A stretch of DNA of 64,000 bases from contig JAAWNQ010000005.1 of assembly GCA_022799035.1 (NCBI GenBank), forward strand, positions 1 to 64,000, in the 5' to 3' direction. A program made the translations under genes and the position numbers. Under the pieces are notes generated by a model. It saw nothing but the letters and a program-made list of their open reading frames with translations, was not told the DNA's origin and made no database searches. Numbering within the stretch: position 1 is the stretch's first letter; each line of letters starts with the position of its first letter. Source of the DNA: Oscillospiraceae bacterium. Its GTDB lineage: Bacteria > Bacillota > Clostridia > Oscillospirales > Oscillospiraceae. Of the stretch, positions 1-64,000 are shown in pieces.

Positions 1-54
1 CGGAGCAGTCCGCCGGGAATTCCCGGCGGACTGCTCCGTTTGCTGTTTTTGGGT

Positions 55-768
55 TTATAGCCCGATGAATTCCTTGAAGCGGGGGGCGCTGAGGCTGAGG
101 ATCAGGTCGGGGTCGAAATTCAGCTCCTCCAGGAGGGCGCGGGCCTGGGAGGTGGCGGCTACCTCCAGAGGATCGTGGGCGTCGGAGTTGACCAGGATGG
201 GGACCCGGTGCGCTTGGCACAGGGAGAGCATGGTCTTGTAGTTCTCCACACAGTTCAGGCGGCGGTCGGGCTTGAGGAAGGAGCTGGCGTTTACCTCCAG
301 GGCCACGTGGTATTCCTTGGCGGCGGGGACCAGCCGCTGGTAGTCCAGGGGGGTGTGGTCGTCGTCGGGGTGGGAGACGAAGAAGACGCGGGGATCCTGG
401 ATACAGGAGATGAGGTTTTCCGTGTTCTGGCGGATCCCCTGGTTTTTGTAGCAGTTCTGGTGGATGCCCACTACGCCGTAGTCGATCATGTCCAGGTAGC
501 GCTCTGGCAGGGAGAGAAGGCCCCCCTCCAGCACGTTGATCTCGCAGCCGTAGAGGAGCTCCACGCCGTAGAGGAGGCGGGGGGCGTGTTCCAGGGCGGC
601 GAAGTAGATGGGGTCACAGGTGCCGGGGATGCCGGGGCCGTGCTCGGCAAAGCCCAGGAGCTTCAGGCCCTTCTCCGAGGCGGACTGGGCCATCTCCCGG
701 ATGGTGCCGTAGGCGTGGCCGCTGACGATGGTGTGGGTGTGGACGTCGAGTTCAAAGGGGGGAAGCAT
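55..768 (-). CDS. PHP-domain phosphatase/hydrolase (YcdX-like)
   Basis: N-term DVHTHTIVSGHAYGT, HGPGIPG, SHPDDDHTP and NSDAHDP metal-ligand motifs typical of PHP family. Confidence 0.85.
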   Translation of the reverse strand: MLPPFELDVHTHTIVSGHAYGTIREMAQSASEKGLKLLGFAEHGPGIPGTCDPIYFAALEHAPRLLYGVELLYGCEINVLEGGLLSLPERYLDMIDYGVVGIHQNCYKNQGIRQNTENLISCIQDPRVFFVSHPDDDHTPLDYQRLVPAAKEYHVALEVNASSFLKPDRRLNCVENYKTMLSLCQAHRVPILVNSDAHDPLEVAATSQARALLEELNFDPDLILSLSAPRFKEFIGL

Positions 769-785
769 GGGGAGACCTCCTTGGG

Positions 786-820
786 AGTGAAAAGTGAAAA
801 GTTAAAAGTGAAAAATGAGG
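786..820. repeat. A-rich period-7 repeat (AGTGAAA/AGTTAAA/AATGARR)
   Basis: gtgaaaagtgaaaagttaaaagtgaaaaatgagg; same motif recurs at about 1115, 1711, 3097, 4732, 6026. Confidence 0.8.
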
Positions 821-844
821 ATGAAAGGAGAAGGGGGGTGGGGT

Positions 845-1112
845 GGCGGGGGCAAGCCCCCGCCCTACGAGGGGCAGGGTCAAGGGGCGGGTGGGTTTAT
901 CCGTGAGGGGTATGCCCTGTCCGTAAGACGGCAAAGCCGCCAAGGGGCGGGCGGGTTTGGAACCCGCCCCTACGGGGGGGAGTGCCATACCTGAGGGCGA
1001 AAGGCAAGGGCGGGTGATTTGTGAATCAGGGAACCGTCCCATATGGCAGGAGGGTAGGAAAGAGAGTGCCATGCCTGGGTGGCGCACCGGGGTCGTCGCG
1101 CCCCACGGGGGG
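845..1112. repeat. Cluster of palindromic REP-like units with CCCTACG/CCCCACG tails
   Basis: ggcgggggcaagcccccgccctacg (846); ggcgggtttggaacccgcccctacgg (950); gcgcaccggggtcgtcgcgccccacgg (1083). Confidence 0.7.
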
Positions 1113-1148
1113 AAGGGAAAAGTTAAAAATGAAAAGTGAAAAATGAGA

Positions 1149-1307
1149 AAGGGCGAGGGGCGAGGGGCAAGGGGCAAAGGCAAAGGGCAAAGGCAAGGGG
1201 CAAAGGCGAGGGCGAAGGGCGAAGGGCGAAGGGCGAAGGGCGAAGGGCGAAGGGCGAAGGGCGAAGGGCGAAGGGCGAAGGGCGAAGGGCGAAGGGCGAA
1301 GGGCGAA
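1149..1307. repeat. Heptanucleotide tandem repeat: 14 perfect GGGCGAA copies (1210-1307) preceded by degenerate copies
   Basis: Direct reading of the array. Confidence 0.95.
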
Positions 1308-1419
1308 GGGTGGGGGTGTGATTGTATTATAGAAAATTTTTGGAAAATTTTCAAGAAGTGTGTATGGAAACGTGCAACTTTGGGGTGGGGGGGAGGAGGG
1401 GTGAAGGGAGGGGTAAGGG

Positions 1420-1710
1420 ATGCTTACCATCATTGAATTGGAGCCCCGGGAGGACGGGGGACATGGGGTGCAGAGCCAGAGCCACCGGAGGGAGTGCTGG
1501 CTGGAGGGCTGGGTGGAGGTGCCCGAGGAGCTGTGCGGGGCGGTCTGGGACTGCGGGGGGTACTGTGACCTGACCCTGGACGGGGAGGGGCGGCTCACCG
1601 CCGTTACGCCCACAGAGCGGCCCCGGGAGGAGCCGGAGCCCACCGGGGAGGAGAGGCTGCGGGCGGATGTGGACTTTATCGCGGCTATGACGGGGGTGGA
1701 GCTGGGGTGA
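1420..1710 (+). CDS. Phage tail-region hypothetical protein
   Basis: ORF immediately upstream of XkdX-like ORF; position and acidic C-term. Confidence 0.55.
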   Translation: MLTIIELEPREDGGHGVQSQSHRRECWLEGWVEVPEELCGAVWDCGGYCDLTLDGEGRLTAVTPTERPREEPEPTGEERLRADVDFIAAMTGVELG

Positions 1711-1852
1711 GTGAAAAGTGAAAAGTGAAAAAGCGGTGGCGGCCGAGGGCCGCCTCTTTTGAATGGTCCGGCGGAGCCGGACATGGAAAGAGGTCACGTT
1801 TCAGTTTTCCTTTTTAACGGGAACAGGTATTTACGGGAAGAGGAGGAAAAGA

Positions 1853-1993
1853 GTGACGGTTTTGGAGATGTGTGAGAGGTATTATCCCCGGCTTTGGGGT
1901 CGGGAGAGGCTGGAGGCTTTGGTGAGGGCGGGGAGGCTTTCACGGGAGGAGCTTGAGGGGATCTTGGGAAGGAGGGCGGAGAATGGACGATGA
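1853..1993 (+). CDS. XkdX-like small phage protein (GTG start)
   Basis: YYPRLWGRERLEALVRAGRLSREELEGILG resembles the XkdX pattern W..L..LV..G.I..EEY..I.G. Confidence 0.55.
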   Translation: MTVLEMCERYYPRLWGRERLEALVRAGRLSREELEGILGRRAENGR

Positions 1994-2663
1994 GAGGATG
2001 ACGGCGGAGAGGGTCCTGGAGCTGGCGCGGAGCCAGATCGGGGTGAGGGAGGAGCCACGGGGGAGTAACCGGGTGAAGTACAACACCGCCTACTATGGGC
2101 GGGAGGTCCAGGGCAGCGCCTACCCCTGGTGCTGCGCCTTTCAGTGGTGGCTGTTCCGGCAGACGGGGGCGGGGAGGCTGTTTTACGGCGGGGGGAGGAC
2201 CGCCCACTGCGAGACCCTGTACCAGTTTTATAAGAAAAAGGGGCAGGAGGTGGACAGGGGGGAGCTGAGGCCCGGGGACCTGGTGTTTTTCAATTTCAGC
2301 GGGGGAAAGAGGATGGAGCACATCGGCATCTGCGAGGCGGTGGAGCCGGGGTATGTGGTGACCATCGACGGGAACACGGGGGACGACGAGAGAAACGGCG
2401 GAGTGGTGGCCCGGAAGCGGAGGAGCTTGCAGTACGTAAGGGGGGCCGCGCGGCCGGAATATGAGGAGGAATACGGCATGAGGATATACAAATACGCCCA
2501 GGAGACCCCGGAGTGGGCCAGGGAGACGGTGGTGAAGGCCATCCGGAACGGGTATGTGAGGATGGACGGGACGGGGGCCATGAGTTTGTGGGAGGGGAAC
2601 CTCCAGCCCCTGGTGTGGATGGACCGGGCGGGGCTTCTGGACCGTCCGGCGCAGGAGGGCTGA
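1983..2663 (+). CDS. Phage endolysin/CHAP-type amidase
   Basis: ARSQIGVREEPRGSNRVKYNTAYYG...YPWCCAFQWW...GDLVFFNF...HIGICEAV: CHAP Cys/His motifs. Confidence 0.85.
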   Translation: MDDERMTAERVLELARSQIGVREEPRGSNRVKYNTAYYGREVQGSAYPWCCAFQWWLFRQTGAGRLFYGGGRTAHCETLYQFYKKKGQEVDRGELRPGDLVFFNFSGGKRMEHIGICEAVEPGYVVTIDGNTGDDERNGGVVARKRRSLQYVRGAARPEYEEEYGMRIYKYAQETPEWARETVVKAIRNGYVRMDGTGAMSLWEGNLQPLVWMDRAGLLDRPAQEG

Positions 2664-2664
2664 G

Positions 2665-3120
2665 ATGGAGGAGAGGGTGAGAGGATTCAAGGGGGCCGCG
2701 GCGGCCCTGCTGGGGACGCTGACCGCCCTGTGGGGCTGGTTCGGGTGGCTGGTGCTGGCCTGGGTGGGGGCCATGGCCCTGGATGTGGGCACCGGTATGG
2801 CGGCGGGGGCCAAGAGGGGGGAGTGGAGCTCCGGGATCGCCAGAGAGGGGCTTTGGCACAAGGCGGGGTGCGTGGCCGCGGTGACGGCGGCGGGGATGCT
2901 GGACCTGGTGGTGGGGCTGCTGCTGGAGCAGGTGGGGGAGGGGGTGCTCCCCTTCTCCTACGCGGTATTCCTGTGTCCGCTGACGGTGGGGTGGTATCTG
3001 CTCACCGAGGTGGGGAGCGTTTTGGAGAATGTGGGGCGGATGGGCGCCCCGGTGCCGGGGTGGCTGAGGCGGATGGTGGCGGAGCTGAGGGAGGAAGTGA
3101 AAGTGAAAAATGAAAAATGA
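2665..3120 (+). CDS. Phage holin (toxin-secretion/lysis holin family)
   Basis: Small multi-TM protein directly after endolysin; LDVGTGMAAGAKRGEWSSGIAREGLWHK motif; C-term VKVKNEK is encoded by the period-7 repeat. Confidence 0.8.
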   Translation: MEERVRGFKGAAAALLGTLTALWGWFGWLVLAWVGAMALDVGTGMAAGAKRGEWSSGIAREGLWHKAGCVAAVTAAGMLDLVVGLLLEQVGEGVLPFSYAVFLCPLTVGWYLLTEVGSVLENVGRMGAPVPGWLRRMVAELREEVKVKNEK

Positions 3121-3203
3121 AAAGGCTGTGGTGTGAAGGGGAGGGTATCGCTTTGGTTGAGGAAGAGAAGTGGGGGGAGAGTGTGGAAGCTGGGGGTGAG
3201 GCC

Positions 3204-3506
3204 ATGGGGCTGCGGAACCGGAAGGGGGTTTTGAGGGAGATCCAGAAGCTGGCCCAGAGCCGGGCCAACGACGCGGTGAAGCTGGCCTTTATGAGCGGGG
3301 AGGAGCTGGAGGGGCTGGAGGGGCTGGATCTGTCGGCGGTGACCGAGTTCAAGAGGAACAGCAACGGCACGGTGGAGCTGAAATTTGTGGACCGGCTGGC
3401 GGCGCTGCAGTGGCTGCTGGAGAGGGTGGGGGAGGACCCCCAGGCCCAGGAGCTGCGCAGAGCCTTGGAGGGGAGCGCGGAGCGGATGAGGGAGAGGGAG
3501 CTGTGA
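3204..3506 (+). CDS. Terminase small subunit-like protein
   Basis: Immediately upstream of and overlapping terL; AQSRANDAVKLAFMS. Confidence 0.6.
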   Translation: MGLRNRKGVLREIQKLAQSRANDAVKLAFMSGEELEGLEGLDLSAVTEFKRNSNGTVELKFVDRLAALQWLLERVGEDPQAQELRRALEGSAERMREREL

Positions 3507-4738
3507 TGAGGTTTTCCCGGAAGCAGAGGATAGCCATGAGCTGGTGGTGCGACGCCTCCCCCTGGAGGGACCGGGAGGCGGTGGTGTGCGACGGGGCGGT
3601 GCGGAGCGGGAAGACCCTGTGTCTGGGGATGGGGTTTTTCTTCTGGGCCATGAGCCGGTTTGACGGGGAGCAGTTCGCCCTGTGCGCCCGGAGCATGGAG
3701 GCGGTGCGGCGGAATCTCCTCCACCCCCTGAGGCCCCGGTTGGAGGCGCTGGGGTTCGCGGTGGAGGAGAGGGTGAGCCGGAACTGGCTGAAGGTGGCCT
3801 TTGGGGGGCATGAGAACACCTTTTGGCTCTTTGGAGGGAAGGACGAGGGGAGCGCGGGGAGCATTCAGGGGGTCACGTTGGCGGGGGCCTTTCTGGACGA
3901 GGTGACCCTGATGCCCCGGTCCTTTGTGGAGCAGACGGCGGCCCGGTGCTCGGTGGAGGGGGCCAAGCTGTGGTTCTCCTGCAACCCGGAGGGGCCGGAG
4001 CATTGGTTTTACAGGGAGTGGGTGTGTAAGGCGGAGGAGAAGAAGGCCCTGCGGCTCCACTTCCTCATGACGGACAACCCCTCCATCGGGGAGGAGACGC
4101 TGGAGAGGTACAAGCGGTATTTTCAGGGGATGTTCTACCGGCGGTTCGTGCTGGGGGAGTGGGCGCTGGCCGAGGGGCGGGTGTACGACTTCTTTGAGGA
4201 GGGCATGGTGGAGCCGGTCCCCCAGGGGGAGATGGAGGAGTGGCGGATCTCCTGCGACTACGGGACGGTGAACCCCACCTCCATGGGGCTTTGGGGGAGG
4301 CGGGGGGACACTTGGTACCGGGTGAGGGAGTACTACTATGACTCCCAGAGGACGGGGCGGCAGATGACGGACAGGGAGTATGTGAGGGAGCTGGAGAGGC
4401 TGGCGGGGGGACACCACATCAGGCGGGTGGTGGTGGATCCGTCGGCGGCCAGCTTTATAGCGGCCCTCCGGGAAGAGGGGTGGCCGGCCGCGGCGGCGGA
4501 CAACCAGGTGCTCAGCGGGATCCGGGTGACGGCGGATCTGCTCCGGCGGGGGAGACTGGTGATCTGCGAGGGGTGCGTGGACGCCATCCGGGAGTTTTCC
4601 CTCTACTGCTGGGACCGGGAGGCGGGGGAGGACCGGGTGGTCAAGCGGTTTGACCACGCCATGGATGAGATCCGGTATTTTGCCATGAGCCTGAGGAGGG
4701 AGGCGTTTATCGGAGGGTTTGGGGTAGAGAGAAAATGA
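3506..4738 (+). CDS. Phage terminase large subunit (PBSX-type)
   Basis: Walker A-like CDGAVRSGKTLCLGMGF, FLDEVTLMP, NPEGPEHWFYREW, nuclease-domain SCDYGTVNP / VVVDPSAASF. Confidence 0.92.
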   Translation: MRFSRKQRIAMSWWCDASPWRDREAVVCDGAVRSGKTLCLGMGFFFWAMSRFDGEQFALCARSMEAVRRNLLHPLRPRLEALGFAVEERVSRNWLKVAFGGHENTFWLFGGKDEGSAGSIQGVTLAGAFLDEVTLMPRSFVEQTAARCSVEGAKLWFSCNPEGPEHWFYREWVCKAEEKKALRLHFLMTDNPSIGEETLERYKRYFQGMFYRRFVLGEWALAEGRVYDFFEEGMVEPVPQGEMEEWRISCDYGTVNPTSMGLWGRRGDTWYRVREYYYDSQRTGRQMTDREYVRELERLAGGHHIRRVVVDPSAASFIAALREEGWPAAAADNQVLSGIRVTADLLRRGRLVICEGCVDAIREFSLYCWDREAGEDRVVKRFDHAMDEIRYFAMSLRREAFIGGFGVERK

Positions 4739-4837
4739 AAAGTGAAAAATGAGTGAGGGCGGAGGAGATGGCCTTTTGACGGGGAGAGACGGCTTTGTTA
4801 GGCAGCGGGGAGAGTTTGGGGTTTCGTTTGAGGAGGG

Positions 4838-5989
4838 GTGGAATTGAAGTGGTTTGAGAGGAGGAAGGCGGCGGGGGTTACGGTGCAGACCCGGCAGGGG
4901 ACGGGTCATCCCTTTGGGGTCCTGAGGGGGTATGTGCCCCTGGGGCGGGGGGAGATGGAGCTGTATCGGGCTCTGCGGGAGGCGCTGCCCCTGGTGGACG
5001 CGGCGGTGGGGAAGCTGGTGCGGCTGGCGGGGGGCGTGAGGGTCTGTGCCGGAGAGGGGCAGAGGGAGCTGGAGCGGTTTTTGCGGACGGTGGACGTGGG
5101 CCGGGGGCAGAGGGGGCTCCAGGCCTTTTTGGACGTGTATCTGGACTCCATGCTGGTGTGCGGACGGGGGGTGGGGGAGATGGTGGTGGACTGGGAGCGG
5201 GGGGAGATCGCCGCTGTGCTGTGCGCCGATCCGGCCCTTATTGAGCTGAAGGAGGGGGAGGACCCGTTGGAGTTCACCGTCTGCGCCAGGAGGAGGGACG
5301 GGAGGGTGGAGGAGCTGCCCCGGCAGGAGCTGATCCTGTTTACCCCCTATCAGCCAGAGGCGGAGCATCCCTACGGGGTGTCCCTGCTGCGGAGCATGCC
5401 CTTTCTGGGGGAGATCCTGCTGGAGATCTATCAGGCGGTGGGGGTGAACTGGGAGAGGATGGGCAACGCCCGGTTCGCCGTGGTCTACAAGCCGGAGGCG
5501 GGGGAGGCCCCCTGGGCCAGGGAGCGGGGGGAGGAGATCGCCCGGGAGTGGTCCAGGGCCATGCGGGGAGGGCCGGGGGACGAGATTCGGGACTTTGTGG
5601 CCGTGGGGGATGTGGAGATCAGGGTCATTGGGGCGGACAACCAGATCCTGGACAGCCAGGTCCCGGTGCGGCAGATCCTGGAGCAGTTGGTGGCCAAGAC
5701 GGGGATCCCACCCTTCTTACTGGGGCTTTCCTGGTCCTCCACCGAGCGGATGAGCGCCCAGCAGGCGGATATGCTCACCAGTGAGATCGACGCCCTACGG
5801 CGGGGGCTGACCCCGGTGGTGGAGCGGATCTGTGAGCTGTGGCTGGGGCTGCATGGGTACGAGCGGGAGGTGACGGTGGAGTGGGAGGATGTGAATTTGC
5901 AGGATCTGGTGGAGGAGGCGAGAGCGGAATTGTATCATGAGCAGGCGAGGGAGTTGCGTTGGGGGAGGAAGAGGGCAGAGGAGAGGTGA
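4838..5989 (+). CDS. Phage portal protein
   Basis: Follows terL; LDSMLVCGRGVGEMVVDW, KTGIPPFLLGLSWSSTERMSAQQADMLT portal-type motif. Confidence 0.88.
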   Translation: MELKWFERRKAAGVTVQTRQGTGHPFGVLRGYVPLGRGEMELYRALREALPLVDAAVGKLVRLAGGVRVCAGEGQRELERFLRTVDVGRGQRGLQAFLDVYLDSMLVCGRGVGEMVVDWERGEIAAVLCADPALIELKEGEDPLEFTVCARRRDGRVEELPRQELILFTPYQPEAEHPYGVSLLRSMPFLGEILLEIYQAVGVNWERMGNARFAVVYKPEAGEAPWARERGEEIAREWSRAMRGGPGDEIRDFVAVGDVEIRVIGADNQILDSQVPVRQILEQLVAKTGIPPFLLGLSWSSTERMSAQQADMLTSEIDALRRGLTPVVERICELWLGLHGYEREVTVEWEDVNLQDLVEEARAELYHEQARELRWGRKRAEER

Positions 5990-6188
5990 GCCGACGGAGG
6001 CAGATCCTATGAGGGGACCCCGGGAGTTAAAAGTTAAAAGTGAAAAGTGAAAAATGAAAAGTGGGGAGCGGGGAGGGGGCGGTTGCGCCGAGAGGGTAGT
6101 GTGGGGCGGTGGAGAGTGCAGCTGGCGCGCCGGGTCGTCGCGCCCCACGGTATGCGAGGTAAGGGGAAATTGGAGGGAGGAGTTTGGA

Positions 6189-7109
6189 ATGGACGTTCGG
6201 AAAGAGGCTGGGGTAGAGAATATGGGGGGCTTGGAGAATGGGGAGATGGAGCTGATCAACCGGCTGGCCCGGAGGGAGCTGAAGGGGTCGGAGGTATATG
6301 TCTTTCAGCTTCGGCTGTGCGACAACGAGATCGACCGGGAGGGGGAGCGGTTTTCCCGGGAAACCTTGGAGGGGCTGGCGCCGCTGTTTGTGGGAAAGAG
6401 CGGGATCTTTGACCACAATTGGTCGGCGGGGGGACAGACGGCCCGGATCTACCGGACTGAGGTGGTGGAGGAGCCGGGGAAGGTCACCGGGGCGGGGGAT
6501 GGAGCCTGCTTTTTGAAGGGGTGGGCCTATATGCTCCGGACCCCGGGGAACGAGGAGCTGATCGCCCAGATCGAGGGGGGCATCAAGAGGGAGGTCAGCG
6601 TGGGCTGCGCGGTGGAGCGGTCGGTTTGCTCGATATGCGGGGAGGAGATGGGCTCCTGCCGGCATGTGAAGGGGCGGACATACAACGGGAAGCTGTGCTG
6701 GGCGGAGCTGACGGGGGCGAAGGACGCCTATGAGTGGTCCTTTGTGGCGGTGCCCGCCCAGAGGGGGGCTGGGGTGATGAAGGCTTTGAGCCCCGCTTTG
6801 AAGGAGCTGGCCCGGGGGAACGGAAGGGCCATGGAGGAGCTGCTGGAGCTGGAGAAGGAGGCCCGGATGGGGCGGCGGTATCTGGACCAGCTTCGGCGGG
6901 AGGTGGTACGGCTGGCGGCGGTGAGCGAGCCGGGGCTGGAGACGCGGGTGGTGAGAGCCATGGTGGACAAGCTGGGGGAGGAGGAGCTGGAGGCCATGAA
7001 AAGGCTGCTCTCCCATCAGGGACGGGAGCGGCTGGAGGGGGGAGTGCAGCTTACCTATCCCGGGACAGGGACGGCGGAGAGGGCCGGGGACGGGGCCTTT
7101 TTGGTGTAG
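6189..7109 (+). CDS. Phage prohead protease-like protein
   Basis: Between portal and capsid; FDHNWSAGGQTARIY, REVSVGCAVERSVCSICGEEMGSCRHVKG, AYEWSFVAVPAQRGAGVMK. Confidence 0.7.
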   Translation: MDVRKEAGVENMGGLENGEMELINRLARRELKGSEVYVFQLRLCDNEIDREGERFSRETLEGLAPLFVGKSGIFDHNWSAGGQTARIYRTEVVEEPGKVTGAGDGACFLKGWAYMLRTPGNEELIAQIEGGIKREVSVGCAVERSVCSICGEEMGSCRHVKGRTYNGKLCWAELTGAKDAYEWSFVAVPAQRGAGVMKALSPALKELARGNGRAMEELLELEKEARMGRRYLDQLRREVVRLAAVSEPGLETRVVRAMVDKLGEEELEAMKRLLSHQGRERLEGGVQLTYPGTGTAERAGDGAFLV

Positions 7110-7154
7110 GGATGGCAGTTGGGAACATAAATATTATGTAAACTGAAAGGAGAG

Positions 7155-7514
7155 ATGGGTATGAGAAGCAAGGTTTCCTTTGAGGGCGTGGGAGAGGTGG
7201 CGGCCACCTTCTATGCCGCGGAGGGCGTGAAGGCGGGGGAGGTGGTCCGGGTCTGCGGGGACGCCACGGTGGGACCCTGCGGGGCCGGGGAGCGGTTTGA
7301 CGGGACGGCGTTGTCCCTCCGGGGCGGCTGCGCCGGGGTGCAGACCGGGGGCTTTGCCGCGGTGCGGTGCTCGGACAGTGCGGTGACGGTGGGGTATGTG
7401 AGCCTCACCGCCGACGGAGGCGGTGGCGTGAGGAAGGCGGGGGACGGGGACGAGGGGAAGGAATTCCTGGTGGTGGCCGACGACGGGGCGGGCATCATCA
7501 CCATCAAAATGTGA
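7155..7514 (+). CDS. Capsid decoration/accessory protein
   Basis: Small ORF between protease and capsid; beta-rich Gly-rich sequence. Confidence 0.5.
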   Translation: MGMRSKVSFEGVGEVAATFYAAEGVKAGEVVRVCGDATVGPCGAGERFDGTALSLRGGCAGVQTGGFAAVRCSDSAVTVGYVSLTADGGGGVRKAGDGDEGKEFLVVADDGAGIITIKM

Positions 7515-7527
7515 GGAGGACGGCGGT

Positions 7528-8559
7528 ATGAATGGACATTTTCAGGATGTAAAGCTGGAGAAGGGGATGTACGGGGTGGCGGGGAGAAGCTTCTCCGCGG
7601 TGCTGGAGAGGGAGGATCCCTCGGAGCGGTACAAGGGCACCGCCCTGGAGGGGCTGGACGCCTTTCAGCGGCAGCTCAAGCGGTTTGACATCAAGGTGAA
7701 GGGGAGCGCCAGCGACCCGGTGGAGAAGTTTTTCCAGACCGCCCAATCGGCGGTGCTGTTTCCCGAGTACATTGCCCGGAGCGTGCGCCAGGGCATGGAG
7801 GAGGCCGATCTGCTGCCCTCCATCACCGCGGCGGTGACCCGGGTCGAGGGGATGGATTACCGGCCGGTGACCTCGGTGCCCGAGAGGGGGAAGAAGGAGC
7901 TACGGCGGGTGGAGGAGGGGACCACCATCCCCCAGACCCAGGTGAAGAGCCAGGAGAATCTGGTGAAGCTCCACAAGCGGGGGCGGATGCTGGTGTGTTC
8001 CTATGAGGCGGTGCGGTACCAGAAGCTGGACCTGTTTTCCGTGACCCTGCGGCAGATGGGGGCCCACATCAGCCGGCAGCTGTTGGAGGACGCCATCGGG
8101 GTGCTGGAGAAGGGGGATGGCAACAACAACCCCGCCAAGACCCTGAAGGTGGGGACCGCCCCCATTGGCGGCACGGCGGGAAAGCTGACCTACAGTGAGC
8201 TGGTGGACTTCTGGGCCCAGTTTGAGCCCTATGAGATGAACACTCTGCTGGTCAGCGGGGATGTGATGCTCCAGCTTTTGAAGATGGAGGAGCTGCGCAA
8301 TCCTCTCACAGGGCTGAACTTTCAGGGGACGGGAAAGCTGACCTCCCCCCTGGGGGCGGAGCTGCTGCGGACCAGCGCCCTGGAGGGGGGAAAGCTGATC
8401 GGACTGGACAAGCGGTACGCCCTGGAGATGGTGAAGGCCAGCGACGTGATGGTGGAGTATGACAAGCTCATCGACCGGCAGATGGAGCGGGCGGCCATCA
8501 CCACCATCGCCGGGTTTGCCAAGGTGTTTGAGGAGGCCAGCAAGGTGATGACCGTGTGA
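7528..8559 (+). CDS. Phage major capsid protein
   Basis: QTAQSAVLFPEYIARSVRQGMEEADLLPSI...DYRPVTSVPE; size and synteny. Confidence 0.85.
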   Translation: MNGHFQDVKLEKGMYGVAGRSFSAVLEREDPSERYKGTALEGLDAFQRQLKRFDIKVKGSASDPVEKFFQTAQSAVLFPEYIARSVRQGMEEADLLPSITAAVTRVEGMDYRPVTSVPERGKKELRRVEEGTTIPQTQVKSQENLVKLHKRGRMLVCSYEAVRYQKLDLFSVTLRQMGAHISRQLLEDAIGVLEKGDGNNNPAKTLKVGTAPIGGTAGKLTYSELVDFWAQFEPYEMNTLLVSGDVMLQLLKMEELRNPLTGLNFQGTGKLTSPLGAELLRTSALEGGKLIGLDKRYALEMVKASDVMVEYDKLIDRQMERAAITTIAGFAKVFEEASKVMTV

Positions 8560-8671
8560 AGGGAAAAGGGGTAGAGGATCAAGAGCGGTCCCGCCGCCAT
8601 GGGGCGGAGGGGAGAGAGTTTTGGGAGGGGCCGGTCCGGGTGGGCCGGCCCCCCCTGTGAGGAGGGGCGGT

Positions 8672-9016
8672 ATGGTTGAGGAAGTTTTGGCCCTGGCGGC
8701 GACTCTGGGGAAGGTGGAGGAGAGCGGGGAGCTGAGGCTGCTGTGTGAGGCCGCGGTGAGGGAGCTGACGGGGGCACTCCGGGAGGGGATGGCCCCGGAG
8801 GACTGCGGGGCGGCCTTTGTGCTGGGAGCGGCCTGGCTGGCTCTGGCGGGGCTGGAGACGGGGAGGGAGCGGGTGGAGAGCTTTACCGCCGGGGCGGTGT
8901 CGGTCCGGACCGGAGGGAGCGGGAGGGATAAGGCCCTGCGGCTCCAAGCCCGGCAGGTGATGAAGCCTTTTCTGCGGGATGAGGGGTTTATTTTTCGGGG
9001 GGTGCGAGGGAATTGA
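8672..9016 (+). CDS. Phage head-tail connector-type protein
   Basis: Position after capsid; AVSVRTGGSGRDKALRLQARQVMKPFL. Confidence 0.5.
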   Translation: MVEEVLALAATLGKVEESGELRLLCEAAVRELTGALREGMAPEDCGAAFVLGAAWLALAGLETGRERVESFTAGAVSVRTGGSGRDKALRLQARQVMKPFLRDEGFIFRGVRGN

Positions 9017-9399
9017 GAGAGCTTTGGGAACAGGTTTTGGAGGGGTACGGTCAGTGGGTGAGCCTGAGCCGGGAGGGGGGAGAGACCCGGGTGAAGGCGT
9101 TGTTTCAGCCGGTGGAGGAGAAGCGGGAGGGGGAGACGCCCTCCCCGCTGGGGGTGGCGCCGGTGGGAAGGTATCTCTACCTGGGGCCGGCGGGGGAGAG
9201 TTTGGAGGATGTGAGAGAGGTGGGCTGGAACGGCAGGGCCTTCCGGCTTGTGCGGCGGCGGGAGTATTGGGTGGGAAGGGAGAAGGTGTACTGGTGGGGT
9301 TTGCTGGAGGAGAGGGATGAGGCGGCGGGGGCAAGCCCCCGCCCTACGGAGGGGGTGCGGCCCGATGGGTCATCGGGCCCTACGGGGAGTTGGAGCTGA
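9013..9399 (+). CDS. Phage head completion-type protein; C-terminus encoded by REP-like palindromes
   Basis: ATGA overlap with previous ORF; tail AAGASPRPTEGVRPDGSSGPTGSWS is repeat-derived. Confidence 0.55.
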   Translation: MRELWEQVLEGYGQWVSLSREGGETRVKALFQPVEEKREGETPSPLGVAPVGRYLYLGPAGESLEDVREVGWNGRAFRLVRRREYWVGREKVYWWGLLEERDEAAGASPRPTEGVRPDGSSGPTGSWS

Positions 9400-9506
9400 G
9401 GGGGATGGCGGTGAAGGGTGAGGGATGGGGCGGCGGGTCCCAAGGAGAGGGAGAAAGAAGTTTGGTGGTGCGCCCTACGGGACGGATTGGAGGAGGAAGT
9501 GGGGGA

Positions 9507-10001
9507 ATGGGGTTGAAGGGATTGCAGGAGATGCGGCGGAGGCTGGTGGAGTTTGTGGGGGAGAACGGGCTGGAGGCGGTGGCGGCCTGGGGGCCGGAGG
9601 GACGGCCCAGGCCGGGACGGGCGGTGGTGGCGGTGAGCCTCCGGGGGGTGGAGAGCGGGCCGCCGGGGTTCCGGGATTACCTGGGGGAGCGGTATGACCC
9701 GGAGGGGGGCTGCTGGGAGGAGCTCTACGGAAAACGGGTGGAGCTGACCTTCGGGCTGGACGTGTACGGGGAGAGCGCGGAGGAGGTACACAGGGGACTG
9801 GATATTCTGGGGGGACTTTTGGAGCGGGGGCCGGAGGGGCTGCGGCCCGTGGGGTTTTCCGCGGGGGAGACCGGCTATGACGGGGAGTGCAAGAGATACC
9901 GCTGTCCGGTCCAGGCCCGGTTTTCGGTGTGGGCCACGGCGGTGAGCAGGGAGGAAGGAAGCTTCCTGGACTTTGAGGTGAGAGGAGAGGAGCATACATG
10001 A
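9507..10001 (+). CDS. Phage tail completion/terminator-like protein
   Basis: Directly upstream of sheath and overlapping it. Confidence 0.5.
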   Translation: MGLKGLQEMRRRLVEFVGENGLEAVAAWGPEGRPRPGRAVVAVSLRGVESGPPGFRDYLGERYDPEGGCWEELYGKRVELTFGLDVYGESAEEVHRGLDILGGLLERGPEGLRPVGFSAGETGYDGECKRYRCPVQARFSVWATAVSREEGSFLDFEVRGEEHT

Positions 10002-11020
10002 AGGTGACGGAGCATCAGAGACCGGGGGTCTATTCGGTTTACGACGCGTCCTCGGCGGTGAGGGGAAACCGGGGGGGACGGGCGGTGGGCCTGGTGGGGG
10101 TCTGCGACAAGCTGACGGCGGGGAAGGCAGAGCATTTTGGAAGCTGTCAGCAGGCCGAGAGCCGGCTGGGAGCCGGGGAGCCCATGACGGAACTGATCCG
10201 GGTGCTGTTCAGCAACGGGGCGGGTCAGGTCTGGGCGGTGGCGGCGGAGGACGAGGCGGGGTATGAGGCCGCCTTCGCCGCGCTGGAGAAGGTGGAGGAT
10301 CTGGCGGCGGTGGTGTGTGACAGCGGGGAGGAAAGGGTGCAGCAAAAGCTGCGGGACAGTGTAAAGAACGCCTCGGCAAACCGGCGGGAGCGGCTGGCGG
10401 TGGTCTTTGGGAGCGAGGGGGAGACGGTGGAGACGCTGGTGGAGCGGGCCGGGGGCCTAAACTGCGAGCGGGTGGTCCTGGTGGCCCCCGGCGGGGCTGC
10501 GGCCGCCGCCGCTGTGGCGGGGGCCGTCGCCGGGGAGAGCGACCCGGCGGTACCCCTGGGAGGGGCGGAGCTGAACGGGCTTTCCGGCCTGGGGGGAGAG
10601 TGGGACGACAATGAGCTGGACACGCTGATCCTGGGAGGGGTGACCCCTCTGGAGAGCGCCGGGGGCGTGGTGAGCGTGGTGCGGGGGGTCACCACCCGGA
10701 CCAGGACCGGGCAGGCGGGGGACGCCACCTGGCGGGAGCTGACCACCATCCGGGTGGTGGATGACGTGATCCCCGGGATCCGGGACGCTCTGCGGACCCG
10801 GTTCAACAGGGCCAAGAACACCGAGCAGGGCCGGGGGGCCATCCGGAGCCAGGTCATTGTGGAGTTGGAAAACAAGGTGCGGCAGGAGATCATCACCGGG
10901 TATGAGGGGGTCACGGTCTCGGCCATGGAGGGGGAACCCACGGTGTGTCTGGTGGAGTTCAGCTTTCGGGTGGCCCACGGGATCAACCAGATCTGGGTGA
11001 CGGCCCATGTCACGGTTTGA
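9998..11020 (+). CDS. Phage tail sheath protein
   Basis: RPGVYSVYDASSAV N-term; NELDTLILGGVTPLESAGG...VVRGVTTRTRTG; TIRVVDDVIPGIRDALRTRF. Confidence 0.9.
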   Translation: MKVTEHQRPGVYSVYDASSAVRGNRGGRAVGLVGVCDKLTAGKAEHFGSCQQAESRLGAGEPMTELIRVLFSNGAGQVWAVAAEDEAGYEAAFAALEKVEDLAAVVCDSGEERVQQKLRDSVKNASANRRERLAVVFGSEGETVETLVERAGGLNCERVVLVAPGGAAAAAAVAGAVAGESDPAVPLGGAELNGLSGLGGEWDDNELDTLILGGVTPLESAGGVVSVVRGVTTRTRTGQAGDATWRELTTIRVVDDVIPGIRDALRTRFNRAKNTEQGRGAIRSQVIVELENKVRQEIITGYEGVTVSAMEGEPTVCLVEFSFRVAHGINQIWVTAHVTV

Positions 11021-11090
11021 GGGCGGGGTGCGGGCTGAAGGAGCCGTCCCTGACAGGGGAATTTCAATATGATGAGGAGGAGGGGAAGGT

Positions 11091-11480
11091 ATGATCGCTT
11101 CGCGGTTTCCTACCAGCGCGGACATCTATCTGGAACTGAACGGGAAGAAGCTGGCGGTGGTCCAGGGGTATTCGGCCCAGACCACCAAGACATCCTCGGT
11201 GGTGGAGGCCTTTGGGGAGAGCGAGCCGGTGGCCACCATCCCGGGGCCTAAACAGCACACGCTTACATTGACCCGGCTCTACGCCACCGAGGAGGCGGCC
11301 AGGAACGGGGTGAATTTCCATGAGCTGGAGGACTTTAATCTGGTGATCTGCAAGCCGGACCGGCGGGTGATTTACTCGGGGTGCCAGTGGGAGAACCTGA
11401 GCGAGACGGGGAAGCTGGGGGATATGGTGCTGGAGAAGGTCACCATAGTGGCCGCCCGGCGGGTGGAGACCGCCCTGTGA
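11091..11480 (+). CDS. Phage tail tube protein (XkdM-like)
   Basis: TSADIYLELNGKKLAVVQGYSAQTTKTSSVVEAFGE. Confidence 0.88.
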   Translation: MIASRFPTSADIYLELNGKKLAVVQGYSAQTTKTSSVVEAFGESEPVATIPGPKQHTLTLTRLYATEEAARNGVNFHELEDFNLVICKPDRRVIYSGCQWENLSETGKLGDMVLEKVTIVAARRVETAL

Positions 11481-11896
11481 GGGGGGGTATTCTCACCCTC
11501 CCCCGGGAAAGAGAGTTGGGGAGGGGGCTGAGCCTGCGGCTTCTCTCCGCCTGGGAGGAGCTGGAGTGCCGCAGGGAGGGGGAGGAGCTGGCGGGGGAGG
11601 AGAGGGACCGGGCCCTCTGCGCCAACGCCTGCCTGGTGGCCCGGACCCTGCGGAGAAACGGGGAGGCCGCCTTTGAAAGCGGGAGAGAGGTCCTGGAGCG
11701 GCTGACAGCGGGGCAGATCGGCCTGCTGGCGGAAAAGTGGGGGGAGTTTGACCGGGAATGCGATCCGGCTCCCTGGGACGAAGGGGCGGTGACTGAGGCA
11801 AAAAAAGGCTGGAGCACACGCCTTATGAGCGCCTTCAGTGGCGTGTGCTCAAGGCTTTTGGGGCCCTTCCCACGGAGGGGAGGGCCAGGGCGATGA
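11477..11896 (+). CDS. Tail assembly chaperone, zero-frame product (GTG start)
   Basis: GTGA overlap with tube gene; contains A7 slippery site 11800-11806. Confidence 0.7.
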   Translation: MRGGILTLPRERELGRGLSLRLLSAWEELECRREGEELAGEERDRALCANACLVARTLRRNGEAAFESGREVLERLTAGQIGLLAEKWGEFDRECDPAPWDEGAVTEAKKGWSTRLMSAFSGVCSRLLGPFPRRGGPGR

Positions 11897-12090
11897 CCCA
11901 CCGGGATTACCTTTGGTGCGGGGTGAATTTGGCCCTGGACGGGGAGGAGGCGCTTTCCCGGCTCTGTCCCGCCTGCCGGGAGAGGGCGGAGGAGAGCCGG
12001 TGCCCTGTGTGCGGGGCGGAGGCCGGAGACTGGGGAGAGAACCGGGGGTTTGATATGGAGCGGTTTTTGGAGATGGGGGGAGGAGATTGA
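11477..12090 (+). CDS. Tail assembly chaperone, predicted -1 frameshift fusion with zinc-ribbon-like C-terminus
   Basis: The -1 frame is open from the A7 run: ...KRLEHTPYERLQWRVLKAFGALPTEGRARAMTHRDYLWCGVNLALDG...CPACRERAEESRCPVCGAE. Confidence 0.75.
11800..11850 (+). promoter_or_regulatory. -1 ribosomal frameshift signal: A AAA AAA G plus 11-bp perfect stem
   Basis: caaaaaaaggctgGAGCACACGCCttatgagcgccttcagtGGCGTGTGCTC. Confidence 0.85.
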
Positions 12091-12647
12091 TCGATTTTCT
12101 GGCGCGGGCCCTGGAGCAGAGAGGGGAGGAGGAGAGAGGAAGCCGGGTGGAGGTGAAGATCCCCTCCCCGGGGGCGGTGTTTTCCCCGGACCGGGGGGAG
12201 GCCGTGAGGGCCGTTTTCCAACAGGGGGAGGAGCGGGGGACGGGGAGAAATATGGGGGCGGATAGTTTGGCGCGGAAGGTGGGAGGAGGGCTGGGGGAGG
12301 CTCCGGCGGGGACTGGGACGGCCGAGGAGGGAGTCTTCGGACAGATGGCCGCCGGACTGAGGGCAGGCGGTGAGCGCCGCTGGGAAAAGAGGGGGAGAAC
12401 GGAGCGGGGAGGGGCGGAGCGGGGGGAGGTCCTGGAGGGGGATAGAGGGAGGGGGGAGCTTTCCCTCCTCTCGGCGGTGCGGAGGGGGGAGAGGGCGGCA
12501 TCCCTTGCGCGGAGGCCCGGGAGGGATCTGACTGCCACTGCGTCTGAGGCCGCCGGTGGAGAGGCCGCCGGACTGACGGTGGAAGGGTTGGACCGGGCGG
12601 TGGAGCGGGACGCCCGGCGGTATGACGGCGGATTTTCCATGTATTAG
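12087..12647 (+). CDS. Small protein in tape-measure position (186 aa)
   Basis: Only ORF between chaperone and LysM baseplate gene; ends DRAVERDARRYDGGFSMY. Confidence 0.6.
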   Translation: MIDFLARALEQRGEEERGSRVEVKIPSPGAVFSPDRGEAVRAVFQQGEERGTGRNMGADSLARKVGGGLGEAPAGTGTAEEGVFGQMAAGLRAGGERRWEKRGRTERGGAERGEVLEGDRGRGELSLLSAVRRGERAASLARRPGRDLTATASEAAGGEAAGLTVEGLDRAVERDARRYDGGFSMY

Positions 12648-12659
12648 GAGGGGAGAGAG

Positions 12660-13247
12660 ATGGAACTGGCGCCCATGAGATATAAGGACTTTATCTGGCC
12701 CCACAACCCCAGGACCTACACGGTGGAGTACAGGCGGGAGATGGGGGTACATAAGGTCCCCTTTGGGCGGTATCACCTACAGGACTTAGGCCCCACCCGG
12801 CGGGTCATGCGGGGGGAGGGGGAGTTTGTGGGGGAGACGGCCTATCAGAGATTTCGGGAGCTGGCGGACGTGTTTTACAGCGGGGGGCCGGGGGTGCTGG
12901 TCCACCCGGTTTGGCAGGCGGCCAACGTGTACTTTGTGGAGCTGGATCTGGAGCAGGAGCCCCGGCGGGACTATGTGAGATACCGGTTTGCCTTCTGGGA
13001 GGGCTATGAAGGGTATCAGGCCTACGCCAGGGGGGTGGAGGAGAAGGCCTCCGGAGGAGCCGGGGGGATGGAGAGCGGAGGGACGGGAGGGGAGCCGGGG
13101 GAGGTCTGGCACCAGGTGGCCAAGGGGGAGAGCCTTTGGAGGATCGCCCGGGAATACGGGGTGGACCTGACGGCGGTCATCGCCCTGAACCCTCAGATCA
13201 AAAACCCCAATCTGATCCATCCGGGGGAGAGGGTGAGGGTGAGATGA
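12660..13247 (+). CDS. LysM-domain phage tail/baseplate protein (XkdP-like)
   Basis: C-term WHQVAKGESLWRIAREYGVDLTAVIALNPQIKNPNLIHPGERVRVR LysM. Confidence 0.88.
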   Translation: MELAPMRYKDFIWPHNPRTYTVEYRREMGVHKVPFGRYHLQDLGPTRRVMRGEGEFVGETAYQRFRELADVFYSGGPGVLVHPVWQAANVYFVELDLEQEPRRDYVRYRFAFWEGYEGYQAYARGVEEKASGGAGGMESGGTGGEPGEVWHQVAKGESLWRIAREYGVDLTAVIALNPQIKNPNLIHPGERVRVR

Positions 13248-14179
13248 TGAGGGGATATCTGCTCAACGCCCGGGGGGAGCGGCTGGAGCTGCCCCCGTTC
13301 ACCTCCTGGCGGCTGAGGCGGACGGGAGGGGTGCCCTGCGACAGCTTTGAGGGGGAGTGCCCCTGGGACCGGGGGGTGGAGCCCGCCTTTGACAGCGCCT
13401 GCCGCCTGGTGGCGGAGGAGGGGGCGGAGCGGCGGTTTACCGGGGTTTTGGACGAGTATGAGCTGAGCTGGGACGGCGGGGGCGGAAGGCTGTCCCTTTC
13501 CGGCCGGGGGCTGGCGGCTCTGCTGCTGGACAACCAGGCGGCGGGGCGGGACTATCAGGTGGCTACCTTGGAGGATATCCTCCGGGAGCATGTGCGGCCC
13601 TACGGGGTGCCGGTGGGCCGGGTGGGGAATCTGGCGGCGGTGACGGGTTTCTCGGTGGCCGCCGGGTCCAGCCAGTGGCAGGTGCTCTATGATTTCGCCC
13701 GGTACCACAACGGGGTCCAGCCCCGGTTTGACGTGTGGGGAAGTCTTCAGGTGGCCCCGGGGGAGCCGGGAGGGCTGGTGAGGGTGGACCGGAGAACGGG
13801 GGTCACGGGGGTCTCCTTTCGGGATAAGAGGTACGGGGTGTACTCTGAGATCCTGGTCCAGGACCGGGGGAGGCTGGGAAGTCAGCGGGTGGCCCAGGAG
13901 GGATTTATCGCCCAGGGAGGGCAGTGCCGGCGGGTCTTTACCATGCCGGGGAAAAGCGCCTATCAGGCTATGCGGTACTCCGGGCAGTTCCAGTTGGACC
14001 GGTCCCAGGAGGAGCGGTTTCGGGTGGAGCTGACGGTGCCGGGAAGCTATTTCTGCGAGCCGGGGGACCGGGTGGCGGTAGAGCTGGACAGGCCGGCACT
14101 CCGGGGGACCTGGAGGGTGCTGGAGACCGAGGGGATCCTGGACGGGAAGGGCTGCCGGGTGAAGGTGACCATGGGATGA
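13244..14179 (+). CDS. Baseplate hub/late control D-like protein (XkdQ-like)
   Basis: Synteny; VSFRDKRYGVYSEILVQDRG; ATGA overlap. Confidence 0.7.
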   Translation: MMRGYLLNARGERLELPPFTSWRLRRTGGVPCDSFEGECPWDRGVEPAFDSACRLVAEEGAERRFTGVLDEYELSWDGGGGRLSLSGRGLAALLLDNQAAGRDYQVATLEDILREHVRPYGVPVGRVGNLAAVTGFSVAAGSSQWQVLYDFARYHNGVQPRFDVWGSLQVAPGEPGGLVRVDRRTGVTGVSFRDKRYGVYSEILVQDRGRLGSQRVAQEGFIAQGGQCRRVFTMPGKSAYQAMRYSGQFQLDRSQEERFRVELTVPGSYFCEPGDRVAVELDRPALRGTWRVLETEGILDGKGCRVKVTMG

Positions 14180-14197
14180 GAGAAGGAGGGGGACAGG

Positions 14198-14581
14198 GTG
14201 TTTTTGAGCCGGAGAGAGAGGATGCGGGGGCCGGAGGGACAGGCGCTGGTGGGTCCGGTGACGGTGGCGGGGGACCCGGCGGGGGCCTTTTTGGAGGGGG
14301 AGCGGCGGGGACTGGAGGTATACGCCCCCGGGGGCTACCACTGGGTCCCCGGCCTGGGGGATGAGGTGCTGGCCCTGAAGGCGGGGCAGGAGGGAGAGAA
14401 GCCCTGTCTGTTGGGGGTGCCCTCCCGGGGGGAGGGGCTGCGGCCCGGGGAGGTGCTGATCCGGGCGGGGAAAAGCACCATCCTGCTCACCCCCGAGGGG
14501 AGGGTGGAGATCCGGGGGAGGGTCACCGTGAATGGGACCCAGGTGGGCCCTCTGCCCGAGCCGGAGGAGGGGGAGGAATGA
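14198..14581 (+). CDS. Baseplate spike/assembly protein
   Basis: Gly/beta-rich YHWVPGLGDEVLALKAGQEGEKPCLLGVP; C-term VEIRGRVTVNGTQVG spike-like. Confidence 0.65.
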   Translation: MFLSRRERMRGPEGQALVGPVTVAGDPAGAFLEGERRGLEVYAPGGYHWVPGLGDEVLALKAGQEGEKPCLLGVPSRGEGLRPGEVLIRAGKSTILLTPEGRVEIRGRVTVNGTQVGPLPEPEEGEE

Positions 14582-14919
14582 CGCTGATCTTGCGGGATGG
14601 GGACTATGTCCCCGACGGAAAGGGGGGCTTTCAGAGGGCGGCGGGGGCGGAGGAGCTGCTGGAGAGGATCCTGTGGAAGCTGTCGGTCCGCCGGGGGAGC
14701 TTTCCCTTTCTGCCAGAGCTGGGGAGCCGGCTCCATCTGCTGGGGTGGGCCCCGGCCAGGGAGCGGCAGGCCCTGGCGGGGCAGTATGTGACGGAGGCTC
14801 TGGCCGACGAGGAGGTGACTCTCACCGGGACGGAGCTGGAGGGGGAGAGGCTGACCCTCCGCTTGGAGTGGCGGGGGGAGAGCCTGACGGCGGCGATGAA
14901 GGTGGGAGGGATGACATGA
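14578..14919 (+). CDS. gp25/XkdS-like baseplate wedge protein
   Basis: LRRGSFPFLPELGSRLHLLGWA...VTEALADEEVTLTG pattern. Confidence 0.75.
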   Translation: MTLILRDGDYVPDGKGGFQRAAGAEELLERILWKLSVRRGSFPFLPELGSRLHLLGWAPARERQALAGQYVTEALADEEVTLTGTELEGERLTLRLEWRGESLTAAMKVGGMT

Positions 14920-15971
14920 AGCGGGTGGAGGAAATCTACGACGAGATGCTGGAGGTGTTCCGGAGGGAGACGGGGGCGGAGGCTTCGGCGGTGAGCGACC
15001 TGTCGGTGAAGCTGTACGCGGTGGCGGCCCAGGTATGGGGGCTCTACGCCCAGGGGGAGTGGCTGTCCCGGCAGTGCTTTCCCCAGACGGCGGCGGGGGA
15101 ATATCTGGACCGCCACGCTGCTCTTCGGGGGCTGGAACGGCGGAGAGCCGCCCCGGCGGAGGGACTGATCCGGTTTTCGGTGGACGGTCCCGGAGGGGCG
15201 GACCTCTCCATCGAAAAGGGGACGGTGTGCGCCACGGCGGGGCTGTGCCGGTTTGAGACGGTGGAGAGGGCTGTCCTGAAGGCGGGGGAGACCTCCGTGG
15301 AGGTGCCGGCCCGGGCTCTGGAGGCGGGGACGGCGGGGAATGTACCCGCTGGGAGCATTCTGCTGATGGTGGTGCCCCCGGTGGGGGTGAGCCGGTGTGT
15401 CAATGCCGCTGCCTTCTCCGGGGGGATCAATGAGGAGGAGGACGAGGCCCTCCGGGCCCGGGTGCTGGAGACCTACCGGCGGATGCCCAACGGGGCCAAC
15501 GCCGCCTTCTATGAGCAGGGGGCCTTGTCCTTCGACCAGGTCTGTGCCTGCGCGGTTCTCCCCCGGCACCGGGGGATCGGGACGGTGGATGTGGTGGTCA
15601 CCACCCGGGCGGGACTGCCCGGGGCGGAGCTGCTGGAGGAGTTGGGGGAATACTTTGCCCGGCGGCGGGAAATAGCCGTGGATGTGAAGGTAAAGGCCCC
15701 ACAGGTCAAAAGCGTGAATGTATCGGTCCGGGCCGCCCCCCGGGAGGGATTTTCTGCCCACCAGGTCAAAAGCCAGGTGGAGCAGGCCCTCCGGGATCAC
15801 TTTTCCGGGGAGCGGCTGGGGGAGAACGTGCTGGTGGCAGGGCTGAATCAGTTGGTATTCTCCCAGCCCGGGGTGGCCAACTGCGCTGTGCTGGCCCCCG
15901 CCGCCGATGTGGAGGTGGCCCCTGGGGAGCTTCCCAGATTGGGGAGTCTGACGGTGGAGGTGACGGCATGA
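14916..15971 (+). CDS. Baseplate J-family protein (XkdT-like)
   Basis: GTAGNVPAGSI...GGINEEEDEALRARVLETYRRMPNGANAAFYEQGAL. Confidence 0.9.
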   Translation: MKRVEEIYDEMLEVFRRETGAEASAVSDLSVKLYAVAAQVWGLYAQGEWLSRQCFPQTAAGEYLDRHAALRGLERRRAAPAEGLIRFSVDGPGGADLSIEKGTVCATAGLCRFETVERAVLKAGETSVEVPARALEAGTAGNVPAGSILLMVVPPVGVSRCVNAAAFSGGINEEEDEALRARVLETYRRMPNGANAAFYEQGALSFDQVCACAVLPRHRGIGTVDVVVTTRAGLPGAELLEELGEYFARRREIAVDVKVKAPQVKSVNVSVRAAPREGFSAHQVKSQVEQALRDHFSGERLGENVLVAGLNQLVFSQPGVANCAVLAPAADVEVAPGELPRLGSLTVEVTA

Positions 15972-16540
15972 GAGGGGACAGCGCCCGGAGGATGTGGGAG
16001 ATGCTGGCCCCCCTGGGTCCCTACCGGAGGCAGGGGGTCTACACCGCCGGGGAATTGGAGGGAGAGGGGCAGGCTTTGGACGGGGTGGCGGCGGCGTTGG
16101 AGGAGCTGGAGCGGGAGGCCCTGCTGGACACGGCGGAGAGTTATGGGCTGGAGGCTATGGAGGAGCTGTTGGTCCACCGGCCGGTGGCCCAGACCCCCCA
16201 GGACCGGCGGGGGGCGTTGTCCGCCCTGCTGCGGATCGGCGGGGACAGCTTTACCCTGGCGGCCATCAATGACAACCTGAGGGGCTGTGGTCTCAACGCC
16301 CAGGTCAGCGAGACCGGAGAGCCGGGAGTGGTGGAGGTCCGTTTTCCCGATGTGCCGGGGATCCCGGAGGGGTTTGACCGGATGAGGAAGATCATTGAGG
16401 ATATCCTGCCCTGTCATCTGAAGGTGAACTATGTGTACTGGTATATCACCTGGGCCTTGATGGAGGAGCGGTTCCCCACCTGGGGGGATATTGAGGCGGA
16501 GGGACATAGCTGGGAGGCGTTGGAGAAGCTGGTACGGTAA
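15968..16540 (+). CDS. YmfQ/DUF2313-like phage tail protein
   Basis: Follows gpJ-like gene; ETAESYGLEAMEELL...RIGGDSFTLAAIND; C-term EDILPCHLKVNYVYWYITW. Confidence 0.75.
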   Translation: MRGDSARRMWEMLAPLGPYRRQGVYTAGELEGEGQALDGVAAALEELEREALLDTAESYGLEAMEELLVHRPVAQTPQDRRGALSALLRIGGDSFTLAAINDNLRGCGLNAQVSETGEPGVVEVRFPDVPGIPEGFDRMRKIIEDILPCHLKVNYVYWYITWALMEERFPTWGDIEAEGHSWEALEKLVR

Positions 16541-16560
16541 GAGAAAAAGAAAAAAGGGAG

Positions 16561-16600
16561 GGGCCACGCCGCGCTGGGTGCGGCGTGGCCCCTCTTTTTG
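16561..16600 (+). terminator. Rho-independent terminator of phage-like cluster
   Basis: gggccacgccgc-gctgggt-gcggcgtggcccctcttttt. Confidence 0.85.
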
Positions 16601-16628
16601 AGGGAAAAGAGAGAAGATGGGGCAGGGG

Positions 16629-17165
16629 TCAGATGGAGGAGAGACAGGTCAGGGCGTTTGGATATAGCTCCAGCTCCAGGGAGAAATAGTCTTCCAGCTC
16701 CGGGGGGGCGACGGGGGCCAGAGGGGCCAGACGGCCGTCCCGCCAGTTCATGCGCCCGGTGACGCAGGCCCAGTAGAGACTGTCGTCGGACCAGGGGGAG
16801 ATGTCCCGATTTTCGTTGCAGCCGGCGGCTCCGTCGGGGAGGAAGGTATCCCGGCCCAGGAGGCTGTCGCTGCGGCGGAGAAAATGGGCGCACTCCTCCC
16901 GGGTGAGGGGGCGGTCGGGGGCGAACAGGTCCCTTCCCACCCCCTTGGTAAGGCCCAGGTCATAGGCCCAGGCCACGGCCTGGGACAGGTCCTCCCGCCC
17001 CTCCAGGTCGGTGAAGGGGTGGGCTGTTTTATCAAAGGGGACCCCGCCGTGGACCACCCAGAGCAGCAGCAGGAAATCCCCCCGGGTGACGGCATCCCCG
17101 GTGGCCAGGGCGGGGGTGGGGAGCAGGGTGAGGACCAGGAGCATACAGAAAAAGCGGCGTTTCAT
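16629..17165 (-). CDS. Secreted SLH-type protein
   Basis: Signal peptide plus VTRGDFLLLLWVVHGG / RPLTREECAHFLRR SLH-like repeats. Confidence 0.65.
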   Translation of the reverse strand: MKRRFFCMLLVLTLLPTPALATGDAVTRGDFLLLLWVVHGGVPFDKTAHPFTDLEGREDLSQAVAWAYDLGLTKGVGRDLFAPDRPLTREECAHFLRRSDSLLGRDTFLPDGAAGCNENRDISPWSDDSLYWACVTGRMNWRDGRLAPLAPVAPPELEDYFSLELELYPNALTCLSSI

Positions 17166-17172
17166 GAAAAAA

Positions 17173-17202
17173 CCCTCCCAACAGAGTCTTCTGTTGGGAG
17201 GG
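17173..17202 (-). promoter_or_regulatory. 13-bp perfect hairpin containing the SD of the downstream SLH gene
   Basis: Minus strand CCCTCCCAACAGA-AGAC-TCTGTTGGGAGGG-TTTTTTC-ATG. Confidence 0.65.
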
Positions 17203-17337
17203 TATCATTTTTCTCTGGAAAATTCTGGAGAATAAAAGGGGAAGGGTCCCAAATTTCGTCAAGTATTTTCCAGAATATGGAATATACTGTCCCTGATAAC
17301 GGGCCGGGACCGGCCCCTTACATAGGAGGAGACAGTG

Positions 17338-19680
17338 ATGGCGGAGAAGCGGAAGATCCGAATGGCCCAACTGGGGGAGAAGGCGGAGGAGGCCAAAAAG
17401 CGTGTGCTCCACTCCCCGGCGCTGGTGCGATTCAGCGAGTGCGCTATGCGGTTTTTGCTGGGGGCGGTGCTGGCGGGAGGGGAGATCTTCGGCGGGTTCT
17501 CCCCCTTTGGGATCGCGATGACGGCCTGCTCCGGCTCAGGGATGGACGGGCTGACGGCCACCCTGGGGGCCTGCCTGGGATATTTTGTCTTCCGGGGGTT
17601 TACCGAGGGGCTGCGCTATGCCGCCGCCTGCGTTCTGGTGTTCTCGGTGGCCTTCGCCTTCTATGATGTGAGGCTTTATAAACGAACCTGGTTCATGCCC
17701 TTCATCGCCGCCGGGATGGACGCGGTCACCGGATTTGTCTATCTGGGGGACCGGCGGTGGACCTCGGCCCAGGCGGTGTTTTTCCTCACCGAGATATTGT
17801 TGGCGGGGGCGGGGACTTACTTTTACAGGCTGGCCTTCTCCCCCTGGCGGTCCCGGCGGGAGGAGGTCCCTCTGGATACCCGGCAGACGGTGAGTCTGCT
17901 GGTCTTGCTGGTGAGCGTCCTCATCTCCATGGGAAACCTCACCTTTTTTGGGGGACTTTCCCTGGGCCGGATCCTGTCGGTGGGACTGGTATTGGTCATC
18001 GCCCACGGGGGAGGTCTGGGCTATGGGGCGGCCGCGGGGGTGGCTTTGGGGCTGGGGATGGATCTGGCGGCGGGGGAGACAGCCCCCTTTTACGCCATGG
18101 CCTACGGCTTTGCCGGGCTCCTCACCGGGGCAGGATGGAAGCAGGGAAGGCTCTTTGGGGCGGTGACCTATGCCGTAGCCAACGCCGCGGTGGTATTGTG
18201 GACCTGGGATCTGACCCCTCGGATCTCGGGACTGTATGAGGTGTTTATGGCCTCGGTGCTCTTCCTTCTGATCCCCCGGGAGTGGATCAAAAGCCTGCGG
18301 GAAAAGCTGGCTGGGGAGGAGCGGGGGGCGGAGCTCCGCCGGGCGGCGGTCTATGTGGGGGAGAAGCTGAACGCCACCGCCGGGGCCTTCCGCCAGGTCC
18401 GGGATAGCCTTCGCTCCGCCTTCCCCCAGGGGGGGAGCAACGACGCCGACCCCTCCTCCGTTTTTGACCGGGCCGCCGAGCGGGTGTGCCGGAAGTGCGC
18501 GCTTCGGGGCACCTGCTGGGAGAAGGATTACGTCAGTACCTTCAACGCCCTCAATGACGCACTCCCCGCCATGATGGAAAAGGGGAAGGGGGAGCCGGGG
18601 GATTTTCCTGGCTGGTTCGCCGGACGCTGTCTGCAGTTCTCCGCCTTCCTCAAAACGGCCAATGAGGAGGTCACCGCCCTGCGCTACCGGCGGCAGTATC
18701 AAAACCGCCTTCGGGAGAGCCGGGGGGCGGTGTGCCGTCAGTACGAGACCCTGGCGGACATTCTGGCCGAGGCGGCCTGTGAGCTCTCCGCCGAGCTGAC
18801 TCCCGATCCGGTCCGGGAAAAGCGGCTGCGCCGCCACATGATCGGCAAGGGCCTGGAGGAGGGGGAGACGGTAGTCTACTATGACAGCCATGGCCGATTG
18901 CGGGCCGAGGTGACGGGGACCGGGGCGGAGACCCTCACCACCCCCCAGGAGTTGAGGCGGCTGAGCGAGCTGATGGGCTGCCCCCTGCGGGTGGGGGAGG
19001 AGGAGCGGGACCGGGTGGTCCTGGTCCAGGCCGAGCCCCTGATGGCGGTGGCGGGGGTGGCCGCCCGCCGCCGGGAGGGCCAGCGGGAGAGCGGGGACAC
19101 CGGGACCTGGTTCAAGCGGGAGGACGGCAGCGTTTTTGTCCTCCTCTGCGACGGGATGGGCAGCGGGGAGGCCGCCAAGCGGGAGAGCGCCCTGGCGGTA
19201 CGTCTGCTGGAGGATTTTCTCCGCTCGGGGATGGAGAGTGCCGCCGCCCTGCGGACGGTGAACTCCGCCCTGGCCCTCCGGAATGAGGAGACGGGGGCCT
19301 TCACCACCGTGGACCTTCTGCGGGTAGACCTCTATACCGGGCATGGAGAATTATGTAAACTTGGGGCGGCTCCCACCTATCTGCGGAGAAAGGGGTCGGT
19401 GGGACGGCTCAGTGGGGCGGCCCTCCCCGCCGGGCTGGCGGAGGGGAACGGGGGACCCGACGTGACCCGGCTGGAGCTGGGGGAGGGGGACTGTGTGGTC
19501 CTGGTCAGCGACGGCATTTCCGACGCCGGGGAGGATCAATGGCTCCGGGACCTGGTGGAAAAATTTGACGGGGAGAGCCCCAAGGACCTGGCGAAGGCGG
19601 TGATGGAGGAGAGCGAAAGCCGGGTTGGGGCGGCGGATGACCGCACCGCGGTGGTCATCGCCCTGAAAAAGCGGAAATAG
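17338..19680 (+). CDS. spoIIE: Stage II sporulation protein E
   Basis: Multi-TM N-term plus PP2C C-term (FVLLCDGMGSGEAAKRES, LVSDGISDAGEDQWL, ADDRTAVVIALKKRK). Confidence 0.93.
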   Translation: MAEKRKIRMAQLGEKAEEAKKRVLHSPALVRFSECAMRFLLGAVLAGGEIFGGFSPFGIAMTACSGSGMDGLTATLGACLGYFVFRGFTEGLRYAAACVLVFSVAFAFYDVRLYKRTWFMPFIAAGMDAVTGFVYLGDRRWTSAQAVFFLTEILLAGAGTYFYRLAFSPWRSRREEVPLDTRQTVSLLVLLVSVLISMGNLTFFGGLSLGRILSVGLVLVIAHGGGLGYGAAAGVALGLGMDLAAGETAPFYAMAYGFAGLLTGAGWKQGRLFGAVTYAVANAAVVLWTWDLTPRISGLYEVFMASVLFLLIPREWIKSLREKLAGEERGAELRRAAVYVGEKLNATAGAFRQVRDSLRSAFPQGGSNDADPSSVFDRAAERVCRKCALRGTCWEKDYVSTFNALNDALPAMMEKGKGEPGDFPGWFAGRCLQFSAFLKTANEEVTALRYRRQYQNRLRESRGAVCRQYETLADILAEAACELSAELTPDPVREKRLRRHMIGKGLEEGETVVYYDSHGRLRAEVTGTGAETLTTPQELRRLSELMGCPLRVGEEERDRVVLVQAEPLMAVAGVAARRREGQRESGDTGTWFKREDGSVFVLLCDGMGSGEAAKRESALAVRLLEDFLRSGMESAAALRTVNSALALRNEETGAFTTVDLLRVDLYTGHGELCKLGAAPTYLRRKGSVGRLSGAALPAGLAEGNGGPDVTRLELGEGDCVVLVSDGISDAGEDQWLRDLVEKFDGESPKDLAKAVMEESESRVGAADDRTAVVIALKKRK

Positions 19681-19686
19681 AAGGGA

Positions 19687-19720
19687 CAGAGGCGGGACGT
19701 TTGTACGTCCCGCCTCTGTG
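19687..19720. terminator. Bidirectional terminator-like hairpin
   Basis: cagaggcgggacgt-ttgt-acgtcccgcctctg between convergent genes. Confidence 0.75.
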
Positions 19721-19748
19721 GCAGTGTAGAGAGATATTGTGACCGGGC

Positions 19749-20234
19749 TTACCGCTTGTCGTACTGCTTGACCTCCACGGTCTCCGCGTCAAAATCCAAG
19801 AAGAGCTGATAGGCGTAGTTGTCCTCGCTGGTGTCCCAGATCTCCACAAACTTGGGGGAGACCTCAATAAGGATCTCGGTGTCCTCGTGGGAGTATTTGT
19901 TGTAGCTTCCCCAGAGGTATTTTTGATACAGGCTCTCGAACCTTCTGTCCGGCTCGTCCACCACCAGGCCTTTGTTTTGGGCCAGGCCTTCGATCTGTAC
20001 TCCGCTCCAGCACAGGGCCACCCGGGGGTTCTGATAAAGTTGCTGGGTCTTGCGGAAGTTTTTGTCCGTCTTGAACCAGACCTTGCCGTCGTAGAACAGG
20101 CAGCTCACGTTGCGCACCATCACATGGTCGTCCACGGAGCTGGCCAGGGCCATGATCTTGTCGGTGCCCAGCTTCTCAAACATGAGCTCCACCGCCTGGG
20201 GAAAGGTCAGGTCTTTGTCGGGGCTGAATTTCAT
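19749..20234 (-). CDS. Pyridoxamine 5'-phosphate oxidase-family protein
   Basis: DDHVMVRNVSCLFYDGKVWFKTDKNFRKTQQLYQNPRVALCW. Confidence 0.85.
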   Translation of the reverse strand: MKFSPDKDLTFPQAVELMFEKLGTDKIMALASSVDDHVMVRNVSCLFYDGKVWFKTDKNFRKTQQLYQNPRVALCWSGVQIEGLAQNKGLVVDEPDRRFESLYQKYLWGSYNKYSHEDTEILIEVSPKFVEIWDTSEDNYAYQLFLDFDAETVEVKQYDKR

Positions 20235-20245
20235 ATCATTTCCTC

Positions 20246-20848
20246 CTATTCCTGAATCAATTTTTTGATGGGGCCGCTGAGCTTTTTATAGACCAGAAGG
20301 GTGATGAGAGAGGTGATGGACCGGGAGAGCAGGTTGAAGGGGATGACGGAAAAGGCCACCATGGTGGGGATGTTGGTGATCCAGGGGTTCACCGCCGAGC
20401 ACATGGAGATGATCCCCTCCCAGTTCATCCCGTAAAGCCGGATGTATAGGGGGAAGGTGATATACACGTTGGTGAAGACCGAGACCGCCACGCAGCACAG
20501 GGTCCCCAGGGCCAGTCCCAGGGCGGCCCCCCCTTTGGTCCGGTGGTAGCGGTAGTAGAACAGGGCGGGCATGACGTGGGACAGGCTGAGGATAAAGGCG
20601 GTGAGCTCCCCGGTGAGGAGGGAGACGCTGCCCTTGAACAGGAGCTTCAGGCCGATCTTCACCGCGATGATCTCAATGGCCCCCACGGGGCCCAGGATAA
20701 AGCCGCCGATGAGCTCGGGCAGGGCGGACAGGTCGAACTCCGCGAAGGGGGAGAGCAAGGGGATGGAGAAGCTGAAGTACATCAGCACAAAGGCCACCGC
20801 TCCGCACAGGGCCGCCGTGGTGAGACGGCGAATTTTTTCTTTTCTCAT
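20246..20848 (-). CDS. ribU: ECF transporter S component, riboflavin type
   Basis: Multi-TM S-component with FMN riboswitch in 5' region. Confidence 0.75.
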   Translation of the reverse strand: MRKEKIRRLTTAALCGAVAFVLMYFSFSIPLLSPFAEFDLSALPELIGGFILGPVGAIEIIAVKIGLKLLFKGSVSLLTGELTAFILSLSHVMPALFYYRYHRTKGGAALGLALGTLCCVAVSVFTNVYITFPLYIRLYGMNWEGIISMCSAVNPWITNIPTMVAFSVIPFNLLSRSITSLITLLVYKKLSGPIKKLIQE

Positions 20849-20970
20849 GGCAAAACCTCCTAAAATAGATATGCGCCTCCTCGCAAGGCCCGGAAACACC
20901 TGGAGTATTTGACTTCCTCCAGGTGAACGGCCAGCAAAGAGGCGCACCCCAAAGGTACGCGGTTTTGCCG

Positions 20971-21100
20971 CACTCATCTTCTCATTATCCAGACTATACT
21001 GTTGGTCCCGGAGTTTCACCGGGTCAGCGGCCGCCTTTCGGCAACCGGTCGCGGACTATACCGCCAGTCGGGGAATTTCGCCCCACCCTGAAGACAAAGT
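20971..21100 (-). ncRNA. FMN riboswitch (RFN element)
   Basis: Minus strand CTTCAGGGTGGGGCGAAATTCCCCGACTGGCGGTATAGTCCGCGACC...CTGACCCGGTGAAACTCCGGGACCAACAGTATAGTCTGGATAATGAGAAGATGAG. Confidence 0.93.
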
Positions 21101-21186
21101 ATTCCATTGTTTCTGACCTCTATTATAGGCCGGGGCGGGGCGGATGTCAAGGGGGAAAAGGGGAGAGGGGTCTCCCCCTCCGGCCT

Positions 21187-22344
21187 TTACCCCAGGCTGG
21201 CGATGAACTGCTGGGCGGTGCGAGGGGAGCGGCCCGGGTGCCGGGCGTCCCAGCGGACGGCCTGGGCGTGGAGCTCCTCCGTGGGGATATCCAGCCCCGC
21301 CTGACGGGCCAGATGTTCCACCAACTCCAGGAACTCGGCCTTGGCAAGGCCCAGGTAGGGGATGCGAAGGCCGAACCGGTCGGCCAGGGCCGTCTTTTCC
21401 TGGATGGTCTCCTCCCGGTCCACCTCGTCCCCCGCCCGGCTGGAGAAGGTCTGGCGAACCAGATTCCGCCGGTTGGAGGTGGCGTAGATGGCCACATTGT
21501 GGGGCCGGGGCTCCAGCCCGCCCTCCAGAATGGTTTTCAAAACCGAATAGTTCATATCGTCCTCGTCAAAGGCCAGGTCGTCGATAAACAGGATGAACTT
21601 CTGCCGCCGGCCCGCCAGGGAGCGGATAAGCCGGGGCATCTGACACACCCCGCTCTTCTCGATCTCGATGAGGCGCAGATCCTCCGTGCCGGGAAGTCCC
21701 AACAGAGACTTCACCGTGGCCGACTTCCCCGTGCCGCTGTCTCCGAAGAGAAGGACGTTGTTCACCCGCCGTCCTGCCAGCAGGGCTCGGGTATTCTCCT
21801 CCACCTGCCCCCGCTGGCGGCGATAGCCCAGCAGTTCGGCCTGGTCGGGCACATCAGGATGGGCCACGGGGAGAAGTTCCCCCTCCTCCCACAGAAAAGC
21901 CCGGTACCGGGCGAAGATACCGCAGCCCTGGGAGCGGTAGCGGTCCTTCAGGTCCTCAAAGGAGAGGGGGTCTCCCGGGGCCCAGGGGGGAAGCTCCAGC
22001 TCCTCCAGCAGGGGGGAGAGGTCAAGGGTCCCCAGGGCGGAGAGGGTCTCCACATCCCGGCGGGCGTGATCCTCCGAAAGGGAGGACTCCCGTCCCTCGG
22101 CCACCGAGCGGGGCCACGGGGCGTCGCTGGAGAGAAGCTGATCCCAGAGCCAGGCGTCCAGCCTGTGAAAGCCCGACGCATCCAGCAGGGAGAAAAACTC
22201 CCCCCAGGCGGAGAGGGCGGCGGATGTATCCCCTCGCTCCAGGGCCTTGATCAGGCTCAGGACGGCGTGAAAAAGGGACTGGTGGTACAGCTCTCGGAAG
22301 GCGGAGAGGCTGTCAAGACGGCGAAGCAGGATAGCGGTATCCAT
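21187..22344 (-). CDS. DUF815-type AAA ATPase
   Basis: NNVLLFGDSGTGKSATVKSLL, FILFIDDLAFDEDD, ATSNRRNLV. Confidence 0.85.
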   Translation of the reverse strand: MDTAILLRRLDSLSAFRELYHQSLFHAVLSLIKALERGDTSAALSAWGEFFSLLDASGFHRLDAWLWDQLLSSDAPWPRSVAEGRESSLSEDHARRDVETLSALGTLDLSPLLEELELPPWAPGDPLSFEDLKDRYRSQGCGIFARYRAFLWEEGELLPVAHPDVPDQAELLGYRRQRGQVEENTRALLAGRRVNNVLLFGDSGTGKSATVKSLLGLPGTEDLRLIEIEKSGVCQMPRLIRSLAGRRQKFILFIDDLAFDEDDMNYSVLKTILEGGLEPRPHNVAIYATSNRRNLVRQTFSSRAGDEVDREETIQEKTALADRFGLRIPYLGLAKAEFLELVEHLARQAGLDIPTEELHAQAVRWDARHPGRSPRTAQQFIASLG

Positions 22345-22438
22345 AGGGCGTTTCCCCCTCTGATTTTTTCTCTATCATAAAAGCCACGGCGGCTCCTGTC
22401 AAGAAAAACCGCCCTTGCCACGGGAAGAAAAATAGGCT

Positions 22439-24319
22439 ATGATGAGAAAAAAGACAAAGGGAGGAAGCGCAGTGGACAAGCTGGAGACCCTGAAAAAATA
22501 TTTTGGACACCAGGCCTTCCGACCCGGCCAGGAAAGCCTGATCGACGGCGTTCTCTCGGGCCGGGACGTGCTGGGGGTCATGCCCACCGGGGGCGGCAAA
22601 TCCCTGTGCTACCAGATCCCCGCCCTGCTGCTGCCAGGGCTCACCCTGGTCATCTCCCCCCTGATCTCCCTGATGAAGGACCAGGTCATGGCCCTCCGGC
22701 AGGCGGGGGTCAGCGCCGACTTCCTCAACAGCTCTCAGAGCGAGGAGGAGATGCGCTCGGTCTACCGCCGGGCCTGGGCGGGGGAGTATAAGCTGCTCTA
22801 TGTAGCCCCCGAGCGCCTTGCCGCCGAAGGGTTTCTCAACCTTTGCCGGGAGACCCGGATCTCTCTGGTAGCGGTGGACGAGGCCCACTGCGTCTCCCAG
22901 TGGGGACAGGATTTTCGGCCCAGCTACCTGAGGATCCCCGAGTTTCTCGCCCAGCTTGCCTCCCGGCCCCCGGTGGCCGCCCTCACCGCCACCGCCACCG
23001 GGGAGGTGCGCCAGGACATGACACGGCTGTTGGGCCTTCGGGACCCGCTGACCTTGGTCACCGGCTTTGACCGGCCCAACCTCTATTTTGACGTTCTGCG
23101 GCCCAAAAAGAAGGACCCGGCCCTGCTGGCCCTGGTGGGAGAGCGGCGGGAGAAAAGCGGCATCATCTACTGCTCCACCCGGAACGCCGTGGAGAAGGTC
23201 TGCGCCCTCCTTCAAAGCCGGGGCTTTCCCGCCACCCGCTACCACGCGGGCCTGGAGGAGGCCGAGCGGAAGCAAAACCAGGAGGATTTCCGTTTTGACC
23301 GAAGACCTATTATGGTAGCCACCAACGCCTTCGGTATGGGGATCGACAAGTCCAACGTAAGCTATGTGATCCACTACAATATGCCCAAGAGCCTGGAAGC
23401 CTACTATCAGGAGGCAGGCCGGGCGGGCCGGGACGGGGAGGGGGCCGACTGTATCCTCCTCTACAGCGGCGCCGACCTGGTCACCGCCCGTTTCCTCATT
23501 GAGAACGGACGGGACAACGAGGAGCTCTCCGACGCTGAGCGGGAGGAGGCCATCCGCCGGGACTATGAGCGGCTGGAGGCCATGCGGCTCTACTGCGCCG
23601 CTGAGGGGTGCTACCGGGGCTCTCTCCTGGATTACTTTGGACAGGAGCATTCGGAGACCTGCGGCAACTGCGGAAATTGCCGGGGGGACTTTGTGACCCA
23701 GGATGTGACCCGGCAGGCCCAGATGGTCCTCTCCTGCGTGAAGCGGGCACAGGATCTGTTAGGCTACCACGTGGGATCATCTCTCATCGCCCAGACCCTG
23801 AAGGGGAGCCGGAGCCAGAAGGTGAGGGAGAAGGGCCTGGACAGATTGAGTACCTACGGCTTGATGAAGGGGGAGACAGCCCAGGAGATCGGCGGCTGTA
23901 TCCAGCTTCTGGTGGATAAAGGCTACCTCCTTCGGGACAGTGAGTATGGGGGCCTTCTCCTTGCCGGGAAAGCGGGGGAGGTACTGTTCCGGGGGGAGAG
24001 GGTGGAGCGTTCGGTACGCCTCGCTCCCCAGCCCGAGCCCCTGCCCCGGGAGGAGAGGCCCCGGAGGGAGAAACTCCCCGCCCAGGGGGAGGAGGACCTG
24101 TTCCAGGCGCTGAAAAAGCTGCGTTACCGGCTGGCCCAGAAAGAAAACGTACCCCCCTTCATGATCTTCTCCAACGCCACCCTCACCGATATGGCGGCCA
24201 AACAGCCCCGAAGTTTGGCGGAGCTTTTGGAGGTCTCCGGGGTGGGGGAGAAGAAGGCGGAAAAATACGGCGCCGCCTTCCTCCTGGCCATTGGGGAATA
24301 CTTGGGGGAGTGCGATTGA
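22439..24319 (+). CDS. recQ: ATP-dependent DNA helicase RecQ
   Basis: GVMPTGGGKSLCYQIPALL, DEAHCVSQWGQDFRPSYL, YYQEAGRAGRDG, RQC and HRDC regions. Confidence 0.96.
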   Translation: MMRKKTKGGSAVDKLETLKKYFGHQAFRPGQESLIDGVLSGRDVLGVMPTGGGKSLCYQIPALLLPGLTLVISPLISLMKDQVMALRQAGVSADFLNSSQSEEEMRSVYRRAWAGEYKLLYVAPERLAAEGFLNLCRETRISLVAVDEAHCVSQWGQDFRPSYLRIPEFLAQLASRPPVAALTATATGEVRQDMTRLLGLRDPLTLVTGFDRPNLYFDVLRPKKKDPALLALVGERREKSGIIYCSTRNAVEKVCALLQSRGFPATRYHAGLEEAERKQNQEDFRFDRRPIMVATNAFGMGIDKSNVSYVIHYNMPKSLEAYYQEAGRAGRDGEGADCILLYSGADLVTARFLIENGRDNEELSDAEREEAIRRDYERLEAMRLYCAAEGCYRGSLLDYFGQEHSETCGNCGNCRGDFVTQDVTRQAQMVLSCVKRAQDLLGYHVGSSLIAQTLKGSRSQKVREKGLDRLSTYGLMKGETAQEIGGCIQLLVDKGYLLRDSEYGGLLLAGKAGEVLFRGERVERSVRLAPQPEPLPREERPRREKLPAQGEEDLFQALKKLRYRLAQKENVPPFMIFSNATLTDMAAKQPRSLAELLEVSGVGEKKAEKYGAAFLLAIGEYLGECD

Positions 24320-24322
24320 AAT

Positions 24323-24368
24323 AGGGCAGGAGCCACGCTGTCCAGGTACAGCGTGGCTCCTGTTTTTC
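24323..24368. terminator. Terminator hairpin
   Basis: ggagccacgctgtccaggtacagcgtggctcctgttttt. Confidence 0.85.
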
Positions 24369-24373
24369 CTTCC

Positions 24374-25246
24374 TCAGGGCTTGCAGGTCCCGCAGGGAGC
24401 GTACCCCTGCTGGATCAGTCCCTCCCGGGATCCGGCGTACTCCTGCCGGTTTTCCTCCTTGATACTGCCGGCCCCCGAGCAGGAGGGGAGGTGGAACCGT
24501 TTGGAGCTGGTGTTGAGGACGTAGGAGTTTCCCTCCGGTTCCGTCCCCTGGGCCGGGTCCTCCTCCTGAGCCCAACTGGCCCCTGTGGCATAGTCCAGGA
24601 CCACCCCCGGCTGAACGTTGTAGGCGTATACGTGGAAACAGACCCCCCGGCCTTCATCCTCCACCGACCAAGCCTCCATCTCCACCCCCCGGGCCACCAG
24701 CTCCCCCTCCCCGTAGACGGGGGTCACCCGGTAGAGTACATGGTTTCCTGTCTCCTTCACGTAGCCGGCCACCTCATTCTCATAGGGCAGCATCCCCTGG
24801 ACGTTGAGATACCGGGTCCCGGTGATGAGGTTCAGCTCGTTGGCGTTCTCCCCCGTGAGCTGCCAGCCGATGAGGTGACAGCGGTTATAGAGGTATTTTC
24901 CGTCCACAAAGTCATATTTCACCGTCTGCCAGCCCGAGGGCTTCACCTGTCCGATGGCCCCCCGCTCCTCCGTGGGCATGGTCTCGGGTCCCACGTTGGC
25001 GTAGGCCGCCCCGCAGCGGCCGAAGTAGTCCAGCTGACTGTACCGCTCAAAGGCCTGGGAGGTCTTGTCCCGGTCGGGGAAATCGGGCTGGTTTTCATTG
25101 AGAATGACGGTGGGGGAGCCGTCATAGGCGGGCAGCTCCTCCAGGGTATAGGAGGGGACTCCCGGCTGGGCCGGGAGAAGATAGAGGCTCAAGGCCAGGG
25201 CCAGGCACAGCCCCGGCAGGAGCGGGAGGATTCGGCGAGATTTCAT
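24374..25246 (-). CDS. DNA/RNA non-specific endonuclease, secreted
   Basis: Signal peptide; RCHLIGWQLTGENANELNLITGTRYLNVQGMLPYEN. Confidence 0.88.
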   Translation of the reverse strand: MKSRRILPLLPGLCLALALSLYLLPAQPGVPSYTLEELPAYDGSPTVILNENQPDFPDRDKTSQAFERYSQLDYFGRCGAAYANVGPETMPTEERGAIGQVKPSGWQTVKYDFVDGKYLYNRCHLIGWQLTGENANELNLITGTRYLNVQGMLPYENEVAGYVKETGNHVLYRVTPVYGEGELVARGVEMEAWSVEDEGRGVCFHVYAYNVQPGVVLDYATGASWAQEEDPAQGTEPEGNSYVLNTSSKRFHLPSCSGAGSIKEENRQEYAGSREGLIQQGYAPCGTCKP

Positions 25247-25359
25247 AGAGGGGCCTCCTTAGGGGGATATAAAACCATTCTACCATAAAAAGGGGAAAAG
25301 GTCCAATCCAAAGGGAGACCGCCGCCTCCATTCCGGAGACGGCGGTCCTGCTGAAAGAC

Positions 25360-26403
25360 TCAGTCGGGGGTGAGACAGAAGGCCCCGCCCCGGGAGATAC
25401 AGCGGGCCAGGAGGAGATACGGCTCCTCCACCCGGCCAGCCACGTTGACCCGCTCATCGGCGGGCAAGTCCTGAAGGACCAGCTGAAGCTCCCCCGAGTA
25501 CCGCCCGTAGCGGCTGTTATCCATGGTGATGGTTCCCTGGGGGCGGGCGGCGCAGTTGGCTGGTGCCACCTCTCCGCCAAAGCAGGAGTAGGTCCGGGAC
25601 TCGGCAAAGCGGATCAGGCCGGCGGGGGAGTCCACCCGGTTGGTAAAGACTTTTCCATAGAGGGCGGCGGCCTCCCCCTCCAGCCGGGCGGGGAGCTCCA
25701 GAACGCCCTCCTGGCAGAAGCGGCGGATCCGCTCCTCCTCCCGCCGGGAGATCCCCGGGTCCCCGGCAAAGATATCCTGGACCCCAAAATTCACTGCCAG
25801 GTCCGCAAAGCAGACCGAGGGGGGAAGCCCCCGGTGGCGCTCCAGGGTGGGCAGACCCAGGTGGAGAGGTCCCCGGAGCTCCTCGTCCCCGGGGATGAAG
25901 GCCAGGACCTGGAGTCCCGCGGCCCGGAGAGCTTGGGTGGTCTCCCGGAAGAAGCCGTCGTCCAGTCCGGTTTCGGGCCGGGGGTAAAAGTTATGCATTG
26001 CCATTACCTGCCCCCCGCTCCGGACCAGCTCCCCGGCGAAGCCGGGGCTGGTGGTGGAGGCGTTAAGGACCACCGGGATCCTCCGGGCAAGGGCGGCGAT
26101 CTCCTCCTGGGAAAACCCGTAATCTATCCGGAGGGCCCACAGGCCAAAGGCTTCGGCAAGTCCAACAAGGTCCGGCTGGCCGAATTGGTCAACGGTCTTT
26201 GTGGACACATCCCCAATGACCCGGTACCCCTTCTCCCTGAGCCACCGGCAGACCTCCTCCGCACGGGCGCAGTAGCCGGGGGAGAATTCCTCGCTGATGT
26301 GGAGGGAGAGAAAAAGGGGGGAAGCGGAGCCAGCGTCCCGCTTTAGAGCGGGACGCTGGCTTTCAAAGGATGTGAGATAGGCCGATCTGCCCAGCTCAGG
26401 CAT
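25360..26403 (-). CDS. mupG: MupG/DUF871-type 6-phospho-N-acetylmuramidase (start uncertain)
   Basis: FLSLHISEEF..., DVSTKTVDQFG, NASTTSPGFAGELV, MHNFYPRPETGLDDGFF; adjacent to murP/murQ. Confidence 0.82.
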   Translation of the reverse strand: MPELGRSAYLTSFESQRPALKRDAGSASPLFLSLHISEEFSPGYCARAEEVCRWLREKGYRVIGDVSTKTVDQFGQPDLVGLAEAFGLWALRIDYGFSQEEIAALARRIPVVLNASTTSPGFAGELVRSGGQVMAMHNFYPRPETGLDDGFFRETTQALRAAGLQVLAFIPGDEELRGPLHLGLPTLERHRGLPPSVCFADLAVNFGVQDIFAGDPGISRREEERIRRFCQEGVLELPARLEGEAAALYGKVFTNRVDSPAGLIRFAESRTYSCFGGEVAPANCAARPQGTITMDNSRYGRYSGELQLVLQDLPADERVNVAGRVEEPYLLLARCISRGGAFCLTPD

Positions 26404-27838
26404 TGGCTACGTCCTCCACCTTCACCATGGCGTTGGTGAAGATAAAGCCCATGATGTAGCTGATGACCAGACCCACCACGAACCAGGCCACGCTCAGGGC
26501 CGCGCCGCCCTTGCCGGCGGTCATGACAAAGCAGCCCAGCAGGCCGGAGGGGCCCCAGGTGGTGGAGGCCACCTGCATGAAGTTCACGAAGGCTCCGCCG
26601 AAGCCGGCGCCCAGGCCGGCGGTGAGGAAGGGCTTGCCCATGGGGAGGGTCACGCCGTAGATCAGGGGCTCGCCCACGCCCAGGATACCGGCGGGGAGAG
26701 CGCCGCCGATCACGCTCTGAAGCCGCTTGTTGCCGCACTTCTTGCACTTGAGGTAGATAGCCAGAGCAGCGCCCACCTGTCCGGCGCCGGCCATGGCCAG
26801 AGCGGGGTAGAGGAACACAGCGCCGAAGGTCTCAAGCTGTACGGTGTAGAGGGCCACCAGACCGTGGTGCATACCCATGGCCACCATGGGCAGGAACAGG
26901 GCCGCGCCCAGATAGCCGGAGATGGCCCGGACGATGGCGGATTCACTCAAAGCCACGGCGCCCACCAGCTTCACCAGGGCGGTGGAGATCAGACCCGTGA
27001 TGGGCATGACAATGAGGATATAAGGAACCAGGGTGATGATCAGGGTCAGCAGGGGAGTGAAGACGATGTCCAGGGAATCGGGCATTTTGGACCGGATGGC
27101 CCGCTCGATCTTGCACATGAACCACACACCGATAACGGCGGCCAGAACGCCGCCCCGGCCTGCCCGAAGGATGGCGTCCAGGGGCTGAGTCTCGTTATAG
27201 AGGTGGACCACCTTGGAGATGGCGTCGATACCGCCCAGGGTGGTGATCATGCCCAGCATACCGCCCAGGATGGGGGTCCCGCCGAACTTCTCTGCGGCAC
27301 GGTAGCCGGCCCAGGCGGTGAGGTAGGTCATGAAGGCGGTGTTGATGAGGCCCAGGAGGCTTGTGACGATGATGTACCAGCCGGCCTCGGCGGAGGTCTT
27401 GAACACCTGCTGGATCAGGGTGTTGATGCCGGCGCACAGGCCCGCGGCGATAACGCCGGGGATCAGGGGCACAAAGATGTCTCCGAAGGTCTTGAGCATC
27501 TCCTTAAGCTTGCTCTGCTTCTGTCCGGCCTTGATGGCGGCCTTGTTTTCCTTCCAGTCGCCGCCCACAGTGGCGTCGGCGGCGGCGGGGATGCCCAGGT
27601 CCTTGCAGCGGTCGGCGCACTTGCGGCACTTGCCGGGGCCTACCACCACTTCCCAGTAGTTGGCCCGGTCATGGACAATGCCCATGACGCCCTCAAGTCC
27701 CTTGAGGGACTCCTCGTTGACAGCGCCGTCATCCTTCACGTTGATACGCAGGCGGGTCATACAGTTGGTGGCGGTGATGACGTTGGCCTTGCCTCCCACG
27801 TTTTCCAGGATCTTGTCTACCAATTGCTCGATGGTCAT
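26396..27838 (-). CDS. murP: PTS N-acetylmuramic acid transporter IIBC
   Basis: IIB motif ATNCMTRLRINVKD; IIC GEPLIYGVTLPMGKPF; linked to murQ. Confidence 0.88.
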   Translation of the reverse strand: MTIEQLVDKILENVGGKANVITATNCMTRLRINVKDDGAVNEESLKGLEGVMGIVHDRANYWEVVVGPGKCRKCADRCKDLGIPAAADATVGGDWKENKAAIKAGQKQSKLKEMLKTFGDIFVPLIPGVIAAGLCAGINTLIQQVFKTSAEAGWYIIVTSLLGLINTAFMTYLTAWAGYRAAEKFGGTPILGGMLGMITTLGGIDAISKVVHLYNETQPLDAILRAGRGGVLAAVIGVWFMCKIERAIRSKMPDSLDIVFTPLLTLIITLVPYILIVMPITGLISTALVKLVGAVALSESAIVRAISGYLGAALFLPMVAMGMHHGLVALYTVQLETFGAVFLYPALAMAGAGQVGAALAIYLKCKKCGNKRLQSVIGGALPAGILGVGEPLIYGVTLPMGKPFLTAGLGAGFGGAFVNFMQVASTTWGPSGLLGCFVMTAGKGGAALSVAWFVVGLVISYIMGFIFTNAMVKVEDVANA

Positions 27839-27974
27839 TGCGAATTACCTCTCTTTCTTCCTAAAAATAGATGCTGTGGAACAGTACAGGGGTATATTGG
27901 ACCATGCGCGCCGCCTCCCTGGTCCGGACGGTCGCCCTCCGCCGGCGGGGGGTGGGACGCAAAGTTCACGGGAT

Positions 27975-28871
27975 TCAGCGGCTCTGGATGGCGTTGCGGA
28001 CCTTTCCTCCGGCCTCCTCCAGCCGGCGGAGAGCCTCCTCCTTGCCGCAATCGGCCAGGAGCATGGTGATGGCGGTCTTCACGCTGCCCTGGGCGGCGTC
28101 GATGGTCTGGCGGGCCTTCTCCCGGTCCACTCCGGTGGCCTCCATGACGATGTTTTCCGCCCGGACCTGGAGCTTTTCGTTGCTCTGGACCACATCCACC
28201 ATCAGATTCTGATAGGCCTTGCCGATCCGGACCATGGCTCCGGTGGAGATCATGTTGACGATCAGCTTCTGGGCGGTGCCCGACTTGAGCCGGGTGGAGC
28301 CGGTGAGCACCTCGGGACCTACCTCCGCCTCGATGGCGATGTCGGCGGCTTTGCCCACGGCGCTGCCGGAGTTACAGGCGATGGCGGCGGTGCCGCAGCC
28401 CAGGCTCTTTGCGTATTCCAGTCCCCCCAGCACATAGGGGGTCCGGCCCGAGGCGGCGATACCCACCAGTACGTCCTTGGGGCACAGCCCCCGCTCCTTC
28501 AGGTCCTTGACGCAGAGCTCCCGGTCGTCCTCGGCCCCCTCAATGGGGAAACGGAGGGCTTTGTCCCCGCCGGCGATGAGGCCCACCACCATGTCTCCGT
28601 CCACTCCGAAGGTGGGGGGACATTCCGAGGCGTCCAGCACCCCAAGCCGTCCGCTGGTGCCCGCCCCGATGTAGAACAGCCGCCCACCCTGGCGGAAGGC
28701 ATTCTCCACCATCTCAATGGTTCGGGCGATCTGGGGAAGGGCTTTCTCAATGGCCAGGGGGACCTTCCGGTCCTCCTGGTTCATCACGGTGGCGATCTCC
28801 AGGGGGGTCATCTGGTCCAGATCCATGGTGGCGGCGTTCCGTGTCTCTGTGGTCATATGGCTCAGATCCAT
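27975..28871 (-). CDS. murQ: N-acetylmuramic acid 6-phosphate etherase
   Basis: [60 protein letters not shown]. Confidence 0.95.
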
Positions 28872-29047
28872 AAAATCAACTCCTGTTTTCCTTGGTGGTA
28901 GCCCGCCGTTGGGGCTGTTTGATGATATCATCCTAACGAAAATAAAAAAACATGTCAACAAAATTGAGAAAGTGTGGTACAATGTTTTGTGAGAAGGACT
29001 CTTTTGAATAAATTACATAAACTGATGAAAAAAGGCGGCAAGAAATT

Positions 29048-29920
29048 GTGGAAAATGTACTACTTCGACTGAGAGAGACCCAAAGCGCCATGAGCGGCAC
29101 CGAGGCCACCATCGCGCAATATATCTGCGCCCATCCGGAGGAGGCGGCCCATCTCACCGTTCGGGAGCTGGCCGACCGGACCTATTCCTCCCCCTCCAGC
29201 GTGGTGCGCCTGTGCCGGTTTGTGGGCTTTGCCGGCTACAAGGAGTTTCGCCAGGAGCTGCTGCTGAATGTCCACTCCCTGGGAGAGACCGGCTCCCATG
29301 AGGAGGCCGAGTTGGATGGCACCTCCTCCATCTCCGACATTATCGGCAGTATCACCAGAAGGAACATCCAGTGTCTGGAGGACACCCAGTATCTGCTGAA
29401 CGTGGAGGAGGTGACCGCCTGTGTGGAGCTGATCCGTAAGGCGCGGACCATCCTGCTTTTCGGCATCGGGGCGTCCCTCTGCGTGGCCCGGGACGCCTAC
29501 CTGAAATTCCTCCGGGTGGACAAGCCCTGTATCCTCAACGACGACTGGCACTCCCAGCTTCTCCAGGCCCGGAATGCCACGGCGGAGGACGTGGCCATTG
29601 TCTTTTCCTACTCGGGGCAGACCGCCGAGATGATCGAGTGTATCAAGGCCCTGAAGGAAAACGGCGCCCCTGTTATGGCGGTCACCCGTTCCGCCCCCTC
29701 TCCCATTGCCAAGCTGGCTGACCACCGGCTCCACACAGCCACCAACGAGTTCACCTTCCGCATCGGCGCCCTCTCCTCCCGGATCGCACAGCTCAATGTG
29801 GTGGACGTGCTCTATGCCGGCTTTGTCAACGCTGAGTACGAATACTGTATGAAACGTTTCGTCAAGACCCACATCTATAAAACCGAGGAACAGGGAGAGA
29901 GCGAAAAAAGTGAAAAATAA
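29048..29920 (+). CDS. MurR/RpiR-family regulator (GTG start)
   Basis: N-term HTH_6 (TVRELADRTYSSPSSVVRLCRFVGFAGYKEFRQEL) and SIS domain. Confidence 0.9.
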   Translation: MENVLLRLRETQSAMSGTEATIAQYICAHPEEAAHLTVRELADRTYSSPSSVVRLCRFVGFAGYKEFRQELLLNVHSLGETGSHEEAELDGTSSISDIIGSITRRNIQCLEDTQYLLNVEEVTACVELIRKARTILLFGIGASLCVARDAYLKFLRVDKPCILNDDWHSQLLQARNATAEDVAIVFSYSGQTAEMIECIKALKENGAPVMAVTRSAPSPIAKLADHRLHTATNEFTFRIGALSSRIAQLNVVDVLYAGFVNAEYEYCMKRFVKTHIYKTEEQGESEKSEK

Positions 29921-29928
29921 GGAAAAAA

Positions 29929-29965
29929 GGACCATGCTGTTTGAAATGCAGCATGGTCCTTTTTC
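29929..29965. terminator. Terminator hairpin
   Basis: aggaccatgctg-tttgaaat-gcagcatggtcctttttc. Confidence 0.85.
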
Positions 29966-29975
29966 CTTTTTCGAT

Positions 29976-31022
29976 TCACTTTCCCGTTGCCAGCATCTCC
30001 GCTAAGCTGACCCGTTCCCACAGTCCGTCCTGGACTGCGGCCATGTTTCCCTCACTGTGCTCCAGCTCCTGGCAGAACAGGCGGAAGACGCCGGGGAAGC
30101 CTTCGGGGGACAGGGGGGAGAGCAAATGGGAGACCGCGGTCCCAAGGACGGCGAACTCCGCCCAGGTGAGCACGTCCCTGTCCCACACGCCCCGGAGCCA
30201 GTGGCGGTAGAGAAAATAGGCCGCCGCCCGCTCCCCCTGCCGCCCCAGCAGGGGAGAGGAGGGGGAGTCCAGCCGTGCCCTCCCGGCGGCCAGCAGGTCC
30301 CGCCACTGGGGCTGTAGGATATCCATGTCCCCTAAAAGGGCCAGACATTTCTCCAGGGCGGCGGCCCGGGGGGGCAGATCCCCCTGGTCCAGCAGAGGGA
30401 ATTCCTCCCCGTAGATCCCGCAGAGTTGAGGGATCTCTCCCAACTGCTCCCGGTCCAGCAGGACCTGGACCTCGTTGGAGAACAGGAGCAGAGCCTGTAG
30501 TTTTTGGGCCAAACTGGCCTCCTCCACGTTCAGAAGGAGGAGGGCGGTCTCCCGGGCTTTCAGCAGAGGCTCCAGAAGGGGCGGGGTCTCCTCCAGGCCC
30601 TCTGGGCCTTCCTCCTGCCGGACCAGAAGGACCGGGTCCTCCTCCAGAATAAGCCGGACCGCCTCGGGGCAGGAGGCGCACAGCCCCCGCTCCCGAAGGG
30701 GGCCGTACTCATAGCAGAACCGGGGGTGGGTGCGGCAGATGAGGGGGGTGGCCTCCTCCCCAAGCTGTATATGGATATGGCAAAGCCCCTCTCCGGTGAG
30801 AAAGGGGCAGGTCCCGCACCCCAGAGGGAAGCAGGGCTCCCCCTGTGGATCCAGGGTCAGAAAATCCCGGACCCGCTCCCCCAGGGGACCGGGCAGGGTC
30901 TTATAAAGAGCGGCGGTGCCGGGGTCCACAGGGATCTCCCAGCCATCGGCGCAGCAGGTGTGGGGACACTCTCCCGCCAGACAGCGGAAGGAGCCGTAGT
31001 ACCGGGGAATATGGGTCTCCAT
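29976..31022 (-). CDS. FliB-family (flagellin lysine-N-methylase-like) Cys-rich protein
   Basis: CLAGECPHTCCADGWEIPVD, GTCPFLTGEGLCHIH, CRTHPRFCYEYG. Confidence 0.8.
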   Translation of the reverse strand: METHIPRYYGSFRCLAGECPHTCCADGWEIPVDPGTAALYKTLPGPLGERVRDFLTLDPQGEPCFPLGCGTCPFLTGEGLCHIHIQLGEEATPLICRTHPRFCYEYGPLRERGLCASCPEAVRLILEEDPVLLVRQEEGPEGLEETPPLLEPLLKARETALLLLNVEEASLAQKLQALLLFSNEVQVLLDREQLGEIPQLCGIYGEEFPLLDQGDLPPRAAALEKCLALLGDMDILQPQWRDLLAAGRARLDSPSSPLLGRQGERAAAYFLYRHWLRGVWDRDVLTWAEFAVLGTAVSHLLSPLSPEGFPGVFRLFCQELEHSEGNMAAVQDGLWERVSLAEMLATGK

Positions 31023-31040
31023 AGGGGGCCTCCTTGGGGG

Positions 31041-31967
31041 TCAGTAGGTCAGCAGTTCCGGCTCCGCCTTCCCGCAGGGCCGGGACTCCAGAATATCCAT
31101 GAAGGGGCCGGGCCCCTCATAGGCGGGGTGCTCCCGGATGGCGATGGTGAAGGTGGCCTCCAGCCACTGCCGGTCCCGGTACTCCTCCAGCCCCGCCCCC
31201 TGGGCCACCAGGCCCAGAAAGGCCACGTCATTGGCGCAGCACACCATGGCGAATCGGCCGGGACAGCAGGTGTCGGGGTACTTGGAGGAGCGCATCATCA
31301 CCAGCTTGGCGTGAATGGTCTTCCCCTTGTATCGCTGGGGGTGGTCCATCACGTCCACATACCACACCCCGAAATCCTCATCGGGGATGTCAATGACCTC
31401 CTGACTGAGGTCAAAGGGGCATTCCTCTCCGGTGAGGTAGTCCTCGTCCTTCCCCTCCATGTCCTCCAGATAGATCTCCGCCCTGCGGTTGACCATCCGC
31501 AGGTTCCGCTCCCGGAGGGAGGCCTTCAGCTCCGGAGTGCACCGGTTGAAGACCAGCACATCGGCGGCCCGCACCTTTTCGGACATGAGCTGGCCCATAT
31601 TCCGGGAGTAGACCTCAAAGCTTCCCGCCTCCACAAAAGTGAAGGTCTGGGCCAAAAACCAACTGGGAGGCATATGCTCCACCAGGGTCTCCAGAGGCCA
31701 CATGCCGTTATACTCCACCAGCACCTGCCGGGGCCGGTATTTCTTCTCGCACTCCCGGAGGAACATGGGGGTCAGGTCCTCCTCGTCCTCCACCGCCGCC
31801 ACCGACACATTCCTCATCAGCCGCTGGTCGTATTCCACCTCCCCCTCCTCGCACTGGAGAAGGAGGGTCCGGTGGTCTGCGGCCAGGCCGTCGGAGAGCA
31901 CACCGTTGACAAACTGGGACTTGCCGGAATCCAGAAAGCCCAGGATCAGATAAACAGGGATCCGCAT
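31041..31967 (-). CDS. G3E/CobW-like GTPase
   Basis: YLILGFLDSGKSQFVNG P-loop; VLVEYNGMW; VLVFNRCT. Confidence 0.8.
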   Translation of the reverse strand: MRIPVYLILGFLDSGKSQFVNGVLSDGLAADHRTLLLQCEEGEVEYDQRLMRNVSVAAVEDEEDLTPMFLRECEKKYRPRQVLVEYNGMWPLETLVEHMPPSWFLAQTFTFVEAGSFEVYSRNMGQLMSEKVRAADVLVFNRCTPELKASLRERNLRMVNRRAEIYLEDMEGKDEDYLTGEECPFDLSQEVIDIPDEDFGVWYVDVMDHPQRYKGKTIHAKLVMMRSSKYPDTCCPGRFAMVCCANDVAFLGLVAQGAGLEEYRDRQWLEATFTIAIREHPAYEGPGPFMDILESRPCGKAEPELLTY

Positions 31968-31979
31968 GACAACCGCTCC

Positions 31980-33089
31980 TTACAGTCCGAAAAGCTGGGA
32001 GAGCTTGTCCTCCCGCAGCTCCCCGCCGATGACGCAAAGACGTCCGGTATAGTCGGCCTTGCCCTCCCGGATATCGGCCTCCCCGGGCACAAAGTCAAAC
32101 TCCAGCCAGCCGCCCTCCCCGTCGGGGACGATGCCCTTGGCCCGGAAGACCTCTCCATACTCCCCGCTGTCCAAAGCGGTCAGAATAGCTGCAATGTCCG
32201 GGCGGGAGAAAGGCTTGGGGGTCTCCCGGCCCCAGCTTACAAACCGCTCGTCGGCGTCGTGGTGATGGTGGTCATGGTCGTGACAGCCGCAGGTGCAGTC
32301 AGGGCCGTGGTCGTGGTGGTGTTCCCCGTGGTGGTGATGCTCCTCCCCCTCGTGGTGGCAGCACTCGTGGCCCTCCTCGTGGTGATGGTGCTCATGGTGG
32401 TGATCGTGATGTCCATGCTCGTGGTGGTGTTCATGGTGATGGTGGTGCTCATGGGCCTCCTCCACCAATTCTTTAAGCTGGTCGGACATGGCGGTGCCCT
32501 CAATGGCGGAGAGGATGGTCTTTCCCTCCAGGCTGTCCCAGGGGGTGGTGAGGATGGTGGCGGAAGGGTTCTGCTCCCGAATGAGGGCCACCACGCCCTC
32601 CAGCTTCTCCTGGCTCAGTTTCTGAGTCCGGGACAGGATGATACTGCCGGCGGACTGGATCTGATTGTTATAAAATTCCGGGATATTTTTCATGTAGCTT
32701 TTGGCCTTGACGGCATCCACCACCGTGACGAAGCTGTTCAGCGCCAGCTCGGGCACCGCCTCCACCGCATCTCCCACGGCGGCGATCACGTCGCTGAGTT
32801 TGGCCACTCCCGAGGGCTCAATGAGGATCCGGGTGGGCTTGTACTGTTCATAGACCTTCCCCAACGCCTGGGTAAAATCCCCTACCAGGGTACAACAGAT
32901 GCACCCCGAGGATAGCTCCGAGACCTCCACACCGCTCTCCCGGAGGAACCCTCCGTCCACGCTGACCTCCCCGAACTCGTTCTCGATGAGGGCCAGCTTC
33001 TCCCCCGCAAAGGCTTCGGCCAGCAGCTTTTTGATAAGGGTAGTCTTTCCGGCTCCCAGGAACCCGGAAACGATATCGACCTTGCACAT
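31980..33089 (-). CDS. CobW/G3E GTPase with long His-rich metal-binding segment
   Basis: VSGFLGAGKTTLIKKLL; SGCICCTLVGDF; HEHHHHHEHHHEHGHHDHHHEHHHHEEGHECCHHEGEEHHHHGEHHHDHG. Confidence 0.92.
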   Translation of the reverse strand: MCKVDIVSGFLGAGKTTLIKKLLAEAFAGEKLALIENEFGEVSVDGGFLRESGVEVSELSSGCICCTLVGDFTQALGKVYEQYKPTRILIEPSGVAKLSDVIAAVGDAVEAVPELALNSFVTVVDAVKAKSYMKNIPEFYNNQIQSAGSIILSRTQKLSQEKLEGVVALIREQNPSATILTTPWDSLEGKTILSAIEGTAMSDQLKELVEEAHEHHHHHEHHHEHGHHDHHHEHHHHEEGHECCHHEGEEHHHHGEHHHDHGPDCTCGCHDHDHHHHDADERFVSWGRETPKPFSRPDIAAILTALDSGEYGEVFRAKGIVPDGEGGWLEFDFVPGEADIREGKADYTGRLCVIGGELREDKLSQLFGL

Positions 33090-33260
33090 AGCTTGTTCTC
33101 CTTTGTAAATTCAGACGTTCACTTTCTATATTACTACCTGCGTGCAAAAAATCAAGGGGAATTTACCAAATCATTCCGGGAAAAACCTCTGCATAGGAAA
33201 AAGGGACCTGCGGATAATAGAAATGTCAATGACGCGAAAAAACCGCAGGAGGAGAGAGAA

Positions 33261-33443
33261 ATGAAAGCGACTGGAATCGTGCGGCGGATCGACGACCTGG
33301 GGCGGGTAGTGATCCCCAAGGAGATCCGCCGGACCATGCGTATCCGAGAGGGCGACCCGTCACAGACAGCATTGACACAGTGGGAACGATATTGCTTGGG
33401 GATGATGGATCTGTCCAGGCGGCAGGGGTGGGGGAGTACATAA
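33261..33443 (+). pseudogene. spoVT: spoVT 5' fragment (33 codons up to GDP) plus element-derived tail
   Basis: MKATGIVRRIDDLGRVVIPKEIRRTMRIREGDP then SQTALTQWERYCLGMMDLSRRQGWGST*; GGAGGAG RBS. Confidence 0.92.
33351..33380. other. attL: core GGCGACCCG (33351-33359) plus element arm CATTGACACAG
   Basis: Core identical to 55785-55793; spoVT reading frame rejoins exactly across it. Confidence 0.88.
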
Positions 33444-33448
33444 GAAAA

Positions 33449-33485
33449 CGCTGTAACCGTTTTCCTTGACGGTTACAGCGTTTTT
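33449..33485. terminator. Hairpin terminator
   Basis: cgctgtaaccgt-tttccttg-acggttacagcgttttt. Confidence 0.8.
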
Positions 33486-33565
33486 GCAGTAATACCAGTG
33501 GGAGAGTACAAGGTAGATTTGCCTTATGCCAATTTCCTAAGCATTGGAATATCTTACCATAATAT

Positions 33566-34507
33566 CTATATTTCCGCTTTGGCATTGTGTGCAATAGGGG
33601 TTATAAAATTATTCAAATCTGTTACATTTATTTCCCCTTTCCAATAACGGGTAAGTGCAGTTTCATAATCGGGCTGACTATATTTCGCTTTGATATGGCC
33701 CGCATAACCCAACTCCGAGCTAAAAAAATCAATCCCCTTATTGATTTGCTCTAAGCAATATGTTAAAAAACGAAAGAAAAGGGATTTATACTGCGCAGAC
33801 CGATACAATAAGTAGCTTTCGCTCAAATGCTGATTGCTATAATTTCTTCCAAGCCAAAATATTTTTTTGGTAGATTTAAGCAACTCATAATCCATGCGTT
33901 TTTGGTGTTCCGTGAAATTGTAGATTCCATTTAAATTGGGATCGTTAATTAGCCCGGAGGTGACCGCTGAACCAAGGGAACCGAGACGATTCATTAATCT
34001 CCTGAAATACTTCCGGTGAAAACCAAGATCTTTCAAATCAAATATAATAAGATATTGCTTCTCAATGCTAAACTTTTCTTTTTTTCCTTCGTATGTTTTA
34101 CCAGAGAAACGGCAGGTATTGTTTCCTACCCAATAGCATACTGAATGGATTGGAACAAATTCCATTCCCTGCACAACGTTTTGCTTATCGCGCCATAAGA
34201 CAATTTCTACATAGGCTTTCCCATTTAATAGCAGTTCATGCATAACACTACTTAGTAATTCGTCAAAAGAATACCCTAATGCAGAATAGTCGCAAAATAG
34301 TAAAAGCCGTTTCAAATGATCGTCATGGGGGGACACATCATAAAAACGGTCATGGTCTCCGATAGGGGCAAGTTTGCTAGAAAAATGGTGGCAAAAATCC
34401 TCAAGAAACATACTCCCATACAGACTTTGCTTATACTTTCGAGTTTGAGAGCACCACATCCGTGGTGATTGCTGGGAAGAAGTATAATTATGGAGGTCAT
34501 TCCTCAT
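33566..34507 (-). CDS. Hypothetical protein, second gene of AT-rich cargo operon
   Basis: ATG at 34507 overlaps the end of the upstream ORF (tATGAGGAATGA); no recognised domain. Confidence 0.7.
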   Translation of the reverse strand: MRNDLHNYTSSQQSPRMWCSQTRKYKQSLYGSMFLEDFCHHFSSKLAPIGDHDRFYDVSPHDDHLKRLLLFCDYSALGYSFDELLSSVMHELLLNGKAYVEIVLWRDKQNVVQGMEFVPIHSVCYWVGNNTCRFSGKTYEGKKEKFSIEKQYLIIFDLKDLGFHRKYFRRLMNRLGSLGSAVTSGLINDPNLNGIYNFTEHQKRMDYELLKSTKKIFWLGRNYSNQHLSESYLLYRSAQYKSLFFRFLTYCLEQINKGIDFFSSELGYAGHIKAKYSQPDYETALTRYWKGEINVTDLNNFITPIAHNAKAEI

Positions 34508-36962
34508 ATAGCTGTTCCTCCCATTTTCCATCGCTCTGATACTTTTCTTCGATATACTGATTAACACAACAAATAAAGTAGATGTCTTCTACCTCGTTAG
34601 TGAATCCGAGATCAGCAAAATTTGATCCACAAAATGTTTTGAATAATTTACTTTCGGTTTTTATAATTTGTTGCCCAAATGGACCGTATTCAATCTCATA
34701 GAGTTCAGAACTTCGGATTGCATTTGCAATGCGAATTTTCCACCCGGTTTGTAAAATATCACGGTTGCCTATTCCGAAAAAAAGGTGCTGCCTTGCTTCG
34801 GCCATTTGTGAGATGTATTGTAGTTTTGCAACGCCATCAGGCATCTGCTTAACAAAACCAGTTAATTCATTCTGAACAAGTTCTTTCCAACAAGGCTTCT
34901 TGGAAAACTCTCCCCATAGAATAGCAAAGCCACTAATCATTGCGTATTCAACGATTGGAGCTGTAGCAACATGGAGAGTCGCTCGCTGAAGATGTGGCTC
35001 TTTGGTTTTGATTACATCAGTTCGTATATACTCATCATACAAAAGCATGGTTGTTAAAAATCCTGAGTAAAGACTCTTAAATGTTTCAAAATCATCGTTC
35101 TCAATTGCTTCAACCAAAGATTCACAAATATGATTATAGCAAAGTCCCAGAAGATCCGGATAATCGTTTCGATTTTCCCAGTGAGAGACTGAAAATATAC
35201 TACTGCATTTTGCTAAATGCTGGGGGATCTCTTTATGCATATTTTTAAGACAATGCTTGGCATTTTCAACATTGCTTTCATCCCATAATATTGTCGGTTC
35301 AATATGGAACTCTTCTATGGTTGACCAATGCTGCTCTATTAGTGAGACCGCCACTTCACTTTTGTGCTCAAATTCTAGGGAATGCGCAAATACCACTCCG
35401 GCAGGGAAAAACTTTTTGCCTTTGAGCAAGTCTTTCCCTGTAGCCATGATATTATCGGAAAGTACAACAATCGTTTCTGACATATCATTCAAGAAAGAAA
35501 CGACTGCTTTGGCAGCAATTTGTTTTATATACCAATCGGGGGTTAGCCTTCTTCTTTCTAAGCGTAGCTCAATTGCAATCTTATGGAACAAGTTATCCAT
35601 ATACTGATTGTTAATTAAGGGATTTGATGTAATTGCTGCCTTATTTGGGAATTGTAATTTAGTTGCTTGATCTAATAACGATGGAATATTCATGGATCTC
35701 AAATAGGAATTAATGGCAACAATAATGCTAATGTAGGCCCCGACAAATGAGTCAAAAACTGCAGCAGTCATTTCATCGCTATTTTCATTACTTGTTTGAA
35801 TGTAACTGGATTTATACACTGATTGAAGCCTCTCCAGAGTATGAACCCATGAGAGAATATCCCCACATTCTAATGCATGAGTTGATAGGTTAATGATGTG
35901 ATTGATGTATCCTAGGACTCGGTCTGCATCTCCATCTTTACATAGTTTTTCAAAACCAATTCTATTTACCTTTTCAATGTTATCTTCAAACCACCTGTAG
36001 TCCCGCGCTGTTTTAGTGTTGAGTGTGGTTCCTGTTTTAAGTGCAATTTCAATTTCGGTATCTGAAGCATAGTGCCATTGTGGATAGTTCACCTTGTCTT
36101 TGTACCAAAGCGAGTCGTAACGGATATGTCCCTTTTCTTGCCAATACAATTCCATTAGTAACAATGTATCTGACATAAATGATAGTGTAGCCGCATTTTG
36201 ATTTGCGGGATTATCTGCATTGAACTGTGAAATGGCCAATAAATCATTGAGGCCCCGAAAACACACCTTTTGGAAGTGATATTGAAAACTTGGATTTTGT
36301 GAATAGAAACCGCTTCCAGAAACCCGTTTCATGGCAATTATCATTTCCGGGTAAAGATTCTGTGAGAGGTAATAGGTGTTAGAAAGTTGATTTGTTCGAT
36401 TTCCAACAATGCTGAACATAATAATCGTGTAAACAGTCATAAGCAAAAAAACCAAGGTTGAAATATAGGAGATGTCTATCCCTACTACACATTCTCCAAG
36501 CAGAATGATGCAGAAAACAATATAGCTGATAATTTGGCGAACGCAACGGTTAGTAATAATATCACGCTGAAAGAGTTGCGATAAACGATTTGGAGCATTT
36601 GCATATTTAGCGGAAAATATTGACACTATGTTTGAACAATACAATCCTAAAATCACACCGGCAATTCCAAGACCGCCAAGGAAAATATCAACTGCTATTG
36701 TTTGATTCATTGTAACAGTATCACACCGAAGTATATGTGTATAGATAAATGGAAGTAGCCACTTATCTCCAATAAACAATATTCCGGCAAAAACCAAACT
36801 TTTTAAAGTTTGCCAAACCGTTGTGCGGATAATGAGGCTCTGAAAAGAAATTGCCTTTTTACCATTATCATATTTTTTTGTTATAGAATACCATACCTTC
36901 TGCATCCAAAATGCAATTTTGCTTACCTGGTGCCGAAGAATCCAAAATGCCTTATGATTCAT
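34497..36962 (-). CDS. 821-aa membrane-anchored hypothetical protein
   Basis: Long ORF with several predicted TM segments in N-terminal quarter; no recognised domain. Confidence 0.8.
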   Translation of the reverse strand: MNHKAFWILRHQVSKIAFWMQKVWYSITKKYDNGKKAISFQSLIIRTTVWQTLKSLVFAGILFIGDKWLLPFIYTHILRCDTVTMNQTIAVDIFLGGLGIAGVILGLYCSNIVSIFSAKYANAPNRLSQLFQRDIITNRCVRQIISYIVFCIILLGECVVGIDISYISTLVFLLMTVYTIIMFSIVGNRTNQLSNTYYLSQNLYPEMIIAMKRVSGSGFYSQNPSFQYHFQKVCFRGLNDLLAISQFNADNPANQNAATLSFMSDTLLLMELYWQEKGHIRYDSLWYKDKVNYPQWHYASDTEIEIALKTGTTLNTKTARDYRWFEDNIEKVNRIGFEKLCKDGDADRVLGYINHIINLSTHALECGDILSWVHTLERLQSVYKSSYIQTSNENSDEMTAAVFDSFVGAYISIIVAINSYLRSMNIPSLLDQATKLQFPNKAAITSNPLINNQYMDNLFHKIAIELRLERRRLTPDWYIKQIAAKAVVSFLNDMSETIVVLSDNIMATGKDLLKGKKFFPAGVVFAHSLEFEHKSEVAVSLIEQHWSTIEEFHIEPTILWDESNVENAKHCLKNMHKEIPQHLAKCSSIFSVSHWENRNDYPDLLGLCYNHICESLVEAIENDDFETFKSLYSGFLTTMLLYDEYIRTDVIKTKEPHLQRATLHVATAPIVEYAMISGFAILWGEFSKKPCWKELVQNELTGFVKQMPDGVAKLQYISQMAEARQHLFFGIGNRDILQTGWKIRIANAIRSSELYEIEYGPFGQQIIKTESKLFKTFCGSNFADLGFTNEVEDIYFICCVNQYIEEKYQSDGKWEEQLYEE

Positions 36963-37140
36963 AAACGCCTCCCGCCAACAGAAACTGTATCGGAAATACC
37001 GCTATGGTACGCTTTTATTTATTTTGGCTTAAAGCCTACTACTTTTTATTATACTACAGCTTTCGATCTATCTCAACGAGTTTTTATGCATTATTCTCTG
37101 CAAACTTGCATTTTGCATACCGATAAAAAGTGGACAACAA

Positions 37141-37182
37141 GAGAGAAGGCTCCTCCAATTTTGGAGGAGCCTTCTCGTTGTT
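37141..37182. terminator. Terminator hairpin
   Basis: gagaaggctcctcc-aatttt-ggaggagccttctcgttgttt. Confidence 0.8.
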
Positions 37183-37281
37183 TATTTCTGCAATAGATGG
37201 AATGTAGCTTCGTATATTTTTATATGTCCATCAATATTTTTGACTGATGGTATCCGAAAACTTGTTCGTCTTCTATTTCTA

Positions 37282-39831
37282 TCAGTACGATGTCCGATGA
37301 TATGCATCGCCGTTCAGGTAGAGCGTGTCAACACTTTCACCGTAAGTACCTGCAGGGACAAGTTCAAGAGTATATTCAGCCCCATCATATCCATAAGAGG
37401 TGGATCCGGTTTCTGTTATGATATGGATTATGTTGTTCTGGACATCTTCTGCGGAAACCCAAAAATCGAGAATCAGGATTCCGGATCTTGACCCCGCATT
37501 TATGAGCAGTCCATTATCTTTGGCCTCAATTGTTATACTGATGCCATTTATATACTCATCGGAGTAGTGCCCAACAAAATTGCGGATATTGGTGGGCAGG
37601 GCTGCCGAAGCACTGATCCGATACAACTGATCCATTTGATCAAAGATTTCCGAAAGAGGCTCTTCAATTCCAGATGAACCTTCAATGATTGCTGCCACCG
37701 TATCCCAAGCGGTTTCTCTATCAACTGGGAAGTTGTCGCCCCAGCGTATAGACCAGTGAAATTGTCCTGCAATATTGTTATACAAAACATGGATTAAGGC
37801 ATCCGTGCTGCCCAACTCAAAATCATTCCACATAACATCTGGGATATCTTCCTCCTGCAGTGGACCCAGCCCACCGGGGTATTTTGTGCTGACGGCAATA
37901 ATACTGCCATATTTTTCGTCCCACAGTTCATTGTAATATTTCAAGGTATCCAGTGTCCAGGAGTCAATAATATCTGCGCTGTCATTCACATAGTCCTCAT
38001 AATTTTTGCTTGACCTTTGGGAGGTTTGAGTCGGAGTGACAGGCTCTGTGGTGTTAGTTCCTCCTGTCTTTCCTTGCAACACGCTCTCCGCAGCTGTTTT
38101 TCGTTGTGCGGTTCCCCATGCAATATTACTTTTTCGCCGGAATGTGAGTGTTTCTCCATCTTCTGTATTGAAAACCAACATTCCAGAATCCAACTGGCCG
38201 ATCATTTTTTCTTCCGTATGATCCAACCAATAACTGAACTCCCCATTAGAGTATTTCCAAGTGGCAGTCACTTCGGTCCATAAGTTGGTTTCTGTATCAA
38301 ACGCACCGATGACAACGGCATCCCCAGAGAAGACATCCATGCTGGTGGCTGCCAAAAGTCCAACTTCATCTGCCAGCCATGTATTTATGCCATCGGTCAT
38401 ACTGTAAAATTCCCAATGCCCGACAGCATCCCTGTCATCACCGTAGTACTTTCTGGAGTTCGTTGGGGCCGGATCATCCGAGAAAATATCATTGAAATAC
38501 CAATCATTCGACCCAATCAGACCTTCGGCCGCAACCGCTCCAATGGCGCCGCCGACCAAAGACAGGCATAAGCCCAGCCCCAAAGCAAACAGGATAGCCT
38601 TGCCCATTGAGGTACCCTTTTTCTTCTCGCTGACATCTCCGCTTTCTGTCAGGAGAATACACCGCTTATAATACTCCGCATTGAAGCGCTTGCCCAGGCG
38701 GATGTTGCAAATAATCCCATAGATCCCTTGCAGCAGGGCCAGAGTAAGTATGACCCAAAGGCAAACGCTGATGTTGGTTTCAGGTTTAAAGAGCGAAGTC
38801 AGGGCAACGGACATACCTGCGATGGCCGCCACAGAGAGAAGCAGATAAGAGCGGTAGATCTGCCAGAATATTTTTCCGCTTTTGCGGTAGTAGCAGAACA
38901 TTCCGGTGAAGAAAAAAGCGGCCCAGTTAAACTTGACCTTCTCTCCCCACTTTGCATTGGCAAACTGCTCCTGATAATAGCCAGTCTTTTTAACGATAAA
39001 CTCGCTCAGGTCTCCGGTGTAGCTGCTGACAGCTTTCAGATTAACCCGGTCCTGCAAGTCCTTCCGCAGTGTCTCCATGACAGCTTTTTTCTGACCGGCA
39101 ATATATTCTTGACTGCCATCTTTTTTTAAGATGATGATATTATAGCGAGAGCACATCCACCAAAAAAGAGCCGGAACTAAAATACATATCAACGCTTCTT
39201 GCAGTTCTATCGAAGATATGATTAAGCCTACAGCTACTATGATCGTCAATAACAGGCAGCAGATGAAAAAGAATGTTGACATGTACCACTTTAATTCTAC
39301 GCAACGGATGTCAGCATAAGGGATCTCTTTGCCATTGAGAGGAATTGAACCATCCTCCTGATGATCACCGATGATTACTGTATCCTTTTGCAGAATGACA
39401 TCATTTTTGATTCGACGAAGAGTGAGAAGATTGGGGTTTCGTGCGGTTAGTGCATAGCGCTTATCTTCTTCTGGCCCGCCCTCCTGTTCCTTAGGGAAAG
39501 TGTCTGCTGCAACAGTTTTTGGGCTCTCTTCTTTCATCCCTTCCGTTGCTGGAGTCGGTTCATAAATTGACTCAGGTTCAACCGTTCTCTTATGCTCTTC
39601 CCAAGTAGAAAACGGTTCTCCCTGTGGCTGGGGGGCTTCTGCCATGACAGTGACAGGCGGCTCCTCAATCAGCTTGGCTCCGCAGTACATACAGAAGTCC
39701 ACCCCGAAGTCCACCTCCCTGCCGCAGACTGGACATTGGGGGATCTCGACCTTGGAGCCGCATTTGGGGCAGAAGCCTGCATGATCCGGCATTTCAGCTC
39801 CGCATGACATACAAAATTTACTCATATCCAT
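37282..39831 (-). CDS. Double zinc-ribbon membrane protein with TPM-like segment
   Basis: CMSCGAEMPDHAGFCPKCG, CPVCGREVDFGVDFCMYCG; YVNDSADIIDSWTLDTLKYYNELWDEKYGSIIAVST. Confidence 0.75.
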   Translation of the reverse strand: MDMSKFCMSCGAEMPDHAGFCPKCGSKVEIPQCPVCGREVDFGVDFCMYCGAKLIEEPPVTVMAEAPQPQGEPFSTWEEHKRTVEPESIYEPTPATEGMKEESPKTVAADTFPKEQEGGPEEDKRYALTARNPNLLTLRRIKNDVILQKDTVIIGDHQEDGSIPLNGKEIPYADIRCVELKWYMSTFFFICCLLLTIIVAVGLIISSIELQEALICILVPALFWWMCSRYNIIILKKDGSQEYIAGQKKAVMETLRKDLQDRVNLKAVSSYTGDLSEFIVKKTGYYQEQFANAKWGEKVKFNWAAFFFTGMFCYYRKSGKIFWQIYRSYLLLSVAAIAGMSVALTSLFKPETNISVCLWVILTLALLQGIYGIICNIRLGKRFNAEYYKRCILLTESGDVSEKKKGTSMGKAILFALGLGLCLSLVGGAIGAVAAEGLIGSNDWYFNDIFSDDPAPTNSRKYYGDDRDAVGHWEFYSMTDGINTWLADEVGLLAATSMDVFSGDAVVIGAFDTETNLWTEVTATWKYSNGEFSYWLDHTEEKMIGQLDSGMLVFNTEDGETLTFRRKSNIAWGTAQRKTAAESVLQGKTGGTNTTEPVTPTQTSQRSSKNYEDYVNDSADIIDSWTLDTLKYYNELWDEKYGSIIAVSTKYPGGLGPLQEEDIPDVMWNDFELGSTDALIHVLYNNIAGQFHWSIRWGDNFPVDRETAWDTVAAIIEGSSGIEEPLSEIFDQMDQLYRISASAALPTNIRNFVGHYSDEYINGISITIEAKDNGLLINAGSRSGILILDFWVSAEDVQNNIIHIITETGSTSYGYDGAEYTLELVPAGTYGESVDTLYLNGDAYHRTSY

Positions 39832-39839
39832 ACCTCTCT

Positions 39840-40193
39840 TTATTTCAGTATTTGAATTATTTTCGATGTGACCATTAGAATAAGCTGCCCTGCCGCAAAG
39901 CCGCAGATAAACCCTGTCAACAGCCGCCGCAGGTTGGTGGATGGTTTTATCCCAAGTGCCTGGATCCCCCAGTCCAAAAGCATGATGCCGCACATCAGGA
40001 CAATACACCAAACGGGAAGGCGCACCCAGGCAAAGCTAAGCACTCCGACAGCCTCTCCCAAGAATACACCGGTGCATCTGGCGCAGACAGGGAATTGCTG
40101 TCCATGCCAGAAGAAGCTCCGTTCCGGCAGCTGATGGCAGCCTGACAGCCTGCCCAATGTCATGGCGGCCCTGTATGCCCGGCCTTTGCTCAT
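39840..40193 (-). CDS. Small membrane protein, DUF2085-like
   Basis: SGCHQLPERSFFWHGQQFPVCARCTGVFLGEA. Confidence 0.7.
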   Translation of the reverse strand: MSKGRAYRAAMTLGRLSGCHQLPERSFFWHGQQFPVCARCTGVFLGEAVGVLSFAWVRLPVWCIVLMCGIMLLDWGIQALGIKPSTNLRRLLTGFICGFAAGQLILMVTSKIIQILK

Positions 40194-40885
40194 GACGATA
40201 ACCAGCTGTCTACAATGGAGCCACTGAACAGCAGCATCAGGACAACTACGACTGCCAGGCCAATGAGGACGGCTTTCTTCTGCTGCGGGTCAATAAGTTC
40301 CCCAAAGGGATAGCCCAACTCGTTGGAAAGGTCAACTTCGATCATCAGCCAAGCTCCCAACGGGATCCCGGCAAACAGCAAGACCCGTAGCAGGGTAAGG
40401 CTCCCATACAGGGCGCAGGCGGATAACAGCAATGAACCTATTAAAGTAAGTACAAATGCGGTCAGCGCCATCGCCAAAGCTTTCTCCTTGGCATCCTTCT
40501 GGGAAAGATGTTCCTTGCCGCAGTCCTGACAGATCCATGCAGTCTCGTTCTTTACATCGACTCTGGTGCCAGTCCCACAAAGGCCGCACAGCAATCCGAA
40601 TGGCCCCATCAGGCATAGCCCGCAACAGCCGTTGGTCATGCTGTAGCTTGAGCCTTTGACCTTTGTAACATTTCTTGCCATCGGTTGGCAGTTGGAACTT
40701 CCGCAGTAGGGACAGGTGGTATCTGAATGGACACTCGGTTTAGGAACCGCCGATGGAGGTGATTCTTTTGCCTGTTCGGGGGGAGAAATCACTTTTGTTG
40801 GTACAGATTCCCGCAAAGCCACCCCACATTTATGGCAAAACTTAGCCGCATCCGGATTTTCTGATTTACAATTTGGGCATCTCAC
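40190..40885 (-). CDS. Zinc-ribbon membrane protein
   Basis: RCPNCKSENPDAAKFCHKCG; CPYCGSSNCQ; CQDCGKEH; C-terminal TM segments. Confidence 0.75.
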   Translation of the reverse strand: MRCPNCKSENPDAAKFCHKCGVALRESVPTKVISPPEQAKESPPSAVPKPSVHSDTTCPYCGSSNCQPMARNVTKVKGSSYSMTNGCCGLCLMGPFGLLCGLCGTGTRVDVKNETAWICQDCGKEHLSQKDAKEKALAMALTAFVLTLIGSLLLSACALYGSLTLLRVLLFAGIPLGAWLMIEVDLSNELGYPFGELIDPQQKKAVLIGLAVVVVLMLLFSGSIVDSWLSS

Positions 40886-40989
40886 AGATATTGCCCCCTT
40901 CTTATAGATAACTATTTTCGGTATCTTATAACATATTTTACCACATCCTATTTCCGTTTACAATAACGAAAAAGGGGTGTTATAAAATA

Positions 40990-41325
40990 ATGGAGAAAAA
41001 TCAGCTTGTCGATATTGGCCAGCGGCTGCGCCAGCGCAGGACCGAGCTGGGCCTGACCCGGGAGAAAATGTCTGAGCTGGCGGACATTGGAACCGGTTAT
41101 TATGGGCAGTTGGAGGTAGGAACCTCTCAGATGTCGATTGACACCCTCATTAAACTCTCCCGCTCCATGCACCTGCCTATGGAATACATCCTTTTTGGCG
41201 AGGGCTATGAGCCGGGGGATCCATCCGCTGTTATAGATCTGCTGAGCCGATGCACCCCCAGAGAATTGAAACTGGCAGAGGAAATGCTGAAGCTCTTCCT
41301 GATGAAACAGGACAGCACCTTATAA
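40990..41325 (+). CDS. XRE-family regulator
   Basis: IGQRLRQRRTELGLTREKMSELADIGTGYYGQLEVGTSQMSIDTLIKLSRSM. Confidence 0.88.
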   Translation: MEKNQLVDIGQRLRQRRTELGLTREKMSELADIGTGYYGQLEVGTSQMSIDTLIKLSRSMHLPMEYILFGEGYEPGDPSAVIDLLSRCTPRELKLAEEMLKLFLMKQDSTL

Positions 41326-41341
41326 TACCGTGAAATAAAAG

Positions 41342-41372
41342 CAGAAAGGTTAGCCACTGGCTAACCTTTCTG
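41342..41372. other. 13-bp perfect palindrome (terminator or operator)
   Basis: AGAAAGGTTAGCC-ACT-GGCTAACCTTTCT, followed by tgctataatagg. Confidence 0.65.
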
Positions 41373-41404
41373 TGCTATAATAGGCTAAAATAGGAGGTGG
41401 GGTG

Positions 41405-41830
41405 ATGGATATGAAAACCACCAACGAGTTGGTCAACGAGATCAAAGAGACCTCTGATATCCTGGACTATCTGGAGAAAAATAACAGAGAAATGCAGGTG
41501 GGCAGCCTGCCAGAGTATTTGAATAGTTGGCTGGAGAAAAAGGGCCGCTCAAAGGCCGATGTGATTCGGGGATCCAACCTGAACCGGGCCTATGTCTATC
41601 AAATCTTTTTGGGTTTGAAGTACCCCTCCAGAGATAAAATTATTGCTCTGGCCTTCGGCCTGGGATTGGATGCGGATGAAGTGCAGTCCTTACTCAAGCA
41701 GGCCGGTTACCGGGAGTTGTACCCCAGAGACCCCAGGGATGCTCTTCTCCTATACTCCTTCAGCCAAAGGAAAACGATTTTGGAGGCCAACGAACTGCTT
41801 TTTGACCATAATATCGAAGTTCTGGAATAG
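41405..41830 (+). CDS. HTH DNA-binding protein
   Basis: LPEYLNSWLEKKGRSKADVIRGSNLNRAYVYQIFLGLKYPSRDKIIALAFGLGL. Confidence 0.8.
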   Translation: MDMKTTNELVNEIKETSDILDYLEKNNREMQVGSLPEYLNSWLEKKGRSKADVIRGSNLNRAYVYQIFLGLKYPSRDKIIALAFGLGLDADEVQSLLKQAGYRELYPRDPRDALLLYSFSQRKTILEANELLFDHNIEVLE

Positions 41831-41868
41831 TAACTGCCGCCGGTCCGTAATGGATCGGCGGCAGTTTT

Positions 41869-43098
41869 TTAAAACAGGGGCGTATCAAAGATACTCATTT
41901 TATATACAGCTAAGATCGCCGGAGCGTACATACCCGGCTGGGCATCACATTCTTCTGGGGGGATCTCTTTCCAGGTTCCGTCTGCCCTGACCGCCCAAAG
42001 ACCTTGAAATTGTCCATAGCTGTATCGGCTCCCTGTGTACTCCCACTCGAAAAGCGCAAACAGTGGCCGACCGCTTTCATCTGCGTATCCCGAAAATACC
42101 GCAATACTGTCCGGGTATGCTTCTTTGAGCTGTGCGGCATAGGGCGCACTGTTCCCCTTTACGGGCGTGACAACGCTTTCCGCCGGGTCAGCCTTCTTCA
42201 GGGCTTCAATGTCCACCGTGCCAAAGACATAGTGCCGGTTGGTGAATCCAACCGTGTCAATGACCTCCCGCACCTCATCGCTGTGATAGTAGGCAAAAAC
42301 GCCCACTCCGATCCAAAAGACCACATACAACCCGGCCAGAGCCACCAGCGGCCGCAAAAGCCACCGCCGTACCCGGCCCAGGTAAACGGCCCGCTTGATT
42401 TGAGCGGTGGTATCATAACGGTCTTTAGGGTCCAGTGCGGTACACTTCCGCAAAATTCCTTTCCAGCGACTCCTTCGGGCCAACGGCCCCAACAATTGAC
42501 GGAAAGTTACACCCAGTGCGTAGATATCCGCTCTCGCATCAGTCTGGGAGAAGCCATACTGCTCCGGGGGCGCATAGCCTCGGGTCCCCAGCAGGCGGGT
42601 ATCCTTCCAGGCTTCCGGCTTCTCCTCCCGGGCAGCATCAAAGTCGATGAGTCGCAGGTGTCCGTCTGGGGCCAACATCAGATTGGAGGGCTTGATATCC
42701 CGGTGGAGGATGCCCTTGCTGTGGAGGAAGGACAGCACATCACACAGCTCCAGTAGCAGCCTTGTCAACTGCCGCTCGCTCAGGCTGACCGTTCCAAGGT
42801 CAGTCCCTTCGATATATTCCTCCAACACAACGGTTCGGTCGCCTTCCCATTCCGCCTTCCATATCCGGGGCAGATAGGGGTGATGCAACTCCCTAAGCTG
42901 TTCATAGATGGGGTTCCAGTCCGACATTTCCTTGCAAACAAAGCGCTCTCCACTTTCGGTATCCCGAAGCAAGGTTACTTGATTGCGCTCTGAGGAATGT
43001 AAAATTTCTATCGTTTCCAGCAAGACGGTCACCCCCTCTGCGCCCATTCTACCACACTTGCCGTCCAGAAAAAAGAGCGGAGGGTATCCGCTCGCCAT
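41869..43098 (-). CDS. Membrane Ser/Thr protein kinase
   Basis: GILHRDIKPSNLMLAPDGHLRLIDFDAAR; GTRGYAPPEQYG; TM near LLRPLVALAGLYVVFWIGVGVFAYY. Confidence 0.9.
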   Translation of the reverse strand: MASGYPPLFFLDGKCGRMGAEGVTVLLETIEILHSSERNQVTLLRDTESGERFVCKEMSDWNPIYEQLRELHHPYLPRIWKAEWEGDRTVVLEEYIEGTDLGTVSLSERQLTRLLLELCDVLSFLHSKGILHRDIKPSNLMLAPDGHLRLIDFDAAREEKPEAWKDTRLLGTRGYAPPEQYGFSQTDARADIYALGVTFRQLLGPLARRSRWKGILRKCTALDPKDRYDTTAQIKRAVYLGRVRRWLLRPLVALAGLYVVFWIGVGVFAYYHSDEVREVIDTVGFTNRHYVFGTVDIEALKKADPAESVVTPVKGNSAPYAAQLKEAYPDSIAVFSGYADESGRPLFALFEWEYTGSRYSYGQFQGLWAVRADGTWKEIPPEECDAQPGMYAPAILAVYKMSIFDTPLF

Positions 43099-43102
43099 TA
43101 TT

Positions 43103-43303
43103 TTAGATTTGTGGTTTCCACCCCATAAGATCTGTCCGTTTCACCCTCCACTGTTTCCCAATCCGGAAGGCGGGGATTTTTCCTTCACTGGCAAGGACGT
43201 AGAATTGATTGCGACCGATAGCCAGCTCCTCCATGACCTCTTTTGGTGTCATAAACTCATATTCTCGCTGCTCCTCTTGTTCATCCTCGTTATAGGAATA
43301 CAT
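43103..43303 (-). CDS. Excisionase-like helix-turn-helix protein
   Basis: MTPKEVMEELAIGRNQFYVLASEGKIPAFRIGKQWRVKRTDLMGW. Confidence 0.8.
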   Translation of the reverse strand: MYSYNEDEQEEQREYEFMTPKEVMEELAIGRNQFYVLASEGKIPAFRIGKQWRVKRTDLMGWKPQI

Positions 43304-43416
43304 AGAAACACTCCTTTCCGGGTCTAATTAACCCTTACTAAAGTGTTTTGAGCTGGATAACAACTAAATAATAAAGTCAACGCATATACAAAAATTATCT
43401 CAAAGGAGGGGTTGAA

Positions 43417-43557
43417 ATGAAGAATCAGCCTTTCAAAATCAATTATCTGGATTTCCTGATCCCTATGGGTTACGCACCTGGGCGTCAGACTGGAAGCAAA
43501 AAGTCAGATGCTTTGCCGGTAAAGGATAAGCTGGCAAAGGAAAAGAACCATAAATAA
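43417..43557 (+). CDS. 46-aa small protein
   Basis: AAAGGAGGGG RBS then MKNQPFKINYLDFLIPMGYAPGRQTGSKKSDALPVKDKLAKEKNHK*, followed by a hairpin. Confidence 0.55.
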   Translation: MKNQPFKINYLDFLIPMGYAPGRQTGSKKSDALPVKDKLAKEKNHK

Positions 43558-43973
43558 ATCTTATGTACAGGAAGGGATACAGCAACACGCTGTGTCCCTT
43601 CTCTTTTATGTTTTGCGGCATTTCCCTATTGCTCCCGCTATGCGTTGGTTTGTCCCGGCAGAGGTGTGTATTATTTCCATGGAAGCGCTCAGCCCCGTCA
43701 TTGTAGGCGAATACGGGACTGAGTGCCTTTTTATATTCTCTGAAAATCAGTCAAACGGGAGGTGAAATGTTATGTTGGAGGCGGTTTTGTTCGCAATTCG
43801 AGCCCGAATCAGTTATGCAATTGCCCAGTTCCTCAATCACGAATGGAAGGAGATGACCTGAATGTTTATCCGAACGCACCGCAAAATGCTCAATACCCTG
43901 TTAGCCGCCATCGTTGCCGCAGCTGCGGCCTTTCTCTGCTCTGCCATCGACTCTCTGACCGAGGAGGATCATC

Positions 43974-44234
43974 ATGGAACCAATGATTACCCGGCTGATG
44001 AATTCTGAGTTTCCCTATGGTGACCCGGAGTTTACCGAGCTTCAGAGAGAAGCGGATGCCATTCAGAAGCAGCTGGAGCCTACTCTTGGCCCCAAAGAAA
44101 ATGAACTTGTCCAGCAGTTGGCAGATATCCCCATCCGGCAGTTCGGCCCGGTGACCCGGGATGCCTTTATGGAGGGCTTCTGTGCCGCCTACACTCTGCT
44201 GGAGGAGATCAGATTCCACCAGGAAGGGAGCTGA
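43974..44234 (+). CDS. DUF6809-like hypothetical protein
   Basis: FTELQREADAIQKQLEPTLGPKENELVQQLADI...FMEGFCAAYTLLEEI. Confidence 0.55.
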   Translation: MEPMITRLMNSEFPYGDPEFTELQREADAIQKQLEPTLGPKENELVQQLADIPIRQFGPVTRDAFMEGFCAAYTLLEEIRFHQEGS

Positions 44235-44243
44235 ATATTTCCC

Positions 44244-44465
44244 ATGAGTAAGATTGAGATTCAAGGCGACCGCCGAAAGGCCCAGCGTTTCGGTGAGTGG
44301 CTGGTCATCTGGGAAGTCTACAAGTGGGACATCACCGAAGAAAATGAGGATGTCAAGGAGTGCGTTGCCCGGTTCTACGATGCCAGGGAAGCCATGGCAT
44401 GGACTATCGCTACCTTTGGCGTTGTGGAAACCAGCGTGGAGGCCAGCATGACCAAAGCATTCTAA
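44244..44465 (+). CDS. Hypothetical protein
   Basis: ORF in collinear array. Confidence 0.5.
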   Translation: MSKIEIQGDRRKAQRFGEWLVIWEVYKWDITEENEDVKECVARFYDAREAMAWTIATFGVVETSVEASMTKAF

Positions 44466-44494
44466 AAATTATCAAATCAAGGAGGAAATCTATT

Positions 44495-45430
44495 ATGTCC
44501 GCCAATGTTGAAACCATGTTCTATGCCCGGGAAGCCCCCTGGCACGGTTTGGGGGTTCGGGTAGAGGATGCCCTCAGCTCCAAGGAGGCGCTGGAAAAGT
44601 CCGGCCTGAACTGGAGAGTCCTTCAAAAACCTATTACGACCAGCCCCTTTGGGTCGCCCATTCCCGGCTATAAGGCAAATGTCCGGGATACCGACAGCAA
44701 GGTTTTGGGCATCGTCACTGACCGCTATCAGGTGGTCCAGAATGAGGAGGCCTTTGCCTTCACTGACGCTTTGCTGGGTGAGGGGGTCAAGTATGAGACT
44801 GCCGGCAGCCTTGCCGGAGGAAAGCGTATCTGGATCCTGGCAAAGCTACCCGAAAAGTACATTATGAGCGGCGACGCCATCAGTCCCTACATGGTCGTTA
44901 CCAGCTCCCATGATGGCAATGGCTCCATCAAGGTAGCCATGACACCCATTCGGGTGGTCTGTCAGAACACCCTCAATCTGGCTCTGTCCACAGCAAAAAG
45001 AAGCTGGGCCACGGTCCATGTGGGGGATCTGGCCGCCAAGATGGATGAAGCCCACAACACCCTGCTGCTGGCCGAGCAGTACATGAACAAGCTGGGCGGT
45101 GAATTCAACAGGCTTTCCAAAATCAAGCTCTCCGACCAGACAGTGCTGGACTTTATTGATCTGCTCCTACCTATGGAGAACGAGGAAAGCAGTATTCACC
45201 GTAATAATGTGCGCCGCTCCAGGGAAGACATGAAGAGCCGCTACTTTGACGCTCCGGATCTGAAAGGGCTGGACAAGAATGGATACCGCTTTATCAACGC
45301 CGTGTCCGACTTTGCCACCCATGCCCAGCCTGCCCGCACCACGGCCAACTATAAGGAGAATGTCTTTGCCAAAACTTTGGACGGACACCCCTTGATTGAC
45401 AAGGCTCATGAGCTGATTCTGGCAGCATAA
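44495..45430 (+). CDS. DUF932 phage/plasmid-like protein
   Basis: FYAREAPWHGLGVRVEDALSSKEALEKSGLNWRV...VTDRYQVVQNEEAF; GGAGGAAA RBS. Confidence 0.88.
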   Translation: MSANVETMFYAREAPWHGLGVRVEDALSSKEALEKSGLNWRVLQKPITTSPFGSPIPGYKANVRDTDSKVLGIVTDRYQVVQNEEAFAFTDALLGEGVKYETAGSLAGGKRIWILAKLPEKYIMSGDAISPYMVVTSSHDGNGSIKVAMTPIRVVCQNTLNLALSTAKRSWATVHVGDLAAKMDEAHNTLLLAEQYMNKLGGEFNRLSKIKLSDQTVLDFIDLLLPMENEESSIHRNNVRRSREDMKSRYFDAPDLKGLDKNGYRFINAVSDFATHAQPARTTANYKENVFAKTLDGHPLIDKAHELILAA

Positions 45431-45442
45431 AGGAGGGGCATC

Positions 45443-46384
45443 ATGGCAAATGTCCTTGTGTCCACCGAAAACTTGCCCTACGCCGACTGGCTGGAATGGC
45501 GAAAGAAAGGCATCGGCGGAAGTGACGCCTCGGTGGTTTGCGGCATCAACCGCTACAAGTCCCCGGTGGAACTGTGGATGGAGAAGACCGACCAGCTCCA
45601 GCCCCAGGAAGCCGGGGAATCTGCTTATTGGGGAACGATCCTGGAAGCTGTTGTCCGGGAGGAGTTCACCAAGCGCACAGGCTTAGAGGTTTGTCTGGTA
45701 AAACAGCTCCTCCAGAGTGAGGAACACCCCTTCATGTTGGCCAATCTGGACGGTGTTTGCGACCACCCGGACTATGGCACCTGTATCTTCGAGGCCAAAA
45801 CCGCTACCGCCTATAAAGCAGGGGAATGGGAAGATTCCATCCCGGACGAGTACTACCTTCAGATCCAACACTACATGGCCGTGACGGGTTATCAGGGGGC
45901 CTATATCGCCGTTCTCATTGGGGGCAACACCTTCAAGTGGAGGTTCGTGGAACGGGATGAGGAATTGATCGCTACCCTTATCCGGTTGGAAGCCGACTTC
46001 TGGCATCATGTGGAGGATCTGACCCCACCGCCCCTGGACGGCTCCGATGCCTCGGCGAAATTCCTTGCCGAGCAGTTCCCCACCAGTGTCCCACAGAGCC
46101 ATATTGATCTACCAGCCAATGCCGCCGATCTGTTCCGACAGTATGATGCTGCCTGTGAACAGTTGGAGACCGCCACCGAGCAAAAGCAGCAGGTGGAAAA
46201 CCTGTTGAAGCAAATGATGGGAGACAATGAGGTGGGCGTTGCCGGAGAGCGGATCATCACCTGGAAGAGTGTGACCCAAGAGCGGTTGGATACCAAAACT
46301 CTGAAAAGTGAACACCCTACCCTATACCAGAAATACGCCAACAAAACATCGTACCGCCGCTTCTCCATTAAGGTGGCGGGATAA
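45443..46384 (+). CDS. YqaJ-family viral recombinase/exonuclease
   Basis: WLEWRKKGIGGSDASVVCGINRYKSPVELWMEKT...EAVVREEFTKRTG...IFEAKTA...YYLQIQHYMAV. Confidence 0.92.
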   Translation: MANVLVSTENLPYADWLEWRKKGIGGSDASVVCGINRYKSPVELWMEKTDQLQPQEAGESAYWGTILEAVVREEFTKRTGLEVCLVKQLLQSEEHPFMLANLDGVCDHPDYGTCIFEAKTATAYKAGEWEDSIPDEYYLQIQHYMAVTGYQGAYIAVLIGGNTFKWRFVERDEELIATLIRLEADFWHHVEDLTPPPLDGSDASAKFLAEQFPTSVPQSHIDLPANAADLFRQYDAACEQLETATEQKQQVENLLKQMMGDNEVGVAGERIITWKSVTQERLDTKTLKSEHPTLYQKYANKTSYRRFSIKVAG

Positions 46385-46396
46385 GGAGGTCAAAAC

Positions 46397-47164
46397 ATGA
46401 ACACCGCAGCGCTGAAAACCAAGCTGGATACCAAAGCCCAGGCTATCGCTGAATCCGTGGAGGAAGAGACTGCCGCTGCCCTTGCCCCAGTTGATTCCAA
46501 TTACCTGGCTCTGTCCGGTAATGCCATTGACATCATCCGGGCCAACCTGAAAAGCCAGCCTCTGACCATGCAATTCTTCGATGTGGTCAAGTCCCCCTCT
46601 GGAGGATCCACCGTATTCTCTGTTCCTGGCCTGGCTGGGGATGAGGCTGAGAAGGAGCTGACGGGCATTATTCTGGACTACACCACCCCTCGGGCCTACT
46701 GGGATACTCCTGACCCAGTGGAGGGTACGCCCCCGGTGTGCTACAGCCCGGACAGTCTTATTTCCGCTGATGGAAAGGCCTGCGCCCACTGCCCCTATAA
46801 CACCTTTGGCTCCAAGGATGGGGAAAGTAACGCCAAGGCTTGCAAGGAGTCTGTAGCTCTGTTCCTGCTCAGGCCGGATAACATCATGCCCATCATCGTT
46901 CGGGTACCTGTGACAAGCAAACTGATCTTCCAACGGTACATGGCCCGGCTGATCGGCAAGATGATGCCCCTGTCTGGGGTGGTGACCAGAATCACTTTGG
47001 AAAAGGCCACCAGTAAGGGAGGCAAGCCCTACGCCCTGTATCACTTCGAGGCGGTCAGTGCCCTCAGCCCAGAAGAAGCTGCCAAGGCCAGAGAGTATGC
47101 CGGCCAGTTCATGGACATTATGGCTGCGGCCGAGCTGGAGCCAGAGTTGTCCGCTGCAAGCTAA
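46397..47164 (+). CDS. Cys-containing recombination-associated protein (putative ssDNA-binding/annealing partner)
   Basis: Adjacent to YqaJ; CAHCPYNTFGSKDGESNAKACKE. Confidence 0.45.
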   Translation: MNTAALKTKLDTKAQAIAESVEEETAAALAPVDSNYLALSGNAIDIIRANLKSQPLTMQFFDVVKSPSGGSTVFSVPGLAGDEAEKELTGIILDYTTPRAYWDTPDPVEGTPPVCYSPDSLISADGKACAHCPYNTFGSKDGESNAKACKESVALFLLRPDNIMPIIVRVPVTSKLIFQRYMARLIGKMMPLSGVVTRITLEKATSKGGKPYALYHFEAVSALSPEEAAKAREYAGQFMDIMAAAELEPELSAAS

Positions 47165-47228
47165 AGTAATCCCGGTGCCTCCCTCTTTTGGGGGAGACAC
47201 CGGGCTAATTATAAGAAGGAGTGAAATC

Positions 47229-47519
47229 ATGACACCGATTCCCTATGAATCAAAACATATGGTCCCTGTAATCCTGACTGCCGAGGATGGCACAGAATAC
47301 TGTGGGGAGTATGTGGATATGCGGATCGACCGTAAGACCATCCCGGAGGGTAAATATGCCTATTCCTGCCGCCATGATGATAGTGGAGACTGGGTCACCC
47401 CTGCAACCATTGAAAGATGGGCCTGGGTCAACTTCGCCGGAACCTTCGTTACCGAAACCCCTATTGACCTTTCTGACAAGAGACCCTTCATCTCGCTGAA
47501 GGAATGTTGCTTTGTGTGA
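47229..47519 (+). CDS. Hypothetical protein
   Basis: Collinear ORF with RBS aaggagtg. Confidence 0.5.
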   Translation: MTPIPYESKHMVPVILTAEDGTEYCGEYVDMRIDRKTIPEGKYAYSCRHDDSGDWVTPATIERWAWVNFAGTFVTETPIDLSDKRPFISLKECCFV

Positions 47520-47579
47520 AAGGCGGGCCGACTGGATACCATTTGAAAGAGAGGTGTCGACTTTTGCACCATTAGTACA

Positions 47580-47625
47580 AAAAACAAAAAGGAACGGTTA
47601 AACACAGTTCCTTTTTGTTTTGCAA
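47580..47625. terminator. Bidirectional terminator hairpin
   Basis: aaaacaaaaaggaac-ggttaaacaca-gttcctttttgtttt. Confidence 0.85.
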
Positions 47626-47631
47626 ATTTTA

Positions 47632-47662
47632 ATTGATTTCCCACTTTGTTCGTGCTATATTG
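47632..47662 (+). promoter_or_regulatory. Sigma70-type promoter
   Basis: TTGATT-17 bp-TATATT, about 240 nt upstream of the next ORF. Confidence 0.6.
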
Positions 47663-47883
47663 CGGACAAGAGAGTGTGTATGAAAACCTGCCGTACCAGA
47701 ATGGCCGATGCAACCTCGTAGCGCAAGCTGACTGGAGGGAAAGAAAGCCGTCCTCATTGAAGAGCAGGTTGGAGTGGGGGTGATAAGGTTTTCCTTTTTT
47801 CTCATGGCCCTTACTGGGGAGAGGGGTTACACCTGCCACCGGAAGGATGAGGGACATAGGGTGCCGGGGAGACACCTGAAGAA

Positions 47884-49089
47884 TTGGAGGAGGAGATTAT
47901 GAGTGAAGACACGAAAGGAAAAAGTCTCTCTCGGGAAGATATAGAGCGTCCGCTGAGGGCAGATCACGGTCAACGTCATAAGTCAAGCAGGAAATTCCCG
48001 GGATTTGATGAGGTTCTGAACGAGGCTTTTTCGACTTATGATACCTTGCCGGATATTAAAGATTGGCAGGACCAATTTGAGGACTTCTTATATAAACTTG
48101 GGGTCGATTCTATGATTCTGCGAATCAAGCAAAAAAACGCTGAAGATACCTCCGGAAGAGGATTTGTATATGAATTTCCACCATCTGTAGCAGTATTGTT
48201 AAAAGACTTCATGCAAAATTCTAAGAGGCCATATAAGGGAAGGCGTCCATGCGACAACAAAAAGTATCAACTATATCATAATATAGCGCTTGGTCGCTTC
48301 TCAGTCACTTATTGTGACGATTATCGCATTATATTAAATCAGGTAATTGACGGTGTAAAGGAACTGCATACAGCTTATGGAATACCCCCTCGCAAAACCG
48401 AAAAGGTTGTTGATCAAACGGTCATTAACTTCTGGACCTCCATAGAACAGGGGACACAAGAGTATCGCAGAGAATATATCTCTCCGCTGGTTGAATACCT
48501 CTTGGGATTGCAAGCGGTCTTTCCCTTCAGGAAGTTGAAAATGGTTTCGCAATATGCATTTGAAAATGTGCTTTCACGAGAAATATTGATTCTGCTTGAT
48601 TATGCCATAAGTCAAGACTTTTATACCTGTTTTCATATGGCCCTGACGACAAAAGTACAAGAAAAAGACATCGTGTTCAACAGACTCTGTGTATTTAGGA
48701 AAAAATGGGCACGAGTTGTCAAAAAGGTTTTTGTCATTCATCAACATGATAGAGATTATGCATTAGGTTTGCCGGATAACGTGTTGAAGAGTGATTACTA
48801 TAGCTTAGCGGAAAAATTGGTACTCTATTCGGGGACAGCGTGTAGCCGAAGTGATAAGCGGTCTCATTTTCGTGAAAATGCGCCCAAAATACGAAAAGAC
48901 CGGGATACATACCGAAAGATGTATAAAGCTTTGCTACGTGATGTAGAACTTATACCCGAAGATCCGATTAAAATGCAAGGGAAAAAAAGATTGCATCCAT
49001 CGACATGGTTGTTTTTGGATATGGCGTCAAAAGAGCAAAAAAAACTTGTTCGAGCAAGGAAACGCCGCAATATCCGACGTTTCCGTTAA
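47884..49089 (+). CDS. 401-aa hypothetical protein
   Basis: Long ORF, basic C-term (RARKRRNIRRFR); no recognised domain. Confidence 0.65.
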   Translation: MEEEIMSEDTKGKSLSREDIERPLRADHGQRHKSSRKFPGFDEVLNEAFSTYDTLPDIKDWQDQFEDFLYKLGVDSMILRIKQKNAEDTSGRGFVYEFPPSVAVLLKDFMQNSKRPYKGRRPCDNKKYQLYHNIALGRFSVTYCDDYRIILNQVIDGVKELHTAYGIPPRKTEKVVDQTVINFWTSIEQGTQEYRREYISPLVEYLLGLQAVFPFRKLKMVSQYAFENVLSREILILLDYAISQDFYTCFHMALTTKVQEKDIVFNRLCVFRKKWARVVKKVFVIHQHDRDYALGLPDNVLKSDYYSLAEKLVLYSGTACSRSDKRSHFRENAPKIRKDRDTYRKMYKALLRDVELIPEDPIKMQGKKRLHPSTWLFLDMASKEQKKLVRARKRRNIRRFR

Positions 49090-49202
49090 GAGCTTGGATA
49101 ATCGTAGCAAGCATAGAAGGGCAAAACTTTATTGGGAAGGGAATTATCCTTTTATAATTTTTCTATTTACCCATAACTTTATCTTTTCACATAAGGCATA
49201 AT

Positions 49203-49240
49203 GCAGGTGTTCCTCTCCAAAGAGGGACACCTGCTTTTTC
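49203..49240 (+). terminator. Terminator hairpin
   Basis: gcaggtgttcctct-ccaa-agagggacacctgcttttt. Confidence 0.8.
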
Positions 49241-49334
49241 GCAACTTGGTGGATCAAAGCGGTCTGCACCTTGAAAACAGAATATTCAGTCTACCGTTCT
49301 TTCAGAGCCTCCCCCAAATAAGGAGGTTTTGAAA

Positions 49335-51266
49335 ATGAAGAAGGGTATTAAAAAAGTGGTTGGAATTGTAGCCATGGGAGCTGGGCTCTACCTTTTGTAT
49401 CGGATTATTATTGGTAAGGGCGATAGGCAACTGGATCGCAGGGATAACCTGGTGCCATCCACTCCGATCCCCGAACTGTTAATGTCCTCAACCGAAGGTG
49501 GGGTGTGGTTTGGAATTACCCCTGCTTCCTGTGAAGGCAATAAGGGTTCCAATAAGGTTGTTAACAGAGCTTACGGCAAGCCGACAAGTAAAGATGGCAA
49601 TGTCCTGATTATCGGCGGCCCGGGCTCTGGGAAAACCACCGGTCCCATCAACCATACCCTAAAAACATGGAATGGCAGCCTTGTAGCCTTCGACTGCAAG
49701 GGAGGTATGGAAAACCTTTGGTATGATCTCCACGCCGACGATGGGAAGGCTCCCATCGTTTTCGCTCCATGCCGCAAGCGAGGCGGCCCTTCCGCATATG
49801 ATCCGTTTGCCATAATGCGGTTGGATCCAAACCATGCAAAGGAATATGCCTGTGATTTGGCAGACGCACTTATCCCCATCAGTGTGTCCGAGCGAGAACC
49901 GGTCTGGAAAGAAAATGCCCAAAATATCCTAACAGGAATGTTTCTGTATCATTTCGATGTTGGTAACACCTTTATGGATGCCATAAAGTCTATAGAGGTT
50001 TTGTCAATCCCGGATATGATAGAGGTTCTTGGGAACAGCGGAAATGAACGGGCGTGGGCGTTTGTCAGCAAATTGGCAGGGGCCTCGGTGAAAACATTGG
50101 CAAGTGTTGGAGCAGAACTCAGTCAAGTCTCACGGTTGCTTTTGACCGAGGAGATTGAGGCAGCTCTTACCCCTGTATTGGGCCAACCGCTTCTTGACTG
50201 GAGCGACCTAAATACCAGCCGCACCTCACATGGTGTCATCCTCGACATTCCTTTGGGAAAGTTGAGGCAATGTGCCCCGTTAGTCAGACTGGTTTTGTCC
50301 CAGCTATTGAAGACCCTTGCCTTACGGAGGGAAAAGACCTATTCCGGATGTGACTTGCCGGATGTGGCCCTCTTGTTAGATGAGGTGGCTCAGTTGGGAC
50401 GCATGGAAGTCATCACAGATTCCCTTGCTACCTTACGCAGCAAAGGGGTCACTATGGTACTTGCCATACAGTCCCTTGCTCAGCTGGAAGAAAGCTACGG
50501 AAAGGCGGCAGCTCGTATCGTTGCCGATCTGTGCAGCTACAAGGTAGTGTTCAATGCGACTGATGTAGAAAGTCAGGTTTATCTGTCAGCGCTCATTGGG
50601 ACCACTGATGTGCTTGCTGATACCGTCTCTTTCAACCCCAAAGGCCGCCACTTATTAAAACAAGTGGTGCCGGTGCCAAATGTGGGGGTAACGGCCGGGC
50701 GAACCAACCGGCCATTGATCTATCCGGAGACTCTGGCTTATTTGAGCCAGCCCATCGTGATTAGCCCCTTTGGGGTAAATACAGTGCAGAAAGCTCCCCT
50801 ATACCTTCGGCAGGTCAAAGCAACCCCTCTTTCGCTATGTGTGGAGGGTCACGATGACTCTATCTATGAGATAAAAAAGCAACTCAACGAGATAGGAAAA
50901 CAGTTTTTGGCTCTTACCCAGCCGGAGGCTTGTGATTGCCCTCGTAGTGGCGATTACAAACTGGCAGTGGATAATACAACGAAAGAGAGGTTGCCGGACA
51001 AGATATGTGACTTCTGCCAAACGGAGCCGCGAAGTGCCAGGGAGATCCGGGAGCAATTTGACATAGAGAAAACACTATGTCAAGAAGTGTATATCAAACC
51101 GCTACTCAATCAAGGGCGGTTAATGATGTTGTACCCAGACACTCCAAGGCATCCTCAGCAGAAATATTATTCATCCAACTCACCCGAACTTACTGAAAAC
51201 TCCTTTGCGCAGTTAAACAAAACCAGCGGAAAGGAAGGGGAGGAAGGTGAGAATGATGATGATTAA
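49335..51266 (+). CDS. TraG/VirD4-type conjugative coupling ATPase
   Basis: VLIIGGPGSGKTTGPINHTL Walker A; LLLDEVAQLGRM Walker B; VLAIQSLAQLEESYG. Confidence 0.93.
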   Translation: MKKGIKKVVGIVAMGAGLYLLYRIIIGKGDRQLDRRDNLVPSTPIPELLMSSTEGGVWFGITPASCEGNKGSNKVVNRAYGKPTSKDGNVLIIGGPGSGKTTGPINHTLKTWNGSLVAFDCKGGMENLWYDLHADDGKAPIVFAPCRKRGGPSAYDPFAIMRLDPNHAKEYACDLADALIPISVSEREPVWKENAQNILTGMFLYHFDVGNTFMDAIKSIEVLSIPDMIEVLGNSGNERAWAFVSKLAGASVKTLASVGAELSQVSRLLLTEEIEAALTPVLGQPLLDWSDLNTSRTSHGVILDIPLGKLRQCAPLVRLVLSQLLKTLALRREKTYSGCDLPDVALLLDEVAQLGRMEVITDSLATLRSKGVTMVLAIQSLAQLEESYGKAAARIVADLCSYKVVFNATDVESQVYLSALIGTTDVLADTVSFNPKGRHLLKQVVPVPNVGVTAGRTNRPLIYPETLAYLSQPIVISPFGVNTVQKAPLYLRQVKATPLSLCVEGHDDSIYEIKKQLNEIGKQFLALTQPEACDCPRSGDYKLAVDNTTKERLPDKICDFCQTEPRSAREIREQFDIEKTLCQEVYIKPLLNQGRLMMLYPDTPRHPQQKYYSSNSPELTENSFAQLNKTSGKEGEEGENDDD

Positions 51267-52098
51267 GACGAACATCGTTCGTGCTGATGGTATTAGCCGT
51301 GGTGCGGGGCAGTCAGTGGCTGGGCATCTGGCCTACTGTACCGGGAGAGCTTACCGGGATTCATACTACGGCAAAAAGGCATATGGGGAAAAGCGGGCAG
51401 ACCTCGTGTTTGACGAACTGCTTCTTCCGTCCCAGGCTCCTGCGGCACTTCGGGAGTATCAAGCGTTTTTGGATGCCTGGAATGCCAGTGAGAAGCATCC
51501 CAGGGCGCTTATGGCCCACAAGTACATTCTGGCTTTACCCAACGAACTGGATGCGGCGGAATGGATCGGGTTGGCCCGTTCCTATGCGCAAGAGATGTTT
51601 GTGAGCCGGGGCTTTCCCGTGTTCTACGCCATCCACCGTGGGCTTGCCAGTGAACATCCCAAGCCGGAAAGTATTCAGGCAGTAGGTACTCGGGAAGATA
51701 ACCCCCATGTACACCTGCTTGCCGCATTCCGACAAGTGGGGGAAAATGGCTTTTTGGACACGAAATACGCCGGAAGGACCACATACGGAAAGGACTTTCT
51801 CCGACAGGTACGCCAAAACTGGTGTGCCTGTGTGAATCGTAGCTATGAGCGGCAGGGAGTCGATGTTCGGTTTGTGGAAGGGGCGTATCGAAACGGGTTG
51901 ATGGCTGGACTGCCAACAAAGCACATTGGCCCTTATGCTATGCGGCTGGAAGCAGCCGGAATAAAAACCGAGGCGGGAGACCGCTACCGGTCGATCTTAT
52001 CCCAAAACAGAGTCCGCAAGCAGGAATGTGATCATGAGTTCCTACTTGTGGACAGCCAAGACAAAGAACATGAATATTGCGCAGATCGTGAGGAATAA
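51253..52098 (+). CDS. MobA/MobL-family relaxase, short form
   Basis: SAGHLAYCTGRAYRD-type N-term, HKYILALPNELDAAEWIGLARSYAQEMFV, NPHVHLLAAFRQV. Confidence 0.85.
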   Translation: MMMIKTNIVRADGISRGAGQSVAGHLAYCTGRAYRDSYYGKKAYGEKRADLVFDELLLPSQAPAALREYQAFLDAWNASEKHPRALMAHKYILALPNELDAAEWIGLARSYAQEMFVSRGFPVFYAIHRGLASEHPKPESIQAVGTREDNPHVHLLAAFRQVGENGFLDTKYAGRTTYGKDFLRQVRQNWCACVNRSYERQGVDVRFVEGAYRNGLMAGLPTKHIGPYAMRLEAAGIKTEAGDRYRSILSQNRVRKQECDHEFLLVDSQDKEHEYCADREE

Positions 52099-52187
52099 CA
52101 TTCAATCTGCAAGATGCTGGGAGGCTCTGCAAGAGCGGTAGAATCCTTATCCATGCTATCTGGGAACATGACCAAAGGAGGTAGATC

Positions 52188-52373
52188 ATGAAAAAGTTGA
52201 AACGGCAAGAATCAATTCCGGGGCAGTTGACTCTGTCTGACTTACTCCCGAAAGAGATTCTTTATCCCTCAATCTGGAACAGTCAGCCGAAGGGAGCGGA
52301 GACCCATTGTGTATGCGGAAAGGAAGAGACGCAGAGCGTACAGTCGCAGGCGAAGAGTACCCTGAACCCATGA
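52188..52373 (+). CDS. Small hypothetical mobile-element protein
   Basis: AAAGGAGG RBS; MKKLKRQESIPGQLTLSDLLPKEI. Confidence 0.45.
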   Translation: MKKLKRQESIPGQLTLSDLLPKEILYPSIWNSQPKGAETHCVCGKEETQSVQSQAKSTLNP

Positions 52374-52668
52374 AGGAACCCGATGAGGCACCTTGCCCAG
52401 ACGGAGGGGCTGTCTGGACAAGGTGCCCATTAATAAATCGGAAAGGAGGGGCATCGGCACTTTGATCGTCCTCAGCAGCGCTATTTCTGCCGTTTGTGTT
52501 GGTGAATTATTTGAAGGAAGAGATGCCACATAGCGCTCACCAGCGCAAAACTTTACGGAAGGAAGATCACTATGAGTACAATCAGCGCCGGAATGGGAGG
52601 ACCAGGTGTGCGGAATGGGAAGGCTTTTTGTTGGCAAGAATAGGAAAAGGACGGTGAGTTCTTTGACT

Positions 52669-52875
52669 ATGAATGTGAACGAAGAGAGCCATATCGTGGA
52701 AATATGGCTGACCAACGCAGAGAAAACGAGCGAGACTGTTTGTCAGCGCTTGAAGCCTATATTCTCTGTGTATAAGAAGCAGGGTTATCTGGTGGCGGTA
52801 TTTGAATCAGGGGATCAAGACCTGGCAGGGCTCACCAGCGCTCTGCTGTGTGAAAATCGCACACGCCTGGCGTGA
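52669..52875 (+). CDS. Small conserved mobile-element protein
   Basis: MNVNEESHIVEIWLTNAEKTSETVCQRLKPIFSVYKKQGYLVAVFESGDQDLAGLTSALL. Confidence 0.6.
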   Translation: MNVNEESHIVEIWLTNAEKTSETVCQRLKPIFSVYKKQGYLVAVFESGDQDLAGLTSALLCENRTRLA

Positions 52876-52877
52876 GA

Positions 52878-52918
52878 AGTGGAGCCACAGGGATTTCCCT
52901 GTGGCTCCATTTTCCTAT
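52878..52918 (+). terminator. Terminator hairpin
   Basis: ggagccacagggatttccctgtggctccattttc. Confidence 0.75.
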
Positions 52919-52981
52919 TGTCATTTTTTGATTTTTCTGTTACAATGTTATCGGGAAATAATATGCCGGAGGGTAATCGTT

Positions 52982-54016
52982 ATGGATAATAAAAATGACG
53001 AACTGATGAAGGCTGGCGAGGTGCTGCTGTACAGCGATAACAATGGCAAAGAGTTTGTGAGTGTGGTTTTTCAGGAGGAGAATTTCTGGCTGACACAGAG
53101 CGGGATGGCACAGCTCTTTGACTGTACCCCGGAAAATGTGCTTCAGCACTTGAAGAACATCTATGCCGAGGAGGAATTGGAACAAGAGGCAACTACTAAG
53201 AAATTCTTAGTAGTTCGTCAGGAGGGGTCCAGGCAGGTCCAGCGCAATCTGGACCACTATAACCTGGACGCCATCATTGCCGTGGGCTACCGAGTGAATT
53301 CCAAAAAAGCAACCCGGTTCCGCCAGTGGGCCACCAAAACCCTGAAGGAGTATATCCAAAAGGGTTTCGTCCTCAACGATGAACTGATGAAGAATGGCCG
53401 ACCCTTCGGGAAGGACTACTTCGACGAGCTTCTGGAGCGCATCCGGGAGATCCGAGCCAGCGAGCGCCGGGCCTACCAGAAGATCGCCGACATCTTCGAG
53501 CAGTGCAGCTATGACTACGACAAAGACAGCGAGACAACCAAGGCATTCTATGCCTTTGTACAGAACAAGCTCCATTTCGCTGTCACCGGCAAGACGGCGG
53601 CAGAGCTGATCAGCGAGCGGGCCACCTTGGACAGCCCCACCATGGGCCTTACCACCTGGAAGGCAGGTCCCGGAGGGAAGATTTTGAAAAGTGATACCCT
53701 GGTGGCCAAGAATTACCTGAATGAGAAGGAGATCTCCCGCCTCAACCGTCTGGTCACCATGTTCATCGACTATGCCGAGCTGATGGCCGAGGATGAAGTG
53801 CCTATGTCCATGGAGGACTGGCTTGCAGAGACCGACCAGTTTCTGACCAACAATCGCCGAAAGGTGCTGGCCGGAAAGGGGAAGGTCTCCCGGGAAGAGG
53901 CAGAGAGAAAGGTCTCCGCCATTTATGAGGAGTTCCGCAAAAAGCAGGATGCCGCCTACATCTCGGAATTTGACCGCCAGACGGCGAAATACCTGAAGGG
54001 TGAAACCGATGATTGA
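52982..54016 (+). CDS. RhuM-family protein
   Basis: EENFWLTQSGMAQLFDCTPENVLQHLKNI...NLDAIIAVGYRVNSKKATRFRQWATKTLKEYI. Confidence 0.93.
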   Translation: MDNKNDELMKAGEVLLYSDNNGKEFVSVVFQEENFWLTQSGMAQLFDCTPENVLQHLKNIYAEEELEQEATTKKFLVVRQEGSRQVQRNLDHYNLDAIIAVGYRVNSKKATRFRQWATKTLKEYIQKGFVLNDELMKNGRPFGKDYFDELLERIREIRASERRAYQKIADIFEQCSYDYDKDSETTKAFYAFVQNKLHFAVTGKTAAELISERATLDSPTMGLTTWKAGPGGKILKSDTLVAKNYLNEKEISRLNRLVTMFIDYAELMAEDEVPMSMEDWLAETDQFLTNNRRKVLAGKGKVSREEAERKVSAIYEEFRKKQDAAYISEFDRQTAKYLKGETDD

Positions 54017-56237
54017 AAAATTTGATATAGCAGGTTACTGCCGAATCTCGGTGGACGAGGAGCTGGACCGGGACAACACCTCCATCGAGAACCAGAAGGC
54101 CATCATCGAGGATTTTGTAAAGCACAGGTTCCCTGGATCAACTCTGACCTTCTACGAAGACCGGGACAAGTCGGGTTACACCTTTGACCAGCGGCCCGGC
54201 TATCAGGTCATGCGCCGGGAGCTGGTGACACATCAAAAGGACATCCTCATTGTTAAGGACTTTTCCCGGTTTTCACGGCGGAACAGTCGGGGACTGGTGG
54301 AACTGGAGGACCTGCGTGATGCCGGTGTCCGCATTATCTCCATCGGGGACAACATCGACTTTCCCAACGATGACGACTGGCTTAAAATTCAATTCCAGTT
54401 CCTTATCAACGAAATGCCCGTCACCGATGCCAGCAAGAAGGTCAAGTCAGTCATCCGCCGCCGACAGGAGGATGGCCGCTGGCTCTGTGCCGCCCCCTAT
54501 GGATATATCATCAATTCCCGGCAGGAGTTTGAGGTGGTTCCCACCGAAGCCGACATTGTGCGGAAAATTTTTACCCGCTACATTGATGGATGGGGATATA
54601 AGAAAATTGCGGGCTACCTCACGGACCAGAACATTCCGACTCCCCGTATGTGTGAGGAGACCCGGAGAGAAGCGGCGGGGAAGGAGGTCAAGCGCCGGGC
54701 TAAAAGCGCATGGTCCATCGTATCCGTCCAGGGCATCATCGACAATGACTTTTATATCGGCACCTTCCGCCAGCGGAAATATACCCGTGTGAAGATCAAT
54801 GGGAAAGACCGTAAGCTGGACGAGAGTGAGAATGTGGTCATTGAAAACCACCATCAGGCTATTCTCGACTACCGCACCTTCGCCACGGCCAAGGCCCTGC
54901 GGGAAAGCCGCTCTACCGCCAACTACCGGGGGGTAAAGAAGTACGACAATGTGTATTCCGGCTTTCTGGAGTGCGGCGACTGCGGCAGCCCCATGTTTGC
55001 CATGAGCCGGGCAGATCTGAAGCCGGCCTACCGCTGCGGGACTTATCATAATCGAGGGTTAAAGGGCTGCACCAGCCACCATATCCGGGTGGACAAGCTG
55101 GACGAGGTGCTGAAGGCCTACCTCCGCAAGGTGAGGGACAACTCGGCGGAGATGTTGGACCGGCTCAACGCCGACCTTGCCAGGGAGCAGGAGGACATTG
55201 GGGCGACACAGCAGGCCGCCGAGAATCTGGAGACTGTTCTTGCTGATTTGCAGGAGGAGTTGAAGGCCACCAAGCGCCAGCGTATCCGGGATGTGATGAA
55301 GCACCCGGAACAGGAGGAGACTCTGGAGGCCACCTACGACGAGCTGGAGAACGACCTCCTGCGTCGTATTGACGGCATTCAGAACCAGATTGCCATGACA
55401 AACGACCGTCGGAACACCATCATTCGGGTGAATCGGGCGGCCAAGACGGCTATGGAGGTTTTTGAGGACATTCTGAATAAGCCCAAGCTGGATCGAAACG
55501 ACCTCCAGCTCATCATTGAAAAAATCAAGGTCTACGAGGATCATATCGAGGTGCAGCTGAAAGCTGATATTGACAGCATCCTCCGCAGCGGCGAATTGCC
55601 GGAGGATCTGACAGGGGAGAATGTAGGGGAGGATAGTGTCCACCCGGATTCAGTTGCCGCCATGGCTCCGGCCAACATTCCATTGGAGCGGCAGGCGGCT
55701 GACAGCCGTCCCTATGAGATTCAAATCATCCAAGAAAGTGATAAGCACAGCGATAAGGTTTTCTCTGTCAAAGTTATCAGTAACGGCGACCCGCTGGAGA
55801 TCTACACCGACAAGGATGGCGAGGTCATCTTCAAAAAGTATTCCCTTATGGGTGGCCTTTCCGACTTCGCCGCCCAGATGTGCGAGACCCTGAACAAGAC
55901 CACCGGCCACGTCACCGTCATCACCGACCGGGACAGCTGTATCGCCGTGGCGGGAGCTCCCCGCCGGGACCTGATGGACAAGCGGCTGGGGGAGCGGATG
56001 GAGGCTGTGCTGGAGGGTCGAAAGATCTATCAGGCCCAGCCCGGAGAGACCCCTATGCCCGTCAGTGACGAATCCGGCAAGTTTTTCGTCACCTGCGCCG
56101 CTCCCATCCTGGCCGAGGGGGACGTGCTGGGGTGCGTTCTCTTTGCCGGTGAGGAGGGGGACCTTCAGACCGGGGATACCGAGTACAAGCTGCTGCAATC
56201 CATGTCCGGCTTCCTTGGTCGCCACATGGAGGGGTGA
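54000..56237 (+). CDS. Large serine recombinase fused in frame to SpoVT C-terminal (GAF) region
   Basis: Resolvase N-term AGYCRISVDEELDRDNTSIENQ, DFSRFSRR; zinc ribbon CGDCGSPMFAMSRADLKPAYRCG; from codon at 55785 GDPLEIYTDKDGEVIFKKYS...VTVITDRDSCIAVAGAPRRDLMDKRLGERME...GFLGRHMEG is SpoVT. Confidence 0.93.
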   Translation: MKPMIEKFDIAGYCRISVDEELDRDNTSIENQKAIIEDFVKHRFPGSTLTFYEDRDKSGYTFDQRPGYQVMRRELVTHQKDILIVKDFSRFSRRNSRGLVELEDLRDAGVRIISIGDNIDFPNDDDWLKIQFQFLINEMPVTDASKKVKSVIRRRQEDGRWLCAAPYGYIINSRQEFEVVPTEADIVRKIFTRYIDGWGYKKIAGYLTDQNIPTPRMCEETRREAAGKEVKRRAKSAWSIVSVQGIIDNDFYIGTFRQRKYTRVKINGKDRKLDESENVVIENHHQAILDYRTFATAKALRESRSTANYRGVKKYDNVYSGFLECGDCGSPMFAMSRADLKPAYRCGTYHNRGLKGCTSHHIRVDKLDEVLKAYLRKVRDNSAEMLDRLNADLAREQEDIGATQQAAENLETVLADLQEELKATKRQRIRDVMKHPEQEETLEATYDELENDLLRRIDGIQNQIAMTNDRRNTIIRVNRAAKTAMEVFEDILNKPKLDRNDLQLIIEKIKVYEDHIEVQLKADIDSILRSGELPEDLTGENVGEDSVHPDSVAAMAPANIPLERQAADSRPYEIQIIQESDKHSDKVFSVKVISNGDPLEIYTDKDGEVIFKKYSLMGGLSDFAAQMCETLNKTTGHVTVITDRDSCIAVAGAPRRDLMDKRLGERMEAVLEGRKIYQAQPGETPMPVSDESGKFFVTCAAPILAEGDVLGCVLFAGEEGDLQTGDTEYKLLQSMSGFLGRHMEG
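55763..55793. other. attR: element arm CTCTGTCAAAG plus core GGCGACCCG (55785-55793)
   Basis: Core shared with attL; spoVT continues immediately after. Confidence 0.88.
55785..56237 (+). pseudogene. spoVT: spoVT 3' part, displaced by the element
   Basis: Joins exactly to 33261-33359 to give an intact SpoVT reading frame. Confidence 0.92.
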
Positions 56238-56481
56238 AAAAATGTCCGTCCCCGATTTGGGGGGCGGACATTTTTTCATTTACCCAAAGGTCTGAAACAG
56301 CAGGATCAGGGTAACATTTACCCCAAATACCGCCGCCAATTCCCCCCAAAGCCGTGCCTGGTCCATCCACATACCCCCCGAAGGACATTCTACGCCGGAG
56401 GAAAAGAACCTATGCCGGGTATATTTTTCCCCCCTCGGGCCATACTGGAAAAAGAAACCGTAAATATAGGAGGAAACGCCC

Positions 56482-56748
56482 ATGCTCAAAGGGATCAGCA
56501 GGCGGGTCATCGTGGTCAAGTCCCCGGACCGCCGTTTTTTTGAGGAAGCCATCTTCATTGTCCGGGAGGGAGTCCTGGGTACCGGCGGGGTCACTGCCGA
56601 CCAGGTGGTGGAGGAGGCCCGAAGGGTGGCCGACGGCTACATCAAAAAGCGGAAAAACCGCTGGTGGCAGCGGCTTCCCGCCCCCGCCTACGCCGCCCTG
56701 GGCGCCGCGGTGGCCACCGCCGCCTCCTGTGCCGCCTTCCTCCTGTGA
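56482..56748 (+). CDS. Small hypothetical protein with C-terminal TM
   Basis: RRVIVVKSPDRRFFEEAIFIVREG...; RBS aggagg. Confidence 0.65.
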   Translation: MLKGISRRVIVVKSPDRRFFEEAIFIVREGVLGTGGVTADQVVEEARRVADGYIKKRKNRWWQRLPAPAYAALGAAVATAASCAAFLL

Positions 56749-56756
56749 CTCCACCC

Positions 56757-56850
56757 CTCTGCGGGGCGTGATACCCCACCCCGCCATACCCCCTGCGGGG
56801 CGCGACACCCCGCCCCACCCCCGTAGGGCGGGGGCTTGCCCCCGTCGCCC
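56757..56850. repeat. REP-like palindrome cluster
   Basis: tgcggggcgtgataccccacc / tgcggggcgcgacaccccgcc / ccgtagggcgggggcttgcccccgtcgcc. Confidence 0.7.
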
Positions 56851-56870
56851 GAGACCCCCCACCCACCCAT

Positions 56871-56910
56871 AAAAAAGGGCCACGCGGTACAAAATACCGC
56901 GTGGCCCTAA
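56871..56910. terminator. Terminator hairpin
   Basis: aaaaaagggccacgcggta-caaaa-taccgcgtggccct. Confidence 0.85.
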
Positions 56911-56934
56911 GCTTTTCCCTTTTGACCCTTCATT

Positions 56935-59900
56935 TCACCCCGTATACAGCCCCCCACAATGCCAATACCCATCCTTCAGATACATTTCCCCCGTTCTCCA
57001 ATACTGAAGGGCCCCCTCCGGAACCTCGGGGTCAGAGCCCTCATAGGCCCCGGTGTTCCCCGCCATCAGGTTGTTCAGGGCCTCCCCGTTCTCGGGCACG
57101 AAGATGAGAGAGTAGGAAAACCGGAACCGGCTCCTGTCATCTGGATCAGGATACTCACACTCCAGATCGGCAATCTTGGCGAAGGTGCAGGTGTACCGGC
57201 CGCCCGGGGCGGCCAGGGTCTTGGCCGCCGTCTCGGCGTAGGTCAGGTAGGCCATGGCCGTCTCGTAGGCCCCCTCCCCGTGATCCCCCAGGGCCGCCCC
57301 GGCCCTCTCCCTCATCTCCACCTCATCGAACCAGCCCCGGGCCAGGGTGAAGATACTGCCCTGGGACGGCCCCTCCGTCTCCAAGGCCTCCGCCCGGTAC
57401 CACACCGGCTCCTCATTGTCCCCCTTCCGCATCACCAGCTCGCTGCCCTCCCAGAACCGGAGGATCAGGCTCCAATCCTCCCGGGCCAGGGTGAGGCAGG
57501 TCTCCGCGGGGATCTGGGGGGCCGCCTCCAGCCGCGTCCAGCGGTACTGCTCCGGGTCGGAAAAGGACGCCCGGAGGTAGGGGCCGTAGCCCTCCTTCGG
57601 ATCTGCGGAGTAGGCCGCCCTCCAGCCTCCCGCCCCGCTGAGGGGGGCAAGCTCCAGGCCCACCCCCCCGTCCCCGGGGTGATCCAGGATCTGATCCAGG
57701 TCGTAGGCGAGCTCCAAAAGGTCGTAGGAGTACCCAGGCTCCAGTTTCACGCCCTCTTCCCGCATCATCCCCAGCACGGCGCGCCTCACAAAGTCCGAAT
57801 CCTGATACTCCTGGAACATCCCGCTGGAAAGAAGCCGGTAGCTCCCATCGCCTCCCACCTCAAAGAACAGGGCGTCACAACCGGGATAGCCGGGGGAGAC
57901 CCAGTTATCCTCAGTAATGTATTTGCCCCCGGCCAGCACGACCTTTTCCGGGGTGGCAGTGTGCATCTCATAGTTGAACCACCAGCCCTCCACCACCGCC
58001 CCGCCGTAGGGGTAGCGGTAGGGCCCGTCAAAATAGTCGATCCTCCAGTCGTCATACTTCGGGGGCAGCTCCCCCTCCGGGGCCTCTTCCGCCCCCGTCT
58101 GGTAGGCCTTCTCCCGGAGCTCCGCCTCCAGCCGTTCCACCTCCGCGGTGACATATACCCCATCCACAAACTCCCGGGCTGCCTCCACCACGGGGTTGGG
58201 TACCCCCTCATCCGCCCCGTCCACCATATGGTCGGTGGTGGGCTTCTCATTTTTGTAGATGAGCAGACTTTCCCCGTCGAAGTAGACATACCGCTCCCAG
58301 GTGGCCTCGCCGGAAAGGCCCCTGACATAGAGGCGTTTGCTGTATTTGTCCCACAGGCTGTACTCCCAGTAGGTCAGCTCCGGGCAGGCCTCTTTTATCA
58401 GCTCCTCCAGCCGGGCCTCGTAGACTGTGCCTTCCTGTTCGAAGAAGAGCTGCCAGGGGGTGGCCAGCTCATCCCGCCCGTCCCCGTCCAGATCCAGGGC
58501 CAGGCACTCCTCGTGGCCCCGGGCCAGCAGGACGGGTGTCCCCGCTTCATCGAAATAGTAATAGTCGCTGTCGGTGGGATAACGCTGGGCGTCTGCCTCG
58601 GGGCGGTAGGTGAGGGTAAAGCCGTTGTGGCCCAGGAGATCGCTGTAGGGGAACAGGGAGAAGTCGTCGTCGGAGAGGGGGAAGAACACATCCATGACCC
58701 CCTCCTCCCGGCGGACGGCGGCGTAGATCTTCCCGTCCGTGGCCCGGTAGACCACCACGTTGCGGCCCTCAAAGTCCCAGTTTTCCAAACGGTTCTCATA
58801 GCTGTTGTCAAAGTCCCCCACATGGGTCTCCACCGTGACGGCGGGGGGAGCGTAGGGCTCCAGACCGGCAAGGGAGACGGTTTTCTCCGGCTCCCAGGCG
58901 GGCAGGGGAGTGGGGATAAGGGGCCTGTCGCAGGCCACATTGGACACAAACCAATAGGGACTCTCCTCCCCCTCCTCCGTGGGGCGCGCCGGGTCGTCGC
59001 GCCCTTCCTCTAACGTCACACAATACCACCCGCCCCCGGCAAAATCACTGCGGTGGTAGAGCTTTACCCTATCCCCCTCCCGGGTGCCCGCGGTGAAGTC
59101 CAGATACCCGCAGTAGTTGGTATCCCCGTGCATGTTGAAGTAGGCGTCCACCGCCTCCACATATTCATACCCCAGGCCTTCCAGGTCAACCTCCTCCAGG
59201 GAGAGCCCGGTATACTCCTCCAGGAGCGCCTCCATCTCCCCGGCGGTGATCACATACACCGGGCAGACCAGGTCGGATTCCTCCTCCACGCCGTAGGCCC
59301 GCAGCTCCTTGGGGGTGGGGGTGCGCCCCTCCAGATAGAATAGCTCATAGAGGTTGATATCCTCCGGCCTCTCATAAAGGTTTATGGGGCTGGCGAACTG
59401 GTTGCGGATGTTGTAGGAATAGGAGGCCGGGGAGCTAAAATGGTTGAAAAACTCCTCGTTGAACCACCGCAGCTCCTCACCGGAGAGAGCTCGGATGGTA
59501 TCCTCAGAAGGGCCTTGGGAAGGACTGGGGGCGGGGCTCTCCTTGCCCCCAGTGAAGGTGCAGGCCGACACGATCCCCGCCAGCATCGCAACGGCCAGGG
59601 CCGCCGCCCAAAATTGCCGGGGTCTTTGGGCGATGCGCTTCACCCGGTCAGCAAGCTGCTTTTTCCCGGCGGTCATGGTGGTGGCGGCGATCAGGGGATT
59701 GCTCCCCCTCTTCACCGGGATGAGGGAGACCAGGGTCTGGCCGTAGGGGATCCGCTCCCCCTCTCCCAAAACCGCCAGCGCCCCCTCGTCACAGGCCAGC
59801 TCGCAGTCGATTCGGGCGCACCGGGCGGCGATCCACACCAGGGGGTCGAACCAGTAGACGGTCAGGCACACGCACCGCAGCAGGGCCCACACCGGGTCCC

Positions 59901-60612
59901 CGTGTTTGGCGTGGGTTGCCTCGTGGCAGAGGACGTGGCGGAGCTTGCTCTCATCCGCCGCCACCGCCGGGGTGATGTAGATGGACCGCCCAAACAGGCA
60001 GGGGGAGGGGATGACCTCCTGGGGGACTACATAGATCTTGCGGGAAAAATGGCCTGTCGGGTCGTCAGGACCCACAAGGGGCTGTGTCCCGCCCGACTGA
60101 GGGGTGGCGGAAATTGTGGGGCGCGACCACCGGGCGCGCCATTCCTTCCGGTTTTTCCGCAGCCGCAGATAGAACCCCAGGTTGCCGAGAAGGAAAAAGC
60201 TACCCATCAGGGCCATGCCTGCCTTCCAGACCAGAGCCATGATCCCCCCGGCGGTCATTCTGGGGGCTGCTCCCGGCTCAGCAGTCTGGGGCAGAGGCTC
60301 CTCCGGCGCCCCATGGTTCAAAACCGGAGGAGGATCCAACGGGGCTTCGGGGGTTTGGATGTGTTCAGGCCGGACAGGGGTGAAGGTGATCCGGTCCAGT
60401 TGGGTAGATACCGCCTGCTCCACAGGCCGGGCGGCGGAGAGCACCGAGAAATCCGCCGCGGGGAGAAGGCTCACCGGGACCAGCAGCCGCACCAGCGCCA
60501 GGCCCCACAAAGCGTACTGGAACCGCCGGGACAGCACTCCCTGGAACACCCGGCGGATGAGGAGCAGCGCCAGGATCAGGGCGGAAGAGGCAATGAGGAT
60601 ATCCTTCATCAT
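56935..60612 (-). CDS. BlaR1/M56-family membrane metallopeptidase with very long C-terminal extracellular region
   Basis: IPSPCLFGRSIYITP, LRHVLCHEATHAKHGDPVW (HExxH), DCELACDEGAL. Confidence 0.9.
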   Translation of the reverse strand: MMKDILIASSALILALLLIRRVFQGVLSRRFQYALWGLALVRLLVPVSLLPAADFSVLSAARPVEQAVSTQLDRITFTPVRPEHIQTPEAPLDPPPVLNHGAPEEPLPQTAEPGAAPRMTAGGIMALVWKAGMALMGSFFLLGNLGFYLRLRKNRKEWRARWSRPTISATPQSGGTQPLVGPDDPTGHFSRKIYVVPQEVIPSPCLFGRSIYITPAVAADESKLRHVLCHEATHAKHGDPVWALLRCVCLTVYWFDPLVWIAARCARIDCELACDEGALAVLGEGERIPYGQTLVSLIPVKRGSNPLIAATTMTAGKKQLADRVKRIAQRPRQFWAAALAVAMLAGIVSACTFTGGKESPAPSPSQGPSEDTIRALSGEELRWFNEEFFNHFSSPASYSYNIRNQFASPINLYERPEDINLYELFYLEGRTPTPKELRAYGVEEESDLVCPVYVITAGEMEALLEEYTGLSLEEVDLEGLGYEYVEAVDAYFNMHGDTNYCGYLDFTAGTREGDRVKLYHRSDFAGGGWYCVTLEEGRDDPARPTEEGEESPYWFVSNVACDRPLIPTPLPAWEPEKTVSLAGLEPYAPPAVTVETHVGDFDNSYENRLENWDFEGRNVVVYRATDGKIYAAVRREEGVMDVFFPLSDDDFSLFPYSDLLGHNGFTLTYRPEADAQRYPTDSDYYYFDEAGTPVLLARGHEECLALDLDGDGRDELATPWQLFFEQEGTVYEARLEELIKEACPELTYWEYSLWDKYSKRLYVRGLSGEATWERYVYFDGESLLIYKNEKPTTDHMVDGADEGVPNPVVEAAREFVDGVYVTAEVERLEAELREKAYQTGAEEAPEGELPPKYDDWRIDYFDGPYRYPYGGAVVEGWWFNYEMHTATPEKVVLAGGKYITEDNWVSPGYPGCDALFFEVGGDGSYRLLSSGMFQEYQDSDFVRRAVLGMMREEGVKLEPGYSYDLLELAYDLDQILDHPGDGGVGLELAPLSGAGGWRAAYSADPKEGYGPYLRASFSDPEQYRWTRLEAAPQIPAETCLTLAREDWSLILRFWEGSELVMRKGDNEEPVWYRAEALETEGPSQGSIFTLARGWFDEVEMRERAGAALGDHGEGAYETAMAYLTYAETAAKTLAAPGGRYTCTFAKIADLECEYPDPDDRSRFRFSYSLIFVPENGEALNNLMAGNTGAYEGSDPEVPEGALQYWRTGEMYLKDGYWHCGGLYTG

Positions 60613-60613
60613 G

Positions 60614-60988
60614 TCAGTATTCCTCCTTTGCGCTCTCCAGAATGGCGGTGAGCTCGTCAATGTCCTCCTCCGTCAGGGCCCGGGAGTCCACCATGGCCGA
60701 CATCATCAGCCCCAGCCGGCCCCCGTAGACCCGCTCCAGAAACCGCCCGGTCTCCTCCTGGGCGGCCTCCTCCTTCTCCAGCAGGGGAAAATACCGCTTG
60801 GCCTGGGTGGTCTCGTCATGGCCCACCGCCCCCTTGGCCTCCAGCCGGGAGAGCATGGAGATCACCGTGTGCTTGCCCCACCCGGTCTCCTCCTTTAGCG
60901 CCGCGGTAAGCTGGGTGATGGTGAGCCGCCCCTTCTCCCACAGCCGGTTCATCAGCTTCCATTCTCCGTCGGACAGATTGGGTCTCAT
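60614..60988 (-). CDS. BlaI/MecI-type repressor
   Basis: LSDGEWKLMNRLWEKGRLTITQLTAALKEETGWGKHTVISMLSRLEAKGAVGHD. Confidence 0.93.
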   Translation of the reverse strand: MRPNLSDGEWKLMNRLWEKGRLTITQLTAALKEETGWGKHTVISMLSRLEAKGAVGHDETTQAKRYFPLLEKEEAAQEETGRFLERVYGGRLGLMMSAMVDSRALTEEDIDELTAILESAKEEY

Positions 60989-61016
60989 ATCCGCACCCTC
61001 CTTTTTTGGTATACAG

Positions 61017-61057
61017 TTGTCTACCTTTCGATTTCAGCATATCACAGAGGTAGACAA
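61017..61057 (-). promoter_or_regulatory. Probable BlaI-type operator inverted repeat
   Basis: TTGTCTACCT-21 nt-AGGTAGACAA upstream of the repressor. Confidence 0.7.
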
Positions 61058-61173
61058 ATGTCAACCTACAAACTGGGAACAAATTGATTACAAATTGTTA
61101 TAAAAAAGGGGAGGGGAGAGGAATTGGGACAAACTGGAAAAACCAAGTTCCGGAAAAAGGGGGATTGCAACCA

Positions 61174-61210
61174 AAAAACCCGCCGTTTTTTTCAAAAACG
61201 GCGGGTTTTG
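61174..61210. terminator. Terminator hairpin
   Basis: aaaacccgccgtttttttcaaaaacggcgggtttt. Confidence 0.8.
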
Positions 61211-61294
61211 AACGGTTTTGAGGGGGTTCTGTATGGGTGATTACAGGGACTTTTCCCGGTTTGGAAGAATTTTGGAATCTTCCCGGCCCCTTTC

Positions 61295-63175
61295 TCAGTG
61301 GCTCCGGGCCACCACCACCCGGATCTGGCCCCCATCGGCCACGCTCTTATCGTAGTACCCGGTGAGGGTATATCCGGCCCGGACCCTCTCCAGGCTGGAG
61401 AGCCGGTAAGCGCTGCCCTGGAGTTCATACACGGCCACCGACTGGGATACGGGGAAGGACCGGCCGTCCTGGCTGACGGCGGTGAGGGCCTCCAGGCTGG
61501 AGAGCTTTACAGAGTCCAGCTTGGCGATCTTAGAGGGGGCCATCAGAGACCCTTCTATCCTCACAGGCCCAACGGATAGATTGAGAATACTGTTCTGGGT
61601 GGGGTAGGTGTAGCTCACCCCGCTCACATCGTACTCATAGACCCCCATCAGCATCCCCGCCTGAGACAGGTCGGTTTCCTCCACGGAGGTGAGGATCCCG
61701 TAAGCGTACAGGTCTCCGGTGACGTCGTTGAGGATCAGCCGGTCGATCTCTCCGGCGGTGTTTTTCCGGACATATTTCACCTGTCCGCCGTTCAGCTCCA
61801 GCCCGGCCAGACGGCTGGGGTAGACCCGCAGGGCCAGACCGTCGCCGTTCATGTCCAGGATCTGGATATCCTCGGCAAAATCAGTGGTGCCAAGCTTTGT
61901 GGCCGCGGCGTTCACCTTGCCGGAGACCGAGCTCTGGCTCAGCCGGGTGAGCTGGGCGTCCCCACCGGAGGTGAGGGACACCTGGACCAGGTTCCCCGCC
62001 TTGAAGGAGGAGTTGGCCTCCACGGGGTAGGAGTATACGCTGCCGTCGGTGGCGGTGAGGGTGACGGTCTTGGCGGTGTATGTGTTGCCGCTGGAGTCGG
62101 TGTAGGAGCTGTCCGCCACCTGAGAGACCACGCCCGCAAGGGTCCCGGCGGTCTGGCCGGCCTTGGCCACGGCGGCCACGCCCCCGTCCCGGCCCAGGAG
62201 CAGGGTCACAGTGTCCCCGGTCTTATACTGGCCCAGATTGGACAGGTCGTAGGCGGCGGAGGTGGTCTCAATGGGGTAGGTCTTGCCCGCCACGGTCACC
62301 GACTGGGGGCTGGAGGCGCTGGGGGAGACGGCCTGGTAGAGGCCGGTGACCTTGTTGGAGTAGGCCCACAGGGTCCGCATGGACTTGGACCAATAGATCA
62401 CATCATTGCTCTGAAGGGCCTGGAGGGAGGTCAGGGAGCCGCCCCGGTAGACCGTGGCGGTGGACACGTCGAAATTGACCCGGCTCTCCCAGCCCGGGCC
62501 CATGACCACGGGCCCCTCCATGGCGGAGTTGATGAGGGCCACCCGGTCGATCTCCCCGGCGGCGTTGAGGAGAGGGAGGGAGGGCTTCAGGGCGGTGAGA
62601 TAGGTCTGGCCCTGCTTGGTCTTGGCGGTGAGGAGGTTATAGAACAGGTACATGGCGTCCTGCCTTGTCATGGGACTGTCCTGGCCGGCGGCGATCCCCT
62701 CGTCCAGGTCCAGGTTGTGGTAGAGGGTCATCTGTCCCGCGGGCCAGGCCCCGGAGAAGTCATTGTCGGCGTAGCCCAGCAGCCGCACCGCCATGGTGAC
62801 TCCCATGGCCAGGGTGATCTCCTCGTCGGGGTGGAAGGTGCCGTCCAGGTAGCCGTTGACGTAGCCGGCGGCCACGGCGGCCTCCACGTAAGGGGCGCAC
62901 CAGTGGGAGGAGGGGACGTCGGGGTAGGGGGAGACCGAGGTGGTGGCCCCCACGTTCTCCCCCAGGGGGGAGGCGGCGATGACCAGCTTGGTGAACTCCG
63001 CCCGGGTCACCCGGCGGGAGAGCATCAGATCCCCGTTCTCGTTGCCCGTCATAATGTCAAGGGCGGAGAGGACCTGGGCCATATCCTCCACCGGAGCGGG
63101 GGCGGCAAAGGCCGACGGCAGGACGGGGATCAACAGGGCCAGGGAGAGGAGGAGGGGCAAGATTCGTTTTTTCAT
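61295..63175 (-). CDS. Secreted SLH-domain protein
   Basis: Signal peptide MKKRILPLLLSLALLIPVLPSAFA; SLH motifs RVTRAEFTKLVIAA, YPDVPSSHWCAPYVEAAVAAGYVNGYLDGTFHPDEEITLAMGVTMAVRLLGY. Confidence 0.88.
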   Translation of the reverse strand: MKKRILPLLLSLALLIPVLPSAFAAPAPVEDMAQVLSALDIMTGNENGDLMLSRRVTRAEFTKLVIAASPLGENVGATTSVSPYPDVPSSHWCAPYVEAAVAAGYVNGYLDGTFHPDEEITLAMGVTMAVRLLGYADNDFSGAWPAGQMTLYHNLDLDEGIAAGQDSPMTRQDAMYLFYNLLTAKTKQGQTYLTALKPSLPLLNAAGEIDRVALINSAMEGPVVMGPGWESRVNFDVSTATVYRGGSLTSLQALQSNDVIYWSKSMRTLWAYSNKVTGLYQAVSPSASSPQSVTVAGKTYPIETTSAAYDLSNLGQYKTGDTVTLLLGRDGGVAAVAKAGQTAGTLAGVVSQVADSSYTDSSGNTYTAKTVTLTATDGSVYSYPVEANSSFKAGNLVQVSLTSGGDAQLTRLSQSSVSGKVNAAATKLGTTDFAEDIQILDMNGDGLALRVYPSRLAGLELNGGQVKYVRKNTAGEIDRLILNDVTGDLYAYGILTSVEETDLSQAGMLMGVYEYDVSGVSYTYPTQNSILNLSVGPVRIEGSLMAPSKIAKLDSVKLSSLEALTAVSQDGRSFPVSQSVAVYELQGSAYRLSSLERVRAGYTLTGYYDKSVADGGQIRVVVARSH

Positions 63176-63320
63176 GGAAGGCACTCCTTATTTGTGAGAT
63201 AAAAGATAAAAGAGTAAAGATAAAAGATTTGGGCCGGCGGAGCCGGACTATTTTCAATAGCGGCCTTTGGCTGCAACAGATCAAAATCTTTTCTCTTTTA
63301 TCTTTTCACTTTTCTCTTCA

Positions 63321-63992
63321 TCAGTCGTATCTCAGCGCGTCGATGGGGTTCAGTTTGGCGGCTTTTTTGGCGGGGAAGTAGCCGAAGGAGACGCCGATGG
63401 CTACGCTGACGCCGAAGGCTACCCCGATGCCCTGGAGGGTGGGGACGGCCACAAAGCCGTCGTTGCCGGTACCCAGGGCGAAGGCGATGACGTTGGTGAT
63501 GATGTTTGCCATGAGGATCCCCAGGAGAATACCCATGGTGCCGCCGATGGCGGAGGTGGTACCCGCCTCGATAATAAACTGACTGCGGATATCCCGGCCC
63601 TTGGCGCCCAGGGATTTGCGGATGCCGATTTCCCGCGTCCGCTCGGTGACCGATACCAGCATGATGTTCATGATGCCGATGCCGCCCACCAGCAGGGAGA
63701 TGGCGGCGATGAGGGTGAGGATGGCCATGAGCAGGTTCACCATGGAGTCCATGGCGTCCATCATCTCCGCGGAGGTCATGGCCATATAGTAATCAGAGCT
63801 CTGGTAGGCTTTATAGAGCCGGTTTTCCACAATGCCCTTGGCCGCGGCGGCGGTGGAACGGTCGGTGGAGGTGAACAGGTACATGTCCATGTAGCTCCCC
63901 GAGGTCAGCCGCTCGGCCTGGGTATAGGGAAGGTAGAGGGTGTCGTCCACGCTGCCCTCGGTGTTGTCGCCGCTCTTGTCCAGGACCCCCAC
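63321..63992 (-). CDS. MacB/FtsX-type ABC transporter permease, C-terminal part (5' end probably beyond window)
   Basis: LLVGGIGIMNIMLVSVTERTREIGIRKSLGAKGRDI...YFPAKKAAKLNPIDALRYD. Confidence 0.88.
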   Translation of the reverse strand: MGVLDKSGDNTEGSVDDTLYLPYTQAERLTSGSYMDMYLFTSTDRSTAAAAKGIVENRLYKAYQSSDYYMAMTSAEMMDAMDSMVNLLMAILTLIAAISLLVGGIGIMNIMLVSVTERTREIGIRKSLGAKGRDIRSQFIIEAGTTSAIGGTMGILLGILMANIITNVIAFALGTGNDGFVAVPTLQGIGVAFGVSVAIGVSFGYFPAKKAAKLNPIDALRYD

Positions 63993-64000
63993 TATGGTGA

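Follow-up and report, generated by a model that had tools for sequence, protein, structure and literature searches.

Comparative evidence for a hairpin-stimulated -1 frameshift in the tail-chaperone gene of a chromosome-resident, phage-like gene cluster of Oscillospiraceae

In phages lambda and HK97, the gene directly after that of the major tail protein (gpG/gpGT and gp13/gp14, respectively) undergoes a -1 shift near its 3' end that gives a longer fusion protein; gpG binds and coats the tape measure, whereas the tail subunit is bound by the T domain (PMC5009743). The gene examined here occupies the same position and has its shift site at the same place. It lies in a window of 64,000 nucleotides, the whole stretch of DNA analysed, from an Oscillospiraceae bacterium (contig JAAWNQ010000005.1). 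Unlike lambda and HK97, the window system has a four-cysteine extension, a strong 11-bp hairpin, and a very short tape-measure candidate, and its chaperone sits in a resident, nonmobile cluster with a contractile tail. The three-part layout of the Escherichia coli dnaX cassette (an upstream SD sequence, the heptamer A_AAA_AAG, and a downstream stem) has a counterpart in the window, with a purine-rich upstream stretch, an A-rich heptamer, and a stem 5 nt downstream, but the family described here uses A_AAA_AAA or A_AAA_AAC, its product is longer and not shorter, and the protein is unrelated. The best overall explanation of this site is very probably hairpin-stimulated -1 ribosomal frameshifting in the chaperone gene of a chromosome-resident phage-like cluster. 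Comparative evidence argues that the frameshift, whose signal is conserved in dozens of species, is real; it belongs to a known recoding class but shows unusual evolutionary diversity. We class the chaperone as working like the G/GT family in an atypical setting, given the 186-aa tape-measure candidate.

Two resident elements also invite comparison. PBSX of Bacillus subtilis is a resident defective contractile phage whose tail genes run in the order sheath, tube, chaperone, tape measure, LysM, hub. The window cluster shares this order but differs in being cluster-only and family-wide and in having a minimal tape measure. FpGTA of Faecalibacterium is likewise a phage-derived packaging cluster from a related gut family, often with its lysis module at a separate locus, but it is podovirus-like (PMC12946183), whereas the window cluster has a contractile tail. 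The cluster is not FpGTA, and no homology between the two was detected: a profile search recognized no capsid or large terminase homologs in three Faecalibacterium genomes. These genomes (G514, G570, and G610) we take to be Faecalibacterium from a match of 97 to 98% to a 16S V4 sequence of that genus. No published description of the window cluster was found in the literature searched.

The cluster is compact (~15 kb, 1420-16540), with head, contractile-tail, and lysis genes (Table 1), with SpoIIE located after it at 17335. Between a host PHP/histidinol-phosphatase-like gene and the cluster start lie approximately 24 copies of AAGGGCG (1149-1310). Lysis genes are found apart from the cluster in some relatives, for example ~81 kb away in genome G231. 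At L348 (G231) and L349 (G119), the lysis genes (XkdX-like, CHAP lysin or amidase, and holin) form islands of their own between host genes, which in L349 include adjoining addB/addA-like genes. In the window and likewise in relatives, the chaperone sits between the tube gene (11091-11480) and the next ORF (from 12087), and the gap from tube to xkdP measures ~0.5 to 1.5 kb in homologs. The ORF at the tape-measure position (12087-12647) is far shorter than the usual tape measure, which is the usual though not strictly defining companion of G/GT systems, and has a conserved C terminus, RDARRYD. Elsewhere in the window, spoVT is split: its 5' part (33261-33359) breaks off at the 9-mer GGCGACCCG (33351), which recurs at 55785, where the 3' part picks up again and runs to 56237 as an in-frame fusion with a large serine recombinase (54000-56237). 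The ~22.4 kb between the halves encode YqaJ, a conjugation coupling protein, and a relaxase of the MobA/MobL type, so that a sporulation gene is interrupted here by a skin-like mobile element.

Table 1. Coordinates of the cluster genes and of the recoding elements in the window
Feature	Position	Strand	Basis or remark
g1420, XkdX-like, CHAP lysin, holin	1420..3120	+	adjacent here; elsewhere in chromosome in several relatives
Head/packaging: small terminase-like, large terminase, portal, protease/scaffold-like, small ORF, major capsid (PF25209)	3117..8559	+	fixed order in relatives and across the order
Contractile tail sheath	9998..11020	+	Pfam PF17482/PF04984
Tail tube protein	11091..11480	+	phrog_27038 (1.5e-55) and position
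Zero-frame protein resembling tail assembly chaperones, 139 aa, GTG start overlaps tube stop	11477..11896	+	position after tube; homolog fold; weak PHROG tail-chaperone matches
Purine-rich SD-like stretch AAGGGGCGG, ~10-13 nt 5' of A7, possible third stimulator	11781..11789	+	anti-SD pairing
Slippery heptamer A_AAA_AAA (X_XXY_YYZ register, chaperone frame)	11800..11806	+	position and register shared by 71 distinct loci
-1-frame extension, 94 aa after slip, four cysteines in two CxxC, zinc-ribbon-like	11806..12090	+	selection, CxxC conservation, fused homologs
Stem 5' arm GAGCACACGCC	11812..11822	+	compensatory changes; pairing in 97.4% of stem cells (71 loci)
Stem 3' arm GGCGTGTGCTC	11840..11850	+	pairs with 11812-11822
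ORF at tape-measure position, 186 aa, TTG start overlapping -1 stop	12087..12647	+	role suggested by position
Baseplate/hub: XkdP-like LysM, hub, two small baseplate genes, gpJ, Gp48-like	12660..16540	+	domain/profile matches

The cluster appears to be a domesticated, chromosome-inherited part of gut Oscillospiraceae and no ordinary phage. The tube protein has 263 relatives in the species collection and 172 in IMG/VR; among the former, the top 80 bear Oscillospiraceae or related clostridial names, and cultured carriers include Flavonifractor, Pseudoflavonifractor, and Evtepia isolates. In anatomy and apparently in inheritance the cluster resembles a gene transfer agent (GTA), with packaging and transfer putative; GTA-like packaging has been reported in Onthomonas (Oscillospiraceae), the operon not being named (PMC12946183). 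It is possible, though we consider it doubtful, that the cluster is instead a defective prophage of the ordinary kind or encodes a killer particle resembling PBSX or a tailocin, and the frameshift would be real in either case. The contractile tail, hub, and lysis genes would fit such an element, as would the PBSX-like order of tube, chaperone, tape measure, LysM, hub, and baseplate, but a complete set of head and terminase genes under purifying selection speaks against it. Selection of this kind extends over the head-tail structural and packaging genes; dN/dS for cluster genes lies between 0.07 and 0.71, and their dS is comparable in magnitude to that of spoIIE. Presence is patchy, as a defective prophage might be (106 of 301 family genomes), yet the tube occurs in one copy per genome, and gene order and spacing from small terminase to Gp48 are kept in relatives over dozens of named species loci. 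Also contrary to a prophage, ordinary host genes flank the cluster, with no integrase, excision, or replication genes, in the window and the six relatives inspected. Cluster divergence tracks that of rpoB (Mantel r = 0.81 for the concatenated genes of 21 genomes; 0 of 2000 permutations for each gene), and tube, sheath, and capsid have no isolate phage relative among 50,697 INPHARED records, in which only unannotated fecal contigs matched. The cluster and rpoB trees are nonidentical, and the chromosomal site differs between genera.

Two observations concern database records labeled as viral. The 46.7-kb GenBank fecal "Bacteriophage sp." record L355 (MT835508.1) is largely bacterial chromosome, with ribosomal protein, rnf-like, and other host genes, and carries an inserted head module from small terminase to capsid. 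In IMG/VR (L192-L271), 26 of 29 loci with both terminase and Gp48 measure 12.5 to 14.3 kb, the size of the bare cluster; these "proviruses" are probably resident clusters.

At the slip site, the zero frame of the chaperone gene runs act gag gca aaa aaa ggc tgg agc. A preliminary description of this DNA had reported an A7 read as gca aaa aaa ggc, followed after 5 to 6 nt by an 11-bp stem with a 17-nt loop and by a -1 frame open to 12090 with CPAC and CPVC motifs. Direct reading of the sequence bears out all of these points, fixing the spacer at 5 nt (11807-11811), the stem at 11 Watson-Crick pairs around a loop at 11823-11839, and the -1 stop codon as TGA. This A7 is the sole one within the first 28.9 kb of the window, perfect short-loop stems of at least 10 bp are few in 24 kb (the chaperone-gene stem among them), and the 67-nt fold reaches -32.1 kcal/mol (z = -3.87 versus dinucleotide shuffles). 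An Rfam search gave no frameshift family and only chance matches below gathering scores. The signal stands decisively beyond chance because it is conserved in homologs, which rules out a fortuitous A7. The purine-rich stretch described upstream is indeed present, but the role of AAGGGGCGG as an SD-like stimulator is only suggestive: across homologs, mean anti-SD pairing is maximal 9 to 13 nt upstream of the A7, and the best upstream anti-SD energy is -9.2 at A7 sites versus -5.8 at control sites and -7.4 in fused homologs, a modest enrichment in a G-rich genome that is less distinct from the fused homologs.

Homologs, comprising 224 distinct loci found via the neighboring tube protein, provide strong comparative evidence for programmed -1 ribosomal frameshifting. 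In 71 of these, the A7 is in register at the same place, 240 to 420 nt past the tube stop, and all 71 enter a -1 ORF of ~100 codons. All 11 stem pairs are intact in 61 of the 71, and the fraction of stem cells that are paired is 97.4% over these loci and 98.2% in a set of 31 sequences, for which 0 of 500 shuffles gave a covariation score as high. At one stem pair, A-U occurs 35 times, G-C 27 times, G-U 9 times, and A-C never (71 loci; Fisher p = 4e-12). Shared ancestry does not explain this covariation, since the same pair underwent at least 16 changes on the tree per side, with double compensatory swaps between A-U and G-C in 7 of 23 sister pairs. Dual coding was ruled out as the sole cause of stem conservation by two loci (L016 and L055) in which the zero frame ends 3 codons past the A7 and the stem is nevertheless intact. 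The preliminary description had named loss of the A7 in close homologs, lack of covariation, and an independent start at 11893 as findings that would speak against frameshifting, and had proposed a homolog alignment. In close homologs the A7 is conserved, compensatory stem changes are repeated, and conservation of the -1 frame begins upstream of 11893.

Slippage of RNA polymerase on the A-run, with the -1 frame read from mRNAs carrying an inserted A, is an improbable alternative for the window. Runs of 9 A or T allow efficient polymerase slippage, as in Thermus thermophilus dnaX (PMC5009743), and 19 homologous loci have exactly nine A's, lack the conserved stem (0 to 8 of 11 pairs), and often have a zero-frame stop 3 codons on. 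These A9 loci form one clade (support, 0.989), and in them polymerase slippage is the likelier mechanism. The window and 70 other loci, however, have just 7 A's and a covarying stem at 5-nt spacing. Furthermore, a ribosomal heptamer fits better than polymerase slippage because 11 further loci carry A_AAA_AAC in place of the A7, with just 6 A's before a C, yet have a modified stem.

The -1 ORF is itself under purifying selection (dN/dS, ~0.23), and its two CxxC motifs are present in all A7 and A9 loci of the set examined for them. The cysteine-rich extension, previously remarked upon as less usual, occurs in almost every A7 or A9 member of this chaperone family and is no peculiarity of the window locus. 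Zinc-ribbon (DZR) matches over the CxxC region are subthreshold. Approximately 20 homologs without a slippery site read both domains in one ORF, giving exactly the two-domain product, and these in-frame fusions argue that the product is real. Although they encode the same protein region, fused homologs have only 2 to 9 of the 11 stem pairs. An independent start at 11893 was thereby ruled out as the main explanation: that the C-terminal domain is a separate protein from GTG 11845 or ATG 11893, the A7 and stem being incidental or regulatory, is highly improbable, for although the second domain stands alone in some relatives, conservation of the -1-frame protein sets in at the A-run itself (KKSLEHTPYERLRWRVLKxFGALPTE), far 5' of 11893, the fused homologs join both domains in frame, and stem and heptamer are conserved together.

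Assignment of the zero-frame product as a chaperone is supported by its position and, tentatively, by the modeled fold of a homolog; Pfam gave no significant match, and PHROG matches were weak or subthreshold. For a fused homolog (AlphaFold pLDDT, 87), the best PDB match, and hence the closest known structure to the modeled fold, was the HK97 TAC 2ob9 (probability, 0.87; weak E value, 0.36), and matches of the model to viral structures included several TACs, all with weak E values. The earlier reading as a G/GT-type -1 frameshift is well supported by the in-frame heptamer, the open and selected -1 extension, and the covarying stem. Comparison of the loci shows that the heptamer is conserved in register, that the stem covaries, that the -1 frame is under selection, that some homologs are fused, and that the cluster lacks mobility genes and diverges in step with rpoB. 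We infer that the slippage is ribosomal and of an efficiency that confines it to a minority of ribosomes, that the protein acts as a chaperone, and that the element is GTA-like. In the model proposed, the majority of ribosomes would stay in one frame from 11477 and produce the 139-aa chaperone, which would coat the tape-measure protein in tail assembly. A minority would pause at the 11-bp hairpin and slip one base back on A_AAA_AAA, yielding a 204-aa form (from GTG 11477) with a Cys4 zinc-ribbon-like C-terminal domain that, by analogy with lambda gpGT, may recruit tail-tube subunits.

Many relatives do without the frameshift. In some, the slippery site is deleted along with the cysteine region, and in others chaperone remnants are fused to the next gene; the class outside A7, A9, and fused loci mixes true losses with A6C loci and early-ending contigs and therefore gives no count of losses. 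Across the order, the capsid gene was found in 72 of 396 genomes, nearly always once and in other families as well, and the tail genes around it vary from sheath and tube without a recognizable chaperone to tube alone, baseplate genes alone, or head alone. Chaperone profiles matched 0 of 50 outer loci, and the frameshift chaperone was found with the full tail only. The same head module thus seems to be joined to ever smaller tails across the order, and the recoding modes in this series are A7 or A6C with a hairpin, A9 without one, a fused ORF, and loss. These data suggest the direction of change rather than fix it; since both fused and lost states occur among the deepest lineages, the frameshift may instead have been gained later. 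We regard as evenly balanced the broader proposal that this is an ancient GTA-like element inherited order-wide, with a graded tail series in which recoding mode records stepwise tail decay, and that it possibly explains Onthomonas-type packaging.

In sum, tail-chaperone frameshifting is usually studied in fast-evolving phages, and here it is found in an apparently chromosome-inherited gene, so that gain, loss, and change of recoding mode, from A7 or A6C with a hairpin through stemless A9 with possible polymerase slippage to in-frame fusion, can be traced on one tree. The finding suggests that a phage-derived particle cluster is widespread among Oscillospiraceae, prominent gut bacteria for which a recent study reported GTA-like packaging but identified no operon (PMC12946183). 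It also suggests that a contractile tail can shrink stepwise while the head is retained.
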